Positions 1-64,000 of a stretch of DNA of 64,000 nt are shown piece after piece. Both the position numbers and the translations under genes were made by a program. Below the pieces are notes generated by a model that searched no databases, was not told the DNA's origin, and saw only the letters and a list, made by a program, of their open reading frames with translations. Origin of the DNA: Archangium sp. (GTDB taxonomy: Bacteria; Myxococcota; Myxococcia; Myxococcales; Myxococcaceae); NCBI GenBank assembly GCA_030681645.1, contig JAUXRX010000057.1, positions 310,001 to 374,000 of the forward strand. Reading direction: 5' to 3'. Numbering within the stretch: position 1 is the stretch's first letter; each line of letters begins with the position of its first letter.

Positions 1-1833
<1,833 letters not shown>

Positions 1834-1906
1834 GGCGCCCTTCTAACCCGGGCACTGACAACAGGCTGTCAGGGTTGTCGTCCAGCCCGAACGGATGCCG
1901 CCCCGA

Positions 1907-3112
1907 TCATCTTGTTCCGGCAGGCGATGGCGAAGTGAGCGGCTCTCGGGCAGCGAACAGGGGTCGAGCGGAGAGCGCCTCAGCGGAAGTGGCGACCTGC
2001 TCGACCTGGTAGTTCGGGAGCCCCCGAAACAGCAGGTAGTCGCCGGTCTCGAGCCGCGCCTTGACGAGCCGGCCCTCCAGATCGCGCAGGCCTATCGGAC
2101 CTGACTGCTCGCGCTCGAGAGTGAACCGAAGGTTCGCCTGGGCACCCCCATCGAGCTGCGTCACCGCACGGACCTCCGTGACCTCATCTGTGAAGGAGAG
2201 CTGCGAGCCGTGCTCGAGCCGCCCGTACGAGTTGTCGGCGAGCACCAGCTCGAACCCCCCGTCGCGAAGGATCGCGGGGCAATCGCCGCTCGGCGTATGG
2301 CCGACGACGACGCGCCGGATTCCATTCTCGAGGAGCCGCGCCACGATCTCGACTGGTGGCAGCTGGGGGTTGCCCAGCTCGTCCGTGGGGCGCGCATAGA
2401 CCACGCTGCCCTGGTTGAGCTTGTCAGGGCCCTGCGCCTGGTACGCGATCAGCGCGTCGGGCCGCCTGCCTGCCTCGAACACCGCCAGCTCGTCGCGATA
2501 GAACCGATCGAGCGTCGCCAGCCAGGCGTCCACGTCGCGCGCGGGGTCGGCCTTCGGGGTCTGCAGGAAGTTCTCGACGGTGACGCCGCCGTGGAGGAAC
2601 AGCGTCGAACCAACGCGGAACCCGAGCCGGCTCGCGTTCAGGTACGCACGCAGCTCACCGCCCGGCGCGAGGTCCGCCAGGTAGCTGTCGACCACCGCGT
2701 CGTCGTGGGCAGGTTCGCCCGCCTCGCGCAGCTCCGCCGCGCGGAACTCGAACGCCTTGCCGGCGCCCATCGTGTTCGCGAGCGTCCAGCGAAGGAGCTC
2801 CGCGCGATTCGAGGTCGCCGGCGCGCTCGGGCGCGGCTGGCCGCCAAGCTCGGTGACCAGCCGTAGCTTGTTGATGTCGCGATTTCCGGCGAGCAGGACC
2901 ACCCGGTCGCCGTACGCGCGCCGGGCCGCGAGCAGCAGCGAGACGAACCGGCGACCGTGCGCGCCGCGGTCGATCGCATCGCCACCGAACACGAAGGTGA
3001 CCCCTTCCGCGAGACGCAGCGCGCCGTCCACGAGCGAGACGTGCGGGTTGGCGGCGGTGAACGAGACCAGCTTGTCCCAGCGCCCTTCGACGTCTGTGAG
3101 CCAGGCGATCAT
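1907..3112 (-). CDS. Calcineurin-like metallophosphoesterase, variant motifs
   Basis: A 401-residue predicted metal-dependent phosphoesterase without a signal peptide. Blocks in order are TDVEG (6-10), GGDAIDRG (43-50), GNRD (76-79), a central LFLHGGV and a late VVGHTPSG, which is the order of the calcineurin-like fold. Two positions differ from the textbook pattern: the first block is D-x-E instead of D-x-H, and the third is GNRD instead of GNHD/GNHE. This suggests a divergent subfamily whose substrate cannot be told from sequence. The ATG overlaps the stop of the upstream M28 peptidase gene (ATGA), so it is the last gene of the cysS operon and probably translationally coupled. Confidence 0.8.
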   Translation of the reverse strand: MIAWLTDVEGRWDKLVSFTAANPHVSLVDGALRLAEGVTFVFGGDAIDRGAHGRRFVSLLLAARRAYGDRVVLLAGNRDINKLRLVTELGGQPRPSAPATSNRAELLRWTLANTMGAGKAFEFRAAELREAGEPAHDDAVVDSYLADLAPGGELRAYLNASRLGFRVGSTLFLHGGVTVENFLQTPKADPARDVDAWLATLDRFYRDELAVFEAGRRPDALIAYQAQGPDKLNQGSVVYARPTDELGNPQLPPVEIVARLLENGIRRVVVGHTPSGDCPAILRDGGFELVLADNSYGRLEHGSQLSFTDEVTEVRAVTQLDGGAQANLRFTLEREQSGPIGLRDLEGRLVKARLETGDYLLFRGLPNYQVEQVATSAEALSARPLFAAREPLTSPSPAGTR

Positions 3113-4704
3113 CGACCTCCGAGCGCCCGCTTGCGCGCCGACTCGAATTCATCGCCCTTCGTCCAGGTGGGGGCCGTGGGCGCATTGGCCACCGAGAGGC
3201 CCAGCTCGAGAAACAGCCGCACGTCCTCGACCGCGCCTGACAGGTCCCAGGTGTCGGTGAGCTCGTCGGAAGGCTGGTGGTAGTGCGTGGCCTCCCACTT
3301 CTCCCGCTGCTCCCGCCCCCAGGTCTCGGGCCGTCCGATGAAGTCCTGCCCGCTCGAGAAGTAGGCCGACGGCACGCCCACCTTGGCGAAGTTGAACTGG
3401 TCCGAGCGGTAGAAGAACCCGCGATCCGACAGCGCGTCGGGCTTCACCGTGCGGCCCTGCTGCATCGCCAGCGCCACGATCAACCCGTCGAGCGACGACT
3501 TGCCCAGGCCGATCACGCTCACGTCGCGCGTGCGGCCCCAGATGTTGAGGCCGTCGAGGTTGAGGTTGGCGGCCATGCGCCCGGGCGGAACCGGGGGGTG
3601 CTCGACGAGGTACTGCGACCCGAGCAGGCCCTGCTCCTCGGCGGCCACCGACGCGAAGAGCACGCTGCGCTTCGGCGCCTTCGGCTGTGCGCTCAGATAG
3701 CGGGCGATCGCCAGCATGCCCGCCACGCCCGACGCGTTGTCGACGGCGCCGTTGTAGATGACGTCTTCGCCCGGCGCGCCGCCCTCCTTCTTCCCCAGGT
3801 GATCGTGGTGCGCGGTGTAGATCACCACCTCGGCCTTGAGCGTGGGATCAGAGCCGCGCAGCAGCCCGAGCACGTTCCCGCTCGTCTTCCGGGCCACCAC
3901 GTTGGTGAACGAGGTCGAGAGCGTCACGCCCAGCGGCACCGGGGTGAAGCGGCGCGTGTTGGCCGACACGCGCAGCAGGTCGAGGTCCTTCCCGCTCAAC
4001 GCGAGCAGCTTCCGCGTGGCGGCCTCGGTGAGCCAGCCCTTCATCTGCAGCTGGGGGCCCGAGCTCGAGGGGAGCTCGAACTGCTCCCCGGTCCACGACG
4101 TCTGCACCACCTGCCACGGATACCCGGCCGACGGCGTGGTGTGAATGATCAGGCACCCCACCGCGCCCACCTTGCGCGCCTGCTCGTACTTGTACCCCCA
4201 GCGCCCGTAATAGAGCCGCGCCCGCCCGCCGAAGAGCCCGGGGTCGTCCTCGGGGTCGCTGTTCATCACCACCAGCACCTTCCCCTTGAGGTCGACGCCC
4301 TTGAAGTCGTCCCACTGGTACTCAGGCGCGGTGATGCCGAAGCCGACGAACACGAGCTCGGCCTTGTCGATGGTCGAGGTCTTCTCCTGGTGGCCGGAGA
4401 CGACGATGAAGTCGTCCTTGAACTTGAGCGAGAGCCCCTTGACGGTGAGCGTGTCCGGGTGGCCGTTGACGCCCACCATCTCGACCCGCTGCACCCAGCC
4501 GCCGTCCGGAGCACCCGGCTCCAGCCCCATCGCCTCGAACTGGGCCGCGATGTACTCCTGCGCGAGGCGATCTCCCTGCGTGGCCGGACCACGCCCCTCG
4601 AGCAGGTCGGAGGCGAGGAAGCGGATGTGCCCGCGCAGCTCGGCGGGGTCGATCGGCTTCACCGCCGGAGCGGCAGCCAGCAGGGAGAGCACGACCGCCA
4701 GCAT
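3109..4704 (-). CDS. Exported M28-family zinc peptidase with PA-like insert
   Basis: A 531-residue secreted or periplasmic peptidase. Residues 1 to about 17 form a short signal peptide. A protease-associated-like region (about 110-200, with VGFGITAPEYQWDDFKG) precedes the M28 catalytic domain. The zinc-site blocks are AHHDHLG (298-304), VDNASG (321-326), the glutamate pair in AAEEQGLLGS (355-364), NLDGLN, and a late THYHQPSDE. M28 enzymes remove N-terminal residues from peptides using two zinc ions. The start overlaps the cysS stop by one base (TGATG), and the stop overlaps the downstream phosphoesterase start, so it sits in the middle of a three-gene coupled operon. Substrate specificity is unknown. 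Confidence 0.9.
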   Translation of the reverse strand: MLAVVLSLLAAAPAVKPIDPAELRGHIRFLASDLLEGRGPATQGDRLAQEYIAAQFEAMGLEPGAPDGGWVQRVEMVGVNGHPDTLTVKGLSLKFKDDFIVVSGHQEKTSTIDKAELVFVGFGITAPEYQWDDFKGVDLKGKVLVVMNSDPEDDPGLFGGRARLYYGRWGYKYEQARKVGAVGCLIIHTTPSAGYPWQVVQTSWTGEQFELPSSSGPQLQMKGWLTEAATRKLLALSGKDLDLLRVSANTRRFTPVPLGVTLSTSFTNVVARKTSGNVLGLLRGSDPTLKAEVVIYTAHHDHLGKKEGGAPGEDVIYNGAVDNASGVAGMLAIARYLSAQPKAPKRSVLFASVAAEEQGLLGSQYLVEHPPVPPGRMAANLNLDGLNIWGRTRDVSVIGLGKSSLDGLIVALAMQQGRTVKPDALSDRGFFYRSDQFNFAKVGVPSAYFSSGQDFIGRPETWGREQREKWEATHYHQPSDELTDTWDLSGAVEDVRLFLELGLSVANAPTAPTWTKGDEFESARKRALGGR

Positions 4705-6173
4705 CAGGCCGCGATCTTCCAGGTGGTGCCGGTGGGCGAGTCCATCAGCTCCACGCCCATCGCCTTCGCCTCGGCGCGAATGCGATCCGACTCGGCGTAG
4801 TTCTTCGCGGCGCGGGCGGCGTCACGGGCGGCGACCATCTCCTGCACCTTCTTCGCGTCGATGCCGCGCGCGATCACCAGGCGATCGCGGTGACGCAGCA
4901 GCCACTCGGCCGCGTCCGTCTCGAAGAGCCCGAGGGCCGCGGCGATCTTCCGCGCCACCTCGCGCAGCGCGACGAGCGTGCGGCCCACCATCGCCTTGTC
5001 CTTCACCGGCGACTTGGGATCGGTGAGCGCGTTGAACTCACCGAACAGCCCCGACAGCGCGCCCAGCCCGCCGGGGAAGTTGAAGTCGTCGCTCACCTGT
5101 TCATCGAACTCGGTCAGAAACCGCTGCGGATCTCCGTGGAGCGGACCGGTGCCGAAGTCCTTCCCCGCGATGCGCTCGTCCACCTTCTTGAGCGTCTCGT
5201 AGAAGTAGCCCATGCGCGCCTCGGCATCGGCGAGCGACTTGTCGGTGAACGCCAGCTGCTGCCGGTAGTGCGTCGAGAGAAAGAAGTAGCGCAGCGCCTC
5301 GGCGTCGACCTTCTCGAGCGCGTCGCGCAGCCGCACCACGTTCCCCAGCGACTTGCTCATCTTCGCGCCCTCGAGATCGAGGAAGCCGCCGTGCATCCAG
5401 CAATTGCACAGCGTCTTGCCGCTCGCCGCTTCCGACTGGGCGATCTCGTTCTCGTGGTGGGGGAAGATCAGATCGAGCCCGCCGCCGTGCAGGTCGAAGG
5501 TCTCCCCCAGGTACTTCGCGCTCATCGCCGAGCACTCGATGTGCCAGCCCGGCCGCCCCGCGCCCCAGGGTGAAGGCCACGACGGCTCGCCCGGCTTGGC
5601 CGCCTTCCACAGGGCGAAGTCGAGCGGGTCGCGCTTCTGCTCACCGACGAGCTCACGCTCGCCTGCACCCGCGATCAGATCGTCGAGGTTGCGCTTCGAG
5701 AGCTTGAGGTACTCGGGGTACTTGCGCACCTCGAAGTAGACGTCGCCGCCAGACACGTAGGCCGCGTTGCGCGCGACCAGCTTCTCGATGATCGCGACGA
5801 TCTCCGGGATCGTCTCCGAGACCTTCGGCGAGACGTCAGGGGGCAGCAGTCGCAGCTGCTTGGCGTCAGCCTCGAACTCCCGCACGAAGCGCGCCGCGAG
5901 CGCGATCGCGTCTTCGCCGGTCTCCTTCGCCGCCTTGATGATCTTGTCGTCGACGTCGGTGTAGTTGCGGACGTACTTCACCTCGAAGCCGCGATAGCGG
6001 AGGTAGCGCACCACCGTGTCGAACGAGGTGAAGGTGCGGGCGTTGCCGATGTGAACGAAGCTGTAGACCGTCGGGCCGCAGACGTAGATGCCCACTTTTC
6101 CCGGGGTTACGGGCTGGAGCGGAACCTTGGCCTGCTGCAACGTGTTGAAGACGCGGATCTCGGGGGAAGCCAT
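4704..6173 (-). CDS. cysS: Cysteinyl-tRNA synthetase
   Basis: A class I aminoacyl-tRNA synthetase that charges tRNA-Cys. The N-terminus reads IRVFNTL, typical of the family. CGPTVY (about 32-37) supplies the first zinc cysteine, HIGN (about 41-44) is the HIGH signature, and the KMSKS loop is near residue 270. [10 protein letters not shown] is also present. The length of 489 residues is normal. I chose the ATG at 6173 because the protein then begins just before the conserved core; a TTG at 6200 would add nine residues, and neither has a strong ribosome binding site. It is the first gene of the operon with the M28 peptidase and phosphoesterase. No functional link to those genes is evident. Confidence 0.97.
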
Positions 6174-6261
6174 GGGGAGGGGCACTTTACCCACAGGCAA
6201 CCATTGGTGTCAGATGTGCGATAAATCGTCACTTACAGTCGCCTCATAAAGGAGTCCGTCC

Positions 6262-7842
6262 ATGCCCCCCAACCCCAAGCGTCCCTCCTATAAGGAGCCG
6301 ATCACGGACGAGCAGGTGTTGCAGGCAGACGATCCACGGCCCCAGCGGGTGACGCAGTTGCCTAGCAATAGTGCGGGTGGCCGCCGGGCGGCAAAGAAGG
6401 TTGAAGAGCACATCCCCACCTCCATCTTCGATACCGAGGCAGACCAGGAAATGCAGGCCGAGTACGGCGCCCAGAGTTCAGATTTCAAGCCTGCGTTCCT
6501 CTACGTCGAGCGCGGGCCGGGTGCTGGCCAGCTGCTGGAGGTGAAGCAGGGCTCGGTCGTGGTCGGTCGCGCGTCGGTCAGCGATCTGCGGCTGCAGCAC
6601 CCTTCGATTTCGCGGCGGCACACCCAGATCAAGCGCGTGGGTGAGCAGTTCTTCGTGAAGGATCTCGGCTCCCAGAACGGGACCTTCGTGAACAAGCAGC
6701 GCATCGGCACGGAGGTCGAGGTGAAGCCGGGCGATTCCATCGCCATGGGCAACGCGCTGCTGCGGCTGCGCGGTCCGCTGGCCAAGGGCGAGAAGCTGCC
6801 GGGCCAGCCGGAGAAGGAGAAGGCCCCCGAGAAGGTGAAGGAGAAGGAGCGGCCGGTCGAGAAGGCCACCAAGTCACGCATCAGCACCGCCGTGGTCGCG
6901 CGCCCAGAGCCCGCCCCGGCGGCGCCCAGCGCCACTGCGCTCAAGATCGCCGTCTTCGCCGGTGCGGTCGGCTTCAGCCTCGCGGCCGTGCTCGCGTTCG
7001 CGCTGGTCAAGACGATGTCGGGTGACAAGGCGGCGCCGACGACCGTCGCCGCGGCCCCTGAGAAGACCGACAAGGCGAAGCTCATCGACGAGGCCATCAA
7101 GCGGAAGATGGCCGAGGCGCCCAACCGCGTGGTGGTGAAGCCCGCCCCGGCACAGGAAGAAGACGTCGTCGAGTCGGACGACACGGTGACGGTCAAGGAG
7201 CAGCCGAAGGCTCCGTCGGTCGCGAAGGCGCCGTCGGTCAGCGCGGCCCCGCGTATCGCGGCTCCCCGCAAGGCTTCTCCCGCGAAGGTCGCTGCTGCTG
7301 CCGCCGAGGATGAAGAAGAGGAAGACGCTCCCGCCGCTGCGAAGGGTGGCAACAAGCGCGGGCAGATCCTCGCCGCGTACGAGAAGGGCAACGCCGAGGC
7401 CTCGCTCGAGGCCGCCAAGAAGGCCGGCGACAAGGAACTCAGCGACAAGCTCTCCCGCTTCATCGCCGCCTACGACGCGGCCAACGACGCGATGATGTCG
7501 AACAACGGCTCGGCGGCGATCGCGAACTTCCAGAAGGCGCTGCAGCTGGATGAGGGGCTGTCGAGTGGCTGGGGCAAGTACGGCGCGGAGATCCGCCGGC
7601 AGCTCTCGAACCTCTACGTGCTGGTCGGCTTGCAGTTCGTCAGCAACGGCGACCCGGACAAGGCCAAGCAGGCGTTCCAGGGCGCGCTCAAGCACGACCC
7701 GAACAACCAGCGCGCCAAGCAGCAGATCGCCAAGCTCGCACCGGCAGCGGCGAAGTCGGCTGACGATGCGTTCGAGGAGCCGGCTGCGAAGCCTGCCCCG
7801 AAGAAGAAGGCGACCTCGATCGACGACGCGTTCGGCGATTGA
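6262..7842 (+). CDS. FHA-domain membrane protein with C-terminal TPR-like region
   Basis: A 526-residue protein. Residues 77-171 form a forkhead-associated domain with the phosphothreonine-binding signature: GR at 102-103, S117 and H120 in SISRRH, and N139-G140 in SQNG. A charged Lys/Glu/Pro linker follows, then a single membrane segment at about 227-250, a second Ala/Pro/Glu-rich linker, and a helical TPR-like tail (about 370-500) that includes GDPDKAKQAFQGALKHDPNN. No signal peptide precedes the FHA domain, so it should face the cytoplasm and the TPR part the periplasm. AAAGGAG lies just before the ATG. It is probably a reader of Ser/Thr kinase signals coupled to an envelope scaffold; no kinase gene is nearby. 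Confidence 0.85.
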   Translation: MPPNPKRPSYKEPITDEQVLQADDPRPQRVTQLPSNSAGGRRAAKKVEEHIPTSIFDTEADQEMQAEYGAQSSDFKPAFLYVERGPGAGQLLEVKQGSVVVGRASVSDLRLQHPSISRRHTQIKRVGEQFFVKDLGSQNGTFVNKQRIGTEVEVKPGDSIAMGNALLRLRGPLAKGEKLPGQPEKEKAPEKVKEKERPVEKATKSRISTAVVARPEPAPAAPSATALKIAVFAGAVGFSLAAVLAFALVKTMSGDKAAPTTVAAAPEKTDKAKLIDEAIKRKMAEAPNRVVVKPAPAQEEDVVESDDTVTVKEQPKAPSVAKAPSVSAAPRIAAPRKASPAKVAAAAAEDEEEEDAPAAAKGGNKRGQILAAYEKGNAEASLEAAKKAGDKELSDKLSRFIAAYDAANDAMMSNNGSAAIANFQKALQLDEGLSSGWGKYGAEIRRQLSNLYVLVGLQFVSNGDPDKAKQAFQGALKHDPNNQRAKQQIAKLAPAAAKSADDAFEEPAAKPAPKKKATSIDDAFGD

Positions 7843-8211
7843 TCAGCGAGCACGCGCAAGGCGTCGACCGTGAGTGTCGAGTGCCACGGGGGGTCGTGCT
7901 CCAGTGCTTCGACCAGAAGTAGTCTGACGAACGGTGGGAGCGGGCACGCAAGGCAACTCGCACTCAACTCGCATCGCTGACGGGCACGCACCATCTCGAT
8001 TGGCCGGCCGATGGCACAGCCGGGTTGTTCTTTCTTGTTGTTAACTCCGTCGTCGCCGAGCTCGGATCGATCCAGGCTCTCCCTCAGTGACCCTGATCGC
8101 AGAGTCGAGTCGCTATCTGCTGGAGCCCCTGAAGTGCAGCATCAGGTCGAAGAGTACGTGCGCAGTTTCGTGCTCGCAGGTTCGTGCTCGCTCCAGAGTG
8201 ACGACTGCTCC
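7843..8211. other. Gene-poor convergent intergenic stretch
   Basis: This 369-base stretch lies between the convergent ends of the FHA gene and a lipoprotein gene. It has no frame with a good start and no clear terminator hairpin. A minus-strand frame that reads into the FHA gene contains a protein-like segment (EALEHDPPWHSTL), but without a start signal or recognisable domain it is not called. The region begins a block of less GC-biased sequence that extends to about 13400. Confidence 0.5.
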
Positions 8212-9438
8212 TCAGGGGAAGGTCGCGATGCGAGTGCGACTCACGTCAGCTCCCGAGTACGTGTACGCGGAGTTCTCAAAGCAGCCGCCTCCGAGCTCGC
8301 CTCCGAACAGCTTCACCGCTCGCCAAGTGATGGCCGCTCCGTCCACCTGAGGGCACATCAAGATGGACCGCGCACTGTTTCCGCCAGAAGCCGAAGGCCG
8401 CTCCCCTCCGGGCCATGCGGCGCATTGAACAGGTGTGTACCCGCTCGCGCTGATGACCACCTGGCGTCCTTCGAGCCGTCCCCACTCGATCTGATTGCCA
8501 TTACAGCGCCACAGCTGATCGTCCCGTCCCACCGTCCAGAGAGCACCCGTGGTTTCCGGCAGCAGCTGCCAGGTGCCGTCGAAAACAGCCAACTGCTCTG
8601 ACCCGCGCCGAGAGATCAGAATCGCGTCTTGGTTCATCACCAGGCTCGCGCCCAGCGAGCACTGAACGTCGCAAGGCTTCAGCGGAATCCGCGCAAGCTC
8701 GACGGAGAGATCAGTACGGGAGCGAAGCACCAGGACCGCGTCCTTTTGCCACACGGCCACCAGCGTGAGATTCGCGGCGACCGCAAGCGCATCGCTCGTC
8801 AACGAAGCCGTTCCCCGCCAGTCCGCGAGGGCGGTTCCCTCAGGCCACCAGCCGAGCTCGCTCGAGGTCGTCACCAGGCGGCCCTGCGCGGTCGTCCACA
8901 GCCGGGCGGAAGCGAGCTTGCTAACGCCTCCGTCAATGGAGAACGCCGTTACGTTGAATACTTCATTGCCTTCGGAGATGGTGCAGGCAACGAACTGCGG
9001 TCCGACGAATGGGTGTCCAGTGCACCGGCCATCGAACGCCGCCGTCGTCGTGCTCTCCTGGGGCGTGACGAAAAAGGCATCGGTCGTTCGCACCACTCCA
9101 CGATCGAACTCGAGTTCGATCGTGTTGTGCCCTTCGAACGGCGAAAAGAAGACCATCGCCTCGATGGTCGTGGTTCGCGTGAAGCCAGCGGTTTGGTGGC
9201 TCCTGAGGGAAGCCGTTCCTGTTCTCACCTCCTGACTGTCCGCGCCCCTGATCCGCACCTGCGGGTTCGAGGGCAGCCCGGGACCGCAGCTTCCCTCGAA
9301 CAGGTTGACCTCAATGGGCTCGAATGGGGTGTCGCGACTCTGGAAGGCATTGGCAGCGTCCATCAGCGCCCCTGGCACGCAGGGCGGTTCGCATGAAGCG
9401 AGGGCGATCGTCAGAAGCGTGGCCCTTGCGAAGTTCAT
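8212..9438 (-). CDS. Hypothetical lipoprotein, coupled to metalloprotease
   Basis: A 408-residue protein of unknown function. The N-terminus is a short hydrophobic signal ending in LASC, a lipobox, so it is probably a lipoprotein. The rest is beta-rich with several cysteines (for example DGRCTGHPF, KPCDVQC, QLWRCNGNQ) and short repeated patterns reminiscent of a propeller, but no named domain is recognised. Its ATG overlaps the stop of the upstream metalloprotease frame (ATGA), so the two are translationally coupled and may act together outside the cell. Codon choice is visibly less biased to G/C at third positions than in most of the window. Confidence 0.7.
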   Translation of the reverse strand: MNFARATLLTIALASCEPPCVPGALMDAANAFQSRDTPFEPIEVNLFEGSCGPGLPSNPQVRIRGADSQEVRTGTASLRSHQTAGFTRTTTIEAMVFFSPFEGHNTIELEFDRGVVRTTDAFFVTPQESTTTAAFDGRCTGHPFVGPQFVACTISEGNEVFNVTAFSIDGGVSKLASARLWTTAQGRLVTTSSELGWWPEGTALADWRGTASLTSDALAVAANLTLVAVWQKDAVLVLRSRTDLSVELARIPLKPCDVQCSLGASLVMNQDAILISRRGSEQLAVFDGTWQLLPETTGALWTVGRDDQLWRCNGNQIEWGRLEGRQVVISASGYTPVQCAAWPGGERPSASGGNSARSILMCPQVDGAAITWRAVKLFGGELGGGCFENSAYTYSGADVSRTRIATFP

Positions 9439-11714
9439 GGAACGCGCACCATTCCGGGGAAGTCACAGTTGCCACCAGGCGGCTCTGCGAGGTTGTAGAC
9501 GACGCGGGAGAAGATGGCACTGAACCCATCAACCCAGGTGTGGTGCAAGGCGGAGTAGTCGAAGGGCCCTCCGCCACCGTATGTGACTCGGAAACCATGG
9601 GCTCCGTGCGACCACGACTCCGAGAACAGAGTCACACCGGGGAATGAGTAGGGCTGGTGATTATCGATTCCGCCGACCTCCAAGAGCTTGCAAACGCCGG
9701 GGGTGAAACCGAACTGCGTGATGTTCGGGGCGACGAACCGGTCCTCACGTTTGCCGAACGGGCCTGCCGCCATCGTATGAACAATCGGCGTCGATCGATA
9801 GGCGACCTCTGTGTATCCCGGAGCCGGAACGAAGCAGTCGTTGACCTGAAGCCCAGGCGGAACATCGAGCAGCTCATTCACCCACACCAAGGGCTGGCCA
9901 ACCCACTTCGAGTTCACCTGATAGGTCACTTTTCGATCGAGCGGATCAGCGCAAGAAACGAGGTTGGTGCCGCCACAACGCGAGGTCACCGAGGCCACGA
10001 TTTCTCCTCCATTCAGGCTGACGAACAGCGGCGGGAGCTGCGTGTTGCTGCGACTCACCATCGACGCAAATGACGAGGTGCGAACTTCGACGTTGAGCAC
10101 ATGGCCGGAGATGGTGCAGCCCTGATACAGCCGCCCACCCTGATGGATCGTCCGTTCCCAGCTCGAAGGGAGGGCGCCAGTCTCTTCAGTGCCGGGAACG
10201 AAGAAGCGATCAAAGCCGTGACTCACGCCCGCAACGACGCCTACTGCGTCGAACGCGTTTTCGATGTTGCCGCAGTCTGAGCTCGCAATGGCCCCGACTC
10301 TGCTGCGGACCTCGGGATCGGCAATCGCGGCTCTGCAGGCGCCCAAGATTTTGAGTCGCTGGTTGAGGAAGCGATCAAAGCCCTGCATGGAATACGACGC
10401 TGATTGTCGAATCGTCTCGAACCAAAGCCTGCCCCCTACTTCAAGATCGAGAGGATCGCTGCCGCTCACCGGAGAAGGAACGCCGGTCACAGCGAGCGCA
10501 AAGGCACGATTCGGGATCCCCAGCCACGGATAGGTGCAGTCAGTCACCGTGGAGTCGCAGTCGGTCTTGTTCTGAACATTGACTACCGTCACGGGACCCC
10601 ACTCCGTGTCGGGGTCTTGCGGGTCGAGCATGTTCCGAATTCCATGCATTCCGTTTGCGGTGCCTTTGACTGTGCCTGCACCCAGCAGGAAGTCTGGATG
10701 CGGGAAGATCACCATGGCGATCACGTCCGAATAGTGCTCTGCGATTGCACCTTGCTCGAGGAAGGGCTCGGGGCTGTACGCCAGATTGGTGATGTGGTGC
10801 CCATACTCGTGCGCGTACACATCAGCGGCCGTGGTGTCAGCGCCCAAACTGATGATGGGCCGAGTCTGGCTGTAGTCACCATTCGGCACGATGTAGAACG
10901 AGGCTGCAAGGTCCGACGCAACGTCGTTCACGACGACGTCCAGGTACGAGGACGCGTTGGTCGGATGGATTCCTCCGTCACCGACAATGCTCGTCCAATT
11001 GAAAAGCCGAAGCAGTTCATCATCGATCGTCGTCGTCCATCCCCGCACGCGCGTGGAGTCGACATGTGGCGAGTTTTCTGTCCCGTTCAAGGAGATGTCC
11101 AGTTTGAATTCGGGTCCCACCAGCGGATCGATAGTCACCAGTCGTTCGCATTTATCAAAACCGCGGCGGACGCAAATGGAGCGGGTCGCACCAGTGGGTT
11201 GCCATTCCTGGTTCGGAGTCACATCACCGCCTGCAAACCTCGCACGGCCTGAGACGCGGAGCAGGCGGTTGTTGCTGGCATCCCACCAGACCCGAAGGCC
11301 GCTGAAGTCGAATCGATAGGCCAAGAACGATCCGCTCAGGCCCACCTGATCAAAAAGTTCGCTGACGAAGACGACCTTCTTCTCGGCGAAGGGCAACTCC
11401 GTCTCACAGTATTCCCCTTCTGGACACGTGGCCTCGACATTGACCGCCTGAGCGGCGTCCCTAGCATCGACCAGGGTGACTCCCTCTGCGTCGAAGGCCG
11501 GAAAGTACGGCAGACGTGCGTAGAGCTGCTGCAGTCTGTTCGACTGAAACTCAGCAGTCAGGTAGGCCCCGTCCACGGGCACTCCGTCGTACTGCTGGGA
11601 GAAGGTCAGCACGGTCCGCGAGCCGTGGGTCCACTCTCCCGCTCTTGACAAGATGGCTCTCGGGCGCGCCGTCACCGAACATCCGTTGAACCGACGCAGC
11701 GCGCATGAACTCAT
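9435..11714 (-). CDS. Thermolysin-type (M4-like) metalloprotease, catalytic part of a frameshifted gene
   Basis: This frame carries the zinc site of a thermolysin-like protease: HEYGH at about 302-306 and the third ligand in GAIAEHYSD (Glu about 326), the usual spacing for that clan. Upstream of it lies the second half of a thermolysin/fungalysin propeptide motif (FSQQYDGVPVDGAYL). The C-terminal 250 residues are cysteine-containing and beta-rich, with no domain named. The frame opens without a signal peptide, and its first residues (MSSCALRRFNG) look like out-of-frame translation. The matching N-terminal part is in the overlapping frame that ends at 11551. I infer one gene of roughly 1,080 codons (9435-12636) broken by a one-base shift between about 11625 and 11665. 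Confidence 0.75.
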   Translation of the reverse strand: MSSCALRRFNGCSVTARPRAILSRAGEWTHGSRTVLTFSQQYDGVPVDGAYLTAEFQSNRLQQLYARLPYFPAFDAEGVTLVDARDAAQAVNVEATCPEGEYCETELPFAEKKVVFVSELFDQVGLSGSFLAYRFDFSGLRVWWDASNNRLLRVSGRARFAGGDVTPNQEWQPTGATRSICVRRGFDKCERLVTIDPLVGPEFKLDISLNGTENSPHVDSTRVRGWTTTIDDELLRLFNWTSIVGDGGIHPTNASSYLDVVVNDVASDLAASFYIVPNGDYSQTRPIISLGADTTAADVYAHEYGHHITNLAYSPEPFLEQGAIAEHYSDVIAMVIFPHPDFLLGAGTVKGTANGMHGIRNMLDPQDPDTEWGPVTVVNVQNKTDCDSTVTDCTYPWLGIPNRAFALAVTGVPSPVSGSDPLDLEVGGRLWFETIRQSASYSMQGFDRFLNQRLKILGACRAAIADPEVRSRVGAIASSDCGNIENAFDAVGVVAGVSHGFDRFFVPGTEETGALPSSWERTIHQGGRLYQGCTISGHVLNVEVRTSSFASMVSRSNTQLPPLFVSLNGGEIVASVTSRCGGTNLVSCADPLDRKVTYQVNSKWVGQPLVWVNELLDVPPGLQVNDCFVPAPGYTEVAYRSTPIVHTMAAGPFGKREDRFVAPNITQFGFTPGVCKLLEVGGIDNHQPYSFPGVTLFSESWSHGAHGFRVTYGGGGPFDYSALHHTWVDGFSAIFSRVVYNLAEPPGGNCDFPGMVRVP

Positions 11715-12636
11715 GGACCGCGCCTTCCAACGAGTTCGCTGTGAAGCGGAAACCGCCCATTCCGCGCAGTGAAATCCACGCAGGTGTCCTCAACAGCGGA
11801 TCAGCCACGACTTCGGGCATCCAGGCGGTGCTCTGGTTGGAATCGCATTCGCTCCCCGCAATGCCGACTGCCGAGTCGGGCAAACTCGCACCCTGGATCG
11901 GGGTCGTGCCATCGCCCAGAACGACGAAGCCGCCGGAGTACAGCGTCTCTGGACCATCTCCCGTGGTGAAAAGGAAGGCGTGCGCGGGCGCGCGCTTCTC
12001 GGACCCGAGAAAGTACGGATCGAAGACGACCACCCGGTCTTGAAGCACATCTTTCGCCGTCTCAGGCCAACCCATCTTGACCATCAACGAGTCGCGGGCG
12101 TCCTCCGACGAGATTTCGAGCGACTCAGGTTCGGACTCCAGAGGCCTGCCGTCGAGATATCCCAGTGCTGAGACGACCTTCCCGTCGACGAGGTCGATCT
12201 TGAGCTGGGCGTTGTAGACTTGTTGATCGGCTTCTTCGAGTCCGACGATGACGGTCGCGCACGGGGAAGGCATCGGACTGCTGAGCTTGATACGCGTGCC
12301 AAAGTCGTTGGGATCGATATGCCACAACGCGCCGTACTTGGTGATGAAGGACTCGACCTTCTGAACGGGATCATCGCCCTCGAGCTCGACTCTCATCAGG
12401 ATTTGTAGCGGAGCTTCGCCGCGGTCCCAGACGGTCACGCCAAAGTTTCCCTCAAACTCGTTCGTTTGGTCGAAAAGGTTCGTAAGCAGTTCCTTCTGGA
12501 GCGGCGAGAGGTAGGGACTTGTCTGCCACTCGCTCTCGCCTTCCAGCGCTTGCCTGTGTTGCGGTTTTGCATCGGTCAATTTGCAGCTACTCAGGAAACA
12601 AAGAACAACGCCACCCACCAAACGCATCGACCTCAC
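11551..12636 (-). CDS. Lipoprotein signal and propeptide part of the frameshifted metalloprotease
   Basis: The N-terminal half of the split protease. The GTG at 12636 follows GGAGGAGGT with good spacing; an ATG at 12627 is the alternative. The signal peptide ends with LSSC, a lipobox. Residues from about 60 resemble a propeptide (DDPVQKVESFITKYGALWHID). The frame stays protein-like up to VQRMFGDGAPESHLV, typical of the region just before the conserved propeptide motif, then degenerates into an Arg-rich tail (RVDPRLADRADLLPAVRR) that is clearly the wrong frame. The proper continuation (RAGEWTHGSRTVLTFSQQY) is in the overlapping frame. It may be a real mutation, a sequencing error or, less likely, programmed frameshifting. 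Confidence 0.7.
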   Translation of the reverse strand: MRSMRLVGGVVLCFLSSCKLTDAKPQHRQALEGESEWQTSPYLSPLQKELLTNLFDQTNEFEGNFGVTVWDRGEAPLQILMRVELEGDDPVQKVESFITKYGALWHIDPNDFGTRIKLSSPMPSPCATVIVGLEEADQQVYNAQLKIDLVDGKVVSALGYLDGRPLESEPESLEISSEDARDSLMVKMGWPETAKDVLQDRVVVFDPYFLGSEKRAPAHAFLFTTGDGPETLYSGGFVVLGDGTTPIQGASLPDSAVGIAGSECDSNQSTAWMPEVVADPLLRTPAWISLRGMGGFRFTANSLEGAVHEFMRAASVQRMFGDGAPESHLVKSGRVDPRLADRADLLPAVRRSARGRGLPDC

Positions 12637-13396
12637 GTGTACCTCCTCCGGTGTTGAGGCGCGCACAAGACCGACGCCTCAAGCGACAGTCAAGACGTTA
12701 CGAACGGCGGACGCCTGAGTGCGGCAACGGAATACTGGCACAGCTGTGGTTATCGACCCTTGCGTCTGAGTAACTTAGGCGACTGTGTGACTTCGTCTTC
12801 TGCTGTCTAGCACTTTTGAAACTGACCGAACATCACCCGGTGGGTGGAGTTGCAGCTGCATCCCGAAGCGGGCAGATCAGGCTCGCCCGTGGCTTCTTTG
12901 GAGATCTCCCGGGGCAGTGCGGGCGCCCTTCCGCCTCCGCCGTCCTGGGCGATTCCACCTCCTGGCATCAAATGCGACTTCTCCAGCGTCTTCGCCTGCG
13001 TCGGCGTCAGTGCCTGCGTAGGATGCGACTTCTTCTCCATCTCGTAGACGAGGTAGCCCGTTGTCGTCGCGCTCAACGGTTGGACCGACTCTGAAGAGCC
13101 GGTTCCGCAAGTCCGGTGCGAAGCCCGCGATCCAACGCACAGAGGCGGCTCGCTTGCGCTCCCCGTTCGTGACTGACCCTGCGTGGGTTCCCTTCCCTCG
13201 AAGCCGCTCGAGCCCGGGCAACGCCGACAACCTGTTTGTGCACGGCGACGAGCTCAAGGTGCCGCTACCTGCCAGGACCACAACTCCTTCTCGGGGTCTC
13301 GGCCCTGCGGGGATCACACGGACTGAGGCCGCGCAAACTGGTCATAGAACCCGCAGTTTGTGTGGATTCCATGACACGAGTCGCCGCGCGCCCCCG
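12637..13396. other. Long gene-poor stretch, possibly decayed sequence
   Basis: About 760 bases between the protease start and the next gene. The first part, up to about 12800, should hold the protease promoter, but no convincing -35/-10 pair was found. From 12807 to 13317 the minus strand has two overlapping open frames with protein-like pieces in different frames (for example GYLVYEMEKKSHPTQ, and WIAGFAPDLRNRLFRVG), which could be remnants of a lost gene. No family is recognised and no start has a ribosome binding site. Confidence 0.4.
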
Positions 13397-14056
13397 TCAG
13401 CGTCGCGTCAACGTGAGTCCACGCACGAACAGCCACGCGTTGAGCGCGGCGAACACCAGCACGAACGAGAACATCGCCATCGCGCTGAAGTCCTTGCCCG
13501 GCGGCTGCTCGGCCAGCAACAACCAGCTCGCCTTCGCCCCGCTCCACGCCTCGTGCTCACGGAACACGTCTTCGTACTTCTCGGCGTCGAGCCGTGACAG
13601 CAGCCGCCCTCGGGCGAAGAACGGGTTCTGCCGCGGCTGAGGCCGCTTCCCGTCAGGCAGCCTGCGGATCTCGTCTTCGAAGGTGACGCGCTTCACCAGC
13701 AGGTTGGTGTCGTTGAGCCCGAGCACCACGAAGCTGCCGTCCTTCTCCTCGACGTACCAGCCGCGCACCGTGGGCACGCCGTGCACCTGGGCGTAGCGAT
13801 TCGAGACGGCACGATCGAGGTGGTAGTCGCCCTCGGCCCCCAGCTCGATCGGCGTGGGCGACGAGAAGAAGTACGCGGCGTCGGCCTTCATCCACCAGGC
13901 GAGCGTGAGCGAGGCCACAAAGGCCAGGGCAGCCACCGGAGGCAGGAGCCCCACGCGGGGGCGCGCGAGCTCCTTCTCCAGCTTCGCGATGTGCGCGTCG
14001 CGCTCGTTGGCGAGTTCGCTCTGCGGGGGAACGTCGGGAGGAGTCGGCTCGCTCAT
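13397..14056 (-). CDS. Hypothetical two-helix membrane protein
   Basis: A 219-residue protein with no recognised family. Residues 1-35 are charged and Pro/Glu-rich, a first membrane segment lies at about 38-55 (LLPPVAALAFVASLTLAWW), a soluble domain of about 120 residues follows (likely periplasmic, containing VRGWYVEEKDGSFVVLGLND), and a second membrane segment sits near the end at about 193-210. The ATG at 14056 is only five bases beyond the T-run of the cdnL terminator, so there is no room for its own promoter or a good ribosome binding site; expression probably depends on read-through from cdnL. Function is unknown. Confidence 0.75.
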   Translation of the reverse strand: MSEPTPPDVPPQSELANERDAHIAKLEKELARPRVGLLPPVAALAFVASLTLAWWMKADAAYFFSSPTPIELGAEGDYHLDRAVSNRYAQVHGVPTVRGWYVEEKDGSFVVLGLNDTNLLVKRVTFEDEIRRLPDGKRPQPRQNPFFARGRLLSRLDAEKYEDVFREHEAWSGAKASWLLLAEQPPGKDFSAMAMFSFVLVFAALNAWLFVRGLTLTRR

Positions 14057-14061
14057 AATGG

Positions 14062-14094
14062 AAAACCCCGGCCGCGCATCAGGCGCAACCGGGG
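14062..14094 (-). terminator. Rho-independent terminator of cdnL
   Basis: Read on the minus strand: outer stem CCCCGG/CCGGGG, a small internal loop, inner stem GCGC/GCGC, a five-base loop, then TTTT. It starts 26 bases after the cdnL stop codon. The T-run ends five bases before the start codon of the next gene, so it doubles as that gene's leader. Confidence 0.8.
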
Positions 14095-14120
14095 CTCACT
14101 CATACCGCGAAGACGTCAGG

Positions 14121-14693
14121 TCACTCGGTCTTCTTGGGCTCTTCGACGATGACCTTCTTCTTCTTGTCGGGCTTCTCGGTGATCTCCGACATCTTGGGAG
14201 GGTTCTCCGGGATGTTGAAGATCTTCTTCAGGTCGTTCTCGATGTCCTGCTCGGTGACGCCCTTGGCGAAGGCGAGCTCCTTGATCAGGAGTGAGCGCGC
14301 GGTGTCGAGCATCTTGCGCTCGCCGAACGAGAGGTCCTTGTCGCCCTTGAGCAGGTACAGATCGCGGAGCACTTCGGCGATCTCGAACACGGAGCCCGTC
14401 TTGATCTTCTCCATGTACTCCCGGTAGCGCCGGTTCCACGTGGTGGAGTCGACCGAGATGTCCTTCTCCTTGAGGATTGCGTACACCTGACGCACGTCGT
14501 CCTCGGAGATGATCTCGCGCAGCCCGACCTGGCCGATCTTGTTGATGGGGATGAGGAACCGCCCGCCGTTCTTCTCGAGCATCTTGAGCACGTAGAAGGA
14601 CTGGCGCTGCCCGGCCACCTCCGTGTGCTCGATTCCAACGACCTCGCCAACGCCGTGCCCCGGATAGACCGCCTTGTCACCTGGCTTGAACAA
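14121..14693 (-). CDS. cdnL: CdnL, CarD-family RNA polymerase-binding regulator
   Basis: CarD/CdnL proteins bind the beta subunit of RNA polymerase and stabilise open complexes, especially at rRNA promoters; in Myxococcus xanthus CdnL is essential. The protein starts FKPGDKAVYPGHGVGEV and contains GLREIISEDDVRQVY, DSTTWNRRYREYMEKIK and the DKDLSFGERKMLDTARS helix block, the CdnL signature. Compared with the usual length of about 164 residues, it has an extra C-terminal tail of about 25 residues ending in a Lys/Glu-rich stretch. The start is TTG preceded by GAGGTG; no ATG fits the conserved N-terminus. It is divergent from comEC across about 150 bases. Confidence 0.95.
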   Translation of the reverse strand: MFKPGDKAVYPGHGVGEVVGIEHTEVAGQRQSFYVLKMLEKNGGRFLIPINKIGQVGLREIISEDDVRQVYAILKEKDISVDSTTWNRRYREYMEKIKTGSVFEIAEVLRDLYLLKGDKDLSFGERKMLDTARSLLIKELAFAKGVTEQDIENDLKKIFNIPENPPKMSEITEKPDKKKKVIVEEPKKTE

Positions 14694-14847
14694 TCTGACA
14701 CCTCTAACTGCGGGAAAACGCTCGTCTTTTTCTCGGTTTTGACGCGCGCTGAGGCCTTCTTTACCACAGGTTGAGCTTGACTACAAAGTCCCACATCCCC
14801 GAGGCTTGGGGAGGTCGTTTGTTCGGGCGGCGGCGTGGAGGTGGGGA

Positions 14848-17244
14848 ATGGGTTGGTCGTGGTGGGCGCTGGGCAATCGCCCGGCCGTATTTCCGGTGCT
14901 GGCGTGTCTGCTGGGCGTGGTCTTCGGGCCGCTCGCTGACGTGCCGTGGTTCTCCTGGGCCTTCGTCTGCGTGCTGGCGTTGCTCGCCGCGTGGGTCCGC
15001 GGTGCGCGTGCGGGGGGCGTCGCGGGAGGGCTCCTCGCCGCGCTGTGCCTCGGGGCGGGCCTGGGTGAGCTCAGCGCCGACGTACCGGTGCCGCCGACGG
15101 GCGTGAGGGTGTCGCTGGAAGGAACCGTGGAGCGGCTGGGCGAGCATGGCTTCACCCTCGACGTCGCGCGGGTCGACGGCGTTCCGAGCCGCTTCCGCGC
15201 GGCGCTCTCGGCTGACCAGGCCCCGCCCGTGCTGGCAGGCCAGGTGGTGCGCACCGAGGCGCGGCTCAAGCAGGTGATGGAAGCGGCCAACCCGGGCGAG
15301 TGGAACCGCAGCGAGTGGGCGTGGCGGCGCGGCCAGCCGGTGAGCGGCGGCTACTCCCCTGCCCGGCTGGTGGTGCTCAGCCCCCCCGCGGGCTGGCGGC
15401 GGTGGCTGGCGACCGAGCACCGCACGCTCTCGCGCGACACGCACGCGCTCACCGAAGACGCGACGGCCGCGGCGCTGCTGCTGACGCTCTCGGCCGGGCA
15501 ACGCGCCGAGCTGGGCGACGAGCTGGAAGACGCCTTCGCGCGCAGCGGGCTGGCCCACGTACTCTCGGTGAGCGGGCTCCACGTCGCGGTGCTGGCGTTC
15601 TCGCTCTTCGCGGCGCTGCGCTGGCTGCTCTCGCGGAGGATGAGCACGCGGCTGCGCCTGACCGACCCACGGGCGTTCGCGGTGCCCCTCGCCCTGCCGG
15701 TGGTCTGGGGCTACGTGCTCTTCACGGGGTGGCAGGGGCCGGCCGTGCGCTCGGCGCTGATGTGCAGCCTGGTGCTGGGCGCGTGGCTGGTGCGGCGGCG
15801 CAGCGATCCCCTCAACGCGGTGGCGCTCGCCGGGCTGGTGATGCTGGTGGTGGATCCCGCGGCGCCGTTCGATCTCTCCACGCAGCTCTCGTTCCTCGCC
15901 GTCGCGGCGCTGGTGCTGCTCTCGCCGACGATCCGCGCGGCGATCCCGGTGAACCCGCCCTCGCCCGCGACCCAGACGGGATGGCGGCTGCGCCTGGCGC
16001 GCTGGAGGGAGGCCGCGCTGCAGACCTTCGCCGCCAGCCTCGCCGTCACCCTCACCACCGCGCCGCTCGTGCTCGCGGCGTTTCAGCGGGTGAGCCTCGC
16101 CGGGCTGGTGTCGAACGTGGTCACGCTGCCCTTGTCAGGGGTGCTCACCGTGGTGGCCGCGGGTGGCGCGGCGCTTCACGTGGCCTCGCCCCCGCTCGCG
16201 TTGCCGGTGCTGTGGCTGGGGGTGCAGCTGTCGAAGGCGTTCGTCTTCATCGCGCACACGTTCGCCGAGCTGCCCGGCTCGACCGCGCAGCTCCCGACCG
16301 CGGGCGGGCTGGTGCTGGCGGGGTGGTGGCTGGGGCTGCTCGCGCTGGTGTTCCTGAAGGGCCGGTGGAGGTGGGTCGCGCTCGCGGCGCCCGCGGCGTT
16401 GGCCCTTCACCTCGCGGGGCCTGTGCGAAATGACGCGCTCTCCGTCACGTTCCTCGCCGTCGGGCACGGTGATGCGGTGGTGCTCAGCTCCCAGGGCCAC
16501 CACGCGCTGATCGACGGCGGCGGCGTGCCCCAGGGTCACGACACCGGGCGCCGGTTCGTGCTGCCGTTCCTGCGGCAGCAGCGCATCGGCCGGCTCGAGC
16601 TGGCGGTGCTGTCACACGCGCATCCGGATCATGCGCTGGGGCTCATCTCGACGCTCGAGGAGGTGCCGGTGGAGCGGCTCTGGCTCCCCGCCGAGGTGGA
16701 CGAGGGGCCGCTGGTGCAGGAGCTGATCGCGGCGGCAGGTGATGCGCAGCTCGAGGAACAGGAAGTGGGCGCCGCTCCCTATCGGCTGGGCGCCGCGCGC
16801 CTCGAGGTGCTCGGGCCTCCGCTCGATCGATCTCAGCTCGAGGGGGAGAATGATCGATCGATCGTGCTGCTGGTACGGCATGGCGAGGTGAGCTTCCTGC
16901 TCATGGGTGACGTGGAGGCTGCGGGCGAAGCCGCGCTGGGCGTGGGAGCGGTCACGGTGGTGAAGGCCGCGCATCACGGGAGCGATACGAGCTCGACTCC
17001 GGAGCTGGTGGCGAAGACGACGCCGCGGCACGTGGTGTTCTGCGTGGGCCGGCACAACCGCTTCGACTTCCCCCGCGCGGACGTGGTGCGGCGGTGGCAA
17101 GCGGCCGGGGCGCGGTGCCATCGCACCGATGTCGACGGCGCGATCACCTTCAAGAGCGATGGGCGGGACGTGACGGTCGAGACGTTCAACCCGCCGGGTG
17201 AACGGCGGGCGCGCCGGTTCAGGGCTGAAGGAAGAAGTCCTTGA
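14848..17244 (+). CDS. comEC: ComEC/Rec2 competence-type DNA transport protein
   Basis: A 798-residue inner-membrane protein. The N-terminal third has membrane segments and an OB-like region (about 90-150). The central competence domain contains the LSVSGLHVAVLAFSL motif and many further membrane helices. The C-terminal part from about 535 is a metallo-beta-lactamase-like domain with VGHGDAVVLSS and the metal-binding SHAHPDHALGL. ComEC forms the channel for single-stranded DNA in natural transformation. I chose the ATG at 14848 because GGAGG sits six bases upstream; an in-frame upstream start at 14806 has none. The 3' end overlaps the convergent downstream gene by 26 bases. Confidence 0.93.
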   Translation: MGWSWWALGNRPAVFPVLACLLGVVFGPLADVPWFSWAFVCVLALLAAWVRGARAGGVAGGLLAALCLGAGLGELSADVPVPPTGVRVSLEGTVERLGEHGFTLDVARVDGVPSRFRAALSADQAPPVLAGQVVRTEARLKQVMEAANPGEWNRSEWAWRRGQPVSGGYSPARLVVLSPPAGWRRWLATEHRTLSRDTHALTEDATAAALLLTLSAGQRAELGDELEDAFARSGLAHVLSVSGLHVAVLAFSLFAALRWLLSRRMSTRLRLTDPRAFAVPLALPVVWGYVLFTGWQGPAVRSALMCSLVLGAWLVRRRSDPLNAVALAGLVMLVVDPAAPFDLSTQLSFLAVAALVLLSPTIRAAIPVNPPSPATQTGWRLRLARWREAALQTFAASLAVTLTTAPLVLAAFQRVSLAGLVSNVVTLPLSGVLTVVAAGGAALHVASPPLALPVLWLGVQLSKAFVFIAHTFAELPGSTAQLPTAGGLVLAGWWLGLLALVFLKGRWRWVALAAPAALALHLAGPVRNDALSVTFLAVGHGDAVVLSSQGHHALIDGGGVPQGHDTGRRFVLPFLRQQRIGRLELAVLSHAHPDHALGLISTLEEVPVERLWLPAEVDEGPLVQELIAAAGDAQLEEQEVGAAPYRLGAARLEVLGPPLDRSQLEGENDRSIVLLVRHGEVSFLLMGDVEAAGEAALGVGAVTVVKAAHHGSDTSSTPELVAKTTPRHVVFCVGRHNRFDFPRADVVRRWQAAGARCHRTDVDGAITFKSDGRDVTVETFNPPGERRARRFRAEGRSP

Positions 17245-18322
17245 GCACGCCCATGTGCTGCATGTTGGTCGCGGCGGAGTCGCCCTGCAGCGCAGGGGCG
17301 ATGTCCGACAGCGGGAAATAGCCTCGCGTGTCGATCACCAGCCCGGCGTCGTAGGTCGAGCTGCCCACGGTGGTCGGGCCCTGCAGCCGCGCCAGGCAGG
17401 GCGACGCGAGGACGTGGTCGTACGGCTTGCTGCGGTTTCCGCTGGTGTCGTCGTCGCCGAACTGGTCGACCGGGTGCGGGCCATTGGTCACGAAGAGCGA
17501 GGAGAACGTGGTGAGGCAGGCCTCCGCGCGGGTGTCGGTGTTGAAGTCGCCGCCCAGCAGCACGTAGTCGTTGGCGGGGATGTTCGCGCGGATGAGGTTG
17601 TTGAGCGCGTTCGCTTCGTTGTTTCGCGCGCCCGCGCTCGAGGTGAGCAGGTGCACGGAGATCACCCAGACGTCGTTCGGGCCGGGCAGATCGATGTGCG
17701 CCCAGACGAAGTTGCGGTTGCTGACGGCGGTGTCGACCCACTCCCCCTGCGCGAGGATCGGCCACCGGCTGATGACCCCGTTGGGGATGAAGCCGCCGCC
17801 GATGCCTGCGCCGCGGTTGTACGACCAGCCGCCGTCGAAGGTCGTGGCGACCATGGTCGCGATCTCGGACGGGGAGCTGCCCCCGTAGTTGAACTCCTGG
17901 ATCATCACGATGTCGGGGTCGGCGCCCTGCATGATGCGAATGCCCTCGCCCGGCGAGTACGACTGGTTGTTGCCGCTGGTGAGGTTGGCGGCCATCGCGC
18001 GGAGCCGGAAGACCGGGCCGACACCGGAGGGCTGAGGGCAGAGGTCGGGGCCCGCGTCGATCGGGGCGCCTGCGTCGAAGCCCGCGTCGAAGCCCGCGTC
18101 GAAGCCAGCGTCGAAGCCAGCGTCGAAGCCCGCGTCTGGTGCTCCTGCGTCTGGTGCTCCTGCGTCCGGCTCGCCTGCGTCGGGCTCACCCGCGTCGACG
18201 CCCGCGTCAGTCGAGATACCAGCGTCCGCAGCCCCGGCATCAGTGCCGGCATCCGTGACGACAGGCGGAGGACCACAGGACGAGCCGATTCCCAACAAGG
18301 CCAGCAGCACTGCGCGCTTCAT
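17219..18322 (-). CDS. Lipoprotein with endonuclease/exonuclease/phosphatase domain
   Basis: A 367-residue exported lipoprotein. The signal peptide ends with GSSC. An Asp-Ala-Gly-rich linker (about 22-95) follows, including five tandem copies of FDAG, each encoded by a 12-base unit near 18068-18135. The rest is an endonuclease/exonuclease/phosphatase fold with RLRAMAANL, PDIVMIQEFNYGG (the metal-binding Glu), WVISVHLLTS and LLGGDFNTDTR, and a final DHVLAS block. DNase I-like nucleases and phosphodiesterases share this fold. The position next to comEC could suggest work on extracellular DNA, but the genes are convergent and overlapping, not an operon. The ATG at 18322 is chosen because upstream codons lack a signal sequence. 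Confidence 0.85.
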   Translation of the reverse strand: MKRAVLLALLGIGSSCGPPPVVTDAGTDAGAADAGISTDAGVDAGEPDAGEPDAGAPDAGAPDAGFDAGFDAGFDAGFDAGFDAGAPIDAGPDLCPQPSGVGPVFRLRAMAANLTSGNNQSYSPGEGIRIMQGADPDIVMIQEFNYGGSSPSEIATMVATTFDGGWSYNRGAGIGGGFIPNGVISRWPILAQGEWVDTAVSNRNFVWAHIDLPGPNDVWVISVHLLTSSAGARNNEANALNNLIRANIPANDYVLLGGDFNTDTRAEACLTTFSSLFVTNGPHPVDQFGDDDTSGNRSKPYDHVLASPCLARLQGPTTVGSSTYDAGLVIDTRGYFPLSDIAPALQGDSAATNMQHMGVLKDFFLQP

Positions 18323-18540
18323 GGAGAAGAAGGTAGCGCGAGAGGCTGGTGAGGGCGATGGGATCGGGCCATCTGCCAGGAGAGGGTCCGTGTGGACCGG
18401 GTCTCGTTCGTGCTTGTCGCGAGCTTGCCTCTCTCTTCGGGCAAGGAGTTGGAACAGCCCTTCCCGGGCCGGCGTCGAGGGGCAAGCCCGAGTGAAGCGC
18501 GATCGAAAACCAAACCGACCGCTTCCCTCAGCGCCTCGGC

Positions 18541-18581
18541 CCCTCACCCCAACCCTCTCCCCGCTGCGCAGGGAGAGGGAG
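18541..18581. repeat. Dispersed CCCTCACCCC-type palindromic repeat, copy 1
   Basis: Begins CCCTCACCCCAACCCTCTCC and ends GCAGGGAGAGGGAG; the CCCTCTCCC and GGGAGAGGG parts can pair. It lies immediately after the 3' end of the gene that stops at 18583. Similar copies are at 32411, 37491 and 60931. Confidence 0.8.
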
Positions 18582-18582
18582 C

Positions 18583-19746
18583 TCAGTCGTCGATGGTCGG
18601 CGGACGGGAACGGCGGCGGGCCACCACAATCAGGAAGATGAGCGCGGCTACTCCACCGGCGATGCCGATCCAGAGCCAGGGCGGGCCTTCCTTCTCGATC
18701 TCGGGCGCGGCAGCGATCGGCGCGGGCGTTCCGGCGTCGACGGCGGCCACGGCGATCGCGACGGGGGCACCCGCATCGATCTCCTCGGCCGCGCCGGCGT
18801 CCACTTCGGCGACAGCGACTGCGACCGGCGCTCCGGCATCGACCACGGCAACGACAGGCGGAGGGTTCTTCGCGTCGAGCGCCGCCTGAGCCAGGCGCTT
18901 CTTCTCGTCGGCCGCCTCCTGCGCGAGGCGCTTCTTCTCTTCGGCGGCGGCTCGCTTCGCCTCGAGCGCCTCGGCGGCTTTGGCCTTCCTCGCCTCGGCG
19001 GCGGCCTTCTTTGCCTCCAGCGCGGCCGCGGCCTTCTCCTTCTTCGCTTCGGCGGCGAGGCGCTTCGCTTCCGCAGCCTCGGCGGCCTTCTGCTTCTTCG
19101 CTTCGGCGGCCTCGGCGGCCTTCTGCTTCTTGTCGTCGACCGCGGCGACCACCACGGGCGGCTCGGTGACTCCCGCGTCGGCCACCGCGATCACCGGCCT
19201 GGGCATCGCGTCGGGCATGGTGCCGTCGTCGAGCTGCGCGATCATCACCGGCACCGCCGTCGTCGCCAGGTTGAAGCGCTTGGCGATGTCCTTCTGCTTC
19301 GCGTCACGCTTCGCCGTCACCTGCACGTGCACTTCGATGCCCGCGTTCACGTCGGCGCTGCGCTCGCCTCGCAGCGTCCACTTGTAGCCACCCTCGTCAC
19401 TCAACACGACGCTGGCCCCGTTCGAGATCACCAGCTGCACCTTCACCGTGTGCTTGCCCGGCGTGACGTCGCCGTTCCAGATCAGGTGCGTGCCATCTTG
19501 CGAGAGCTGGCTCAGCGAGGGCCCGCCCAGCCGCCGGCCGTCGAGCTCGAAGGTCGCTTCCTCGATCTGGAAGTTGGGATCGTCCAGCGAGAGGAACTCG
19601 ACCCGCACCCTGGTCGGCTGTTTGCCCACCATCTGGTGCAGCTGCTTCTCGAGCTCTTCTCGCGCGGCCTTCGCCTTCGGATCTTCAGCGGCGGCGGTCA
19701 TCGCCGCGAGGAAGATGACGGCCGCCAGCGTTCGCTTGATCGACAT
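18583..19746 (-). CDS. Exported Ala/Lys-rich coiled-coil protein with C-terminal membrane anchor
   Basis: A 387-residue protein of unknown function. After a signal peptide (about 1-20, ending TAAAEDP) comes a beta-rich region of about 150 residues with the look of an Ig- or PEGA-like domain (FELDGRRLGG, PGKHTVKVQLVISNG). A long Ala/Lys/Glu repeat region follows (about 210-310, units like KKQKAAEAAEA), then an Asp-Ala-Gly/Pro-rich stretch and a C-terminal membrane helix (WLWIGIAGGVAALIFLIVV) followed by arginines. The start at 19746 lies one base beyond the dnaE stop codon, so the two are co-transcribed. Its role is probably structural in the envelope; nothing links it to replication. Confidence 0.75.
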   Translation of the reverse strand: MSIKRTLAAVIFLAAMTAAAEDPKAKAAREELEKQLHQMVGKQPTRVRVEFLSLDDPNFQIEEATFELDGRRLGGPSLSQLSQDGTHLIWNGDVTPGKHTVKVQLVISNGASVVLSDEGGYKWTLRGERSADVNAGIEVHVQVTAKRDAKQKDIAKRFNLATTAVPVMIAQLDDGTMPDAMPRPVIAVADAGVTEPPVVVAAVDDKKQKAAEAAEAKKQKAAEAAEAKRLAAEAKKEKAAAALEAKKAAAEARKAKAAEALEAKRAAAEEKKRLAQEAADEKKRLAQAALDAKNPPPVVAVVDAGAPVAVAVAEVDAGAAEEIDAGAPVAIAVAAVDAGTPAPIAAAPEIEKEGPPWLWIGIAGGVAALIFLIVVARRRSRPPTIDD

Positions 19747-19747
19747 G

Positions 19748-22700
19748 TCAGCCGGGTTCTGCCACGCGCGCGCCAAAGAGGCGATTGACAGATTCGAGCA
19801 GCTCGTCGGTCACCTGGACCTTGAGGTTGGTGCCGCCCACCAGGGCCTCTGCTTCCCCCGGCATGTGCAACGCCACCGCGATCGGAGTCGCCCCCGCGTG
19901 CTTCTTCGCGATCTCCGCCAACTGGGCCAGCTTGTCGTCCGTCGCCATGTCCACGTGCAGGCGCAGCTCGAGGCGCTTCACCCGCTTCTCCCGCACCTCT
20001 TTCAGCGACTGGATGTCGTCGACGATCAGCTCGGCCTGCGGGTTCTCCTCGTCGCGGCTCATCTGCACCGTGCCCGACACCAGCAGCGCGTCGTCACTCT
20101 TGAGCAGGTGTTCCCACTGGTCGTACCCGGGCTTCGGGCCCCCCTTGCCCCACTTGCCCGTCTTCGGGTCCATCACCGAGCGCCCGCCCTCCTTGCCCGG
20201 GAAGACCACCAGCTCCACCGAGCCAGACAGGTCTTCCAGCGTCACCCAGGCCATGCGCTTGCCCGTCTTGGTGGGCCGCTCGCGCATCACCGAGACGATG
20301 CCCGCGATGGTGATCTTCTCGTCGCGCCGCGCCCGCTGCACCGACTGAATGGGCCTCGCGTAGCGCCGCAGCTCCTTCTGGTACGCGTCGAGCGGGTGGC
20401 CCGAGACGTAGAAGCCGATCGCCGCCTTCTCCGCGGACAGCTTCTCCTTCTCGGTCCACGGCTCGGTCACCGCGTAGTCGTCGCGCGCGGCCTTCCCCGG
20501 CGGCGTGGAGGCCGCGAGCATGCCGAACAGGTTCGACTGCCCCACCAGCGCGTCCCGCTGCGTCGAGGCCCCGCGCTCCAGGGCGATCGGCACCGTGTCG
20601 AAGAGCTGCTTGCGGTGCCGCTTCTCGAAGTCGAAGGCGCCCGCCATCACCAGCGCTTCCATCGTCTTGCGGTTGACGCGCCGGCCGTCGACGCGCTCGC
20701 AGAAGTCGAAGAGCGAGGTGAAGGGCTTGACCTTGCGCGCCTCGAGGATCGCCTCGATCGCCGACTCGCCCACGCCCTTGATCGCCCCCAGCCCGAAGCG
20801 AATCTTTCCTTCCACCGCGCCGAACGCGAGATCCGACTCGTTGATGTCGGGGGGCAGCACCTGCACGCCGGCCTGGCGCGCCTCGGCGATGTGGAGCACC
20901 ACCTTGTCGGTGTTGTCCTTCTCGCTGGTGAGCAGCGCCGCCATGAACTCGATCGGGTAGTGCGCCTTGAGCCACGCGGTGTGGATGGTGATGAGCCCGT
21001 AGGCGGCGGAGTGCGACTTGTTGAAGCCGTACTGCGCGAACTTCTCCATCAGGTCGAAGACGCCGCTGGCGATCTTCGCGTCCACCTTCAGCTTCTCAGC
21101 GCCCTGCATGAACAAGGAGCGCTGCTTCTGCATCTCCTCGGCCTTCTTCTTCCCCATCGCGCGCCGCAGAATGTCTGCGCCACCCAGCGAGAAGCCGCCC
21201 AGGGCCTGGGCGATCTGCATCACCTGTTCCTGGTAGACGATGACCCCGTAGGTGTCCTTGAGCGAGGGCTCGAGCGTGGGGTGAGGGAAGGTGACCTTCT
21301 CCTTCCCGTGCTTCCGGTCGATGTACACGTCGACCATGGTGCGGCCGTCTTCGAGCTTCTGATCGAGCGGACCGGGCCGGTAGAGCGCGCCGGCGGCGAT
21401 CACGTCTTCGAAGCACGACGGCTTCATCTTCATCACCATCTCGGTGAAGCCCGATGATTCCATCTGGAACACGCCGGCGGTGTCGCCCGCGCTGATCAGC
21501 TCGAAGGTCTCGCGATCGTCGATCGGGATCCCTTCGCGGGTGAGCTGCTGGTCGGCCGGCAGCTTGCGGTTGACCAGGTTGATCGCGTTCTGGATGACGG
21601 TGAGCGTCTTGAGGCCGAGGAAGTCGAACTTCACCAGGCCCGCCGCTTCCACCTCGTCCTTGGCGAACTGGGTGACCAGCGTGGTCTCACCGGGCGGCCG
21701 GTAGACCGGCACGTAGTTCCAGAGCGGGCTGTCGGCGATCACCACGCCAGCGGCGTGCATGCCGGCCTGGCGGTTGAGGCCCTCCAGCGCCATCGAGACG
21801 TCGAGCACGTCCTTGCTGGTGATCTGCTTGCCGTCGACCTCGGCGAGCACCACCGGGTTGTCGTACATCTCCTTGAGCCGCGGCTCGCCGGCGATCTCCT
21901 TCTCGGGGTCACCGAAGATCGACTGCTTCAAGGTGATGCCCAGCAGCTCGGGCACCAGCTTCGCGAGGCGATCACCTTCCGAGAACGGAAGGCCGTACAC
22001 GCGGCACACGTCGCGCAGCACGCTCTTCGCCTTGAGCTGCCCGAAGGTGATGATCTGCCCCACGTTGTCGGCGCCGTACTTCCCCTGCACGTAGGTGATC
22101 ACCTCGTCGCGGCGGTCCTGGCAGAAGTCGATGTCGAAGTCGGGCATCGACACGCGCTCGGGGTTCAGGAAGCGCTCGAACAGCAGGTTGTACGGAATGG
22201 GATCGAGGTCGGTGATGCGCAGCGACCACGCCACGATCGAGCCGGCGCCAGAGCCGCGGCCGGGACCGACGGGGATGCCGGCCTCCTTCGCCCAGTTGAT
22301 GAAGTCCTGGACGATCAGGAAGTAGCCCGCGAAGCCCATTCTGTTGATGACCGCGGTCTCGAGCTCGAGCCGCTGCATGTAGAGGTTCTTGTCGACGGGG
22401 TACTTGAGCTCGCCGAAGCGGCGCTCCAGCCCCTTCTTCGCCAGCTCCGCCATGAAGGAGTCGGCGGAGTAGCCGTCGGGCACCTTGAACGTGGGCAGCA
22501 TCGGCTTGGCGAGGATGTTGTATTCCTCGACCATGTCGGTGATGCGCATGGTGTTGTCGACGGCCTCGGGCACGTCGTGGAAGTACGCGCGCATCTCGTC
22601 GGGGCCGCAGACGTAGAGCTTGTCGGTGCTGTGCCGCATGCGCTTGGCGTCGGTGAGCGTCTTGCCCGAGGCGATGCACATGAGCAGCTCGTGCGCGCGC

Positions 22701-23335
22701 GCGTCTTCCTGCTTGATGTAGTGCGCGTCGGCGGTGGCCGCGAGGGGGATGTCGAGGTCGCGCGAGAGCTGCTTCAGGTTCTCGTTCGCCTTGTTCTGCT
22801 CCTCCATGCCGTTCCACTGCACCTCGAGGAAGAAGTGGCCCGGCTCGAAGATCTCCTTGTATTCAGACGCCGCGCGCTTCGCGTGATCCATGTCGCCGCG
22901 GAACGCCGCCGACGTCACCTCGCCGCCCAGGCACGCGGTGAGGCCGATCACGCCCTTGCTGTGATCCTTGAGCAGCTGCTTGTCGATGCGCGGGTGGTAA
23001 TAAAAGCCGTCGAGGTACCCCTTCGACGAGAGGAAGCGGAGGTTCTGGTACCCCTCCTTGTTCTTCGCCAGGAGGATGAGGTGATTGGCGATCTTCTCGG
23101 TGCGATCCCCCCTGCCCTTCGGCCCCGCCACGTAGGCCTCGAGGCCGATGATGGGCTTGAGCGAGGCTTCCTTCGCCTTCTTGTAGAAGTCGACGGCGCC
23201 GAACATGTTGCCGTGATCCGTCACTGCGACCGACTTCATCCCCTTGGCCTGGACCGTCTTGATCAGGTCCTTCATGCGGATCGCGCCGTCGAGCAGCGAA
23301 TAGAGGGTGTGCAGGTGCAGATGGGTGAAAGACAT
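19748..23335 (-). CDS. dnaE: DNA polymerase III alpha subunit
   Basis: The catalytic subunit of the replicative polymerase, 1195 residues. An N-terminal PHP domain begins THLHLHTLYSLLDGA and includes TDHGNMFG. The polymerase palm has PDFDIDF near residue 399 and a third acidic block in VKFDFLGLKTL near 568; GPGRGSGAGS is also present. The tudor/HhH and OB-fold regions follow, as usual for DnaE. The ATG at 23335 is chosen because the PHP motif starts there and GGAGGGG lies upstream; the frame stays open 11 codons further. The ribosome binding site sits in the loop of a small inverted repeat (see that entry). Confidence 0.97.
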   Translation of the reverse strand: MSFTHLHLHTLYSLLDGAIRMKDLIKTVQAKGMKSVAVTDHGNMFGAVDFYKKAKEASLKPIIGLEAYVAGPKGRGDRTEKIANHLILLAKNKEGYQNLRFLSSKGYLDGFYYHPRIDKQLLKDHSKGVIGLTACLGGEVTSAAFRGDMDHAKRAASEYKEIFEPGHFFLEVQWNGMEEQNKANENLKQLSRDLDIPLAATADAHYIKQEDARAHELLMCIASGKTLTDAKRMRHSTDKLYVCGPDEMRAYFHDVPEAVDNTMRITDMVEEYNILAKPMLPTFKVPDGYSADSFMAELAKKGLERRFGELKYPVDKNLYMQRLELETAVINRMGFAGYFLIVQDFINWAKEAGIPVGPGRGSGAGSIVAWSLRITDLDPIPYNLLFERFLNPERVSMPDFDIDFCQDRRDEVITYVQGKYGADNVGQIITFGQLKAKSVLRDVCRVYGLPFSEGDRLAKLVPELLGITLKQSIFGDPEKEIAGEPRLKEMYDNPVVLAEVDGKQITSKDVLDVSMALEGLNRQAGMHAAGVVIADSPLWNYVPVYRPPGETTLVTQFAKDEVEAAGLVKFDFLGLKTLTVIQNAINLVNRKLPADQQLTREGIPIDDRETFELISAGDTAGVFQMESSGFTEMVMKMKPSCFEDVIAAGALYRPGPLDQKLEDGRTMVDVYIDRKHGKEKVTFPHPTLEPSLKDTYGVIVYQEQVMQIAQALGGFSLGGADILRRAMGKKKAEEMQKQRSLFMQGAEKLKVDAKIASGVFDLMEKFAQYGFNKSHSAAYGLITIHTAWLKAHYPIEFMAALLTSEKDNTDKVVLHIAEARQAGVQVLPPDINESDLAFGAVEGKIRFGLGAIKGVGESAIEAILEARKVKPFTSLFDFCERVDGRRVNRKTMEALVMAGAFDFEKRHRKQLFDTVPIALERGASTQRDALVGQSNLFGMLAASTPPGKAARDDYAVTEPWTEKEKLSAEKAAIGFYVSGHPLDAYQKELRRYARPIQSVQRARRDEKITIAGIVSVMRERPTKTGKRMAWVTLEDLSGSVELVVFPGKEGGRSVMDPKTGKWGKGGPKPGYDQWEHLLKSDDALLVSGTVQMSRDEENPQAELIVDDIQSLKEVREKRVKRLELRLHVDMATDDKLAQLAEIAKKHAGATPIAVALHMPGEAEALVGGTNLKVQVTDELLESVNRLFGARVAEPG

Positions 23336-23338
23336 GGG

Positions 23339-23358
23339 GGATTCCCCTCCGGGAATCC
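23339..23358 (-). promoter_or_regulatory. Hairpin presenting the dnaE ribosome binding site
   Basis: Eight-base arms GGATTCCC and GGGAATCC separated by four bases. Read on the minus strand, the loop is GGAG, the core of the ribosome binding site of dnaE, and the hairpin ends three bases before the start codon. It could influence dnaE translation or be a protein operator; function is inferred only from position. Confidence 0.5.
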
Positions 23359-23424
23359 GGTCTTTCAATCACCGATCGATCGCGGATTTCAATGGCCGAG
23401 GGGGCGCGGTTTCGCTGGACAAAC

Positions 23425-24582
23425 TCAGGCGACGTTCTCGTCAGCCCCGCCGAAGTAGCGGCCGATCGACTCGACGGTCGACGACGGGAACGCGGTGATG
23501 AGCTCCTCCGCCGTCTTGCGGAACTCGAGGCGGAGCTTCTCCGGGGCGCGGGCCGACCATTCCACCGCGCTCACCAGCGAGAGCGCCGTGGTGACGTTGA
23601 GCGCGGCGGCCGCACGGGGCTGATGGTGCAGCGCCACCGCCTCGATCAGGCTGGCCGGCAGGTTCCAGCGCGCCAGGAGCTGGGCGCCGATGGTGGCTGC
23701 GGTGCACCCCAGCCGTTCGGCCTGGGCAACCCAGGGGAGCACTCCGCTCTCCACCTGCTTCTCGATCGCCATCGCGTCGACCGGGAGCCTGGCCAACAGC
23801 AGCAGCTGGCCCACGTCGGCGAGGATGCCCGCGACGAAGGCCTGCTCGGCGAGCGCCGTTCTGCCGAGGAGCTCACGCATCGCGTAGGCCCGCAGCAGCG
23901 CCTCGTGCTGCAACGCCAGCGCCCGCTTGCCCTTCGCCAGCCCCTCGAAGACCTCGACGGTCAGCACCAAGTTCTTGAGCGGCACGATGCCCAGGTAGCG
24001 CACCGTCTCGCGCACGCTCGACACCCGGCGGGGCAGGCCGAAGTAGGCCGAGTTGATGATGCGCAGCACCGCCGCGGTGATGGCCGGGTCGCGCTCGACC
24101 ACGGCGGCGACGGCGTCCATCGAGACATCGGGGTCCTGCGCCATCTGGGAGATCTTCGCGTACGTCGCGGGCAGCGGCGGCAGATCGCCCAGCTGCCCCA
24201 CCACCACCCGCAGCCGATCCGAGCTCAGCGACTGGATCACCGCCACGGTGCGCTCGACCAGATCGAACAAGAGCGCGGGCAGCAGCGGCTTGCGCATCAC
24301 CTGATGGCTGAGAACCTGGAGCCGGGCGATCACCTCGCCCTTGAGCTCGGCCGGGGCCAACACGGTGCGGGCGACCCCGGGAAAGCGCTCCTTGAACCGG
24401 GCCAGCAGCGTCTCCACGCCCGGCAGGCTCGCCTCGCACACCACCGCGTCGAGGTCGGAGGCGGCCGCGAGCGCCTCCTCGCCTCCCGCCACGAAGTGAA
24501 GGTCCCAGGCAAAGCTCCGCAAGGACCGCTTCAGCCCCTCCGCCACCTGCTCGTCTGCTTCAACGATCAGTACCCGCCGCAC
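23425..24582 (-). CDS. Pseudo-receiver plus HDOD-domain signalling protein
   Basis: A 385-residue cytoplasmic protein. Residues 1-118 have the shape of a response-regulator receiver (RRVLIVEADEQVAEGL; VMRKPLLPALL keeps the conserved lysine), but the phospho-acceptor site reads AVVCEASLPG, with Glu where Asp is expected. Residues about 125-320 are an HDOD domain (LPPLPATYAKISQMAQDPDVSM, RIINSAYFGLPRRVSSVRETVRYLG), a relative of the HD phosphohydrolase domain that usually lacks its catalytic residues. Such proteins act in bacterial signalling, often motility or cell-cycle control. It is transcribed in the same direction as dnaE with an 89-base gap. A Glu in the acceptor position suggests a fixed on-like state. 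Confidence 0.85.
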   Translation of the reverse strand: MRRVLIVEADEQVAEGLKRSLRSFAWDLHFVAGGEEALAAASDLDAVVCEASLPGVETLLARFKERFPGVARTVLAPAELKGEVIARLQVLSHQVMRKPLLPALLFDLVERTVAVIQSLSSDRLRVVVGQLGDLPPLPATYAKISQMAQDPDVSMDAVAAVVERDPAITAAVLRIINSAYFGLPRRVSSVRETVRYLGIVPLKNLVLTVEVFEGLAKGKRALALQHEALLRAYAMRELLGRTALAEQAFVAGILADVGQLLLLARLPVDAMAIEKQVESGVLPWVAQAERLGCTAATIGAQLLARWNLPASLIEAVALHHQPRAAAALNVTTALSLVSAVEWSARAPEKLRLEFRKTAEELITAFPSSTVESIGRYFGGADENVA

Positions 24583-24678
24583 GCCGGGGAACGCTGCACC
24601 CCGCAGGCCGTCGCGAAGTCCCGTGATCAGGACCCCGAGGGCGGGTCGAAACCGGACAGGAGGTCAGCCGTGACCGGG

Positions 24679-25872
24679 TCAGGTGAGCACGAGCCCGGTG
24701 TGCGGGTTGGTGCCGAACGGCTGGTACGGGAGGTTGGTGAGGCGCGCCAGGTACGCCCAGAGGCCGAGGGCCTGCGGGGTGCCGGCGGCGAGGCGCACGT
24801 CGGCGTCGACGCGGCCGGTGGTGCCCACGCGCACGTTCTTGCCGATCACCGTGGCCGAGACGCCGGCCGCGTGATCCGAGCCGGGCAGCGAGCGGGAGAA
24901 GTCGCCGACGATCATCACGTTCACGTTGCGCCGGGTGTCGGCCACCATGCGGTTGATGAACACGCGCAGCGGCGGGAGGATCCGCGTGTTCATCATGTTG
25001 CGCACCGACGAGCCGTCGCGGTCGCCGTGCGTGTCCCAGCCGCCGTTGACGGCGACGCAGACGTTGGCGCCCGCCTCGATCATCACCTCGGCCGCGGCCA
25101 CCTGGGTGGTGAAGTTGGTGACCGCGGTGGTGGTGGGCTGGAAGCCGTAGGCGTTGGCGAGCGACACGTAGTTGTACGTCTTCACCGGCTTCTGCAGCGT
25201 CTCGACGGCGGCGCCGTAGCCCTCGCCCAGCGTCCTGGTGAGGCGCGGGCTGTTCACCAGCGTCTTGGCCGACATGAACCGGGAAGCGGCGATGGCCCGC
25301 TCGGCGATGGCCCGGTCGGGCACGGTGGCGTCGGTGATGCCACCGAGCGCGGCGATGGTGCTCTTCATGTCGTTGATGGTCTGGAAGGTGACGCCCGACT
25401 CCGCCTCGCGCCCGCCGGGCACGCTGCCGCCGCCGAGCTGCACGGCCTTGATCGCCCCGTCTCCCCCCAGGGCCGCGGCGAGCTTGAGCGCGGCGTTCGA
25501 GTTGCCGGCGGTGAAGCAGTGATCCTGCGCGGCCTCGTGGCTGGTGATGCCGTGGCGGATGCCCACGGTGGCCATGTGCTCGAGCGCGAAGGCGGGCAGG
25601 TTGCCGAAGGTGGGGCCGTCGACGACCAGGCCGTTGCCCAGCACCCGCTGGTTCGAGCCGGTCACGCCGAAGGTGCCTTCCCCGGCGAAGCTGTCGGCGC
25701 TGCCGAAGAGGGCGTTGTAACCGCCGCCCAGGAAGACCACGAGCAGCGCAGCCTTCTCAGGTGCCTCCTGCGCGAAGGCGGTGGAGGGCATCAGGCCCAG
25801 GCGTGAAGCGGCGGTGGCGCCGGCGACGCCAGCGAGTCCCTTGAGCCATTGACGACGGGAGAAGTTGTTCAT
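24679..25872 (-). CDS. Tat-exported DUF1501-family protein
   Basis: A 397-residue protein whose N-terminus has the twin-arginine motif SRRQWLKG (5-12), a hydrophobic core and an AFAQE cleavage site, so it is exported folded. The body has the DUF1501 pattern (ALLVVFLGGGYNAL, NGGWDTHGDRDGS, VNVMIVGDFSRSLPGSDHA), which has a sulfatase/alkaline phosphatase-like fold; this family is common in Planctomycetes and myxobacteria and poorly characterised. It is the last gene of a three-gene operon after a lipoprotein (12-base gap, AAAGGCG before the ATG) and a CxxCH protein. The pairing of DUF1501 with haem-motif proteins suggests joint work at the cell surface; the substrate is unknown. Confidence 0.85.
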   Translation of the reverse strand: MNNFSRRQWLKGLAGVAGATAASRLGLMPSTAFAQEAPEKAALLVVFLGGGYNALFGSADSFAGEGTFGVTGSNQRVLGNGLVVDGPTFGNLPAFALEHMATVGIRHGITSHEAAQDHCFTAGNSNAALKLAAALGGDGAIKAVQLGGGSVPGGREAESGVTFQTINDMKSTIAALGGITDATVPDRAIAERAIAASRFMSAKTLVNSPRLTRTLGEGYGAAVETLQKPVKTYNYVSLANAYGFQPTTTAVTNFTTQVAAAEVMIEAGANVCVAVNGGWDTHGDRDGSSVRNMMNTRILPPLRVFINRMVADTRRNVNVMIVGDFSRSLPGSDHAAGVSATVIGKNVRVGTTGRVDADVRLAAGTPQALGLWAYLARLTNLPYQPFGTNPHTGLVLT

Positions 25873-25884
25873 GGTGAGCGCCTT

Positions 25885-26535
25885 TCAGAAGGTCAGGAAG
25901 TCGGACGCGGTGAGCACGGACGCGCAGCCATGGGCCCAGCGGCGGCGCATGGTGGTCTCGCTGGTGGAATAGACGCCGATCACGTTGGCGCAGGCCTCGA
26001 TCTCCGGGGCCATCGCGGTGCGGCCCCAGAACTTCTTCGCCCAGGTCGCGCACTCCGCCTTCGCGGTCTCGATGGTGGGCGGCTGGGCGTACTGGGTGGG
26101 CTGCGCGGTGGCGGTGAGGCAGCCCTGAAACGCGATCCGGTACGCCTGGTACAGGCTCACCGCGTTCGCGTCGGTCTTCGGGTACCAGCGGGCGGGGGTG
26201 AGGCCGAAGGTCGACTCCGACTGCGCGAGGAGCTCGGGGGTGTTGCCCAGCACGCGAATGTACTCGGACTGCAGCGCGGCGAAGGGCTTGGTGCGGGCGC
26301 GCTCGAGGCCCACGTCGGCCTCCTTGCGATCCTGGGTGAGGTCGGCCCCGCCGAAGCCCTCGTACGAGCGGCCCGACTCACACAGGGCGACCTCGGGGGC
26401 CACCACCCTGCTCCCGGAGACCTCGGTGGCGTCGATGGGCACGATGTCTTCCTTCGCGACGTCGACCTGCTCGATCTCCGCCTCGCAACCGGTCAACACC
26501 GCCACCAGGACTCCAAAGATGTGCATGCGTGTCAT
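25885..26535 (-). CDS. Hypothetical lipoprotein in CxxCH/DUF1501 operon
   Basis: A 216-residue protein. A signal peptide ends with LTGC, a lipobox, followed by an acidic linker. The remainder is helical with five or so cysteines (ALCESGRSYEG, FQGCLTATA, KAECATWAKKFWG, IEACANVIG, GCASVLTAS). No family is recognised. The frame is open far upstream, but only the ATG at 26535 begins with a lipoprotein signal. It starts 11 bases after the stop of the CxxCH gene and ends 12 bases before the DUF1501 gene. Conservation of position between these two suggests an anchor or assembly partner for them. Confidence 0.7.
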   Translation of the reverse strand: MTRMHIFGVLVAVLTGCEAEIEQVDVAKEDIVPIDATEVSGSRVVAPEVALCESGRSYEGFGGADLTQDRKEADVGLERARTKPFAALQSEYIRVLGNTPELLAQSESTFGLTPARWYPKTDANAVSLYQAYRIAFQGCLTATAQPTQYAQPPTIETAKAECATWAKKFWGRTAMAPEIEACANVIGVYSTSETTMRRRWAHGCASVLTASDFLTF

Positions 26536-26546
26536 GGCGTGTGTCC

Positions 26547-27470
26547 TCACTGGCAGTACGACGGGTCGGTGGCGACGGTAGCGAGGGCAGACTGGATGGT
26601 GCCCTCGGCGCGGAAGGTGTCGACGCAGCGGTCGAACAGGGGGCCCTCGCAGGACAGCTCGTTGCGGCCGTAGAGGAACTGGAAGGCGAGCCGGCAGACG
26701 CGGAAGTCGAACGAGGTGCTGTTGACCAGCGCGGTCATCAGCTCCTTGTCGTTGCTGATGGACTGGCCGAGCAGGTCCTGGGGGCCGGCGGTGGGCGCGG
26801 TGAAGGTGATGGTCTCGCCGGTCTTCACCTTCTTGGTGAGCACGCTGGCGACGCGGTCGAGCGCGAACCAGCCGTCGTAGTGGCAGCCCCGGCAGCTGGC
26901 GTTCTGCCGGCCGGTCGCAGAGAAGTCGGCGCCCGGCGTCTGCACCGCGGCGGTCAGCTTGAGGCCCGTGGTGTTGTTGAGAATGCGGTAGGCCGTCTGC
27001 AGCTTGATGCCGCTCTCTTCGTTGCCGCTGTAGCGCTCGAGCCAGGCCTTCGAGCGGTAGAAGCCCAGGCCGTTGGGGTCGTCGCGCACCACCACCTGGC
27101 CGTTGGAGACCGCGACGTCGTAGGCGCCGATGAAGAGGTCGCGCCACGGCTTGTCGTTCATGAGGATGTGGCGGGTGAGGTGGTACGCCGGATCGTCGAC
27201 CGACGCGGTGCCGGGGGTGTCGTTGAAGGTGGTGTTGATGAAGCGGGCGAAGCGCTCGATGAAGGCGTCAGACTCGAGCAGCGCGGCGACCTCCATCTGC
27301 GGGTTGGCCGACGAGAGCACCGCGGCGCTCGGGCTCTTGCCGGTGAGCGCGATGCCCAAGCGCACCGCGCAGCGCTCGGCCCGCTGGGGATCGACGGGCC
27401 CGCCCACGGCCGTCTGGGCTTGCGCCAGGCTCGCCACCACCACCGTTGCTGCGATCAGGAATCGGGTCAT
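26547..27470 (-). CDS. Exported protein with single c-type haem motif (CxxCH)
   Basis: A 307-residue protein with a signal peptide (about 1-19, ending AQAQT). Near residue 193 it has CRGCH in ASCRGCHYDGWFALD, a covalent haem-attachment motif. The layout resembles the planctomycete/myxobacterial DUF1592/DUF1585-type exported cytochromes (FINTTFNDTPG, HILMNDKPWRDLFIGAYD, FQFLYGRNELSC), but I cannot assign an exact family. The ATG at 27470 has GAGGAGG upstream and begins the signal peptide; the frame extends 24 codons further. It heads the operon with the lipoprotein and DUF1501 gene. An FNR-type palindrome lies about 170 bases upstream, suggesting redox or oxygen control. Confidence 0.75.
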   Translation of the reverse strand: MTRFLIAATVVVASLAQAQTAVGGPVDPQRAERCAVRLGIALTGKSPSAAVLSSANPQMEVAALLESDAFIERFARFINTTFNDTPGTASVDDPAYHLTRHILMNDKPWRDLFIGAYDVAVSNGQVVVRDDPNGLGFYRSKAWLERYSGNEESGIKLQTAYRILNNTTGLKLTAAVQTPGADFSATGRQNASCRGCHYDGWFALDRVASVLTKKVKTGETITFTAPTAGPQDLLGQSISNDKELMTALVNSTSFDFRVCRLAFQFLYGRNELSCEGPLFDRCVDTFRAEGTIQSALATVATDPSYCQ

Positions 27471-27637
27471 CCGGTGCCTCCTCGATGAAGTCGAGGGTGC
27501 GACAGAGCAACCCATGTGCCTCGGAGTGCAGAACCTGCACACTCGTATTGATCCGTTTGGTTACGCGCGGTTAGGGCCGTGTGGCTGCAGCGCGCACATG
27601 TAAACAGCCGTGTTCATGGGACTGAGGGCGCCCGCGC

Positions 27638-27651
27638 TTGATGCGCATCAA
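27638..27651. promoter_or_regulatory. FNR/Anr-type palindromic box
   Basis: TTGATGCGCATCAA matches exactly the TTGAT-N4-ATCAA consensus of FNR/Anr/Dnr-type regulators. It lies 168 bases upstream of the exported CxxCH gene that reads on the minus strand and next to a dispersed hairpin repeat. A match by chance is possible but unlikely in GC-rich DNA. Confidence 0.45.
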
Positions 27652-27661
27652 TGTGGTCAGG

Positions 27662-27740
27662 GAGAAAAAGGGGACAGGCTGCTTTTTCGTCCGGGGGCAG
27701 CACTCCCAACGTCGAAAAAGCAGCCTGTCCCCATTTTCTC
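27662..27740. repeat. Long hairpin repeat with GGGGACAGGCT arms, copy 1
   Basis: Two 28-base arms (27662-27689 and 27713-27740), one mismatch, 23-base loop. The arms contain GGGGACAGGCTGCTTTTTCG and its complement. It overlaps the stop codon of the gene to the right by two bases and could terminate it. The outer part (AAAAGGGGACAGGCT) is shared with the hairpin at 40824-40912. The form suggests a REP-like or miniature mobile element. Confidence 0.85.
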
Positions 27741-28512
27741 AGAGCGTGCCGGCGCGGCGCTTCAGCTCGGCATCCAGCACGCGGAGCTCGGCCTTGAGGC
27801 GGACGAAGTTGGCGTACATGCCGTCGGGCTGCTTGCCGGGCATCTTGCGAATCTGGTCGCGCAGCTGGCCCATGGTGTTGCCGATCTCAGTGAGGCGGCG
27901 GTTGAGATCTTCCTCGGCGCCCGCGCGAACGCCGAGCAGCTCATCGACCTCGAGCTTTCCTTCGAGGTGCCGCTCGGTCTGCTTGAACGAGAGCTTCACC
28001 GGGGCGTTGGCGAGGGCGGCGTCGACGAGCTCGACGGTCTTGAGGGCGTTCTCCTCGAAGCTGGACAGGTCCTTCGCGTCGCGCATGCGCAGGAGCGACT
28101 CGCTGAGCTCGACGAAGAGCGGCTGCTTCGGGTTGCGGCCCGGCGGAGAGAAGAGGCTGAGCAGCCAGACGTCGATGCCGTCACCGCCGGCCTGCTCGAG
28201 GGCCTGGCGCATGAGGGGGAGCCACGCGGGGCGCAGCTTTTCCATCGCGACGCGGGGTTGATTGACCGAGGCCAGCGCCACGCGCAGGGCCGACTGGAGG
28301 CCCCCCTTCACCTCGTCGCGCGACATCACGGCGCGGGGGGTGAAGACGCGCTCGCGCCAGGCGCCCTGGCTCACTTCGGGGGCGGCCTCGGCGGCCTTCT
28401 TCAGATCGGCCAACGAGACCTTCGACTTGCCCCCGACGAAGGAGTCCTCGGAGCGCGCGTCGAACCCCTGGCCCACCTTGATGGTCTCGTCTCCGGGCTT
28501 CTTGATGGTCAT
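27739..28512 (-). CDS. Hypothetical helical protein
   Basis: A 257-residue protein without signal peptide or membrane segment and with no recognised family. The N-terminal 60 residues are polar and probably disordered; the rest is helical, with a leucine-rich central part (WLPLMRQALEQAGGDGIDVWLLSLF) and a C-terminal likely coiled coil (EDLNRRLTEIGNTMGQLRDQI). I chose the ATG at 28512 (MTIKKPGDE); the longer open frame upstream runs into the divergent lipoprotein gene. The stop codon overlaps the hairpin repeat by two bases, so the element inserted or settled exactly at its 3' end. Function is unknown. Confidence 0.65.
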   Translation of the reverse strand: MTIKKPGDETIKVGQGFDARSEDSFVGGKSKVSLADLKKAAEAAPEVSQGAWRERVFTPRAVMSRDEVKGGLQSALRVALASVNQPRVAMEKLRPAWLPLMRQALEQAGGDGIDVWLLSLFSPPGRNPKQPLFVELSESLLRMRDAKDLSSFEENALKTVELVDAALANAPVKLSFKQTERHLEGKLEVDELLGVRAGAEEDLNRRLTEIGNTMGQLRDQIRKMPGKQPDGMYANFVRLKAELRVLDAELKRRAGTL

Positions 28513-28594
28513 GCGAGAGGCCGCAGTCTGCCACGCTCGACGCACCCGTTGGAAAGATTGGCCACCCCACCCCGCTCGGGCGTAGTGAGGAGTC

Positions 28595-29248
28595 ATGACG
28601 CGCTCACTCCTCGTGGCCTCTGCGATTCTGGCGTCCTCCTGCCTCACCTCGCCCGGAGGTGGGACAGGGACGTTCTTCGTCACCGCCCGGCTCACCTCGG
28701 ACGGCAGCACGGCGGGGAGCCGGGCGCGCGTCACCGTGCGGCAGGGTTCGTCGACGGGTGACCTGGTGAAGAACGCCGAGGTGGCGATTCGGGGTGGGAG
28801 CCTGGGCCGGACGATCGTGCCGTACGACGACCAGCGCGATCAGTACCGGCTCGACTCGTTCAGCTGGGTGGAAGGCTTCCGGCTGGAGGTCATCAGGGGC
28901 AACGAGCTGCTCGACGGAGCGATCGAGGCGCCGGGGGCGACGTTGATCACCGATCCGATCTCCGACTCGACGTATCGGCGCGCGGACGGCCCGCCGCTGT
29001 TGATCCGCTGGAAGGACAGCCGCAACGCCGGCGCGAGCACGACGCGGCTGCGGCTCGACAAGGCGAACCTGGACAAGTCGATCCCCTCGGGGGTCTACGA
29101 GGTGCGGGTCGACCCGAACGAGCTCGTGGTCAGCGACAAGGAGAAGGTCCGCCTCGAGCGCAGCAACGAGGTGAACCTGGCCGGCGGCGTGGGGGGCTCG
29201 GTGCTGAGCGCGAGCACGGAGCACGAGATCGAGTTCCGAGTCGAGTAG
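28595..29248 (+). CDS. Hypothetical lipoprotein
   Basis: A 217-residue probable lipoprotein. The signal peptide ends ASSC and is followed by a Gly-rich spacer. The rest is beta-strand-rich, with the look of one or two Ig-like or carboxypeptidase-regulatory-type modules (NAEVAIRGGSLG, GAIEAPGATLI, SGVYEVRVDPNEL), but no named domain is recognised. GAGGAGTC lies just before the ATG. The gene is divergent from the helical protein at 28512 (82 bases between the starts) and followed after 32 bases by a membrane glycosyltransferase on the same strand. Confidence 0.7.
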   Translation: MTRSLLVASAILASSCLTSPGGGTGTFFVTARLTSDGSTAGSRARVTVRQGSSTGDLVKNAEVAIRGGSLGRTIVPYDDQRDQYRLDSFSWVEGFRLEVIRGNELLDGAIEAPGATLITDPISDSTYRRADGPPLLIRWKDSRNAGASTTRLRLDKANLDKSIPSGVYEVRVDPNELVVSDKEKVRLERSNEVNLAGGVGGSVLSASTEHEIEFRVE

Positions 29249-29280
29249 CCGGCGAGCGCCAGCTGAAGTACGGGGGGCGG

Positions 29281-30390
29281 ATGCCTCTGGCCGCGTGGTG
29301 GGAAAAGCACGGCTGGAAGGTGGAGCCCCTGCTCACGCTCCTCGGAATCTACGGGGTGAAGTTCCTGGTCACGCGTGTCGCCGTGGCCACCGCCCCCAAC
29401 CTGGCCGTCGCGCGCCCCATCAAGGGGCTCGCCGCGTGGCTCTTCACGAGTTGGGACGCCGAGCACTACCTGCGCCTCGCGCGGAACTACGACAGCTACG
29501 CCTGGCCTCCGCTCTACCCGATGGCGCTGCGGCTCATCGCGGCGGTCGGAGTGGACGTGCAGGTCGCCGCGGTGGTCGTCAACCTCCTTGCGCACCTGGC
29601 GATCGTGTACCTCGCGTTCGCGTTTGTCCGAGGCAACGAGAGGTTCAAGGACGTGCCGGGGTGGCTGTTCGCCTCGCTGATCCTGTTCTTCCCGGGGCAC
29701 AACGTGTTCTTCGCCGGCTACTCGGAGTCTTTGTTTCTCGCCCTGCTCCTCGGCGCCTGCGTGGCCTACCAGCGAGAGCGTCTCTGGGTCGCGGGCCTGC
29801 TGTGCGGGCTTTCGCTCCTCACACGCAACATGGGCCTGTTCCTGGGCGTCGCCCTGGTCGCGGTCGAGGTGGCCAGGTCGGTGCGCGAGAAGCGCTTCCG
29901 CTTCGCTCGCTTGATCGCGGTCGCGTTGTGGGTGCCCTTCTTCGTGGGATGGAACGTGTGGCTCACGCAGGTCGCGTCGACGAACCCGGTGGCGGCGACG
30001 CTCGACTGGCAGATCGATCTGCTGCAGCACCACGTTCCGCACGGTGACAACCCGAAGCTCTGGGTGCTCCGGTTCATCGCCCTGCCGCCCGGCAACCACA
30101 ACGAGTTCGTCTTCTTCTGGGGTCTCGTGGTCGCGGTCGGCTACTGCTGGCGCAGGAAGCTGCTCCTGGAGGCGGCGCTCATCGCGATCTTCCTCCTCTC
30201 ATTCGCGGCGTACCTGTACCGGCCGTTTCCCTTCACGCGCTACGCCTCGGTGCTGTTCCCCCTGGCGCTGATGGTGGCAGACGCCACGCGCAAGGTGCCG
30301 GCGCTTCAGGCCCTCGCCGTCTCAATCGGGGTGGCGCTCTCGCACCACTATGAGGTGATGCTGTTCAGTGACCGTTTCGGCGAACCATGA
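29281..30390 (+). CDS. GT-C membrane glycosyltransferase, PIG-V (mannosyltransferase)-like
   Basis: A 369-residue inner-membrane protein with about nine hydrophobic segments. The first external loop has TSWDAEHYLRLA followed by WPPLYPMALRLI, the WD-x-x-HY ... P-x-Y-P pattern of PIG-V-like and related GT-C enzymes, which use lipid-linked sugars as donors. Later segments (FFPGHNVFFAGYSESLFLAL, GLSLLTRNMGLFLG, RPFPFTRYASVLFPLALMV) also fit that family. The ATG follows GGGGGGCGG. The sugar and acceptor are unknown. It follows a lipoprotein gene on the same strand; a role in surface glycosylation is plausible but unproved. Confidence 0.75.
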   Translation: MPLAAWWEKHGWKVEPLLTLLGIYGVKFLVTRVAVATAPNLAVARPIKGLAAWLFTSWDAEHYLRLARNYDSYAWPPLYPMALRLIAAVGVDVQVAAVVVNLLAHLAIVYLAFAFVRGNERFKDVPGWLFASLILFFPGHNVFFAGYSESLFLALLLGACVAYQRERLWVAGLLCGLSLLTRNMGLFLGVALVAVEVARSVREKRFRFARLIAVALWVPFFVGWNVWLTQVASTNPVAATLDWQIDLLQHHVPHGDNPKLWVLRFIALPPGNHNEFVFFWGLVVAVGYCWRRKLLLEAALIAIFLLSFAAYLYRPFPFTRYASVLFPLALMVADATRKVPALQALAVSIGVALSHHYEVMLFSDRFGEP

Positions 30391-30425
30391 GACCCGGCGA
30401 TCTGCCGCGCCACGGCTGAAGACGG

Positions 30426-32363
30426 TCAGCGTCGGCCGGCCGGAAGGACCTTCGGCTGCCTTTGCAGCCGCTCACGCTCGCCGGGTGACTCCGCAGGGAC
30501 CAGGCATTTCGGTCCCCGGCCAATCAGATCCGCGCGCCCCGCGAGCTCGAGCGCCTCGCGAGCATCCGCCCAGTGCTCGGGGTTCCAGTAGAGGATCAGC
30601 GCCTTCTGCAGCCGCTTCTCCTTGAGACCCTTCGCGACGAACACGGGCTCCATCTTCAGGGGATCGATCCCGGTGAAGTACATGCACGCCGCCACGGACA
30701 TCGGCGTGGGGATGAAGTCCTGCACCTGCCGCGGCCGGCGCCCGCTCTCCTTGAGCCAGATGGCCAAGTCGACCATGTCCTCCAGCGTCGAGCCGGGGTG
30801 GCCCGAGATGAAGTACGGAATGTCGTACTGCTCCTTGCCCGCGGCCTTCGACTCGCACGCGAACATGGCCTGGAAGCGCTCGTAGCTCTCGATGCCGGGC
30901 TTCTTCATCTTCTCCAGCACGCGCGGGCTGACGTGCTCGGGCGCGACGGAGAGCTGGCCGCCGGTGTGGAAGCTGGCCAGCTCCTTCACGTACTCGGGGC
31001 TGAGCTCAGCGAGATCGTAGCGGACGCCCGACGCGATGAAGACGTGCTTGATGCCTTCCTCCTTGCGCACCTCGCGCATGAGGTCGATCAGCGGGCCGTG
31101 ATCGGTGCCGAGGTTCTCGCAGACGCCGGGGTGCACGCAGGAGAGCTTGCGGCACTTCGATTCGATCGCTTCCGACTTGCACTTGAGCTGGTACATGTTG
31201 GCGGTGGGGCCGCCGAGATCGGTGACGGTGCCGCGGAAGTCGCCCATGCGGCGCAGCGCGCGGATCTCGCGGAGCACGCTGGCGGCGGAGCGGTTCTGGA
31301 TCACCCGCCCCTCGTGCTCGGTGATCGAACAGAACGTGCAGCCGCCGAAGCAGCCGCGCATGAGCACCACCGAGTGCTTGACGATCTCGAACGCGGGGAT
31401 GCCCTCGGCGCCGTACATCGGGTGGGCCACGCGGTTGAACGGGAGATCGTACAGCTCGTCCATCGCGACGTTGGCGAGGCCCTTCGAGGTGTCGCCTTCG
31501 CCGCTGCCGAGGGGGAAGGCGGGCGGGTTGAAGTACACGCCGCGCTCGCCGTGGCGCTGCAGGAGGGGCCGCGCGTTGCCGGGGTTCGTCTCGCGCTGGA
31601 AGGCGGCGGTCATCTTCGCGAACGCGGTGGGATCAGCGGAGACCGCCTCGAAGCTGGGCAGCACCACCGTCTTGCGATCGGCGACGCGCAGCGCGGGGTC
31701 GGCCTCGAGCTTCTTCGTTTCCTCGTTGTTGACGAGGAAGGCCGTGCCGCGGATGTCGCGCAGCTCTTTCACCTTCTCGCCGCGGTGCAGGCGATCGGCG
31801 ATCTCCCAGATGGGGCGCTCACCCATGCCGAACACGAGCAGGTCGGCCTTGGCGTCGAGGAGGATCGACTTGCGCAGCTTGTCGCTCCAGTAGTCGTAGT
31901 GCGCGATGCGGCGCAGCGAGGCCTCGATGCCGCCCAGCACCACGGGCACGTCGGGGTACGCCTCGCGGCAGCGGTTCGCGTAGACGATGGTGGCGCGATC
32001 GGGGCGGCAGCCGGTGCGCCCGCCGGGCGAGTATTGATCTTCGCTCCGGTTCTTCTTCTGGGCGGTGAGCCGGTTGAGCATCGAGTCCATGTTGCCGGCG
32101 GCGACCCCGAAGAAGAGGCGCGGCTTGCCCAGGGCCTTGAACGGCTCGGCAGACTGCCAGTCAGGCTGCGGGAGCAGGCCCACCTTGAAGCCGCGTCCCT
32201 CGAGGAACCGGGCGATCAGGGGGGGGCCGAAGGCGGGGTGATCGACGTAGGCGTCGCCGCTGACGATGACGATGTCGCACTGGTCCCACCCGCGCGCCTG
32301 CAGGTCGGCACGGCTCACCGGGAGGAAGGGGTGCTCGAACTGCTTCTTGCCCACGGTCGCCAT
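30426..32363 (-). CDS. YgiQ-family radical SAM protein
   Basis: A 645-residue member of the YgiQ family, whose reaction is not known. The N-terminus has the family signature ([20 protein letters not shown], then [16 protein letters not shown]), a cobalamin-binding-like region. The radical SAM core carries the iron-sulfur cysteines in [16 protein letters not shown], followed by [11 protein letters not shown] and [16 protein letters not shown]. The C-terminal part ([19 protein letters not shown]) is also typical. The length is normal. The ATG at 32363 has no strong ribosome binding site but matches the family start. Its 3' end is convergent with the PIG-V-like gene (35-base gap). Confidence 0.9.
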
Positions 32364-32410
32364 CGCGGGCGACCCCTACCCCGTTAGTGAGGCGCGGAGC
32401 AATCTGGCTT

Positions 32411-32441
32411 GCCCTCTCCCCGCCCCCGGGGAGAGGGAGAC
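32411..32441. repeat. Dispersed CCCTCTCCC/GGGAGAGGGAG repeat, copy 2 (short)
   Basis: CCCTCTCCCCGCCCCCGGGG followed by AGAGGGAGA: the inner part of the dispersed palindromic repeat, missing the leading CCCTCACCCC. It is located nine bases beyond the stop of the coiled-coil protein at 32450 and could serve as its terminator. Confidence 0.7.
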
Positions 32442-32449
32442 AGAAAAAA

Positions 32450-34192
32450 TCACCAGCTAGCCCGGAGGCCTGCGTACACGCCGATCTGCCAGGCCAGCGG
32501 CGCCGGAGCCACCCTGCCGGCCGTGCCGCCGTTGATGTGCAGGGTGAAGAACCGGTAGCTCACCTCGAAGTCGCCCACGAAGCGCAGCCCGTCCATCGTG
32601 TTGCCCACTGGCAGGTAGTTGACCCCGAACACCACGCGCGTCTCGTGGTTGTCCACGAACGCCACGGCCACCGCAGGGCCCACGCCGCCTCGAATCGTCG
32701 AGCCCGTGGCGAGCGTGGGGTTGAGCGCCCTCACCTCACCCGCCAGGCCCACGCCGATCGACCCGAAGAAGTAGCGGGCGGTCAGCAGCGAGTCGATCGC
32801 CGACGCAGCCGGCCCGCTCACGGTGCCGAAATACCGGCCCCAGAGCCGCAGCTCGAAGCCCGAGGCCATGCCCTCCGGCGGCGCGGTGCCCCAGATGCCG
32901 AAGTGCACCGCCGCCATCACCCCGAGCCCGAAGCCCGTGTCGACGCCGCTGCCACCACCCGCAATCAAGATGGCCCCGGCTGAACGCACGAACGAGTCGT
33001 CGATCACGATCGCGTCAGCCTTCTGCCGCGCCTCGAACAGGTTCTTCTCCGCCGCCGCGCGCGTCTTCTCGGCCTGGGCCGCCTCGGCCACGGCCGCCGC
33101 GGCGATCGCCGGGCTCGAGCTCACCGCGTCGATCGCCGCCTGCTTCTTGAGCGCCTCGTCGTCCTTCGCGCGCTTGAAGTTGGCCTCGGCCTCGGTGATC
33201 AGCCGCTCCTTGAGCGCCTTCTGCTGAGCGACCCGGCTGTCGCGCTCGGTGACCAGGCGCTTCTCCTCGGCCTCCTTCTGGGCACGGGCGGCCTCTTCCT
33301 TCGCCTTCTCGATCTTCGCCTCGGTCTCCGCCTTGTCCTTCTGGCGGGCCTCCTCGGCCTCGGCCTTCTCCTTCTTGCGCATCTCCTCGGCCTCGAGCTT
33401 CTCCTTCTTGCGCTCCTCCTCGGCCTTCTGCGCCTTCGCCTCCATGTCCTTGCGCACCTGCTCGCGCTCGTCGCGCGCACGCAGCTCGGACTCTTCACGC
33501 TTCTTCAGCTCGCGCTCGGCGAGGTCCTTCTGATCACGCTGCCGCCGCAGCTCGGCCTCGGCCGCGTCCTTCGCGCGCTTCTCGGCCTCGGCCTTCGCCG
33601 CCGCCGCTTCCTGGGCCTGCTTGAGCTTCAGGGCCTCGGCGGCCCCGACCGCCGCCGACGCCGCGGCCAGTCGCTCAGACTCGGCCTTCGCCTGGGCGTT
33701 CTTCGCCTCGTCGCTCGCCACGCGCTCCTTGCACTTCTGCAGCTGCGTCTGCGTCCACCGCGCGTACAGGTTGTATTCCTGGAAGATGTTGTCGCGCCGC
33801 GCTGCCTGCGCCGCGCGCCGCTGGCCTGCCGCCGTGAGGGCGGCGACCTCGATGTTGCACGACGCGTCGCCCGCGATCGGCGCAGCGCCGAAGGGCCGCG
33901 TCATCGGGTAGCTCGCGCCGTTGTACGGCAGCAGCATGTCGCGCAGCCACTGCCCCTCGTCGAAGCCCACCTGCTTCTGGATGGTGGCGGTCAGCATGGT
34001 CGAGCACTCGAGGCGCGCCTGGTCGCACGCCTCTCCGCGCTCGACGCAGACCCCCGCAGCCTTGGTGAACGACAAGCCCAGCACCTTGTCCTGGGCCATC
34101 GCGGCCACGAGCGGTGCCGTGTCACGCACCCGCGGTGCTTCACAGGGTTCAGCCGCGGTGACCGCGGAGACGACGAGCGACATGAACAGCAT
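32450..34192 (-). CDS. Exported coiled-coil protein with C-terminal outer-membrane-like domain
   Basis: A 580-residue protein. A short signal peptide (ending VTAAEP) precedes a cysteine-containing helical N-domain (about 15-140). A long charged coiled coil rich in Glu, Lys, Arg and Ala (about 150-370, as in KAEEERKKEKLEAEEMRKKEK) follows. The last 190 residues are beta-rich with alternating aromatic and small residues (FELRLWGRYFGTV, FVGDFEVSYRFFTLHING) and end in the aromatic W, as outer-membrane barrels do. It may span the periplasm with the tail in the outer membrane. It starts 17 bases after the stop of the glycine-rich lipoprotein, so both belong to one operon. No family name is recognised. 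Confidence 0.7.
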   Translation of the reverse strand: MLFMSLVVSAVTAAEPCEAPRVRDTAPLVAAMAQDKVLGLSFTKAAGVCVERGEACDQARLECSTMLTATIQKQVGFDEGQWLRDMLLPYNGASYPMTRPFGAAPIAGDASCNIEVAALTAAGQRRAAQAARRDNIFQEYNLYARWTQTQLQKCKERVASDEAKNAQAKAESERLAAASAAVGAAEALKLKQAQEAAAAKAEAEKRAKDAAEAELRRQRDQKDLAERELKKREESELRARDEREQVRKDMEAKAQKAEEERKKEKLEAEEMRKKEKAEAEEARQKDKAETEAKIEKAKEEAARAQKEAEEKRLVTERDSRVAQQKALKERLITEAEANFKRAKDDEALKKQAAIDAVSSSPAIAAAAVAEAAQAEKTRAAAEKNLFEARQKADAIVIDDSFVRSAGAILIAGGGSGVDTGFGLGVMAAVHFGIWGTAPPEGMASGFELRLWGRYFGTVSGPAASAIDSLLTARYFFGSIGVGLAGEVRALNPTLATGSTIRGGVGPAVAVAFVDNHETRVVFGVNYLPVGNTMDGLRFVGDFEVSYRFFTLHINGGTAGRVAPAPLAWQIGVYAGLRASW

Positions 34193-34209
34193 GGGAACTC
34201 CGGAAGTGA

Positions 34210-35274
34210 CTACTTCGTGAGAGAGAAGACGCCCGGGATGCCGCCGTCGGTCGTCTCGCGGTACTGCAGCGTCGAGCCCGTGATGCAGCTGTTGTACGTC
34301 TCGACTCCCGCGTCACGTTGGACGGTGAGCACTCCGCCGACGTAGGTGTAGTTCTGCGAGCCGTTCTGGCCGATGGGGAAGGTGAGCGCGCACACGCAGT
34401 CAGCGCCCACGACGCTGCAGGTGCCCGAGATGCCGAACGCGCCGAGCTGCCCGGGGATCGCGTTGCAGAAGAACGCCGAGCCGCAGTTGCCGCCGGCCGT
34501 GAGGGTGAAGTTGACCGCGCCCACCACCACGCGGTGGACCATCGTGCCGTCGAAGACCACCGAGCCGGCGATCGAGCCGTTCTTGTTGCTGACGCTCGCG
34601 GTGCAGCCGACCGACATGGCGGCCGAGGTCACGCGCGAGAAGGCCGAGTCATCGATGCAGCCGGAGGCATAGGCCCACGCGTCGACTTCGTTGCCCGGGC
34701 ACGAGGTGACGTTGCCGCAGTTCGGCATGAACGTGAGCGGGATCGTCGGCGGGTTGAGCGTGCCGCCATCGGGGCGGATGACCGTGCCCGCGTCGAACAT
34801 CGAAGCCCCGCCGCCGCCGCTGCCCCCGCCCGTGACGCCACCACCGCCGCCAGTCACACCGCCGCCGGTGCCTCCGCCCGTCACGCCGCCGCCCGTGCCA
34901 CCACCCGTGGTGCCACCGCCACCACCCGTGGTGCCACCGCCACCGCCCGTGGTGCCACCACCGCCGCCGGTCGTGCCGCCGCCACCGCCGGTCGTGCCGC
35001 CACCGCCGCCGGTCGCGCCGCCACCACCGCCGTTGGTGCTGCTGGTTCTGCACACGCCGAACTCACAGTTGGTGCCGGCCTGACACGAGACGCAGCCATT
35101 GCCCTGGGCGCCACAGGTCGAGTTGCTGCCGCCGGCCTGGCAGGCGCCCATGGCGTCGCAGCAGCCCGCGCAGCTGGCCGGTGAACACTTCGCGGGAGTG
35201 GTTCCACAAGCGGCGACGAACGCGCCGATGGCCGCAGCCGCGGCGAAGGCGAGGAAGAGACGTGCGTGGTGCAT
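34210..35274 (-). CDS. Lipoprotein with long Gly/Thr repeat linker
   Basis: A 354-residue probable lipoprotein: the signal peptide ends FVAACG. A cysteine-rich module (about 30-75, with CSPASCAGCCDAMGACQ) is followed by a low-complexity linker of TTGGGGG and VTGGGTGG units (about 80-155; DNA about 34810-35035, near-identical repeats prone to slippage). The C-terminal 190 residues form a cysteine-containing beta-rich domain (FMPNCGNVTSCPGNEVDAW, GNCGSAFFCNAIPGQ) of unknown type. GGAGTC precedes the ATG. It heads an operon with the coiled-coil/outer-membrane protein and is divergent from the HerA-like ATPase. Confidence 0.75.
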   Translation of the reverse strand: MHHARLFLAFAAAAAIGAFVAACGTTPAKCSPASCAGCCDAMGACQAGGSNSTCGAQGNGCVSCQAGTNCEFGVCRTSSTNGGGGGATGGGGGTTGGGGGTTGGGGGTTGGGGGTTGGGGGTTGGGTGGGVTGGGTGGGVTGGGGGVTGGGSGGGGASMFDAGTVIRPDGGTLNPPTIPLTFMPNCGNVTSCPGNEVDAWAYASGCIDDSAFSRVTSAAMSVGCTASVSNKNGSIAGSVVFDGTMVHRVVVGAVNFTLTAGGNCGSAFFCNAIPGQLGAFGISGTCSVVGADCVCALTFPIGQNGSQNYTYVGGVLTVQRDAGVETYNSCITGSTLQYRETTDGGIPGVFSLTK

Positions 35275-35387
35275 CGATGACTCCAGGTAAAGGGGCCCGG
35301 TCCGCCCCGCGGGAACGAGCAGCTTCGCTCGGAAAGCAGGGAACGGAAAGCTCCACGAACGCGCGGTCCAGTATGGTTCGGCCCCCT

Positions 35388-37487
35388 ATGTTGACACTCG
35401 GGACCTCGTTCGATGCCGCGCCGCTGACACTCGATCCAAAGGCGCTCACCACCCATGGCTTCATCCTCGGCATGACCGGCTCGGGGAAGACCGGGCTGTG
35501 CGTGGTGCTGGTGGAAGAGCTGCTCCGCGCAGGCGTGCCGGTGCTCGCCGTCGACAGCAAGGGCGACCTCGCCACGCTGCTGCTCTCACGCGACCCGGCC
35601 GATCCGAAGCTCGAAGCGCCGCTTCGCCAGCTCGGGCTCACGAAAGAGTCCTTCGCCGCGTTCCTCGCGAGCTATCAGCCGCGGCTCTACACGCCCGGGG
35701 CCACGCTGGGGCTGCCGGTGGATCTGCTCGGCAGCCTCGCCCCGCCGGCTGACCCGAGCCCAGAGGGCGTGGCCGAGTCAGCCGATGTGGCCGCGCGCAG
35801 CCTGCTGGGCCTGCTCGGCGTGGAGGCGGATCCCCTCACCTCCCGCGAGTATCTGCTGCTGGTGCAGCTGCTCAGCACCGCGTGGCAGGCGGGGCAGACG
35901 CCCACCCTCGTGGACCTGGTGAGGCAGGTGGCGAGCCCTCCATTCGCCACGGTCGGTGCGTTGCCGCTGGAAGACTTCTTTCCCCAGAAGGATCGGCAGA
36001 ACCTGATGGTGCGGCTCAACGGGCTGGTCGCCTCGCCGAAGTTCGCGGCGTGGCGCACGGGAGATCCGCTCGATCCTGGCGCGTTCCTGCGCGCTCCTGA
36101 TGGCCGTCCGCGGCTGTCGATCTACTCCGTGGCGCACCTCTCTGAAGAGGAGCGGATCTTCGCCGTCGCGCAGTTGCTCGAGCGCACGCAGTCGTGGATG
36201 CGCAAGCAGGGCGGCTCGAATGGCCTTCGCGCGGTGCTGCTGATCGATGAGATCTACGGGTACTTCCCGCCGGGGCCGGCGAACCCGCCGACCAAGCCTC
36301 CGCTGCTGGGGCTGCTCAAGCAGGCCCGCGCGTTCGGGGTGTCGGTGGTGCTGGCCACGCAGAACCCGATCGATCTCGACTACCGGGGGCTGGCGAACAT
36401 CGGCACGTGGATGGTGGGGCGGCTGCAGACCGATCAGGACAAGGCGCGCATTCGTGACGCCCTGCTTTCGGCGGCCGCGGCCAGCGGGATCACCGGGGCG
36501 CAGCTCGATTCGCTCATCTCCACGCTCGAACCCCGGAAGTTCCTGCTGCACTCCGTGCACCGGCCGCAGCCCAGCGTGTTCTCGACTCGCGACACCCTCA
36601 CCGAGCTGCGCGGGCCGTTCAGCGCGGAGGAGCTGCGCCAGGTGACGGCGTCGATGAAGACGGGGACCGCTCCCGCGGCGGCTGCTCAGGTCTCAAGTTC
36701 GGCTTCACAGATCGATCCCGAGCTCGGCCCGTTGTTCGAGCTCGATCAGGGCCAGGCGCTGCCGCACCTGCTGCTCAAGTTCGGCGTGCGGTACCGCCTG
36801 GGCACTGCCGTCAGCGAAGAGACCGTGCACGAGCTGGCCTTCCCTCTCGAGGGGGTGCTGTCGCCGGCCGAAGCACTCGAGGGGGCTCCGCTCTCGGTGA
36901 AGGGCGTGACGTTCCAGGCAGGCCTGCCCCCCGGCATGGTGCTCGGCGTGATGCCTGCGTGGGTCAATGGGCTCAAGGCGGGCAAGCTGCAGTCGGTGAT
37001 CCGGGAGCGGTTGCCTTCGAAGCTCGAGACGAAGCTGATTCAGGACTCGGAGACCCGGATGATCTCGGGGCCGACCGAGACGCCGGAGGCTTTCGCCGCT
37101 CGCGTGATCGAGAAGCAGGGCGTCTCGAGGGATCGGCAGAAGCTGGTGCGCGAGCTGGAGAAGCGGCGCATCGACTACGCACAGGCCGAGAAGGAGCTGT
37201 CTTCTCGCAAGGCGGAGAAGTGGCTCAGCGTGGGTGCGGGGGTGCTGGGGTTGTTCTCGGGGAGACGGTCTTCGCTCAGTGGCGTGGGCCGGGCGCTGGC
37301 GAGCAACCGGTATCAAGGCGGTACCGAGGCCAAGATTGAGGATCTCGCTCTCGAGATTCAGCAGTTGGAGAGGACTCTGGCTGAGCAGGAGCAGGTCGAT
37401 CCGCGGCGGTTCGTAGAGCAGGTCGTCGTGCCCCGCTCGAGCGATGTTCAGGTGCTGCGGCTTTCGCTCTCGTGGATCGTGCCTTAG
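35388..37487 (+). CDS. HerA/VirB4-like ATPase with helicase-type core
   Basis: A 699-residue protein. Near the start comes FILGMTGSGKTGL (Walker A), followed by LAVDSKGDLATLLLS. A Walker B-type block AVLLIDEIYGYFPPG lies near residue 290, followed by VVLATQNPIDLDYRGLANIG, the sensor region of HerA-like and DUF853-type ATPases. The middle has a helical insertion. The C-terminal third has a coiled coil (LVRELEKRRIDYAQAEKELSSRKAEKW) and a final basic/beta segment. HerA-like ATPases translocate DNA or act in end resection and defence; no nuclease partner is adjacent here. The ATG at 35388 matches the domain start; an in-frame ATG at 35373 is possible. Confidence 0.85.
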   Translation: MLTLGTSFDAAPLTLDPKALTTHGFILGMTGSGKTGLCVVLVEELLRAGVPVLAVDSKGDLATLLLSRDPADPKLEAPLRQLGLTKESFAAFLASYQPRLYTPGATLGLPVDLLGSLAPPADPSPEGVAESADVAARSLLGLLGVEADPLTSREYLLLVQLLSTAWQAGQTPTLVDLVRQVASPPFATVGALPLEDFFPQKDRQNLMVRLNGLVASPKFAAWRTGDPLDPGAFLRAPDGRPRLSIYSVAHLSEEERIFAVAQLLERTQSWMRKQGGSNGLRAVLLIDEIYGYFPPGPANPPTKPPLLGLLKQARAFGVSVVLATQNPIDLDYRGLANIGTWMVGRLQTDQDKARIRDALLSAAAASGITGAQLDSLISTLEPRKFLLHSVHRPQPSVFSTRDTLTELRGPFSAEELRQVTASMKTGTAPAAAAQVSSSASQIDPELGPLFELDQGQALPHLLLKFGVRYRLGTAVSEETVHELAFPLEGVLSPAEALEGAPLSVKGVTFQAGLPPGMVLGVMPAWVNGLKAGKLQSVIRERLPSKLETKLIQDSETRMISGPTETPEAFAARVIEKQGVSRDRQKLVRELEKRRIDYAQAEKELSSRKAEKWLSVGAGVLGLFSGRRSSLSGVGRALASNRYQGGTEAKIEDLALEIQQLERTLAEQEQVDPRRFVEQVVVPRSSDVQVLRLSLSWIVP

Positions 37488-37490
37488 CGG

Positions 37491-37533
37491 CCCCTCACCC
37501 CGGCCCACTCCCCGCTTCGCAGGGAGAGGGAGA
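37491..37533. repeat. Dispersed CCCTCACCCC-type palindromic repeat, copy 3
   Basis: CCCCTCACCCCGGCCCACTC ... GCAGGGAGAGGGAGA, filling the 48 bases between the convergent 3' ends of the HerA-like ATPase and the epimerase operon. It is therefore a candidate bidirectional terminator. Confidence 0.75.
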
Positions 37534-37535
37534 CA

Positions 37536-38459
37536 CTATCGATTCTCCCGGTACCAGCCGACCGTCTGCGCCATCCCTCTTTCGACGTCGACTTGTGGGG
37601 CCCAGCCCAACACCTGCTTTGCCTTCGAATTGGCGAGCACGCTGCGGCGTTGCTCTCCCATCCGCTCGGGCCCGTACTTCGCCGGGGTCGAGACGCCCAG
37701 GTTCTTCGCCAGCAACTCGTACACGCGATTGACGTCGGTCTCGGTCGAGGTCGCGATGTTCACGCCGCCACAGAAAGAAGTGGTGAGGGCCTTCACGTTC
37801 GCGTCCACCACGTCGCCCACGTAGACGAAGTCGCGCGTCTGCCCGCCGTCGCCGTAGATGGTGCACGGATCACCCCGCAGCAGCCGCTCGGCGAAGATCG
37901 CCACCACCCCCGCCTCGCCGTGCAGGTTCTGCCGCGGCCCGTAGACGTTCGCGTAGCGCAGCGCCACGTAGTGCAGCCCGTACATCGCCCGCCAGCAGCT
38001 CAGGTACAGCTCTGCCGCGAACTTCGACACGCCGTAGGGCGAGACCCCCGCGGGTGGCTCCGTCTCGGGGGTCGGCATCACCAGGCTGTCGCCGTACATC
38101 GACCCGCCCGACGCCGCGTAGACCACCCGCTGCAGCGCCCCGCCCCGCCGCCCCGCCTCGAGCAGGCTGAGCGTGCCGCCCACGTTCGTGTCTGCGTCGA
38201 AGCGCGGATCGGTCACCGACTTGCGCACGTCGATCTGCGCCGCGTGCAGGTTGAGCGCCTCGGGCTTGAAGGCCTCCACCGCGCTCGCCGCCGCCTCGCT
38301 CCGAATGTCAGCCTCGAGGAAGCGCGCCTTCGGGTTCAGGTTCTTCCGATCACCCGTCGAGAGGTTGTCGACGATCAGCACCTCGTGTCCGAGCGCCAGG
38401 TACGCGTCGGCGATCTGCGAGGCGATGAAGCCCGCGCCACCCGTGACCACGAGCCGCAT
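37536..38459 (-). CDS. NAD-dependent nucleotide-sugar epimerase/dehydratase
   Basis: A 307-residue extended short-chain dehydrogenase. The NAD-binding motif TGGAGFIASQI (6-16) is at the N-terminus, the catalytic YxxxK appears as SPYGVSKF, and RYANVYGPRQ matches the family's substrate-binding region. It is like UDP-glucose or UDP-hexose 4-epimerases (GalE-type), but the substrate is not determined. It is the last gene of a three-gene coupled set: its ATG overlaps the stop of the TviC-type epimerase by one base (TGATG). It probably helps make a sugar nucleotide for surface polysaccharide. The 3' end faces the HerA-like gene across a palindromic repeat. Confidence 0.88.
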   Translation of the reverse strand: MRLVVTGGAGFIASQIADAYLALGHEVLIVDNLSTGDRKNLNPKARFLEADIRSEAAASAVEAFKPEALNLHAAQIDVRKSVTDPRFDADTNVGGTLSLLEAGRRGGALQRVVYAASGGSMYGDSLVMPTPETEPPAGVSPYGVSKFAAELYLSCWRAMYGLHYVALRYANVYGPRQNLHGEAGVVAIFAERLLRGDPCTIYGDGGQTRDFVYVGDVVDANVKALTTSFCGGVNIATSTETDVNRVYELLAKNLGVSTPAKYGPERMGEQRRSVLANSKAKQVLGWAPQVDVERGMAQTVGWYRENR

Positions 38460-39441
38460 CAGCTCGCTCCCATGACGTACGCGACCGTCTCGTCGAGGCC
38501 CTGCGCCACGGTGTGCGTCGGCGCGTACCCGAGCTTCTCCTTCGCCCGGCTGATGTCGGCCTGCGAGTCCTTGATGTCCCCGGCCCGGAACGGCTGGAAC
38601 GTGGGCTCGAGCGACGCGAGCGCGGGGCGCTGCTTCGAGAGGCGCTCCCGAATGAACTGGTAGAGCTCGAGCAGGCTCGTCTTCCCTCCCACCGCGACGT
38701 TGTAGACGGCGTCGGTCGCGCCCGGCACCTGGGTGGTGGCCGCCCGCAGGTTCGCCTGCACTGCGTTGGCCACGAAGCAGAAGTCACGGCTGGTGCTGCC
38801 GTCGCCGTTGATCACGCACGGCTTGCCCTCGACCAGCGCCGCCATCCACCTGGGGATCACCGCCGCGTACGCGCCGTTCGGATCCTGCCGGGGACCGAAC
38901 ACGTTGAAGTACCGCAGCCCGATGGTCTCGATGCCGTACGTGCGCTGGAACACCGACGCGTAGACCTCGTTGATGTGCTTCGTCGCGGCGTAGGGCGAGA
39001 GCACCCGGCCCGTACGCGACTCGACCTTCGGCAGCGTCGGCTCGTCGCCGTACACCGAGCTCGAGGACGCGAACACGAAGCGCTTCACCTTCGCGTCGCG
39101 CGCGGCCACCAGCATGTTCACGAAGCCGTCGACGTTCGCGCGGTGGCTGTCGAGCGGGTGCGCGATGCTGCGGGGCACCGAGCCGAGGGCTGCCTGATGC
39201 AGCACGTAGTCCACGCCCGTACACGCCGCCTGGCAGGTCTCGAGCGAGGTGATGTCACCCTCGAGGAAGGTGAAGCGCGCTGAGGCTGCGGGGCCCGCAC
39301 GCTTCACCGCGTCGTCGAGGTTGTGCTGGTAGCCGGTGACCAGGCTGTCGAGCGCGACCACCTGGTGGCCGTCACGCAACAACGTCTCCACGAGGTGCGA
39401 GCCGATGAAGCCCGCGCCCCCGGTGACGAGCCACTTCGCCA

Positions 39442-39442
<1 letters not shown>
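38459..39442 (-). CDS. tviC: TviC/WbpP-type UDP-N-acetylhexosamine(uronate) C4-epimerase
   Basis: A 327-residue extended short-chain dehydrogenase that inverts C4 of UDP-GlcNAc or its uronic acid in aminosugar polysaccharide pathways. WLVTGGAGFIGSHLVE is at the N-terminus, HQAALGSVPRSIAHPLDSHR is diagnostic for the WbpP/TviC subfamily, SSSSVYGDEPTLPK follows, and the catalytic tyrosine/lysine pair appears as SPYAATKHINE. RYFNVFGPRQDPNGAYAAVI also fits. The open frame runs upstream into the neighbouring gene, but the real ATG at 39442 overlaps the stop of tviB by one base, giving translational coupling. The pair tviB-tviC makes UDP-N-acetylgalactosaminuronic acid in known systems. Confidence 0.88.
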
Positions 39443-40725
<1,283 letters not shown>

Positions 40726-40823
40726 GGAGCTCCTTCGAAGGGACCCGTAGGCGAATAGCCAAAAAAGCCCACGCAGTCATGCGGAGCCTTCGTCCCCGGC
40801 AAACGCCTGGCCGTTCACCCGGG

Positions 40824-40912
40824 AAAAGGGGACAGGCTACTTAATGCTCGCCGTCTCGCGGGCCGTTCTCGTCCCTCGGCTCCGGCGAGCATTAAGTAGC
40901 CTGTCCCCTTTT
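40824..40912. repeat. Long hairpin repeat with GGGGACAGGCT arms, copy 2
   Basis: Perfect 30-base arms (40824-40853 and 40883-40912) around a 29-base loop. The outer AAAAGGGGACAGGCT is shared with the hairpin at 27662-27740, while the inner stem and loop differ completely. The minus-strand DTW gene reads into it and ends inside its left arm, so the last 25 or so codons of that gene are repeat sequence. Confidence 0.88.
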
Positions 40913-42063
40913 TCCTCCAGCACGGCGCGGGTGACGAAGGCGAGCGACACCAGCCGCCGCAGGGCCCGGCCCTTCCCCTCGGGGAGCACCGCGCCGAACG
41001 ACTGGGCGAGGCTCTCCACGCTGCCCGGCGGACCATCGACGAGCCGGCCCAGCACGCCGCGCAGGTTGAGGTAATCGTCCGGCGCGGCGCTCTCCCGCGC
41101 GAGGAGATCGCGGCAGAAGCTGCCCCACCCCAGCTGGAGGTCCCCCGGGCGGATGAACTGCTTCCACGCGGCGATCACCTCGGCGCGATCGCCGGCCCGG
41201 GCGAGGTCTTCGGCGCTCAGGTCGAGGTGCTGCGGCACACGCGGACCGATGGGCCGCACCGGCTTGAGCAGGCGCTCGAAGCGCTCCCCGGTGTCGAGGC
41301 GCTCGGCCACCAGCTGCACCAGCTCGGGGTCGTCGGGCTGCGGCCGGTCGGGATCACACATCGGCCACGCGTTCGCTTCACCGAAGACCACCACCAGGTC
41401 GCGCCCGCGCAGCACCGCCGTCGGGTCGACGCGCACGGTGTTGCGGTGCTTGCGGTTCTTGTGGCGCGCCGAGCTGGGGTTCTCGCGGATGTAGTCGAGC
41501 TGCTTTTCCACCATCGCGTCGAAGGCGGTGAGGATCGGGGTGAAGCGCGTGGGCGCCTTCTCCAGCCGGCCCAGCACGAACGCCGTCGCTTCGATGGTGG
41601 CCAGGCAGTGCGCCTCGGGTTCCTTGCGAATGCGGTAGTTGCCGGGCTGATCGGGGAAGAACTTGAGGCGCGGCAGCTTCGAGAGCAGCGGGCACTTTTC
41701 CACCACCTTCTTCGCGTTCGACCAGGTGCCGTCGACGACGACCAGCGTCTCGGGTGGCACGGTGAGCGCGTCGACGTCGGTGGCCGACTCGCTGGGGAAG
41801 AGCACGGCCACGCCCGGTCGCGCGCACAGCTTCTCCAGGGCGGGGTTGCCCACCGCGCTCAACCCCACGTGCAGCTCGGAGTTGGGCAACGAGAGGTGCG
41901 CCATGCGGCAGGTGCTGATCGGCACCTTCGCCTCGCGCGGGTGCTGAATGAAGACCACCCGCGTCTGGCTGGGCACCTGGGTGACCGCGTCGCACCAGCA
42001 CACCGATCGGGGCCTGCGGCAGCGCAAGCAGACTTCCCGGTACCCGGCGGCGGCGACTTCCAT
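40837..42063 (-). CDS. DTW-domain protein (TapT-like) with extra C-terminal exonuclease-shaped domain
   Basis: DTW proteins transfer an aminocarboxypropyl group from SAM to tRNA uridine (acp3U). Residues 1-210 match: a zinc-type cluster CLRCRRPRSVCWC (12-24), VVVDGTWSNAKK around 108-119 with the D-x-T-W signature (111-114), and YRIRKEPEAHCLATIEA. Residues about 220-380 are extra. They have a DEDD-exonuclease-like shape (DLVVVFGEANAWP, RFERLLKPVRPIGP, a late LNLRGVLGRL), but the first acidic pair is not intact. The last 25 residues come from the hairpin repeat. The ATG at 42063 begins the domain; upstream codons do not look coding. It is divergent from the ECF sigma gene. Confidence 0.82.
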   Translation of the reverse strand: MEVAAAGYREVCLRCRRPRSVCWCDAVTQVPSQTRVVFIQHPREAKVPISTCRMAHLSLPNSELHVGLSAVGNPALEKLCARPGVAVLFPSESATDVDALTVPPETLVVVDGTWSNAKKVVEKCPLLSKLPRLKFFPDQPGNYRIRKEPEAHCLATIEATAFVLGRLEKAPTRFTPILTAFDAMVEKQLDYIRENPSSARHKNRKHRNTVRVDPTAVLRGRDLVVVFGEANAWPMCDPDRPQPDDPELVQLVAERLDTGERFERLLKPVRPIGPRVPQHLDLSAEDLARAGDRAEVIAAWKQFIRPGDLQLGWGSFCRDLLARESAAPDDYLNLRGVLGRLVDGPPGSVESLAQSFGAVLPEGKGRALRRLVSLAFVTRAVLEEKGDRLLNARRSRGTRTARETASIK

Positions 42064-42157
42064 GCGTCGGGCACCCTGTGCCCGGTCCCGCGCTCGACCG
42101 CAAGGTGAGGCTTGCGAGCCGTTTCGCGGCCGTGAAGGCTCTGTCTTCCAGGCTCCC

Positions 42158-42745
42158 ATGGCGCTGCCCAACCCCCGGCCACCACTGCGAATCGTCGACG
42201 GCCCCACGGCCGAGGCGGCCCTGGTGCGCGCCGCGGTGGAAGGCGACGGCAGCGCGAGCGAGCAGCTCTACCTCACCTGCGCCCCCGACCTGGGCCGCTG
42301 GGTGGCGCGGGTGGTGCTCGGCTCGGCCGACGCCCAGGACATCGTGCAGGACACCTTCGTCGTCGCCTTCACCCAGCTCAAGAAGCTCAAGCGCCCCGAG
42401 GCCTTTCGCGGCTGGCTGCGAACCATCGCGCTGACCCACATCAGGCGCCGCTTCCGCACCCAGCGCCTGCTGCGGCGGCTGGGCTTCGCCACCGCGGAGC
42501 CGTTCGAGCTCGAGTCGATCCTCAGCGAAGACGCTCCGCCCGAGGTGATCACCGAGGTGCGCCAGGTGGCGGCCCTGCTGCGGCAGCTCCCCGCCGACGA
42601 AGCGCTGGCGCTCGTCTTGCGCCGCGTCGAGGGGTACCGGCTGGAAGAGATCGCCGAAGAGCTGAAGCTGTCCCTGGCCACGGTGAAGCGGCGGCTGGCA
42701 GCGGCTGAGTCGCACTTTCAGGCCTTGCAGGAGGTGCAGTCATGA
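42158..42745 (+). CDS. ECF-family RNA polymerase sigma factor
   Basis: A 195-residue group 4 sigma factor. Region 2 is at about 25-90 (SADAQDIVQDTFVVAFTQLKKL, FRGWLRTIALTHIRRRF), and region 4 at about 140-190 (LPADEALALVLRRVEGYRLEEI, LSLATVKRRLAAAE). It lacks region 3, as expected. The stop overlaps the start of the FecR-like gene (ATGA), the usual layout for a sigma factor with its anti-sigma partner. The ATG at 42158 is chosen because the domain starts there; the open frame extends upstream into the divergent region. It probably drives its own seven-gene run. Confidence 0.92.
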   Translation: MALPNPRPPLRIVDGPTAEAALVRAAVEGDGSASEQLYLTCAPDLGRWVARVVLGSADAQDIVQDTFVVAFTQLKKLKRPEAFRGWLRTIALTHIRRRFRTQRLLRRLGFATAEPFELESILSEDAPPEVITEVRQVAALLRQLPADEALALVLRRVEGYRLEEIAEELKLSLATVKRRLAAAESHFQALQEVQS

Positions 42746-43857
42746 GCCGACGTCCTCTCTCTGACTTCGTCACGCCGCCGCAGCCCGATCCCACCTCGCT
42801 CCACGTCGAATGGCACGAGGTGCGGCGCCGCGTACGCCGGCATCGGCAGGTCCGGGTGGCGGGTGTGGTGGCGGCCTCCCTGGTGGTGGTGCTGGGGGTC
42901 GTCGCCGCCGTCGTGCGCACCCCCGAACCGTCGCTCCTTCCCGGGCAGCAGGCCCTCGCCGTCGAGGCGCCGCGAAGGCTCACCCTCACCGATGGCTCGG
43001 TGGTCGAGCTGGCCATGGGCGGGCAGCTCGCGCTCGCGCTGGCCGACGAGCACGACGTGGTGGTGGTGCTCGAGCGGGGCCGCGCTTCGTTCGACGTCTC
43101 GAAGAAGCCCACGCGGCAGTTCGTGGTGAAGGCCGACAGCATCGAGGTGCGCGTCATCGGCACGAAGTTCCGGGTCCGGCGCGAGGGGCCGGCCGTCGAG
43201 GTCGAGGTCGAGCGCGGCATCGTCGAGGTGCGGGACGGTGCCGTGGTGCGGCGGCTGGTGAAGGGCGAGCGCTGGGCCCGCGTGGTCCAGGCCGTCGCAG
43301 CGGAGCCCGGGCAGGAGCCCGCGCAGGATGACGAGGCCCCGGCCGAAGCCACCACCCCCGCGAAACGGAAGGTCAACGTGCGTCGCCCGGCCCGCGCGCC
43401 CGAGCCCGTGGCCGAGCAGCCCCTCACCGCCCCGGTCGCCCAGAGCCCGCCGGTGGAGCCGCCCACGGAGACGGAGGCGCAGACCGCGCCCACGCCGGCC
43501 GACACCTTCGCCGCCGCCATGCGCGCGCGTGGAGCGGGTCGCCCGAAGGAGGCCATCGTCGGCTTCCAGCAGGTCTGTGAGCGCTGGCCCTCGAGCGCCT
43601 TCGCGCCGATGAGCGCCTTCGAGTGGGGCCGGCTCGCCCTCGACACCCAGGACGATCCCCGCCAGGCAGCGCGCGCCTTCGAACGCACCCTCGAGCTGGC
43701 CACCTCGGACTCGCTCATCGAAGACGCTTTGGCACGGCTGACCGAGGCGTACGCGAGGTACGATGCCGGCTCCTGTCGCCGGGCGCAGTCTGACTATCTG
43801 CGGCGCTTCCCCGGTGGCCCCCACGTTCGAGGCGTGACCAAGGCGTGTCCCCCCTGA
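42742..43857 (+). CDS. FecR-type anti-sigma/signal-transducing membrane protein
   Basis: A 371-residue protein with a short cytoplasmic N-terminus, a membrane segment at about 39-60 (VAGVVAASLVVVLGVVAAVV), a FecR domain (about 75-185, with LTDGSVVELAMGGQLALAL and VIGTKFRVRREGPAVEVEVERG), a Pro/Ala linker, and a C-terminal TPR-like part (about 255-365). FecR proteins sit in the inner membrane, hold or activate their ECF sigma factor, and respond to signals from the outer membrane. It begins inside the sigma gene's stop (ATGA) and ends with TGATG overlapping the next gene. No TonB-dependent receptor gene is visible here, unlike classic FecIRA systems. Confidence 0.88.
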   Translation: MSRRPLSDFVTPPQPDPTSLHVEWHEVRRRVRRHRQVRVAGVVAASLVVVLGVVAAVVRTPEPSLLPGQQALAVEAPRRLTLTDGSVVELAMGGQLALALADEHDVVVVLERGRASFDVSKKPTRQFVVKADSIEVRVIGTKFRVRREGPAVEVEVERGIVEVRDGAVVRRLVKGERWARVVQAVAAEPGQEPAQDDEAPAEATTPAKRKVNVRRPARAPEPVAEQPLTAPVAQSPPVEPPTETEAQTAPTPADTFAAAMRARGAGRPKEAIVGFQQVCERWPSSAFAPMSAFEWGRLALDTQDDPRQAARAFERTLELATSDSLIEDALARLTEAYARYDAGSCRRAQSDYLRRFPGGPHVRGVTKACPP

Positions 43858-44708
43858 TGTTGGTGGCATCGTTGTCAGTGAGCGCTGCGTCGTGCAGCGG
43901 TGCGGAAGGCGAGGTGCCGGCGCGCTTCGTCGCGTTCGGCGACGCTGACTCCACGTGGCTCGAGCAGGAGATCGCCGGCTGGGTGGCAGAGCGCGACCGC
44001 AAGCTGTGTTCCGCCCGGGCCGGAGACGAAGCCCTCACCATCGACGGCAGCGCCCCTCTCGAGGTGGCGATCGAGTTCGACTTCAAGGGCGCTCACCGCA
44101 CCCGCCGCGTGCTGCGCGGCTCGGAGTCGGCCGAGCTCTTCCGCTACCAGGTCGCCGCCACCGCCGAGGAGCTGGTGCGCTCGACGTGGGAAGCCCCGCC
44201 GCCTCCACGCGTGGGCGTGTTCGCCCGCGGTGAGGTCGCCCCCCTGGGCACGGGCCCCTTCGCCGTCGGTGGAGCGATCGGCGTGGGCCTGTTCGTGCTG
44301 CCGACCCTGTGTCTGGAGCTCGCCGGGGGCGGGGGCGCGCTCACCGCCACGACGCTGCCCACAGGAGGCACGGTGACGGGGAGCGTGGTGCGCGGCACGT
44401 TCTCGGCCTCGTGGCTGCCGCTGCAGGCCGGCGTCTTCCGCGCGGGGCCGCGGGCCTCGGTGCAGGCCGGGCTGCTGTCCTCGAGCGTGCGCGAAGAAGG
44501 CCTGACTCCCAGCACCGGCGCCACGCCGTGGCTCGCCGCGGGTGGCGGCCTCACCGTGGGCGTCGCCACCCGTCACCTGATGCTGCAGCTCTTCGGTGAG
44601 CTCGGCGCGTTGCTCATCGGCACGACGGTGCTCTCGGAAGGCGTGCCGGTGCACCAGGTGCGCGGGCTGCTCGGCACCGTGGGCCTTCAAGCGGGGTGGC
44701 TCTGGTGA
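43857..44708 (+). CDS. Exported protein with outer-membrane-like tail
   Basis: A 283-residue protein with a short signal peptide (LVASLSVSAASC, possibly a lipobox). The N-terminal domain (about 15-110) is mixed, and the C-terminal part (about 115-283) is glycine- and beta-rich with alternating residues (VGLFVLPTLCLELAGGGG, LSEGVPVHQVRGLLGTVG), ending in a tryptophan as many outer-membrane barrels do. No family is recognised. The ATG overlaps the FecR stop by one base (TGATG); a GTG four codons earlier is the alternative. Its stop overlaps the next start (GTGA). It could be the outer-membrane sensor partner for FecR; that is inference. Confidence 0.65.
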   Translation: MLVASLSVSAASCSGAEGEVPARFVAFGDADSTWLEQEIAGWVAERDRKLCSARAGDEALTIDGSAPLEVAIEFDFKGAHRTRRVLRGSESAELFRYQVAATAEELVRSTWEAPPPPRVGVFARGEVAPLGTGPFAVGGAIGVGLFVLPTLCLELAGGGGALTATTLPTGGTVTGSVVRGTFSASWLPLQAGVFRAGPRASVQAGLLSSSVREEGLTPSTGATPWLAAGGGLTVGVATRHLMLQLFGELGALLIGTTVLSEGVPVHQVRGLLGTVGLQAGWLW

Positions 44709-45814
44709 GTCTCCGGCTCCTGGCCGTGCTGGCGCTCGCCCAGCACTTCGAGATCGTCTCCGATTGCGGCGGCGCGGAGGCTCCACCGGTGAAGGACGCG
44801 CCCGCCCGGCAGGTGGTGGGCGGTGGCTTCTTCGGCTGCGCGGTCGACGAGGGCGCGGTGCGCTGCTGGGGCAACAACGAGCGAGGCCAGCTCGGCCGGG
44901 GCAGCACGAGCCGGCAGGAAGCGTCGGGGGTGGTGACGCTGCCCGAGAAGGTGGCGCAGCTCGCGCTGGGGGAAGCCTCCGCCTGCGCGCGCACCGTCAC
45001 GGGCGGGGTGTGGTGCTGGGGCGACAACGGCACCGCCCAGCTCGGCGCGCCCAGTCCCGCCTTCAGCGCGGTCCCGCTCGAGGTGAAGGTGCCGGTGCCG
45101 GTGGCGAAGCTCGCGCTGCATTCCGACTTCGCGCTCGCGCTGGGGAGCGATGGCCGGCTCTTCGGCTGGGGCAATGACGCCGAAGGCACGCTGGGCCGCG
45201 ACAACGTCGATCCCGGCAGCGTCTCACCGACGCCGGTGGTCCGCGCCGCCTTCACCCAGCGCTTCACCGACATCACCGCGGGCCAGGGCAACGCCTGCGG
45301 GCTGACCCCGGCCGGCGAGCTGTGGTGCTGGGGCCGGGTGCTCACCGCTGCCGATGAAGGCGTGCGCACGCCGGTGAAGTTCCTCGACGGCGTGAGCGCG
45401 GTGGTGTCGGGCGCGTTCGTCGCCTGCGCCATCCGCTCGGGCGAGCTGTGGTGCTGGGGCTCGAGCCCCACCAACGACGGGCTGACGATGGCCTGGCCGG
45501 TGCCCACCCGCCTCGAGCTCGGGGGCGGGTCCGTGCGACAGGTCGACTCGCAGTGGTTCCACGTGTGCGCGGTCACCACGCTCGACACGGCCTGGTGCTG
45601 GGGCCGGGGCATCGAAGGCCAGCTCGGCCTGGGGGGCACCGACCCGTTTCCGACGCCCCAGCTCGTTACCGCGGAGGTGGAATCAGTGGCGACCGGCTTC
45701 TTCTTCACCTGCCTGCGGCGGAAGAACGGGGCAGTGGCGTGCACCGGCGCCAACGAGTTCGGCCAGCTGGGCCTGGGCGACAGCGACCGCCGATACGTGC
45801 CGCAAGATCAGTGA
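44705..45814 (+). CDS. RCC1-type seven-bladed beta-propeller, exported
   Basis: A 369-residue protein with a short hydrophobic N-terminus and seven RCC1 repeats. The signatures are VRCWGNNERGQLG, VWCWGDNGTAQLG, LFGWGNDAEGTLG, LWCWGRVL, LWCWGSSP, AWCWGRGIEGQLG and VACTGANEFGQLG, about 50 residues apart. Seven blades close one propeller, so the protein is complete. Cysteines in most repeats suggest disulfides, fitting an extracellular location. It starts at GTG inside the preceding stop (GTGA), showing tight coupling. RCC1-like propellers bind proteins or sugars on bacterial surfaces; the partner is unknown. Confidence 0.8.
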   Translation: MSLRLLAVLALAQHFEIVSDCGGAEAPPVKDAPARQVVGGGFFGCAVDEGAVRCWGNNERGQLGRGSTSRQEASGVVTLPEKVAQLALGEASACARTVTGGVWCWGDNGTAQLGAPSPAFSAVPLEVKVPVPVAKLALHSDFALALGSDGRLFGWGNDAEGTLGRDNVDPGSVSPTPVVRAAFTQRFTDITAGQGNACGLTPAGELWCWGRVLTAADEGVRTPVKFLDGVSAVVSGAFVACAIRSGELWCWGSSPTNDGLTMAWPVPTRLELGGGSVRQVDSQWFHVCAVTTLDTAWCWGRGIEGQLGLGGTDPFPTPQLVTAEVESVATGFFFTCLRRKNGAVACTGANEFGQLGLGDSDRRYVPQDQ

Positions 45815-45848
45815 GCCGATGCGAGGGCGTGGAGGCTCTCTCTCCAGA

Positions 45849-47183
45849 ATGCGCGCACCGCTGGTGATCCTCGTGACCTCGGCGTGTCTGGCCACAGGCT
45901 GCCTTGGCGTTGCGGGCACCATGCCCGGCGATGAAGACGCAGGCGCTCAGCTCGACGCGGGGGGGACGGGCGGAGGCGCGGCGGGGGGCGGTGCGACCGG
46001 TGGCGGCGCTGCGACGGGTGGCGGCACGGCGAGTGGCGGCGGCACTGCGACAGGCGGCGGCGGCGGTGCGACGGGCGGAGGCACAGGCGGCGGCAGCGTG
46101 CAGCCCGACGCGGGGAGCACGCGCGTTCCGGTCTTCGTCGCGGTCGGCAAGCAGCGCCGCAGGGCCATCTCGTGCGACGACGGGCTGAGCTGGAAGAACG
46201 ACGTCACCATCGACGACGAGTGGCCCGCGAACGAGCGCTACCGCTGCTTCTCAGGCGACTTCGCGCTGCCCGACGGCGGCACGCAGAGCACCGACTGCGA
46301 TCACAACGCGTACTCCTCGACCAGCCTCGTGTACGCGGGCGGCGCGTTCCTGCAGAGCACCGGCTGGGGCGCGCCGGGCGCGTTCTTCCGCTCCACGGAC
46401 GGCGTCACCTGGCAGCAGGTGCACACCGGCGCCAACGTCACCGAGCTCATGTTCGGCGACGGGCGCATCATCGCGGCCACGCGGGCCTCGCGGGTGAGCG
46501 ACGATCTGGGGCTGACCTGGCGCAACGGCACGGAGATCGACGTGGCCAACGGCGCCAACACCATCTGGAACGTGCGCGGCGGCGCGTTCGGGGGCGGGGT
46601 CTTCCTGGTCACGGCCGAAGACAACCCCAACCGCGACTTCGCCTACAGCAACAACGGCGGCACGACCTGGCAGCGCCCCACCCTGGTGGGCGGTGGCCGG
46701 GTCGACGCGTGCGGCGCAGGTCACCCGGCGGCGGGCAATGGCCTCTTCGTCACCGCCACGCAGAACATGGACACCATCGTCATCTGCCGCAGCGGCGACG
46801 GGGCACAGACGTGGACGTCGACCACCATTCCCAACGAGTACTTCGAGTCACGCCCGCTGTGGACGGGCACGGAGTTCATGCTCTGGGGCAGCGGCCGCGT
46901 CTTCCGCTCGGCCGACGGGATCACCTGGACCTCGGCCAACACGCAGACCCGGCGCAACGGCACGCTCTCGGGCGGTCCGAACATCGGCCCCGTCGCCATC
47001 AACGCCGCGGGCACCTTCGTGGCGGTGAGGGGCGGTTGGCAGACCTGGTACGAGCAGCAGCGGTTCTACCGCAGCAGCGACGGCGTCATCTGGGACGAGC
47101 TCGCCGCGGGTACCTACGAGCAGGGTCACCCCGTCACGGCGATCGTCTCCGGCTTCGCAGAGAGGAGCTCCGTGTGTCCCTGA
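45849..47183 (+). CDS. Lipoprotein with seven Asp-box (BNR) repeats, sialidase-like propeller
   Basis: A 444-residue probable lipoprotein with the signal ending ATGC and a Gly/Thr-rich linker (about 35-90). Seven Asp-box repeats follow, the S-x-D-x-G-x-T-W pattern: SCDDGLSWKND, RSTDGVTWQQV, SDDLGLTWRNG, SNNGGTTWQRP, RSGDGAQTWTS, RSADGITWTSA, RSSDGVIWDEL. This indicates a sialidase/BNR-type beta-propeller, but no sialidase catalytic arginine triad is evident, so it may be a binding module. The ATG at 45849 starts the signal peptide. Its end overlaps the start of the next gene by ten bases. Confidence 0.82.
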   Translation: MRAPLVILVTSACLATGCLGVAGTMPGDEDAGAQLDAGGTGGGAAGGGATGGGAATGGGTASGGGTATGGGGGATGGGTGGGSVQPDAGSTRVPVFVAVGKQRRRAISCDDGLSWKNDVTIDDEWPANERYRCFSGDFALPDGGTQSTDCDHNAYSSTSLVYAGGAFLQSTGWGAPGAFFRSTDGVTWQQVHTGANVTELMFGDGRIIAATRASRVSDDLGLTWRNGTEIDVANGANTIWNVRGGAFGGGVFLVTAEDNPNRDFAYSNNGGTTWQRPTLVGGGRVDACGAGHPAAGNGLFVTATQNMDTIVICRSGDGAQTWTSTTIPNEYFESRPLWTGTEFMLWGSGRVFRSADGITWTSANTQTRRNGTLSGGPNIGPVAINAAGTFVAVRGGWQTWYEQQRFYRSSDGVIWDELAAGTYEQGHPVTAIVSGFAERSSVCP

Positions 47184-48970
47184 AGAGACTGCTGCTCAGT
47201 GCAGTGCTGGCGGGCTGCAGCGGGGAGATCATCGGCCCCCGCCCTGACCCGGTGACGGTGCCCGGCGTGCTCGACCCGGTGGTGGATCCGGCCACGCGCC
47301 CCGAGTGGTTCGCCTGTGAGCCCGAGGCCGACCCCTCGCCCGAGGTGGTGCTGCGGCTGACCCCCACGCAGTACCGCAACACCCTCGAGGACCTGCTCGG
47401 CCGGGCGTATTCCCCCGCGCAGCTGCAGGCGCTCTTCGCCACGGCCAACGTCACCGCCCAGCTGGCGGCGTTGCCGGTCGACGGCAGCACGCACCGGGCC
47501 GAGGTGACCTACGACTCGATGGATCAGCGGATCAGCCCCCTGTTGACCGAGCCCCAGTTCGAGCTGGCCACCGCGGTGGGAGAGTGGATCGCCAACGACC
47601 CGGCCCGCCTGCAGACCTTCACCCAGACTTTCGGCAACTGCGCCACGCCGGCCCAGGGCGCGTGCGTCGAAGCCGTGGTCGAGGGCTTCGGGAAGCTCGC
47701 GCTGCGACGGCCGCTCGACCCCGACGACCGGGTGACCTACCGCGGCGCGTACGACGACGCTGCGTACGGTGGCTACCAGGCGCTGATCGCCGCGCTGCTG
47801 CTCGCCCCCGACTTTCTCTTCCGCGCCGAGTTCCACGGAGAGGCGATCGCCGGGCGCACCGACTTCACCCGCCTCACCCCACACGAGCTGGCCAACCGCA
47901 TCTCGTACGCGCTGCTCAACTCGATGCCTGACGACGCCCTCTTCGCGGCGGCCGCCGCGGGCTTCACGGGAGAGCACCAGACCGTGGAGGCGCAGCTCGC
48001 GCGCCTGCTCGCCACGCCGCGGGCGCGGGCGCAGAACGAGCACTTCTACCGTCAGTGGCTGCGGCTCGATCGCGTGCCCGGCTTCAACCCCTCGGCGGCG
48101 AGCGCGCTGGCGCTGCAGTACCCCGATGGCTCGGCCCCGCCGCTGGCCGCCGACACCGATCTCTCGCGGCTCCGGTTCGAGGCCTTCGAGGAGTCCGTGG
48201 CGTTGATGACGTACTACGCCGAGCACGGCTCGCTGCGTGACGCCATCTCGAGCGACGTCTCGTTCGCGCGTACGCCCACGCTCGCGCAGCTCTACGGAGT
48301 GCCGGCCTGGGACGGCAGCGACACCCTGGTGCACTTCCCGCCCGGCCAGCGCGCGGGGCTCTTCACCCGCGCCGCGTACCTGCTCTCGGGCTACCCCGAC
48401 ACCAACCCGGTGATGCGCGGCGCGCGGCTGCGGGTCGAGTACCTGTGCGACGACATGGAGCCGCCGGCCAACACCTCGCCCCCCGCCAACTACATGCCGC
48501 CCACCGTGCCCACGGTGCGCAACGCCGTGATCGCGAAGACCGAGATCGCCGGGAGCGCGTGCCAGGGCTGCCACCAGCACTCCATCAACCCGCTCGGCTT
48601 CCCCTTCGAGAGCTACGACGCCTTCGGGCGCTACCGCACCCAGGAGCCGCTGCTCGACATGGCCGGCGCGGTGAGCACCTGGGTGAAGGTCGATGCGTCG
48701 ACGCAGCCCAACCTCGATCGCAACGGCAACCCGGCGCGGGTAGCCGATGGGGTGTCGCTCTCGGCCCTGCTCGCCGATTCGCAGCGGCTGCACGCCTGCT
48801 ACGCGCGGCACACCTTCCGCTACGTGCTGGGCCGGCATGAAGCGGCCGCAGACAACTGCGCGCTGGGCAGCATGGAGCGCGCGGCCGGCACCGGCTCGCT
48901 GCGAGACGTGCTGCGCGGGCTCACCTTGTCGAAGGGCTTCGCGCTGCGGCGCATGCCGGCGGGGAACTGA
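47174..48970 (+). CDS. DUF1592/1588/1585-type lipoprotein with CxxCH haem motif
   Basis: A 598-residue protein of the exported family known as DUF1592 (with DUF1588/1585 tail), common in Planctomycetes and myxobacteria and of unknown reaction. The N-terminus has a lipobox (VLAGCS). LTPTQYRNTLEDLLG (about 60) is the family's first block, LALRRPLDPDDRVTY and LLLAPDFLFRAE are mid blocks, and CQGCHQHSINPLGFPFESYDA (CxxCH near residue 462) is the haem site in the DUF1588 region. ACYARHTFRYVLGR near the end is the DUF1585 region. The GTG at 47174 has GAGGAG upstream and begins the signal. It is followed two bases later by the DUF1552 gene, its normal partner. Confidence 0.88.
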   Translation: MSLKRLLLSAVLAGCSGEIIGPRPDPVTVPGVLDPVVDPATRPEWFACEPEADPSPEVVLRLTPTQYRNTLEDLLGRAYSPAQLQALFATANVTAQLAALPVDGSTHRAEVTYDSMDQRISPLLTEPQFELATAVGEWIANDPARLQTFTQTFGNCATPAQGACVEAVVEGFGKLALRRPLDPDDRVTYRGAYDDAAYGGYQALIAALLLAPDFLFRAEFHGEAIAGRTDFTRLTPHELANRISYALLNSMPDDALFAAAAAGFTGEHQTVEAQLARLLATPRARAQNEHFYRQWLRLDRVPGFNPSAASALALQYPDGSAPPLAADTDLSRLRFEAFEESVALMTYYAEHGSLRDAISSDVSFARTPTLAQLYGVPAWDGSDTLVHFPPGQRAGLFTRAAYLLSGYPDTNPVMRGARLRVEYLCDDMEPPANTSPPANYMPPTVPTVRNAVIAKTEIAGSACQGCHQHSINPLGFPFESYDAFGRYRTQEPLLDMAGAVSTWVKVDASTQPNLDRNGNPARVADGVSLSALLADSQRLHACYARHTFRYVLGRHEAAADNCALGSMERAAGTGSLRDVLRGLTLSKGFALRRMPAGN

Positions 48971-48972
48971 GA

Positions 48973-50679
48973 ATGAAATTCCATCGACTGAGCCGGCGAC
49001 ACTTCCTGCAGGGCCTCGGCGGCGCGTCGCTCGCCCTGCCGCTGCTGCCGTCCTTGATGAACAGGGCCGAAGCGCAGGGCATGACCGCGCCGCGCTTCTT
49101 CGTGAGCACGTGGGTCGGGCACGGCGGCATCAGCGAAGAGAACGCCTACCCCATCGACTCCACCGTGAGCCTCTCGGACCAGACGCTGACGCCCGCCTCG
49201 GGCAGCGAAGGCGCGCACGTGGCGAAGGTGGGCCGGCTGGTCGAGCTCAAGCGCACGCACCCCGCCACCGCCGCGGCGCGTGTCCAGGTGCTGACCGACT
49301 TCGATGCGGGCGCGGCGCGCTTCTCGCCCCTGCTGGGCGCGTTCGTCGAAGACCCGCTGCTGGCGAAGCTCAACGTGCTGCGGGGCATCGACTTCCTCAC
49401 CTTCGGTGGCCACACCCGCGGCTACCTGGGCAACTTCGTCAATCGTGATGGCGGCGCCGACAACGGCATGGCCGACCTCCAGATCCCCACCATCGACGCG
49501 GTGATCGCGGGCAGCCCGAAGTTCTATTCGCAGGGTGAGCGGGCGCTGCTCAAGGCGCCGGTGCTGAACGCGGCGAGCCCGCACCTGAGCTCCTTCACCA
49601 GCGGCGCCACCGTGGCCAACAACCCGTACCGCGTCTCGCGGCTGGGCGAGTTCTACGACCTGCTCTTCGGCGGCGTGAACACCACGCCCGGCCAGCAGCC
49701 GGATCCGCGCGTGTCGCTGCTCGATCGGGTGCACCAGGACTACCGGCGCCTGAGCCGCGGCGCGTTCGGCCCGGGCCGCCGCATCAGCACGGAAGACCGC
49801 CAGCGCCTCGAGGAGTACGTGGCCGGCGTGCAGACCATCAGCGACCGCATGCGGGCGATGGTGTCTGCCGGGTGCTCGCTGCCCACCGTGGCCCAGGGCC
49901 AGCGCACCTTGTACCTGCGCGAAGGAGAAGCCGACTGGGACTGGGACTCGGCCGCGACCATGCCGCAGCAGCGCGTGGCCGATCAGCGCACGGTGCTCGA
50001 GCTGCGCAACCAGATGCTGGTCAACGCGTTCCTCTGCGGCACCTCGCGCATGGCGGTGATGTCGTTCGCCTCGATCCGCGACCAGTGGGACCCGGCGATC
50101 TTCAACACCCCCAGCCAGTGGGAGACCCAGCGCACCGACGCGCACGGCATGCTCTTCCACAACCACGGCCTGGCGGATCGCCAGCAGCACCTGCTCAGCA
50201 GCCAGCGCTTCTTCATGCAGTACGGCTTCATCGATCTCGTGCGTCGCATGCAGAGCACCCAGGTGCTGCCGGGCGTGACGATGCTCGACCAGGCGCTGGT
50301 GTACTGGAGCTCGGAGAGCGGCTTCGCCACCCACAACGCCAAGTCGGTGCCGGCGATCATCGCGGGCGGCGGCGGCGGGTATTTCCAGACGGGGAACTAC
50401 GTCGACTACACCAACCGCACCCGGTCCATCCGCGGGCGCTGGGGTGATCAGTGGACCGCGGGCATCCCCCAGAACCGCCTGCTGGCGAACATCGCGCAGG
50501 CGATGGGCCTCTCGCCTTCGGACTACGAGCTGAGCGACGCGGCGTACTCCACGAAGTTCGCCTCGCGAGGCGGGCGCGTGCCCGGCTACGGCGACCCCTT
50601 CATCGAGCCGGGTGACGACAAGGTGCCCTACCCGCCCGCGATGGTGGCGGCGATGAGCGAGAAGCTCCCCTTGCTCTGA
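48973..50679 (+). CDS. Tat-exported DUF1552-family protein
   Basis: A 568-residue protein with twin-arginine motif SRRHFLQG (7-14) and a cleavage site near AEAQG, so it is exported folded through Tat. The body has the DUF1552 blocks (RFFVSTWVGHGGISEEN, NVLRGIDFLTFGGHTRG, RLEEYVAGVQTISDRM, MAVMSFASIRDQWDP, PAIIAGGGGGYFQTGNYVDY). DUF1552 proteins are typically encoded next to a DUF1592 protein, as here, with a two-base gap. Joint function is presumed but the reaction is not established. It is the last gene of the seven-gene ECF run and is convergent with a lipoprotein ending at 50686. Confidence 0.88.
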   Translation: MKFHRLSRRHFLQGLGGASLALPLLPSLMNRAEAQGMTAPRFFVSTWVGHGGISEENAYPIDSTVSLSDQTLTPASGSEGAHVAKVGRLVELKRTHPATAAARVQVLTDFDAGAARFSPLLGAFVEDPLLAKLNVLRGIDFLTFGGHTRGYLGNFVNRDGGADNGMADLQIPTIDAVIAGSPKFYSQGERALLKAPVLNAASPHLSSFTSGATVANNPYRVSRLGEFYDLLFGGVNTTPGQQPDPRVSLLDRVHQDYRRLSRGAFGPGRRISTEDRQRLEEYVAGVQTISDRMRAMVSAGCSLPTVAQGQRTLYLREGEADWDWDSAATMPQQRVADQRTVLELRNQMLVNAFLCGTSRMAVMSFASIRDQWDPAIFNTPSQWETQRTDAHGMLFHNHGLADRQQHLLSSQRFFMQYGFIDLVRRMQSTQVLPGVTMLDQALVYWSSESGFATHNAKSVPAIIAGGGGGYFQTGNYVDYTNRTRSIRGRWGDQWTAGIPQNRLLANIAQAMGLSPSDYELSDAAYSTKFASRGGRVPGYGDPFIEPGDDKVPYPPAMVAAMSEKLPLL

Positions 50680-50685
50680 GCAGGC

Positions 50686-51912
50686 TCAGGGGATCGGCGC
50701 GCCGCTCGTCGCGTCGAGGCGCGCCACGGAAGTTCCGCCGTCGTCGGCGAGGTACGCCACGAAGACGGTGCTGCCCTGGCGGAGGACCGCGACGTTCGAA
50801 CCGGCGATCCCCGGCCCGAGCGCGCGAACCCACCCGGCGTAGGGAGCGGCGGCGAAGACGGTCGGGCGGCCCGGGGTGAAGCCTCCGTCGTCCGCGATCG
50901 TTCCCTGGAGCCGCACCCGGTCGGTGGCCTGGCCCACGATCACGCCGCCGCTCACGTCGCCGAGCGCGAGCGTTCCGAGCGTGTCGATGGACTGGCGCGG
51001 GCGCGCCGAGAACAGCGAGGTCGTGCGATTGAAATCGAAGCGATCGAGGAAGACGGCCTGCCCTCCGTCAGCGGGCACGCACACGTCGAAGCCCACGGTG
51101 CCGCTCTCGGAGAAGCGGCCGAGGCGCCGGGGGCCGGACGACACGATCGCGGAGCGATCGCCTTCCGCGGTGATCGACTGGATTCCCGAGCCTGAGCTGA
51201 TGCCCACCGTCACGCCCAGCCCCGAGCACGCGGCGGCGGACCACGCGATGACGACGCGAGTGCCCTCGCCGGCCCGGAGCACCTCGAGATCGTGAAAGGC
51301 GACCTCGCAGTTCTCGTAGCCGAGGTTGGTGGGCTGGGCGGCGAGATCGGCGGGGTAGATCTGCTGTCCGTAGCCGGTGCCCGCGGTGCTCCAGACCGAG
51401 GCGAAGACGCCCGCGTCGTTGAAGAAGGTCGTCACGTGCTGGCCCGCGGTCGCCGTCCCGTTCGCGCCGCCGTCCTCGTAGAGCAGCTGGAGCTGCGAAT
51501 TGGTCTGGCCCACGATGGCGGCGAACACCGGCGTGGAGACACCGTCCGCGTACGCCGAGATGATCCGGCCCGCATAGCCCTGGCCGCCGGCGACGCGCGT
51601 TCCCTGCGCATCGAGCAGGATCACCAGGCCGCCGTCTGCGGTATTGCTGGCGAGCCAGAGTGCACCCGCGCGCCCGCGCGGAAAGAGGCCGATGGGTCCG
51701 AGCGTGGGGTCGACCCCGCTGCCTCCACCGCTGCCTCCGCCGGTGCCGCCGCCGCTGCCTCCGCCGGCGCCGCCTCCGGTCCCTGCGTCGGTGCCTCCGC
51801 CGGTGCCGCCATCGCAGGCCGTCAGGTCTCCCGCGTTGCACCGGGCCTGGCGCTCAGCGGCAGCCCAATCACAGCCACTGGCCAGCACGCACAGAAAGAG
51901 GGCGCGCTTCAT
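50686..51912 (-). CDS. Hypothetical lipoprotein, beta-rich
   Basis: A 408-residue probable lipoprotein. The signal ends LASGC, followed by Gly/Ser/Thr-rich linkers (about 32-65). The rest is beta-rich with repeating short blocks (GALWLASNTADGGLVILLD, FAAIVGQTNSQLQLLYEDG, VFVAYLADDGGTSVARLD), suggestive of a propeller, but no motif is diagnostic. The frame is open far upstream through the neighbouring gene; the ATG at 51912 overlaps the stop of that gene (ATGA) and begins the signal. The upstream gene at 51909-52691 and this one form a two-gene operon, convergent with the DUF1552 gene six bases away. Confidence 0.7.
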   Translation of the reverse strand: MKRALFLCVLASGCDWAAAERQARCNAGDLTACDGGTGGGTDAGTGGGAGGGSGGGTGGGSGGGSGVDPTLGPIGLFPRGRAGALWLASNTADGGLVILLDAQGTRVAGGQGYAGRIISAYADGVSTPVFAAIVGQTNSQLQLLYEDGGANGTATAGQHVTTFFNDAGVFASVWSTAGTGYGQQIYPADLAAQPTNLGYENCEVAFHDLEVLRAGEGTRVVIAWSAAACSGLGVTVGISSGSGIQSITAEGDRSAIVSSGPRRLGRFSESGTVGFDVCVPADGGQAVFLDRFDFNRTTSLFSARPRQSIDTLGTLALGDVSGGVIVGQATDRVRLQGTIADDGGFTPGRPTVFAAAPYAGWVRALGPGIAGSNVAVLRQGSTVFVAYLADDGGTSVARLDATSGAPIP

Positions 51913-52691
51913 GGAAACGAGCCCCGCACGCCCAGGAAGCCGCCGGCAGGGGTGAGCAGCCCGACCGCCTCGACTGCCTGCGGCGCCGCCGGACGGCCGA
52001 GCGCGGCCCACACCACCGAGCTCAACACGGCGACCGCGCCCCCGACGGCCAGCCCGATGCCGAGGCCGGCGAGCAGCTCGCCTTCCTGCCGGATGCCGGC
52101 GATGTCGCCCAGGGGCAACACGCTTCCAGTCAACGACTGGAAGCGCTGACCCGACACGGCCAGACAGATGGTGCTGCCGACCCACATCGCGCCGCCGGCG
52201 AACGCGGGGATCCACCGGACCACGGGAGGGGTGGGGAGCTCGCCGACGAGCTGCCGGCGCAAGGCGAGCGCGGTCGCGTCGAGCCAGTCGAGCAGCGCGG
52301 CTTCCGTGCCGACGCGCTCGGAGTTCGTGGCCAGCGGCCGCCCCGTCCTGGTGCCGAGCACGCGCACGGTCGCCAGGTAGCCCGACTCGGATTTCACGAT
52401 GCTGGCCGAGAGGAGCAGCTCGACGCCCAGCGCGCCGGCCAGCTCCGCCAGGCACGACGAGGAGGCGGCGTCGCAACCGAGCAGTTGCCGCTGCCGCTCC
52501 AGCCCCAGCACCTGCTCGATGTCGCGGGAAGAGGTCACCTTCAGCTCGGGGCTGGCGATGCGCGTGAGAAAGCGATCTTCCCAGGCGGCGCCGAGCGCGG
52601 CGTCGATGCCCGTGAACGAGAACGGCCGGGCGGCCATGGTGAGCGGGTTCTGCGAGAGGACCAGCAGCAGCAGCGCGGAAGAGATCACCAC
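51909..52691 (-). CDS. Hypothetical exported protein with two C-terminal membrane segments
   Basis: A 260-residue protein. A hydrophobic N-terminus (ISSALLLLVLSQNPL) acts as signal or anchor. A soluble domain (about 30-150) carries LGLERQRQLLGCDAASSSCLAELAGALGVELLLSASIV-like sequence, read here in shorter pieces: RQLLGCDAASSSCLAELAG and LLLSASIVKSESGYLATV. This pattern recurs in myxobacterial TolB/FlgO-like envelope proteins. The C-terminus has two hydrophobic segments (about 160-180 and 205-225). The stop is coupled with ATGA to the downstream lipoprotein. It is divergent from the large TNFR-repeat lipoprotein. No exact function can be given. Confidence 0.65.
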   Translation of the reverse strand: MVISSALLLLVLSQNPLTMAARPFSFTGIDAALGAAWEDRFLTRIASPELKVTSSRDIEQVLGLERQRQLLGCDAASSSCLAELAGALGVELLLSASIVKSESGYLATVRVLGTRTGRPLATNSERVGTEAALLDWLDATALALRRQLVGELPTPPVVRWIPAFAGGAMWVGSTICLAVSGQRFQSLTGSVLPLGDIAGIRQEGELLAGLGIGLAVGGAVAVLSSVVWAALGRPAAPQAVEAVGLLTPAGGFLGVRGSFP

Positions 52692-52762
52692 AGGCGCTTA
52701 TACCCGACAGCCGCAAGAACGAGGGCAGCTGTGCGAGACTGCGCCTCTTCCCGAGGTGCACC

Positions 52763-55700
52763 ATGCGCTGTCCCCCTCTCTTCGCCTTGCTTCTCGCGGT
52801 CTTCACCTTCCAGGCCTGTGAGTGCGGCCAGCCCGGCACCAACACCACGGGTGGTGGCGGCGGCGCGACCGGCGGCGGCAACGCTGGCGGTGTCGGCGGC
52901 GGCTCAGGCGCCGGTGGAGGGTCGGCTACCGGTGGAGGATCTGCCACCGGGGGCGGCTCAGGCACCGGCGGCGGCAGCGCGACCGGCGGTGGTGGCGGCG
53001 CAGGTGGCGGCGCAGGTGGCGGCGACGCCGACGCGGGCCCCCAGTGCACCACCAGCCAGTACCTCTCGAACGGAACCTGCGTGGCCCTCACGGTCTGCAC
53101 CGCCGCCCAGTTCGAGTCGGCGCCGGCCAGCCCCACCACCGATCGCGTTTGCTCGGCGCTCACCTCGTGCCTGGCCACCCAGTTTCAGTCCATTCCCCCG
53201 ACCGCCACCTCGGACCGCACGTGCAACCCGCTGACCGTGTGCGTGGCGGGCCAATTCGAAGCCAGCGCGCCCACCCTCACCGGCGATCGCGTGTGCCGGC
53301 CCATCTCCACCTGCCAGGTCACGGAGTACGAAGCGGCCCCGCCGACCGCCACCAGCGACCGCGTCTGCCGCCCGCTCACCGTCTGCGCCAGCTACGAGTA
53401 CGAGACCGTTCCGCCCACCGCGACCACCAACCGCACCTGCAGCTTCACCACGCAGTGCACCTTCGCCGAGTACGAGACCGTTCCGCCGACGGCCACCACT
53501 GATCGGCAGTGCACCGCCCTCACCATCTGCGGCTCGGCGCAGTGTGAGACCACGCCCCCGACCGCCACCACCAACCGGGTGTGCGGCCCGCTGGTCTTCG
53601 ACGTCACCCCCTCGACGCTGCAGACGGTGGTGGTGCCCATCGGGCAGACCTCACCCACGGTGGTCTTCACCGCCACGGCTTGCGGCAACCCCGTCAGCGC
53701 CGCGTGGACGCTCGACGTCGGCAGCATCGGCACCATCAGCCCCGGCCCCTCGAGCACGTCCACCTTCGCGCCCTCGGGCACCCTCGGCGGAATGGTCAAC
53801 GTCATCGCCGGCTACCAGGGCTCGTCCGCGAGCCGCCGGGTGCTGGTGCAGCTGACCGGCGGGACCCAGCACGGGATCAACCCGGCCTCGCCCCTCGAGC
53901 TGGCGCAGGTGCCCGCGACCATCGCCGCGCTCACCGCGGGCGGTGGGGTCAACGGCGTCGGCGGTGAGGGCCTCGGCCCCGCGCTGCCGGCCAACGATCC
54001 CAACCTGGTTGCGCTGCAGGGTACGCCCGCGGGCAACGGCTCCACCCAGGGGCTCCGGCTGCTCTACCCCTACGACCGGACGGTCTGGCCTCGCGGCATG
54101 CTGGCCCCGCTGCTCCAGTGGGACTGGTCGCTGGCTGACGCAGACGGCGTGCGCATCGACCTCTCCACCACCACCGGCTCCTTCAGTTGGACCGGGTACT
54201 TCGGGCGACCGGCGATCCTCGCGCAGCTCCCGGTGGCGCGACAGAAGTTCATCCGCCACCCGATCCCCCAGGACATCTGGAACACCGCCACCGACAGCGC
54301 AGGCGGCCCCACGCCCAGCGGAATGCCTGACCAGCTCACCCTGCGCGTCACGGTCGCGAGGGGTGGCGTCGCCTACGGGCCCCTCACCCAGACCTGGACC
54401 ATCGCGGCGGCCCGCCTCACCGGCACGATCTACTACCAGTCGTACGGCACCAACCTCGCCAACAACTACACGGGCGCGCAGGGCACACCCACCACCTTCG
54501 GGGCGGCGGTGCTGTCGATTCGCGCGGGCGACACCGGCCCCGCGCTCGTGTCCAGCCAGAACAACTGCCAGGTCTGTCACTCGGTCGCGTCGAAGGGCGC
54601 GCGCCTCGTCACCCAGGCCTCGACCAACGGCAACAACGACACCTGGGAGTATTCGCTCTCGGCAGGAGGCACGACCAATTCCCAGCTCGCCCGCGGCGTG
54701 CCCCAGCCAGGCTACCCGGCCCTCTACACCGACGGCTCGATGCTGCTGACCTCGGCGGGGCGGCTGCAGAGCCTGCCCAACAACGCCGGGGCCGATCTCG
54801 TCAGCACAGGGCTCGCGGGGGTGACCACCAACCTCGGCATCCCCGCCTTCAGCCCCGACGGCAGGCGCGTGGTCTTCAACCCGCAGAACACCGTGACGCA
54901 CCCGGGCCGCGAGCTGATGGTGATGGACTTCGACAAGCTGACCAACTCCTTCAGCAACCCCACCGTGGTGGTCGACGATTTCCTCACCGCGCCGGGGAAC
55001 ACGGAGATCCGGTCGGTGTGGCCGCAGTTCTTCCCCGACAGCAACTCGCTGGTGTACCAGCACCAGCTCGAGGCCGGCGTCGACGGAATCCAGGCCAACG
55101 CCGACGCGCACACGCGCAAGTTCGCGCAGGGCCAGCTGTACTGGACCAGCGCGGTGAGCTCCTCGGTGCAGCAGCCGCTCAACGCCCTCAACGGCCTGTT
55201 GCCCAGCGGCGTCTCGTACCTGCCCAGCCTGGCCACCGGCGTCACCTTGAGCTGCACCGCCGACGGGACCGCGGTGGGCTCGAACGCGGGCGCCAACGGC
55301 GACAACACGCACTCGCTCGACTCGAACTACAACTACGAGCCGACGGTGAACCCGGTCAGCTCGGGCGGCTACGCCTGGGTCGTCTTCACCAGCCGGCGCA
55401 TGTACGGCAACGTCGCCACCATTCCCCCGTTCTGCAGCGACCCGCGCGGGGTGGACCTGCACGCGAACATGACCACCAACACCAACATCACCACCAAGAA
55501 GCTCTGGGTGGCGGCCATCGACATCAACGCGGCGCCCGGGTCCGACTCGAGCCACCCGGGCTTCTACCTGCCCGCGCAGGAACTGCTCGCCGGCAACGCC
55601 CGCGGCTTCTGGGTGCTCGACCCCTGCCGCGCCGACGACGCGTCGTGCCTGACCGGCGACCAGTGCTGCAACGGCTTCTGCCAGCCCAACGGGCTGGACG

Positions 55701-55831
55701 GGGCGCTGGTCTGCTCCACCCGCCGGCCGGACTACGTCTGCTCGGGGATCCAGGAGAGGTGCACCACCGCGGCCGACTGCTGCGACGCGGCGGCGCTGTG
55801 CATCAACCAGTTCTGCGCCCTCGACCTCTGA
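52763..55831 (+). CDS. Giant lipoprotein with TNFR-like repeats, TolB-like region and CxxCH haem motif
   Basis: A 1022-residue probable lipoprotein: signal ending FQACE (Cys 19), a Gly/Ser/Thr linker (about 27-90), seven 24-residue cysteine repeats (112-277; see repeat entry), then an Ig-like strand region and a long beta-rich body. CQVCHSVASKG near residue 603 is a c-type haem attachment motif. Around 700, FSPDGRRVVFNP resembles TolB/propeller segments. The C-terminus (about 955-1022) is a cysteine-dense module with DQCCNGFC and DCCDAAALC. GAGGTG precedes the ATG. No family covers the whole; the combination suggests a surface-exposed binding or electron-transfer protein. It is convergent with the DUF4143 ATPase, four bases away. 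Confidence 0.75.
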   Translation: MRCPPLFALLLAVFTFQACECGQPGTNTTGGGGGATGGGNAGGVGGGSGAGGGSATGGGSATGGGSGTGGGSATGGGGGAGGGAGGGDADAGPQCTTSQYLSNGTCVALTVCTAAQFESAPASPTTDRVCSALTSCLATQFQSIPPTATSDRTCNPLTVCVAGQFEASAPTLTGDRVCRPISTCQVTEYEAAPPTATSDRVCRPLTVCASYEYETVPPTATTNRTCSFTTQCTFAEYETVPPTATTDRQCTALTICGSAQCETTPPTATTNRVCGPLVFDVTPSTLQTVVVPIGQTSPTVVFTATACGNPVSAAWTLDVGSIGTISPGPSSTSTFAPSGTLGGMVNVIAGYQGSSASRRVLVQLTGGTQHGINPASPLELAQVPATIAALTAGGGVNGVGGEGLGPALPANDPNLVALQGTPAGNGSTQGLRLLYPYDRTVWPRGMLAPLLQWDWSLADADGVRIDLSTTTGSFSWTGYFGRPAILAQLPVARQKFIRHPIPQDIWNTATDSAGGPTPSGMPDQLTLRVTVARGGVAYGPLTQTWTIAAARLTGTIYYQSYGTNLANNYTGAQGTPTTFGAAVLSIRAGDTGPALVSSQNNCQVCHSVASKGARLVTQASTNGNNDTWEYSLSAGGTTNSQLARGVPQPGYPALYTDGSMLLTSAGRLQSLPNNAGADLVSTGLAGVTTNLGIPAFSPDGRRVVFNPQNTVTHPGRELMVMDFDKLTNSFSNPTVVVDDFLTAPGNTEIRSVWPQFFPDSNSLVYQHQLEAGVDGIQANADAHTRKFAQGQLYWTSAVSSSVQQPLNALNGLLPSGVSYLPSLATGVTLSCTADGTAVGSNAGANGDNTHSLDSNYNYEPTVNPVSSGGYAWVVFTSRRMYGNVATIPPFCSDPRGVDLHANMTTNTNITTKKLWVAAIDINAAPGSDSSHPGFYLPAQELLAGNARGFWVLDPCRADDASCLTGDQCCNGFCQPNGLDGALVCSTRRPDYVCSGIQERCTTAADCCDAAALCINQFCALDL
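53096..53593 (+). repeat. Seven tandem 24-residue TNFR-like cysteine repeats (within lipoprotein gene)
   Basis: Units of the pattern C-x3-[QE]-[YFC]-E/Q-x3-P-x-A/T-T-x-[DN]-R-x-C-x4-[TS]-x, for example CQVTEYEAAPPTATSDRVC and CTFAEYETVPPTATTDRQC. Two cysteines per unit, constant 24-residue period. Similar repeats are known in extracellular receptors and adhesins; here they lie near the anchored N-terminus. Confidence 0.85.
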
Positions 55832-55835
55832 AGGC

Positions 55836-56969
55836 TCAGGCCAGCGTGAGAGGGAGGGCCTTGAGCCCCTCCTCGAAGGGGACGACCTCGATCGCGCCGA
55901 AGCGGTAGCGCTTGCTACCGCCGTAGAAGAGGTGGCACTTCGCCTGGGGGTAATCGCCGCAGAACAGCCGCAGCCCCGCGAGCTCCGTCTCGCGGAAGAG
56001 AGAGGATCGCGTCACCTCGAAGGCGTGCAGCCCCCGCTCGCCGTAGAGCACGAAGTCCACCTCGGCGCCGTCCGGGGTTCGCCAGTACGAGAGGTCGTAG
56101 CCCAGCCCGGCGTTGGCGCTCTCGGCGCGCAGCGACTGCATCAACAGCGTCTCGATCGCTGCGCCATCGACCTCCGTGTCCGCGTCGAGCGGCCCCTTCG
56201 GCCGCAGCGCACGCCAGGTCCCCGCGTCGAAGAAGTAGAACTTCGGGTGGCTCACCAGCTTGCGTTTCGCCTTGCGCGTGAACACCGGCAGGCGCACCGC
56301 CAGCAGCAGATCCTCGATCAGGTCGAAGTGGTTCTCGACCGTCTTGCGGTTGATGCCGCAGTCCGCCGCGACCGACACCATGTTGAGCACCTGCCCCTGC
56401 GACAGCGACGCCGCCTCGAGGAACCGGCTGAAGCTGGCGAGGTTGCGCACCAGCGCCTCTTGCTGCACCTCTTCACGCAGATAGGTGCCCACGTAGCCGC
56501 GCAGGTATTCCTTCGGGTCTCCTTCCATCCACACCGTGGGCAGGAGCCCGTAGCGGATGGCGTGCTTGAGGTCGAATCGAGCCCCCAACTCGGTGGCGGT
56601 GAAGGGGTGCATCGCCAACGTGCGCGCCCGGCCCGCGAGCAGGTTGGCCCCGGAGCGCTTGAGCTTCCGGGCGCTCGAGCCGGTCAACACGAAGCGAAAC
56701 CTGCGGCTCTCGATGAGGCGATGCACCTCGTCGAGCAGGCCGGGCAGCTTCTGCACCTCGTCGATGATGATGGTGGTCGCACCGTGCCCGTCGGCCAGCG
56801 CCTCGAGCCGATCCGCGTGTCCTGCCAGCTCGCTGAACGTCGATTCCTTGAGCAGATCGACCCGCAGCGCCTTCGGGAGCGCCTTGCTCACCCACGTCGA
56901 CTTCCCCGTCCCGCGCGGGCCAAAGAGGAAGCTGCTCCCGCCGGGGAGCTTCAGCGTTCTGGCAATCAC
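55836..56969 (-). CDS. AAA ATPase with DUF4143 domain
   Basis: A 377-residue protein. FLFGPRGTGKSTWV (Walker A) is near residue 15, TTIIIDEVQKLPGLLDEVHRL (Walker B) near 85, and RFVLTGSSARKLKR follows, the layout of the AAA_14/DUF4143 family. The C-terminal part (about 190-377) has a helix-turn-helix-like GINRKTVENHFDLIEDLLL and a PD-(D/E)xK-like core (DGAEVDFVLYGERGLHAFEVT). Members are widespread, mobile, and of unknown function. The GTG start abuts a palindrome with an overlapping promoter, so the mRNA may be leaderless or nearly so. The neighbours do not suggest a partner. Confidence 0.88.
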   Translation of the reverse strand: MIARTLKLPGGSSFLFGPRGTGKSTWVSKALPKALRVDLLKESTFSELAGHADRLEALADGHGATTIIIDEVQKLPGLLDEVHRLIESRRFRFVLTGSSARKLKRSGANLLAGRARTLAMHPFTATELGARFDLKHAIRYGLLPTVWMEGDPKEYLRGYVGTYLREEVQQEALVRNLASFSRFLEAASLSQGQVLNMVSVAADCGINRKTVENHFDLIEDLLLAVRLPVFTRKAKRKLVSHPKFYFFDAGTWRALRPKGPLDADTEVDGAAIETLLMQSLRAESANAGLGYDLSYWRTPDGAEVDFVLYGERGLHAFEVTRSSLFRETELAGLRLFCGDYPQAKCHLFYGGSKRYRFGAIEVVPFEEGLKALPLTLA

Positions 56970-56998
56970 GTTGCCTTTTTATGCCTGAAAAAGGCAAC
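56970..56998. promoter_or_regulatory. Palindromic operator/promoter of the DUF4143 ATPase gene
   Basis: Perfect 11-base arms GTTGCCTTTTT and AAAAAGGCAAC with a seven-base spacer, immediately before the GTG start. On the minus strand, TTGCCT and CATAAA could be -35/-10-like elements. A third GTTGCC lies at 57002-57007. Autoregulation is a reasonable inference. Confidence 0.5.
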
Positions 56999-57044
56999 TG
57001 TGTTGCCATATCGTTGAGGCCCCGGCCCGCGCTAGGGTCTCGTG

Positions 57045-57170
57045 ATGCTTTCCCTGATGCTCACCCTCGTGCTGAGCGCGGAGCCCGTGCTCGTGGTCGC
57101 GCCCTTCGACGCGCACAGCGACGACGCGGCCGACGCCAACCTCGGCCGGGAGCGGCTGGCCCAACTGTGA
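57045..57170 (+). pseudogene. Truncated exported-protein start (FlgO/TolB-like N-terminus)
   Basis: A 41-codon frame: signal peptide MLSLMLTLVLSAEP, then VLVVAPFDAHSDDAADANLG. That is how FlgO- or TolB-like envelope proteins begin (hydrophobic strand, PFD, then LG-x-x-LA), but the frame stops at once. It overlaps the GTG of rsmE by four bases (GTGA). It is probably a gene start left by a deletion, though it may still supply the translation of rsmE. No ribosome binding site of its own is strong. Confidence 0.5.
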
Positions 57171-57889
57171 ACCTGCTGCTGCTCCACCCGAACGAAGTCG
57201 ACGAGGCCTCCATCGCGCGCCTCTCGGGGCGCCGCCTCGAGCACGCACGAGAGGTGTTGCGGGTGCAGGCCGGGCAGACCCTCAAGGTCGGCATTCTCGG
57301 TGGCCTCATGGGCACGGCCGAGGTGCTCTCGCAGGACGCGCAGGCGCTGGTGCTGAAGGTGAGCGCCACCGAGCCGCCGCCCCCCCGCGCGGGCGTGTCT
57401 CTGGTGCTCGCGGTGCCGCGGCCCAAGGCCCTCAAGCGCGTCATCCCCGCGGTGGCGTCGCTGGGCGTCGATCGGGTGGTGCTGGTGAACGCGGCGCGCG
57501 TCGAGAAGAGCTACTTCGACTCGAAGGTGCTGGCCCGGGAGTTCCTCGATGGGCTGGTGGAGCTCGGCCTCGAGCAGGCCTGCGACACCCTTCGCCCCAC
57601 GCTGGAGATCCGCGAGCGGCTCAAGCCCTTCGTGGAAGACGAGCTGGCGACCTGGGCGCCGCGCGACTCGGTGCGCCTGGTGCCCCACCCCACCGCGACC
57701 ACCCCGCTGCGCCCCGTGCCCGCGTCCACTCACGTGGTGCTGGCCATCGGTCCCGATGGGGGCTGGGTGCCCTTCGAGGTGGAGCTGTTCTCGAAGCACG
57801 GCTTCCAACCGGTCTCGCTCGGCCGCCGGGTGTTGCGAGGGGAAGTCGCCGTGCCGGCAGTGCTCGGGGCGGTGCGCGCGGCGACGTGA
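57167..57889 (+). CDS. rsmE: 16S rRNA m3U1498 methyltransferase RsmE
   Basis: A 240-residue SPOUT-class enzyme that methylates N3 of U1498 in 16S rRNA using SAM. An N-terminal PUA-like part (to about 70, with RRLEHAREVLRVQAGQTLKV) precedes the SPOUT knot: LVLAVPRPKALKRVIPAVAS, VVLVNAARVEKSYFDSKVL, and the SAM-binding IGPDGGWVPFEVELF and VSLGRRVLRGEVAVPAVL. The length matches the family. The GTG at 57167 is the only start fitting the conserved N-terminus (NLLLLHPNEVDE); it overlaps the stop of the short fragment upstream. Confidence 0.93.
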   Translation: MNLLLLHPNEVDEASIARLSGRRLEHAREVLRVQAGQTLKVGILGGLMGTAEVLSQDAQALVLKVSATEPPPPRAGVSLVLAVPRPKALKRVIPAVASLGVDRVVLVNAARVEKSYFDSKVLAREFLDGLVELGLEQACDTLRPTLEIRERLKPFVEDELATWAPRDSVRLVPHPTATTPLRPVPASTHVVLAIGPDGGWVPFEVELFSKHGFQPVSLGRRVLRGEVAVPAVLGAVRAAT

Positions 57890-57930
57890 CTGTGGGAGAT
57901 TGCCGCAACCGACCGGGAGCGAGCGACGGT

Positions 57931-58831
57931 ATGGCGACGAAGGGCAAGGCACTGCTGACCGAGGCGCTGCGGCTGCTCGCGGCAGGAGAGAGGGAGTCCG
58001 CCCTGCTCGCGCTGCTGGGCGTGTGGAAAGATCTCGTTGCAGTGCAACCGCGCACCCGAGTCGAAGCCCTCGGCACGCGAACGGGAACTGCTGAAGAACT
58101 ACGGCCGGGCGTGGCTCGGCCCGCTCGACTCCGGCATCCGCAAGCAGGGGCTGGTGTACCGGCGGGGCTTCCCCGCCGAAGCCCGGGAATGCGCGAGCGA
58201 GGAGCAGCAAGCCGATCCGGCGTGGGCGACCGTCGAGGCGCTCGAGCTCGACGTGCTCACCTGGGGTGACCGCGCCGTCGCGTTCGTCGAGCGCCTCGAC
58301 GCGCTCGAGCGGCTCTTCATGCGGGCAGAAGACGCGGTGCTGCTGCGCCAGGTGAAGCCCCGCCTGGGGGTGCTGGGCCTCAGGCATGTCAGCGCTGCAG
58401 AGCTGGAGGTGGTGCTCGCGAGCCCGTGCTTCCCCGCCCTGAAGCAGCTCGACCTCGACCTGGGCGGCAAGGGCTTCGCGGCCCTCTCGAAGCACCCCGG
58501 GTGGAAGCGCGTCGAGCGGCTGCGGCTCACCCACTGGTCGATCGGCGAGCTGCCCGCCTTCCGCGGCGCGGTGCCGGCCCTCGAGGTCGTCGACCGCGGC
58601 GGCCTGTCGGACGACCACAACGGCTGGTGCCTCGCATTCTCGGGCCCCCGCCTGGAACGCCTGCACCTCCGCTGCACCGGTCAGAAGCCGAACACCAGCT
58701 GGGTCCAGCGGGCGCTGCGCACGCTGCCGAACCAGTTCCTCGAGGTGCTGACTGCAGACGAGAACGTGCCGCTGAGGGGCCTGGAGTTGTCCGGCGAGCT
58801 CACCCGGCTGCGGATGCGCGCCGCGACCTGA
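57931..58831 (+). pseudogene. Remnant of a myxobacterial TIGR02996-type gene, internal deletion
   Basis: The start (57931) reads MATKGKALLTEALRLLAAGE, a typical opening for these proteins, but the frame goes wrong after about 33 codons at GVWKD. The other frame, from about 58027, continues GKISLQCNRAPESKPSARER, ELLKNYGRAWLGPLDSG and VYRRGFPAEARECA, the middle block of the family, and then a leucine-rich C-terminal half to 58831. The missing middle shows that a deletion, not just a single-base shift, joined the two pieces. The second part lacks a start with a ribosome binding site. Probably not functional. Confidence 0.65.
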
Positions 58832-58853
58832 CGGAGTATCAAGCGGACTTGCC

Positions 58854-60287
58854 ATGACGTTCCTCAAAGACAGCAAGCCCCCGGCGGTCAAAGAGACAGT
58901 CAACCCGCCGGCGCTGCTCGAGTTCATGATGAAGGACTGGAAGCCCCAGTCCGGCGCGCTGCCGAAGTCGCACCGTCACGCGAAGGCGTTCCGCGAGCGC
59001 CGCGCGAAGCTCGGCAAGCTCTTCCCCGGCGACGTCCTGGTGATTCCCACCGGGCACGAGCAGGTGCGCGCCAACGACACGCACTTCCGCTTCCGCGCAG
59101 GCAGCGACTTCTTCTGGCTCACCGGCAACCTCGAGCCCGACTGCGTGCTGGTGATGGTACCGAGCGCCACTGGCCACGACGCGCACCTGTTCGTCGAGCC
59201 CAACCCCGGCCGCACCAGCGAGACGTTCTACACCGACCGGAAGAAGGGCGAGCTCTGGGTGGGCCCGCGCTTCGGCGTGGTGCAGAGCTGCGCGCACTTC
59301 GACGTCGAGTTCGCGCACGGCCTGCCCGAGCTGCCGAAGTTCCTCGAGAAGTACCCGCTCTCGCGCGTGCTGCGGGGGCTGTCGCCGTCCGTCGACGCGC
59401 TGAGGATGCCCTCGCACGAGCGGCCGGCCGACAAGGAACTGGCCGTCGCGCTCGGTGAGCTGCACCTCTGCAAGGATGCCATTGAGGTAGCGGAGCTGAA
59501 GAAGGTGATCGCCTCCACGAAGCGCGGCTTCGAAGACGTGATCCGCTCGCTGGGCAAGGCGAAGAGCGAGCGCGAGATCGAGGGGCACTTCACCTTCCGC
59601 GCGCGGCTCGAGGGCAACGACGTCGGCTACGGCACCATCGCGGCCTCGGGCGCGCACGCGTGCATCCTCCACTGGACGCACAACGACGGCGCGCTGCGGA
59701 AGCAGGACCTGCTGCTGCTCGACGCCGGGGTCGAAGGCCACGCGCTGTACACCGCCGACATCACGCGCACCCTGCCGATCAGCGGGAAATTCTCGAAGGA
59801 GCAGCGCGAGATCTACGAGCTCGTCTGGGCCGCGCAGCAGGCCGCCTTCGAGGCGGTGAAGCCGGGCAACGACTTCATGGAACCCAACCGCCGCGCCATG
59901 CGCGTGCTCGCCGAGGGCCTGGTGAAGCTGGGCATTCTCCAGGTGAGCGCCGAGGTGGCGCTGGAAGACCAGAAGCAGTTCTACAAGCGGTACTCGCTCC
60001 ACAACGTGAGCCACATGCTGGGCCTCGACGTGCACGACTGCGCGAAGGCGCGGCAGGAGGTCTACCGCTACGGCCCGCTGCAGCCGGGCATGGTGCTCAC
60101 CGTCGAGCCGGGCCTCTACTTCCAGGAAGACGACCTCACCGTCCCGAAGAAGTACCGGGGCATCGGCGTGCGCATCGAAGACGACCTGCTCGTCACCGCG
60201 AAGGGGTTCCAGAACCTCTCGAAGGACATCCCTTCCGAGGCGGCCGCGGTGGAGAAGTGGATGAAGTCGGCACGAGGGAAGCGGTAG
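58854..60287 (+). CDS. pepP: Xaa-Pro aminopeptidase P (M24 family)
   Basis: A 477-residue cytoplasmic metallopeptidase that removes an N-terminal residue before proline. The N-terminal aminopeptidase P domain has RFRAGSDFFWLTGNLEPD. The pita-bread catalytic domain has dinuclear metal ligands in LLLLDAG (Asp about 289), YTADITRT (Asp about 301), SHMLGLDVHD (His about 387), TVEPGLYF (Glu about 416) and RIEDDLLV (Glu about 441). The length is normal. The ATG at 58854 is near the preceding pseudogene end. It is the first gene before a toxin-antitoxin pair that starts nine bases after its stop. Confidence 0.93.
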   Translation: MTFLKDSKPPAVKETVNPPALLEFMMKDWKPQSGALPKSHRHAKAFRERRAKLGKLFPGDVLVIPTGHEQVRANDTHFRFRAGSDFFWLTGNLEPDCVLVMVPSATGHDAHLFVEPNPGRTSETFYTDRKKGELWVGPRFGVVQSCAHFDVEFAHGLPELPKFLEKYPLSRVLRGLSPSVDALRMPSHERPADKELAVALGELHLCKDAIEVAELKKVIASTKRGFEDVIRSLGKAKSEREIEGHFTFRARLEGNDVGYGTIAASGAHACILHWTHNDGALRKQDLLLLDAGVEGHALYTADITRTLPISGKFSKEQREIYELVWAAQQAAFEAVKPGNDFMEPNRRAMRVLAEGLVKLGILQVSAEVALEDQKQFYKRYSLHNVSHMLGLDVHDCAKARQEVYRYGPLQPGMVLTVEPGLYFQEDDLTVPKKYRGIGVRIEDDLLVTAKGFQNLSKDIPSEAAAVEKWMKSARGKR

Positions 60288-60296
60288 TATCCTGGT

Positions 60297-60557
60297 ATGA
60301 CTGCGAAACGAGTCCGCCGGAAGCGCGCCGAGAGCGCCTATCGAAAGCTCGCGGTGTCGGTGCCGACGAAGTTCGTCGAAGCCGTCGAGAGCGAAGTGCG
60401 GGCCCGCCACGCCGCTTCGGTCAGCGCGTTCATCTCCGCGGCCGTCGAGGAGAAGCTCGAGCGCGATCGCCTGCAGGAGGCGCTCGATGAGGTGTGGGCC
60501 AGGAAGCCGATGACGAAGAGGGAACAGGCGTGGGCCGACAAGCTCCTCCGGGCCTGA
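60297..60557 (+). CDS. Antitoxin-like small protein (VapB/RHH type)
   Basis: An 86-residue basic protein with an N-terminal strand-turn-helix region (KLAVSVPTKFVEAVESEVRARH) and an ASVSAFISAAVEEKLERDRLQEALD helix block read here as ASVSAFISAAVEEKLERDR, typical of ribbon-helix-helix antitoxins. The C-terminal part should bind the toxin. It precedes and overlaps a PIN-domain gene by 28 bases. Such antitoxins bind and neutralise the toxin and usually repress their own operon. The start ATG comes nine bases after the aminopeptidase gene; no strong ribosome binding site is visible, so the pair may be expressed with that gene. Confidence 0.75.
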   Translation: MTAKRVRRKRAESAYRKLAVSVPTKFVEAVESEVRARHAASVSAFISAAVEEKLERDRLQEALDEVWARKPMTKREQAWADKLLRA

Positions 60558-60925
60558 CCTTCGACAGCGGCGCGTTGATCGCTTTCGAGGCCCGGGACCG
60601 TCGCGTCAACACGCTGGTCCAGCGGGCTCGGGACCTTGGCCGGCAGATCGTCATCCCCTCGGGGGTGTTGGCCCAGGTCTGGCGACAGCGCGGACCGCGG
60701 CAAGCGCGACTGGCGATCCTGCTCGGCGCCAGGATGGTCAAGGTGGAGGACCTGACGCGGAACCGAGCCCAGTCAGCCGGCGAGCTCTGCGGCCGCAGCG
60801 GCACCTCGGACATCGTGGACGCGTCCGTCGTCGTGGCTGCGTGGTCGAACGGCCGCATCGTCGTCACGAGTGATCCCGACGACCTCCGCCACCTCGATCC
60901 AACGCTGACGATCATCGCCGTCTGA
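60530..60925 (+). CDS. PIN-domain ribonuclease toxin (VapC-like)
   Basis: A 131-residue protein with the PIN-domain acidic residues: TFDSGALIAFEARDRR (Asp 12), GRSGTSDIVDASVVVAAW (two Asp around 94-98), and a late VVTSDPDDLRHL. PIN toxins cleave RNA, often tRNA or rRNA. The GTG at 60530 has AGAGGGAA upstream and lies inside the antitoxin gene, so the two are translationally coupled. The overlap of 28 bases is unusual but fits vapBC-type pairs. Base composition is like the neighbours. Confidence 0.8.
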   Translation: MGRQAPPGLTFDSGALIAFEARDRRVNTLVQRARDLGRQIVIPSGVLAQVWRQRGPRQARLAILLGARMVKVEDLTRNRAQSAGELCGRSGTSDIVDASVVVAAWSNGRIVVTSDPDDLRHLDPTLTIIAV

Positions 60926-60930
60926 CTGCG

Positions 60931-60973
60931 CCCCTCACCCCAGCCCTCTCCCCGCTGCGCAGGGAGAGGGAGA
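60931..60973. repeat. Dispersed CCCTCACCCC-type palindromic repeat, copy 4
   Basis: CCCCTCACCCCAGCCCTCTC ... GCAGGGAGAGGGAGA, between the convergent 3' ends of the PIN toxin and the DUF2914 gene. Nearly identical to copy 1 (18541-18581). Confidence 0.8.
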
Positions 60974-60981
60974 CCACGAGT

Positions 60982-62127
60982 TCAGTCGACCTCGGTCTCG
61001 GTCTCCGGCGGCGTGCCCTCTTCGTAGGTGAACGTCTTCCGGCCGATCTCCCGATCGTCCATCGTGAGCACGCGAACGCGGTACTTCCCCGGCTTGCTCA
61101 TCGTGGAGTTGCCGTAGGTCCGGAAACCCTCCTCGCCCCCGCCGGACACGCCCGTCTCGAACGGGTTGCCCCGCTGGGTCCACCCCTTGTCGGGATCGTC
61201 GTAGTCCCAGGCGAAGCGCACCCGGTCGTGGAACTTCGCGGGCGCGAAGATGCGCACGAAGGCGAAGGGCTTCGAGCCGACGGCATCGACGTACGTGTCG
61301 CTCTGCTTGAGCCAGAACTGCCACGCGGGCGCCGGCTGGAACGTGAGCGAGTAGTGGCGATGGCCCTGGGCGTCCTTCACGGGCGTGACCTGCGAGTAGA
61401 TGCCGATGTGCTTGATCGAGAGCGGCACCGGGGGGATCGCGCCCAGCAGGTACAGGCTCAGCAGCGTCCCCTGCAGCGCCAGCCCCGGCGCCACCGCGCG
61501 CTCGATCGTCCAGTTCGGATCATGGGTGAAGCGCGCGAAGAACTTCCACAGCCCGAACGTGCCCGCGCAGCCGAACGCGACCGAGAGCACGTATTGCCAG
61601 CTGTGCAGGCTGCCCCACAGCACCGGCAGCAGGTACGCGAGGTAGCTCGTCATCGAGAACGACAGCAGCATCACGCGCACGATCGGCCCCTGCGCCCGGA
61701 AGCGCGGCAGCTCGTTGGCGATGATCAGCACCGACAACCCGATCAGGAAGAGGAACGCCAGGACCCCGGACGACGCGCGGAAATAGAAGACCATGAACGC
61801 GTTGAGCAGCGTCCCCAGGAAGAAGTGCATCACCCAGAGGCGATAGCCGGCGATCTTGCCGAGGAACCCTTCGGGCTCCCTGCCCGCCACGTGCAGCCGG
61901 TGGTCCCAGAAGATCAGCGCCGCGCTGAGCACCAGGTAGAGGCCCTGGTGGACCAGGAGCGGCTTGCTGTCGATGCGGTGCAGCAGCACCACGTCGAAGA
62001 GGAAGCCCGCGAAGAAGAAGCTCACCTCGAACGCGATGTGGTTGCGCTCTTTGAAGGCCTTGAAGCGCGCGGAGACCCCAGCGGGAGGCGGTGCAGGCGG
62101 TGACGGAGCAGCTGCGTCGGCGCTCAT
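60982..62127 (-). CDS. DUF2914 multi-pass membrane protein
   Basis: A 381-residue inner-membrane protein. After a Pro/Ala-rich cytoplasmic start there are about eight membrane segments (from about 35 to 235, including VSFFFAGFLFDVVLLHRI, VMHFFLGTLLNAFMVFYF, LSVAFGCAGTFGLWKFF). The C-terminal part (about 250-381) is a beta-rich DUF2914 domain (FAFVRIFAPAKFHDRVRFAW, GKYRVRVLTMDDREIGRKTF), likely periplasmic. Function is unknown. It follows the grxD gene by 15 bases on the same strand and may be co-transcribed with the yqgE-bolA-grxD group. Its 3' end meets the toxin across the palindromic repeat. Confidence 0.8.
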   Translation of the reverse strand: MSADAAAPSPPAPPPAGVSARFKAFKERNHIAFEVSFFFAGFLFDVVLLHRIDSKPLLVHQGLYLVLSAALIFWDHRLHVAGREPEGFLGKIAGYRLWVMHFFLGTLLNAFMVFYFRASSGVLAFLFLIGLSVLIIANELPRFRAQGPIVRVMLLSFSMTSYLAYLLPVLWGSLHSWQYVLSVAFGCAGTFGLWKFFARFTHDPNWTIERAVAPGLALQGTLLSLYLLGAIPPVPLSIKHIGIYSQVTPVKDAQGHRHYSLTFQPAPAWQFWLKQSDTYVDAVGSKPFAFVRIFAPAKFHDRVRFAWDYDDPDKGWTQRGNPFETGVSGGGEEGFRTYGNSTMSKPGKYRVRVLTMDDREIGRKTFTYEEGTPPETETEVD

Positions 62128-62142
62128 GCCCCGCGTTCTACT

Positions 62143-62466
62143 TCAGGTTCCCTTGACCAGGGCTTCCAGTTCGCCGCGCTGCGCGAGCTCGTTGACGATG
62201 TCGCTGCCGCCCACGAACTGCCCGCGAATGTAGACCTGCGGAATGGTCGGCCAGTTCGAGTACGCCTTGATGCCCTCGCGGACCTCGGGGTCGGCGAGCA
62301 CGTCGACCGAGTGCACCGGGCCGAACGGCTTGAGCAGCTCCAGCGCGCGCGCCGAGAAGCCGCAGCGGGGGAAGAGCTGGTTGCCCTTCATGTAGAGCAC
62401 CACCGGGTGCGCCTTGATCTCTTCGTCGAAGCGGGCCTTGAGCGTGTCGGAGATGGGGGTCGTCAT
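62143..62466 (-). CDS. grxD: Monothiol glutaredoxin Grx4/GrxD
   Basis: A 107-residue monothiol glutaredoxin with the CGFS active site (FPRCGFSARALELL) that binds a [2Fe-2S] cluster and works with BolA. The glutathione-binding block appears as NWPTIPQVYIRGQFVGGSDIV. The start at 62466 overlaps the bolA stop by four bases (ATGA), so the pair is translationally coupled. GrxD-BolA complexes regulate iron-sulfur trafficking in known systems. The length is normal. Confidence 0.93.
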   Translation of the reverse strand: MTTPISDTLKARFDEEIKAHPVVLYMKGNQLFPRCGFSARALELLKPFGPVHSVDVLADPEVREGIKAYSNWPTIPQVYIRGQFVGGSDIVNELAQRGELEALVKGT

Positions 62467-62720
62467 TTCTTCACCTGTTGGGCCCATTGCTCGGGCGTGT
62501 ACGTCTTGAGGGCGAGCGCGTGGAGCTCACCGGTGGCCAGCACGTCTTTCAAGGGCGCGTAGACCAGTTGATGCGCGCGCACCATCGGCATGCCGGCGAA
62601 CTGCGCGCTCACCACCCGCGCCTCGAAGTGATCGTTCGTGCCCGTGGTGTCGACCACCTCGACCTGGGCGCCCGGCAACGCGCTCAGCACCCGCTCTTTG
62701 ATCCACTCTGGACTCAGCAT
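62463..62720 (-). CDS. bolA: BolA-family protein
   Basis: An 85-residue BolA. VEVVDTTGTNDHFEARVVSA carries the family's N-terminal strand, and MPMVRAHQLVYAPLKD the loop with the conserved histidine. HALALKTYTPEQW is the end pattern. BolA partners monothiol glutaredoxins in iron-sulfur cluster handling, and its gene lies next to grxD with overlapping start. The start overlaps the yqgE stop by one base (TGATG). Confidence 0.92.
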   Translation of the reverse strand: MLSPEWIKERVLSALPGAQVEVVDTTGTNDHFEARVVSAQFAGMPMVRAHQLVYAPLKDVLATGELHALALKTYTPEQWAQQVKK

Positions 62721-63265
62721 CAGTTCACTCCGCCCGAGGGGACCAGCCAGCCGGGATCGATGCCCATGCTCTTAATCGTGTGCTCCCAGATCTGCTTGGG
62801 ATCATCACGCAGCACCGCCTGCGGGTTCGCCTCGGTGAACAGCCAGCTGCCCTGCTTCATCTCGAGCTCGATCTGCCCCGGCCCCCAGCCGGCGTAGCCC
62901 AGGCAGAAGCGCACGCTGGCCGACTCGTCGAGCAGCAGCGGCGTGAGCGCGTCGCTGGTCACCGAGAGGTAGAGCCCGGGGAAGACCTCGTTGCGCTCTT
63001 CGATGTGCTTCGAGTCGTGCAGCACGAAGCCGCGGTAGGGCTCGACCGGGCCTCCGTGGAAGAGCGCGTCGTCGCAGCGGGACGTGGCGACCTTGATCTC
63101 CTGGCTGCGCGCGAGATCACGAAAGGTCAGCGGCGCGGTGCGGTTGATCACCAGGCCCATCGACCCCGATTCCGAGTGCTCGATCATCAGCACCACGGCC
63201 TTCTCGAAGTTCGAGTCGAGTAACTGCGGCATTGCGATCAAGAACCCGGGGGCGAGCGACTTCAC
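62720..63265 (-). CDS. yqgE: YqgE/AlgH-family protein
   Basis: A 181-residue protein of the YqgE/AlgH family (DUF179), function unclear. The core pattern KSLAPGFLIAMPQLLDSNFE starts the protein, then VVLMIEHSESGSMGLVINR, LFHGGPVEPYRGFVLHD and RFCLGYAGWGPGQIELEM. I chose GTG at 63265 because it gives the usual N-terminus; upstream in-frame sequence does not look coding. It heads the coupled yqgE-bolA-grxD operon and is divergent from the quinone oxidoreductase gene, 40 bases away. Confidence 0.9.
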   Translation of the reverse strand: MKSLAPGFLIAMPQLLDSNFEKAVVLMIEHSESGSMGLVINRTAPLTFRDLARSQEIKVATSRCDDALFHGGPVEPYRGFVLHDSKHIEERNEVFPGLYLSVTSDALTPLLLDESASVRFCLGYAGWGPGQIELEMKQGSWLFTEANPQAVLRDDPKQIWEHTIKSMGIDPGWLVPSGGVN

Positions 63266-63305
63266 GGATCGAGCATAAACAAGAGACGGCGAGTATGGAG
63301 CGCCC

Positions 63306-64000
63306 ATGCGCGCGCTCGTGAACATCAAGGCAGGTGGTCCCGAAGTCCTCCAGGTGCAGCAGCGCCCCGACCCGATGCCGCAGCCCGGGCAGGTGCTGGT
63401 CCGCGTCAAACGGGCAGGGCTCAACTTCGCCGACATCTCCGCACGCGTCGGCCTGTATCCCGACGCCCCCAAGTTCCCCATGGTGATGGGCTACGAGGTC
63501 AGCGGCGTCATCGAGGCGCTCGGCAACGGCGTGACCAGCTTCAGCAAGGGCGACCGGGTGGTCTCGATGTGCCGCTTCGGGGGCCAGGCCGAGCTGGTGG
63601 CCATTCCCGAAGCGCAGGTGCGCAAGATTCGCGAGGGCTTGAGCTTCGACGAGGCGGCCGCCCTGCCCGTCAACGCCCTCACCGCGTTCCACATGCTCCG
63701 CTGGGTGGCCCCCATTCAGCCGGGCATGACCGTGCTCATCCACATGGCGGCCGGGGGCGTGGGCCTCCTCGCCATTCAGCTGTGTAAGGCGGTGTCGAAC
63801 ATCACCATCATCGGTACCTCGTCGGCGGCGAAGCACGACTTCCTGAAGACCCAGGGTGTGCACCACTGCATCGACTACCGCACGAAGGACTACGCCCAGG
63901 AGGTGATGGAGCTCACGAAGGGCCGCGGCGTCGATCGCGTGCTCGACGCGCTCGGCGGGCCCGACTGGGAGAAGGGCTACAACCTGCTCAAGCCCGGCGG
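63306..64000 (+). CDS. Quinone oxidoreductase-like MDR protein (3' end cut by window edge)
   Basis: The first 231 residues of a medium-chain dehydrogenase/reductase of the zeta-crystallin/VAT1-like group, which uses NADPH and usually lacks zinc. The GroES-like half has RAGLNFADISARVGLYPDAP and FPMVMGYEVSGVIEALG, and the Rossmann half HMAAGGVGLLAIQLCKAV with the usual A-x-x-G-G-V-G pattern. No structural-zinc cysteine cluster is visible. TGGAG lies before the ATG. The gene runs off the right edge. Confidence 0.88.
   Translation, partial: MRALVNIKAGGPEVLQVQQRPDPMPQPGQVLVRVKRAGLNFADISARVGLYPDAPKFPMVMGYEVSGVIEALGNGVTSFSKGDRVVSMCRFGGQAELVAIPEAQVRKIREGLSFDEAAALPVNALTAFHMLRWVAPIQPGMTVLIHMAAGGVGLLAIQLCKAVSNITIIGTSSAAKHDFLKTQGVHHCIDYRTKDYAQEVMELTKGRGVDRVLDALGGPDWEKGYNLLKPG

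What the first reader, a model, noticed from the sequence alone, without database searches (positions are those of the whole stretch)
42158..50679. Seven-gene ECF-controlled surface operon with two propellers and a DUF1592/DUF1552 pair
A sigma factor, its FecR-like partner, an exported barrel-like protein, an RCC1 propeller, an Asp-box lipoprotein, a CxxCH DUF1592 protein and a Tat-exported DUF1552 protein follow each other; most joins are 1-10 base overlaps and the widest gap is 34 bases. DUF1592-DUF1552 pairs are known as neighbours but their reaction is not. I know of no described system that places them under an ECF-FecR switch with two propellers. Inference: a signal-triggered outer-surface haem-protein complex, with propellers for substrate or partner binding.
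Basis: partly seen in the sequence, partly recalled or inferred. Interest (0 to 1): 0.75.

Follow-up and report, generated by a model that had tools for sequence, protein, structure and literature searches.

The report
Sigma-switched surface haem-protein gene set
Seven neighbouring genes in a myxobacterium look like two adjoining operons that one membrane-controlled sigma factor switches on together, and the same predicted switch sequence lies before other copies of these poorly understood surface haem-protein genes elsewhere in related genomes, which makes their function testable.

Summary
The seven genes are real: ECF sigma, FecR anti-sigma, outer-membrane barrel, RCC1 propeller, Asp-box lipoprotein, DUF1592 lipoprotein with one CxxCH, Tat-type DUF1552. 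The full order was found in one other genome among 96 of the family (one draft undecided). Elsewhere the pieces are separate modules. The main new result is regulatory. A two-block motif, GAGCCGTT-N13-GGCTC, precedes the sigma gene in 4 of 4 orthologous modules; a one-mismatch copy sits in the 34-base gap before the Asp-box gene, so this is probably two co-regulated operons. The motif, read from the sigma genes alone, recurs at one mismatch or fewer upstream of 7 of 62 DUF1592 genes in six genomes of the genus (one is the gap copy itself); 200 permuted motifs gave mean 0.07, maximum 2. Several targets are unlinked to the sigma gene. Its first block, TGAGCCGT, precedes 7 of 8 DUF1592 and 6 of 12 ECF genes examined in a second genus. 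I infer an ECF regulon for surface DUF1592-DUF1552 and Asp-box proteins, perhaps sensed through a small barrel instead of a TonB receptor. Signal and reaction remain unknown.

The parts
42116..42141 (+). predicted ECF-type promoter P1 (GAGCCGTT-N13-GGCTC), 16 bases before the sigma start codon
   Evidence: exact in 4 of 4 orthologous modules, 14-18 bases before the start
42158..42745 (+). ECF sigma factor, 195 aa
   Evidence: Pfam Sigma70_r2/r4_2; NCBIfam TIGR02937 1.1e-20
42742..43857 (+). FecR-domain anti-sigma, 371 aa: short N-terminal part, hydrophobic stretch about residues 39-58, FecR domain 76-162, weak TPR tail
   Evidence: Pfam FecR 3.1e-15; hydropathy
43845..44708 (+). x: signal peptide (by eye), alpha/beta domain (about residues 22-115), eight-stranded outer-membrane barrel
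   Evidence: AlphaFold pLDDT 84.5; Foldseek to OmpA, NspA, OmpW, OmpX at E 7.8e-6 to 1.4e-4
44705..45814 (+). exported RCC1 propeller, 369 aa
   Evidence: Pfam RCC1_2 9.8e-36
45813..45838 (+). predicted ECF-type promoter P2, one mismatch to the P1 motif, 10 bases before the Asp-box gene
   Evidence: same 10-base distance before the relatives in G010 (2 mismatches) and G009 (1 mismatch)
45849..47183 (+). Asp-box lipoprotein with Gly-rich linker; six strict and one looser Asp-box-like stretch
   Evidence: alignment of 16 sequences; pattern check
47174..48970 (+). DUF1595/1592/1588/1585 lipoprotein with one CxxCH (haem c) motif
   Evidence: Pfam; CxxCH in 65 of 67, Cys at the lipobox position in 97%
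48973..50679 (+). DUF1552 (HXXSHH) protein with twin-arginine start
   Evidence: Pfam 4.6e-13; alignment of 42 sequences; model pLDDT 75 with weak sulfatase matches

Best explanation
The run is two adjoining operons of one ECF regulon. Operon 1 (ECF-FecR-x-RCC1) is the switch: FecR holds the sigma factor at the inner membrane, and the small outer-membrane barrel x, with its periplasmic domain, is the likely surface sensor that tells FecR to release it. Freed sigma then reads a TGAGCCGTT-type promoter before its own operon (P1) and before operon 2 (P2: Asp-box lipoprotein, haem-c DUF1592 lipoprotein, Tat-exported DUF1552). In relatives it also reads promoters before unlinked DUF1592-DUF1552 pairs and Asp-box genes. 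The products probably act together on the envelope or surface; DUF1552 may be a divergent alkaline-phosphatase-superfamily hydrolase and DUF1592 an electron-carrying partner. Shown by sequence: genes, order, motif at both operons, motif at unlinked targets in two genera, barrel model. Inferred: that the motif is this sigma's promoter, that x is the sensor, that the products work together, any chemistry.
For: P1 motif exact in 4 of 4 ECF orthologues while the neighbouring upstream sequence differs. P2: 1-mismatch copy in the RCC1/Asp-box gap, 10 bases before the Asp-box gene here, in G010 (2 mismatches) and in G009, where that gene stands apart from the other modules. Motif read from ECF genes only, then tested: 7 of 62 DUF1592 upstream regions at <=1 mismatch (the window's own is P2); all 7 among the 52 genes of the four genomes that have the module, 0 of 10 in G008 and G012, where no module was found; permuted motifs mean 0.07, max 2, none of 200 reach 7; spacers 8-12 and 14-20 give 0 at <=1 mismatch. 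Fixed positions 90% identical over 15 sites (which were chosen on them), spacer 37%, flanks 28-29%. Second genus g26: TGAGCCGT in sense before 7 of 8 DUF1592, 6 of 12 ECF, 2 of 7 Asp-box genes; over all loci 0 of 128 FecR, x, RCC1 and DUF1552 genes; antisense control 2 of 46 ECF, 2 of 69 DUF1592, 0 of 20 Asp-box. 9 of 48 DUF1592 regions against a maximum of 4 for 1679 permuted words. Linkage: 26 of 68 distinct pairs examined have ECF-FecR within 5 kb. In G011 the orthologous ECF module sits divergently beside a different DUF1592 clade. x follows FecR in all four modules; weaker relatives hold the same place in other genera.
Against: No transcript data. Full gene order seen in only two genomes. 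In the window's genome only 2 of 13 DUF1592 genes carry the motif (one of them via P2), and G010's copies before targets have 2 mismatches. Three of 7 Asp-box genes in the module genomes lack it. At <=2 mismatches the test weakens: 10 regions match, but 6 match antisense, spacer 8 also gives 10, and one permuted motif gave 9. Of 14 exact genome-wide matches, eight are at neither ECF nor DUF1592 genes. The second block (GGCTC) is not a textbook ECF -10, and its closeness to start codons would mean very short leaders. The 20 Myxococcus-type loci with divergent ECF-FecR have another upstream block. The 68 pairs came from searches with the window's DUF1552 and Asp-box proteins, so 26 of 68 is not a family-wide rate, and 20 of the 26 are one clade.
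Confidence: 0.6

Rival explanations
1. The motif is an operator for a dimeric transcription factor, or an RNA hairpin near the start codon, because GAGCC and GGCTC are complementary; the sigma factor is then only a neighbour.
For: Five-base inverted repeat with constant 16-base spacing in the first genus; placed close to start codons.
Against: The adjoining conserved GTT is not mirrored on the other side. In genus g26 the second block is GGATC, GGCTTC or similar, no longer complementary, while the first block stays. The first block precedes ECF genes in four genera (g1, g24, g25, g26).
Confidence: 0.2
2. One seven-gene operon from a single promoter before the sigma gene; the copy in the 34-base gap is chance.
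For: Short joins throughout; no plus-strand terminator match in 42000-51000. Eight of 100 shuffles of the window had two or more matches at <=1 mismatch.
Against: Expected 0.34 matches at <=1 mismatch in the whole 64 kb window, yet one falls in the gap at the distance kept in two relatives, one of which has the Asp-box gene apart.
Confidence: 0.12
3. As to chemistry: the pair is an electron donor for oxidative polysaccharide attack, as suggested for Cellvibrio Cbp2D, which carries DUF1587; propellers bind the polymer.
For: DUF1587 in Cbp2D (PMC8981238, one passage read); PSCyt genes near sulfatases and with carbohydrate-binding modules in Verrucomicrobia (PMC5615132, passages read).
Against: No LPMO, glycosidase or carbohydrate-binding domain among the Pfam hits of the seven proteins; the haem domain studied in Cbp2D is X183, not DUF1587.
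Confidence: 0.2
4. A chance cluster of unrelated exported genes.
For: The full order was seen in only 2 of 96 genomes; in G009 the three modules lie on three contigs.
Against: Order and joins are kept in G010 although no flank similarity was found beyond one 44-base match; motif shared by the scattered modules.
Confidence: 0.06

Closest known systems
FecI-FecR-FecA cell-surface signalling (PMC9249621, passages read)
   Same: ECF sigma, membrane FecR-domain regulator, outer-membrane protein with an N-terminal periplasmic domain, target genes for surface functions
   Different: The outer-membrane partner is an eight-stranded barrel, not a plugged TonB-dependent one; no TonB receptor in the run; FecR shows only the FecR domain with a TPR-like tail; the motif is before the sigma gene too, whereas the review says fecIR is not autoregulated
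DUF1592/DUF1552 pairs (planctomycete-specific PSD/PSCyt3 domains; PMC5615132, passages read)
   Same: Domain set, one CxxCH, PSCyt3 gene next to a second gene of unknown family
   Different: Here linked to an ECF-FecR switch and an Asp-box lipoprotein; the passages I saw give no regulator
Rhodopirellula ECF RB10049 and PSD1/PSCyt2 protein RB10051 (PMC2754498, passages read)
   Same: An ECF factor proposed to regulate a planctomycete-specific cytochrome-domain protein
   Different: Cousin family (DUF1549/DUF1553); no FecR, barrel or propellers named in those passages; another phylum
Sulfatases of the alkaline-phosphatase superfamily
   Same: Weak fold likeness of the DUF1552 model
   Different: No sequence match in the PDB, TM about 0.3, no nucleophile identified

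Membership tests
Fec-type cell-surface signalling | ECF sigma next to FecR-domain transmembrane regulator | tested here: met
Fec-type cell-surface signalling | TonB-dependent receptor with N-terminal signalling domain in the locus | tested here: not met
   x is modelled as an 8-strand barrel of 287 aa; no TonB-receptor Pfam hit among the seven
Fec-type cell-surface signalling | accessory FecR-family domains DUF4880 and DUF4974 (names recalled) | tested here: not met
   only FecR and weak TPR hits
Fec-type cell-surface signalling | targets read by the sigma factor | tested here: inconclusive
   shared upstream motif only
DUF1592-DUF1552 pair | PSD4, PSCyt3, PSD2 domains above cut-off and adjacent HXXSHH protein above cut-off | tested here: met
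DUF1592-DUF1552 pair | haem attachment | not testable with these tools
   CxxCH motif present
Alkaline-phosphatase superfamily (DUF1552) | fold | tested here: inconclusive
   ranks 1-11 are sulfatases apart from one phosphonate monoester hydrolase, but best E 1.8e-3, TM 0.31
OmpA/OmpX-type small barrels (x) | eight-stranded outer-membrane barrel | tested here: met
   predicted structure only
ECF autoregulated promoter | two-block motif at fixed spacing before sigma gene and targets | tested here: met
   best supported at <=1 mismatch
ECF autoregulated promoter | sigma-dependent transcription | not testable with these tools
   needs wet work

The most novel reading that the evidence does not exclude
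A TonB-independent form of outer-membrane-to-sigma signalling: a small eight-stranded barrel with a periplasmic domain replaces FecA as the receptor for FecR, and its ECF sigma factor governs a dispersed regulon of surface DUF1592-DUF1552 redox/hydrolase pairs with Asp-box propeller lipoproteins in at least two genera of myxobacteria.
Probability: 0.35. Interest if true: 0.75.

Novelty: new variant of a known kind. Interest (0 to 1): 0.62.

Why it matters
DUF1592-DUF1552 pairs are numerous (13 DUF1552 matches in this genome; 26 DUF1592 matches in G009) and, in the papers I saw passages of, without known function. A predicted sigma factor, anti-sigma, sensor candidate and promoter give a handle: force the sigma on, or remove FecR, and see which surface proteins appear and what they do. 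A small barrel as sensor would add a variant to cell-surface signalling, which the review I read in passages describes for TonB-dependent receptors.

Tried and rejected
Seven-gene order as a widely kept system: rejected, seen in 2 of 96. Single-genome linkage as evidence: 13 DUF1592-DUF1552 pairs and 14 FecR matches in 10.2 Mb give an expected 0.2 pairs with a FecR within 6 kb by chance (my arithmetic), so one linked pair alone proves little. A shared promoter in the Myxococcus-type loci: a conserved AGGAAAGT...GTAG block is before DUF1592 there; I saw no such block on the ECF side. Two-block words shared by g26 ECF and target genes by exact 5-mers: one word in one locus only; the shared part is the first block plus a degenerate second. 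One search read the 12 own-genome regions other than the window's out of frame; corrected. The 8-mer permutation test (7 of 1679 words reached 9, highest 19) contained 20 closely related Myxococcus-type loci; without them and their neighbours in that list none of 1679 did. Sequence search of the PDB gave nothing useful for genes 5-7. The Inositol_P hit on DUF1552 (6.1e-5, below cut-off) was dropped. A mobile-element border as the meaning of the dyad: no copy at <=2 mismatches was near the 3' end of the run (one search list for the window).
Full report
What is there. Seven same-strand genes at 42158-50679. Pfam confirms ECF sigma, FecR, RCC1, DUF1592/1588/1585 and DUF1552; the third gene has no hit and the fifth only sub-cut-off propeller hits; NCBIfam supports the sigma factor and adds nothing decisive elsewhere. 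Joins: -4, -13, -4, +34, -10, +2 bases. The fifth protein has six strict and one looser Asp-box-like stretch (the pattern is recalled) and 29 invariant columns over 16 sequences. The sixth has a single CxxCH, kept in 65 of 67 sequences, and a Cys at the lipobox position in 97%. The seventh begins with a twin-arginine stretch; over 42 sequences R8, C355, H396 and H454 are among the invariant residues.

The third gene, x. An alignment of 12 gave an AlphaFold model with mean pLDDT 84.5 and pTM 0.58: an alpha/beta domain, then eight long strands. Foldseek's first PDB matches are OmpA and NspA, with OmpW and OmpX among the first twelve. Relatives of x lie after FecR in other genera (profile E 1.7e-5 to 0.0025 for four of them within a set of 86 candidate ORFs, above that for the rest).

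DUF1552. The model (pLDDT 75) matches choline sulfatase and other sulfatases first, but at E 1.8e-3 and TM 0.31, none at E 0.001 or better. I take this as a lead to the alkaline-phosphatase superfamily, no more.

Conservation. In 96 genomes of the family the window-type DUF1552 (over 60% identical) is in six: G000, G010, G009, G012, G087, G094; the six form one supported clade of 68 rows. Orthologues of x are in 4 of 96, of the sigma factor (74% identity or more) in the same four. The full order is in G000 and G010, with dN/dS 0.17-0.28 for every gene and no flank similarity beyond one 44-base match. G012's contig begins inside the Asp-box gene, so its upstream part is unknown. In G009 the modules are on three contigs: ECF-FecR-x-RCC1, the Asp-box gene, and DUF1592-DUF1552. 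In G011 the same ECF module is divergent from a different DUF1592-DUF1552 clade. Of 68 distinct pairs tabulated (69 rows, one a duplicate; taken from searches with the window's DUF1552 and Asp-box proteins plus the window genome's own pairs), 26 have ECF-FecR within 5 kb: 23 divergent, 2 upstream on the same strand, 1 downstream. Twenty of the divergent ones are one Myxococcus-type clade. Asp-box relatives lie within 500 bases of 9 of the 68 pairs, in three arrangements.

The motif. Aligning the four ECF upstream regions showed GAGCCGTT-N13-GGCTC in all. In the window one further copy at one mismatch lies at 45813-45838, in the gap before the Asp-box gene (expected 0.34 matches in 64 kb; 8 of 100 shuffles had two or more). 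Scanning relatives found it before Asp-box genes of G010 (2 mismatches), G009 and G011, and before DUF1592 genes at five loci of the genus (one at 2 mismatches). Four of 7 Asp-box genes in the module genomes have it at <=2 mismatches, 0 of 9 in other genomes. Genome-wide, exact matches numbered 14 in six genomes against 0 for the reversed pattern: five at ECF genes (one a probable assembly duplicate), one at a DUF1592 gene of G009, eight elsewhere, whose contexts I mostly did not examine. A looser pattern, refined after seeing targets and therefore circular, gave 35 matches against 8 for the reversed pattern: 13 before ECF, Asp-box or DUF1592 genes (14 with the duplicate), seven sharing one coding-like sequence (ELFGH-type, by eye), and of nine further loci looked at, six inside predicted genes.

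Fair test. The ECF-only motif on 62 DUF1592 genes of six genomes: 7 at <=1 mismatch, one of them P2 itself; permuted motifs mean 0.07, maximum 2, none of 200 reach 7; every other spacer from 8 to 20 gives 0. One antisense match at <=1 mismatch is G011's divergent Asp-box site. All 7 are in the four genomes with the module (52 genes), none among 10 genes of G008 and G012. At <=2 mismatches 10 match in sense, 6 antisense, spacer 8 also gives 10, permuted mean 1.55 and maximum 9, so two-mismatch sites alone are weak.

Second genus. In g26 the ECF genes that head ECF-FecR-x-RCC1 runs have TGAGCCGTG...CTTCTCAC-like sequence. The word TGAGCCGT is in sense within 300 bases of 7 of 8 DUF1592, 6 of 12 ECF and 2 of 7 Asp-box genes there; over all loci it precedes 11 of 46 ECF genes (expected 0.29; antisense 2), 9 of 69 DUF1592 (0.43; antisense 2), 2 of 20 Asp-box (0.12; antisense 0) and 0 of 128 FecR, x, RCC1 and DUF1552 genes. 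Without the 20 Myxococcus-type loci, 9 of 48 DUF1592 regions carry it against at most 4 for any of 1679 permuted words; with them 7 words reached 9. The second block in g26 is no longer complementary to the first, which speaks against a hairpin or dyad operator.

Reading. A sigma gene, its targets and a shared oriented two-block motif at fixed spacing is the usual sign of an autoregulated ECF promoter (general knowledge). I therefore favour two adjoining operons of one regulon, with unlinked members in relatives. That x is the sensor rests on its place after FecR and on its build; no test was possible.

Literature. Searches for DUF1592, DUF1552 and related names and for ECF with FecR in myxobacteria in the held open-access library listed no paper that describes this regulon; I saw listings and passages only, and most papers of subscription journals are not held. 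PMC5615132 (passages) calls the functions of PSCyt genes unknown; PMC2754498 (passages) cites a suggested ECF-PSCyt2 link in Rhodopirellula and lists a DUF1552 protein in a table of shared stress-response genes; PMC8981238 (one passage) places DUF1587 in an LPMO-related cytochrome; PMC9249621 (passages) describes Fec signalling.

Noticed in passing
L059, L060, L062-L064, L168-L182: Twenty Myxococcus-type loci have DUF1592-DUF1552 one way and ECF-FecR the other way, with a conserved AGGAAAGT...GTAG block before DUF1592; in the loci whose maps I printed there is also a roughly 310-350 aa gene before ECF and, in most, a roughly 180-190 aa lipoprotein after FecR.
   Followed up: partly
L153-L156, L075, L160: Asp-box lipoprotein relatives recur near DUF1592-DUF1552 pairs: downstream in genus g26, divergent in the window's own genome (C10), 4 kb off in G009.
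   Followed up: partly
G009 and G008: One draft genome of the genus has 26 DUF1592 matches, another has two.
   Followed up: no
L229 1501-1526: A loose-pattern match 180 bases before a caspase-like gene (named by eye) in the window's genome (C60); could be a further target or chance.
   Followed up: no
window 52763-55831: Long exported protein with Gly-rich linker, TNFR-type Cys-rich and PD40 hits below cut-off; a relative lies near the G011 module (L061 2061-4214).
   Followed up: no
window 37536-40725: Two NDP-sugar epimerase-like genes and a UDP-sugar dehydrogenase-like gene upstream on the minus strand (named by eye), then a DTW-domain gene.
   Followed up: no
G009 C522 and C713: The same ECF upstream stretch appears on two small contigs, probably an assembly duplicate.
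   Followed up: no
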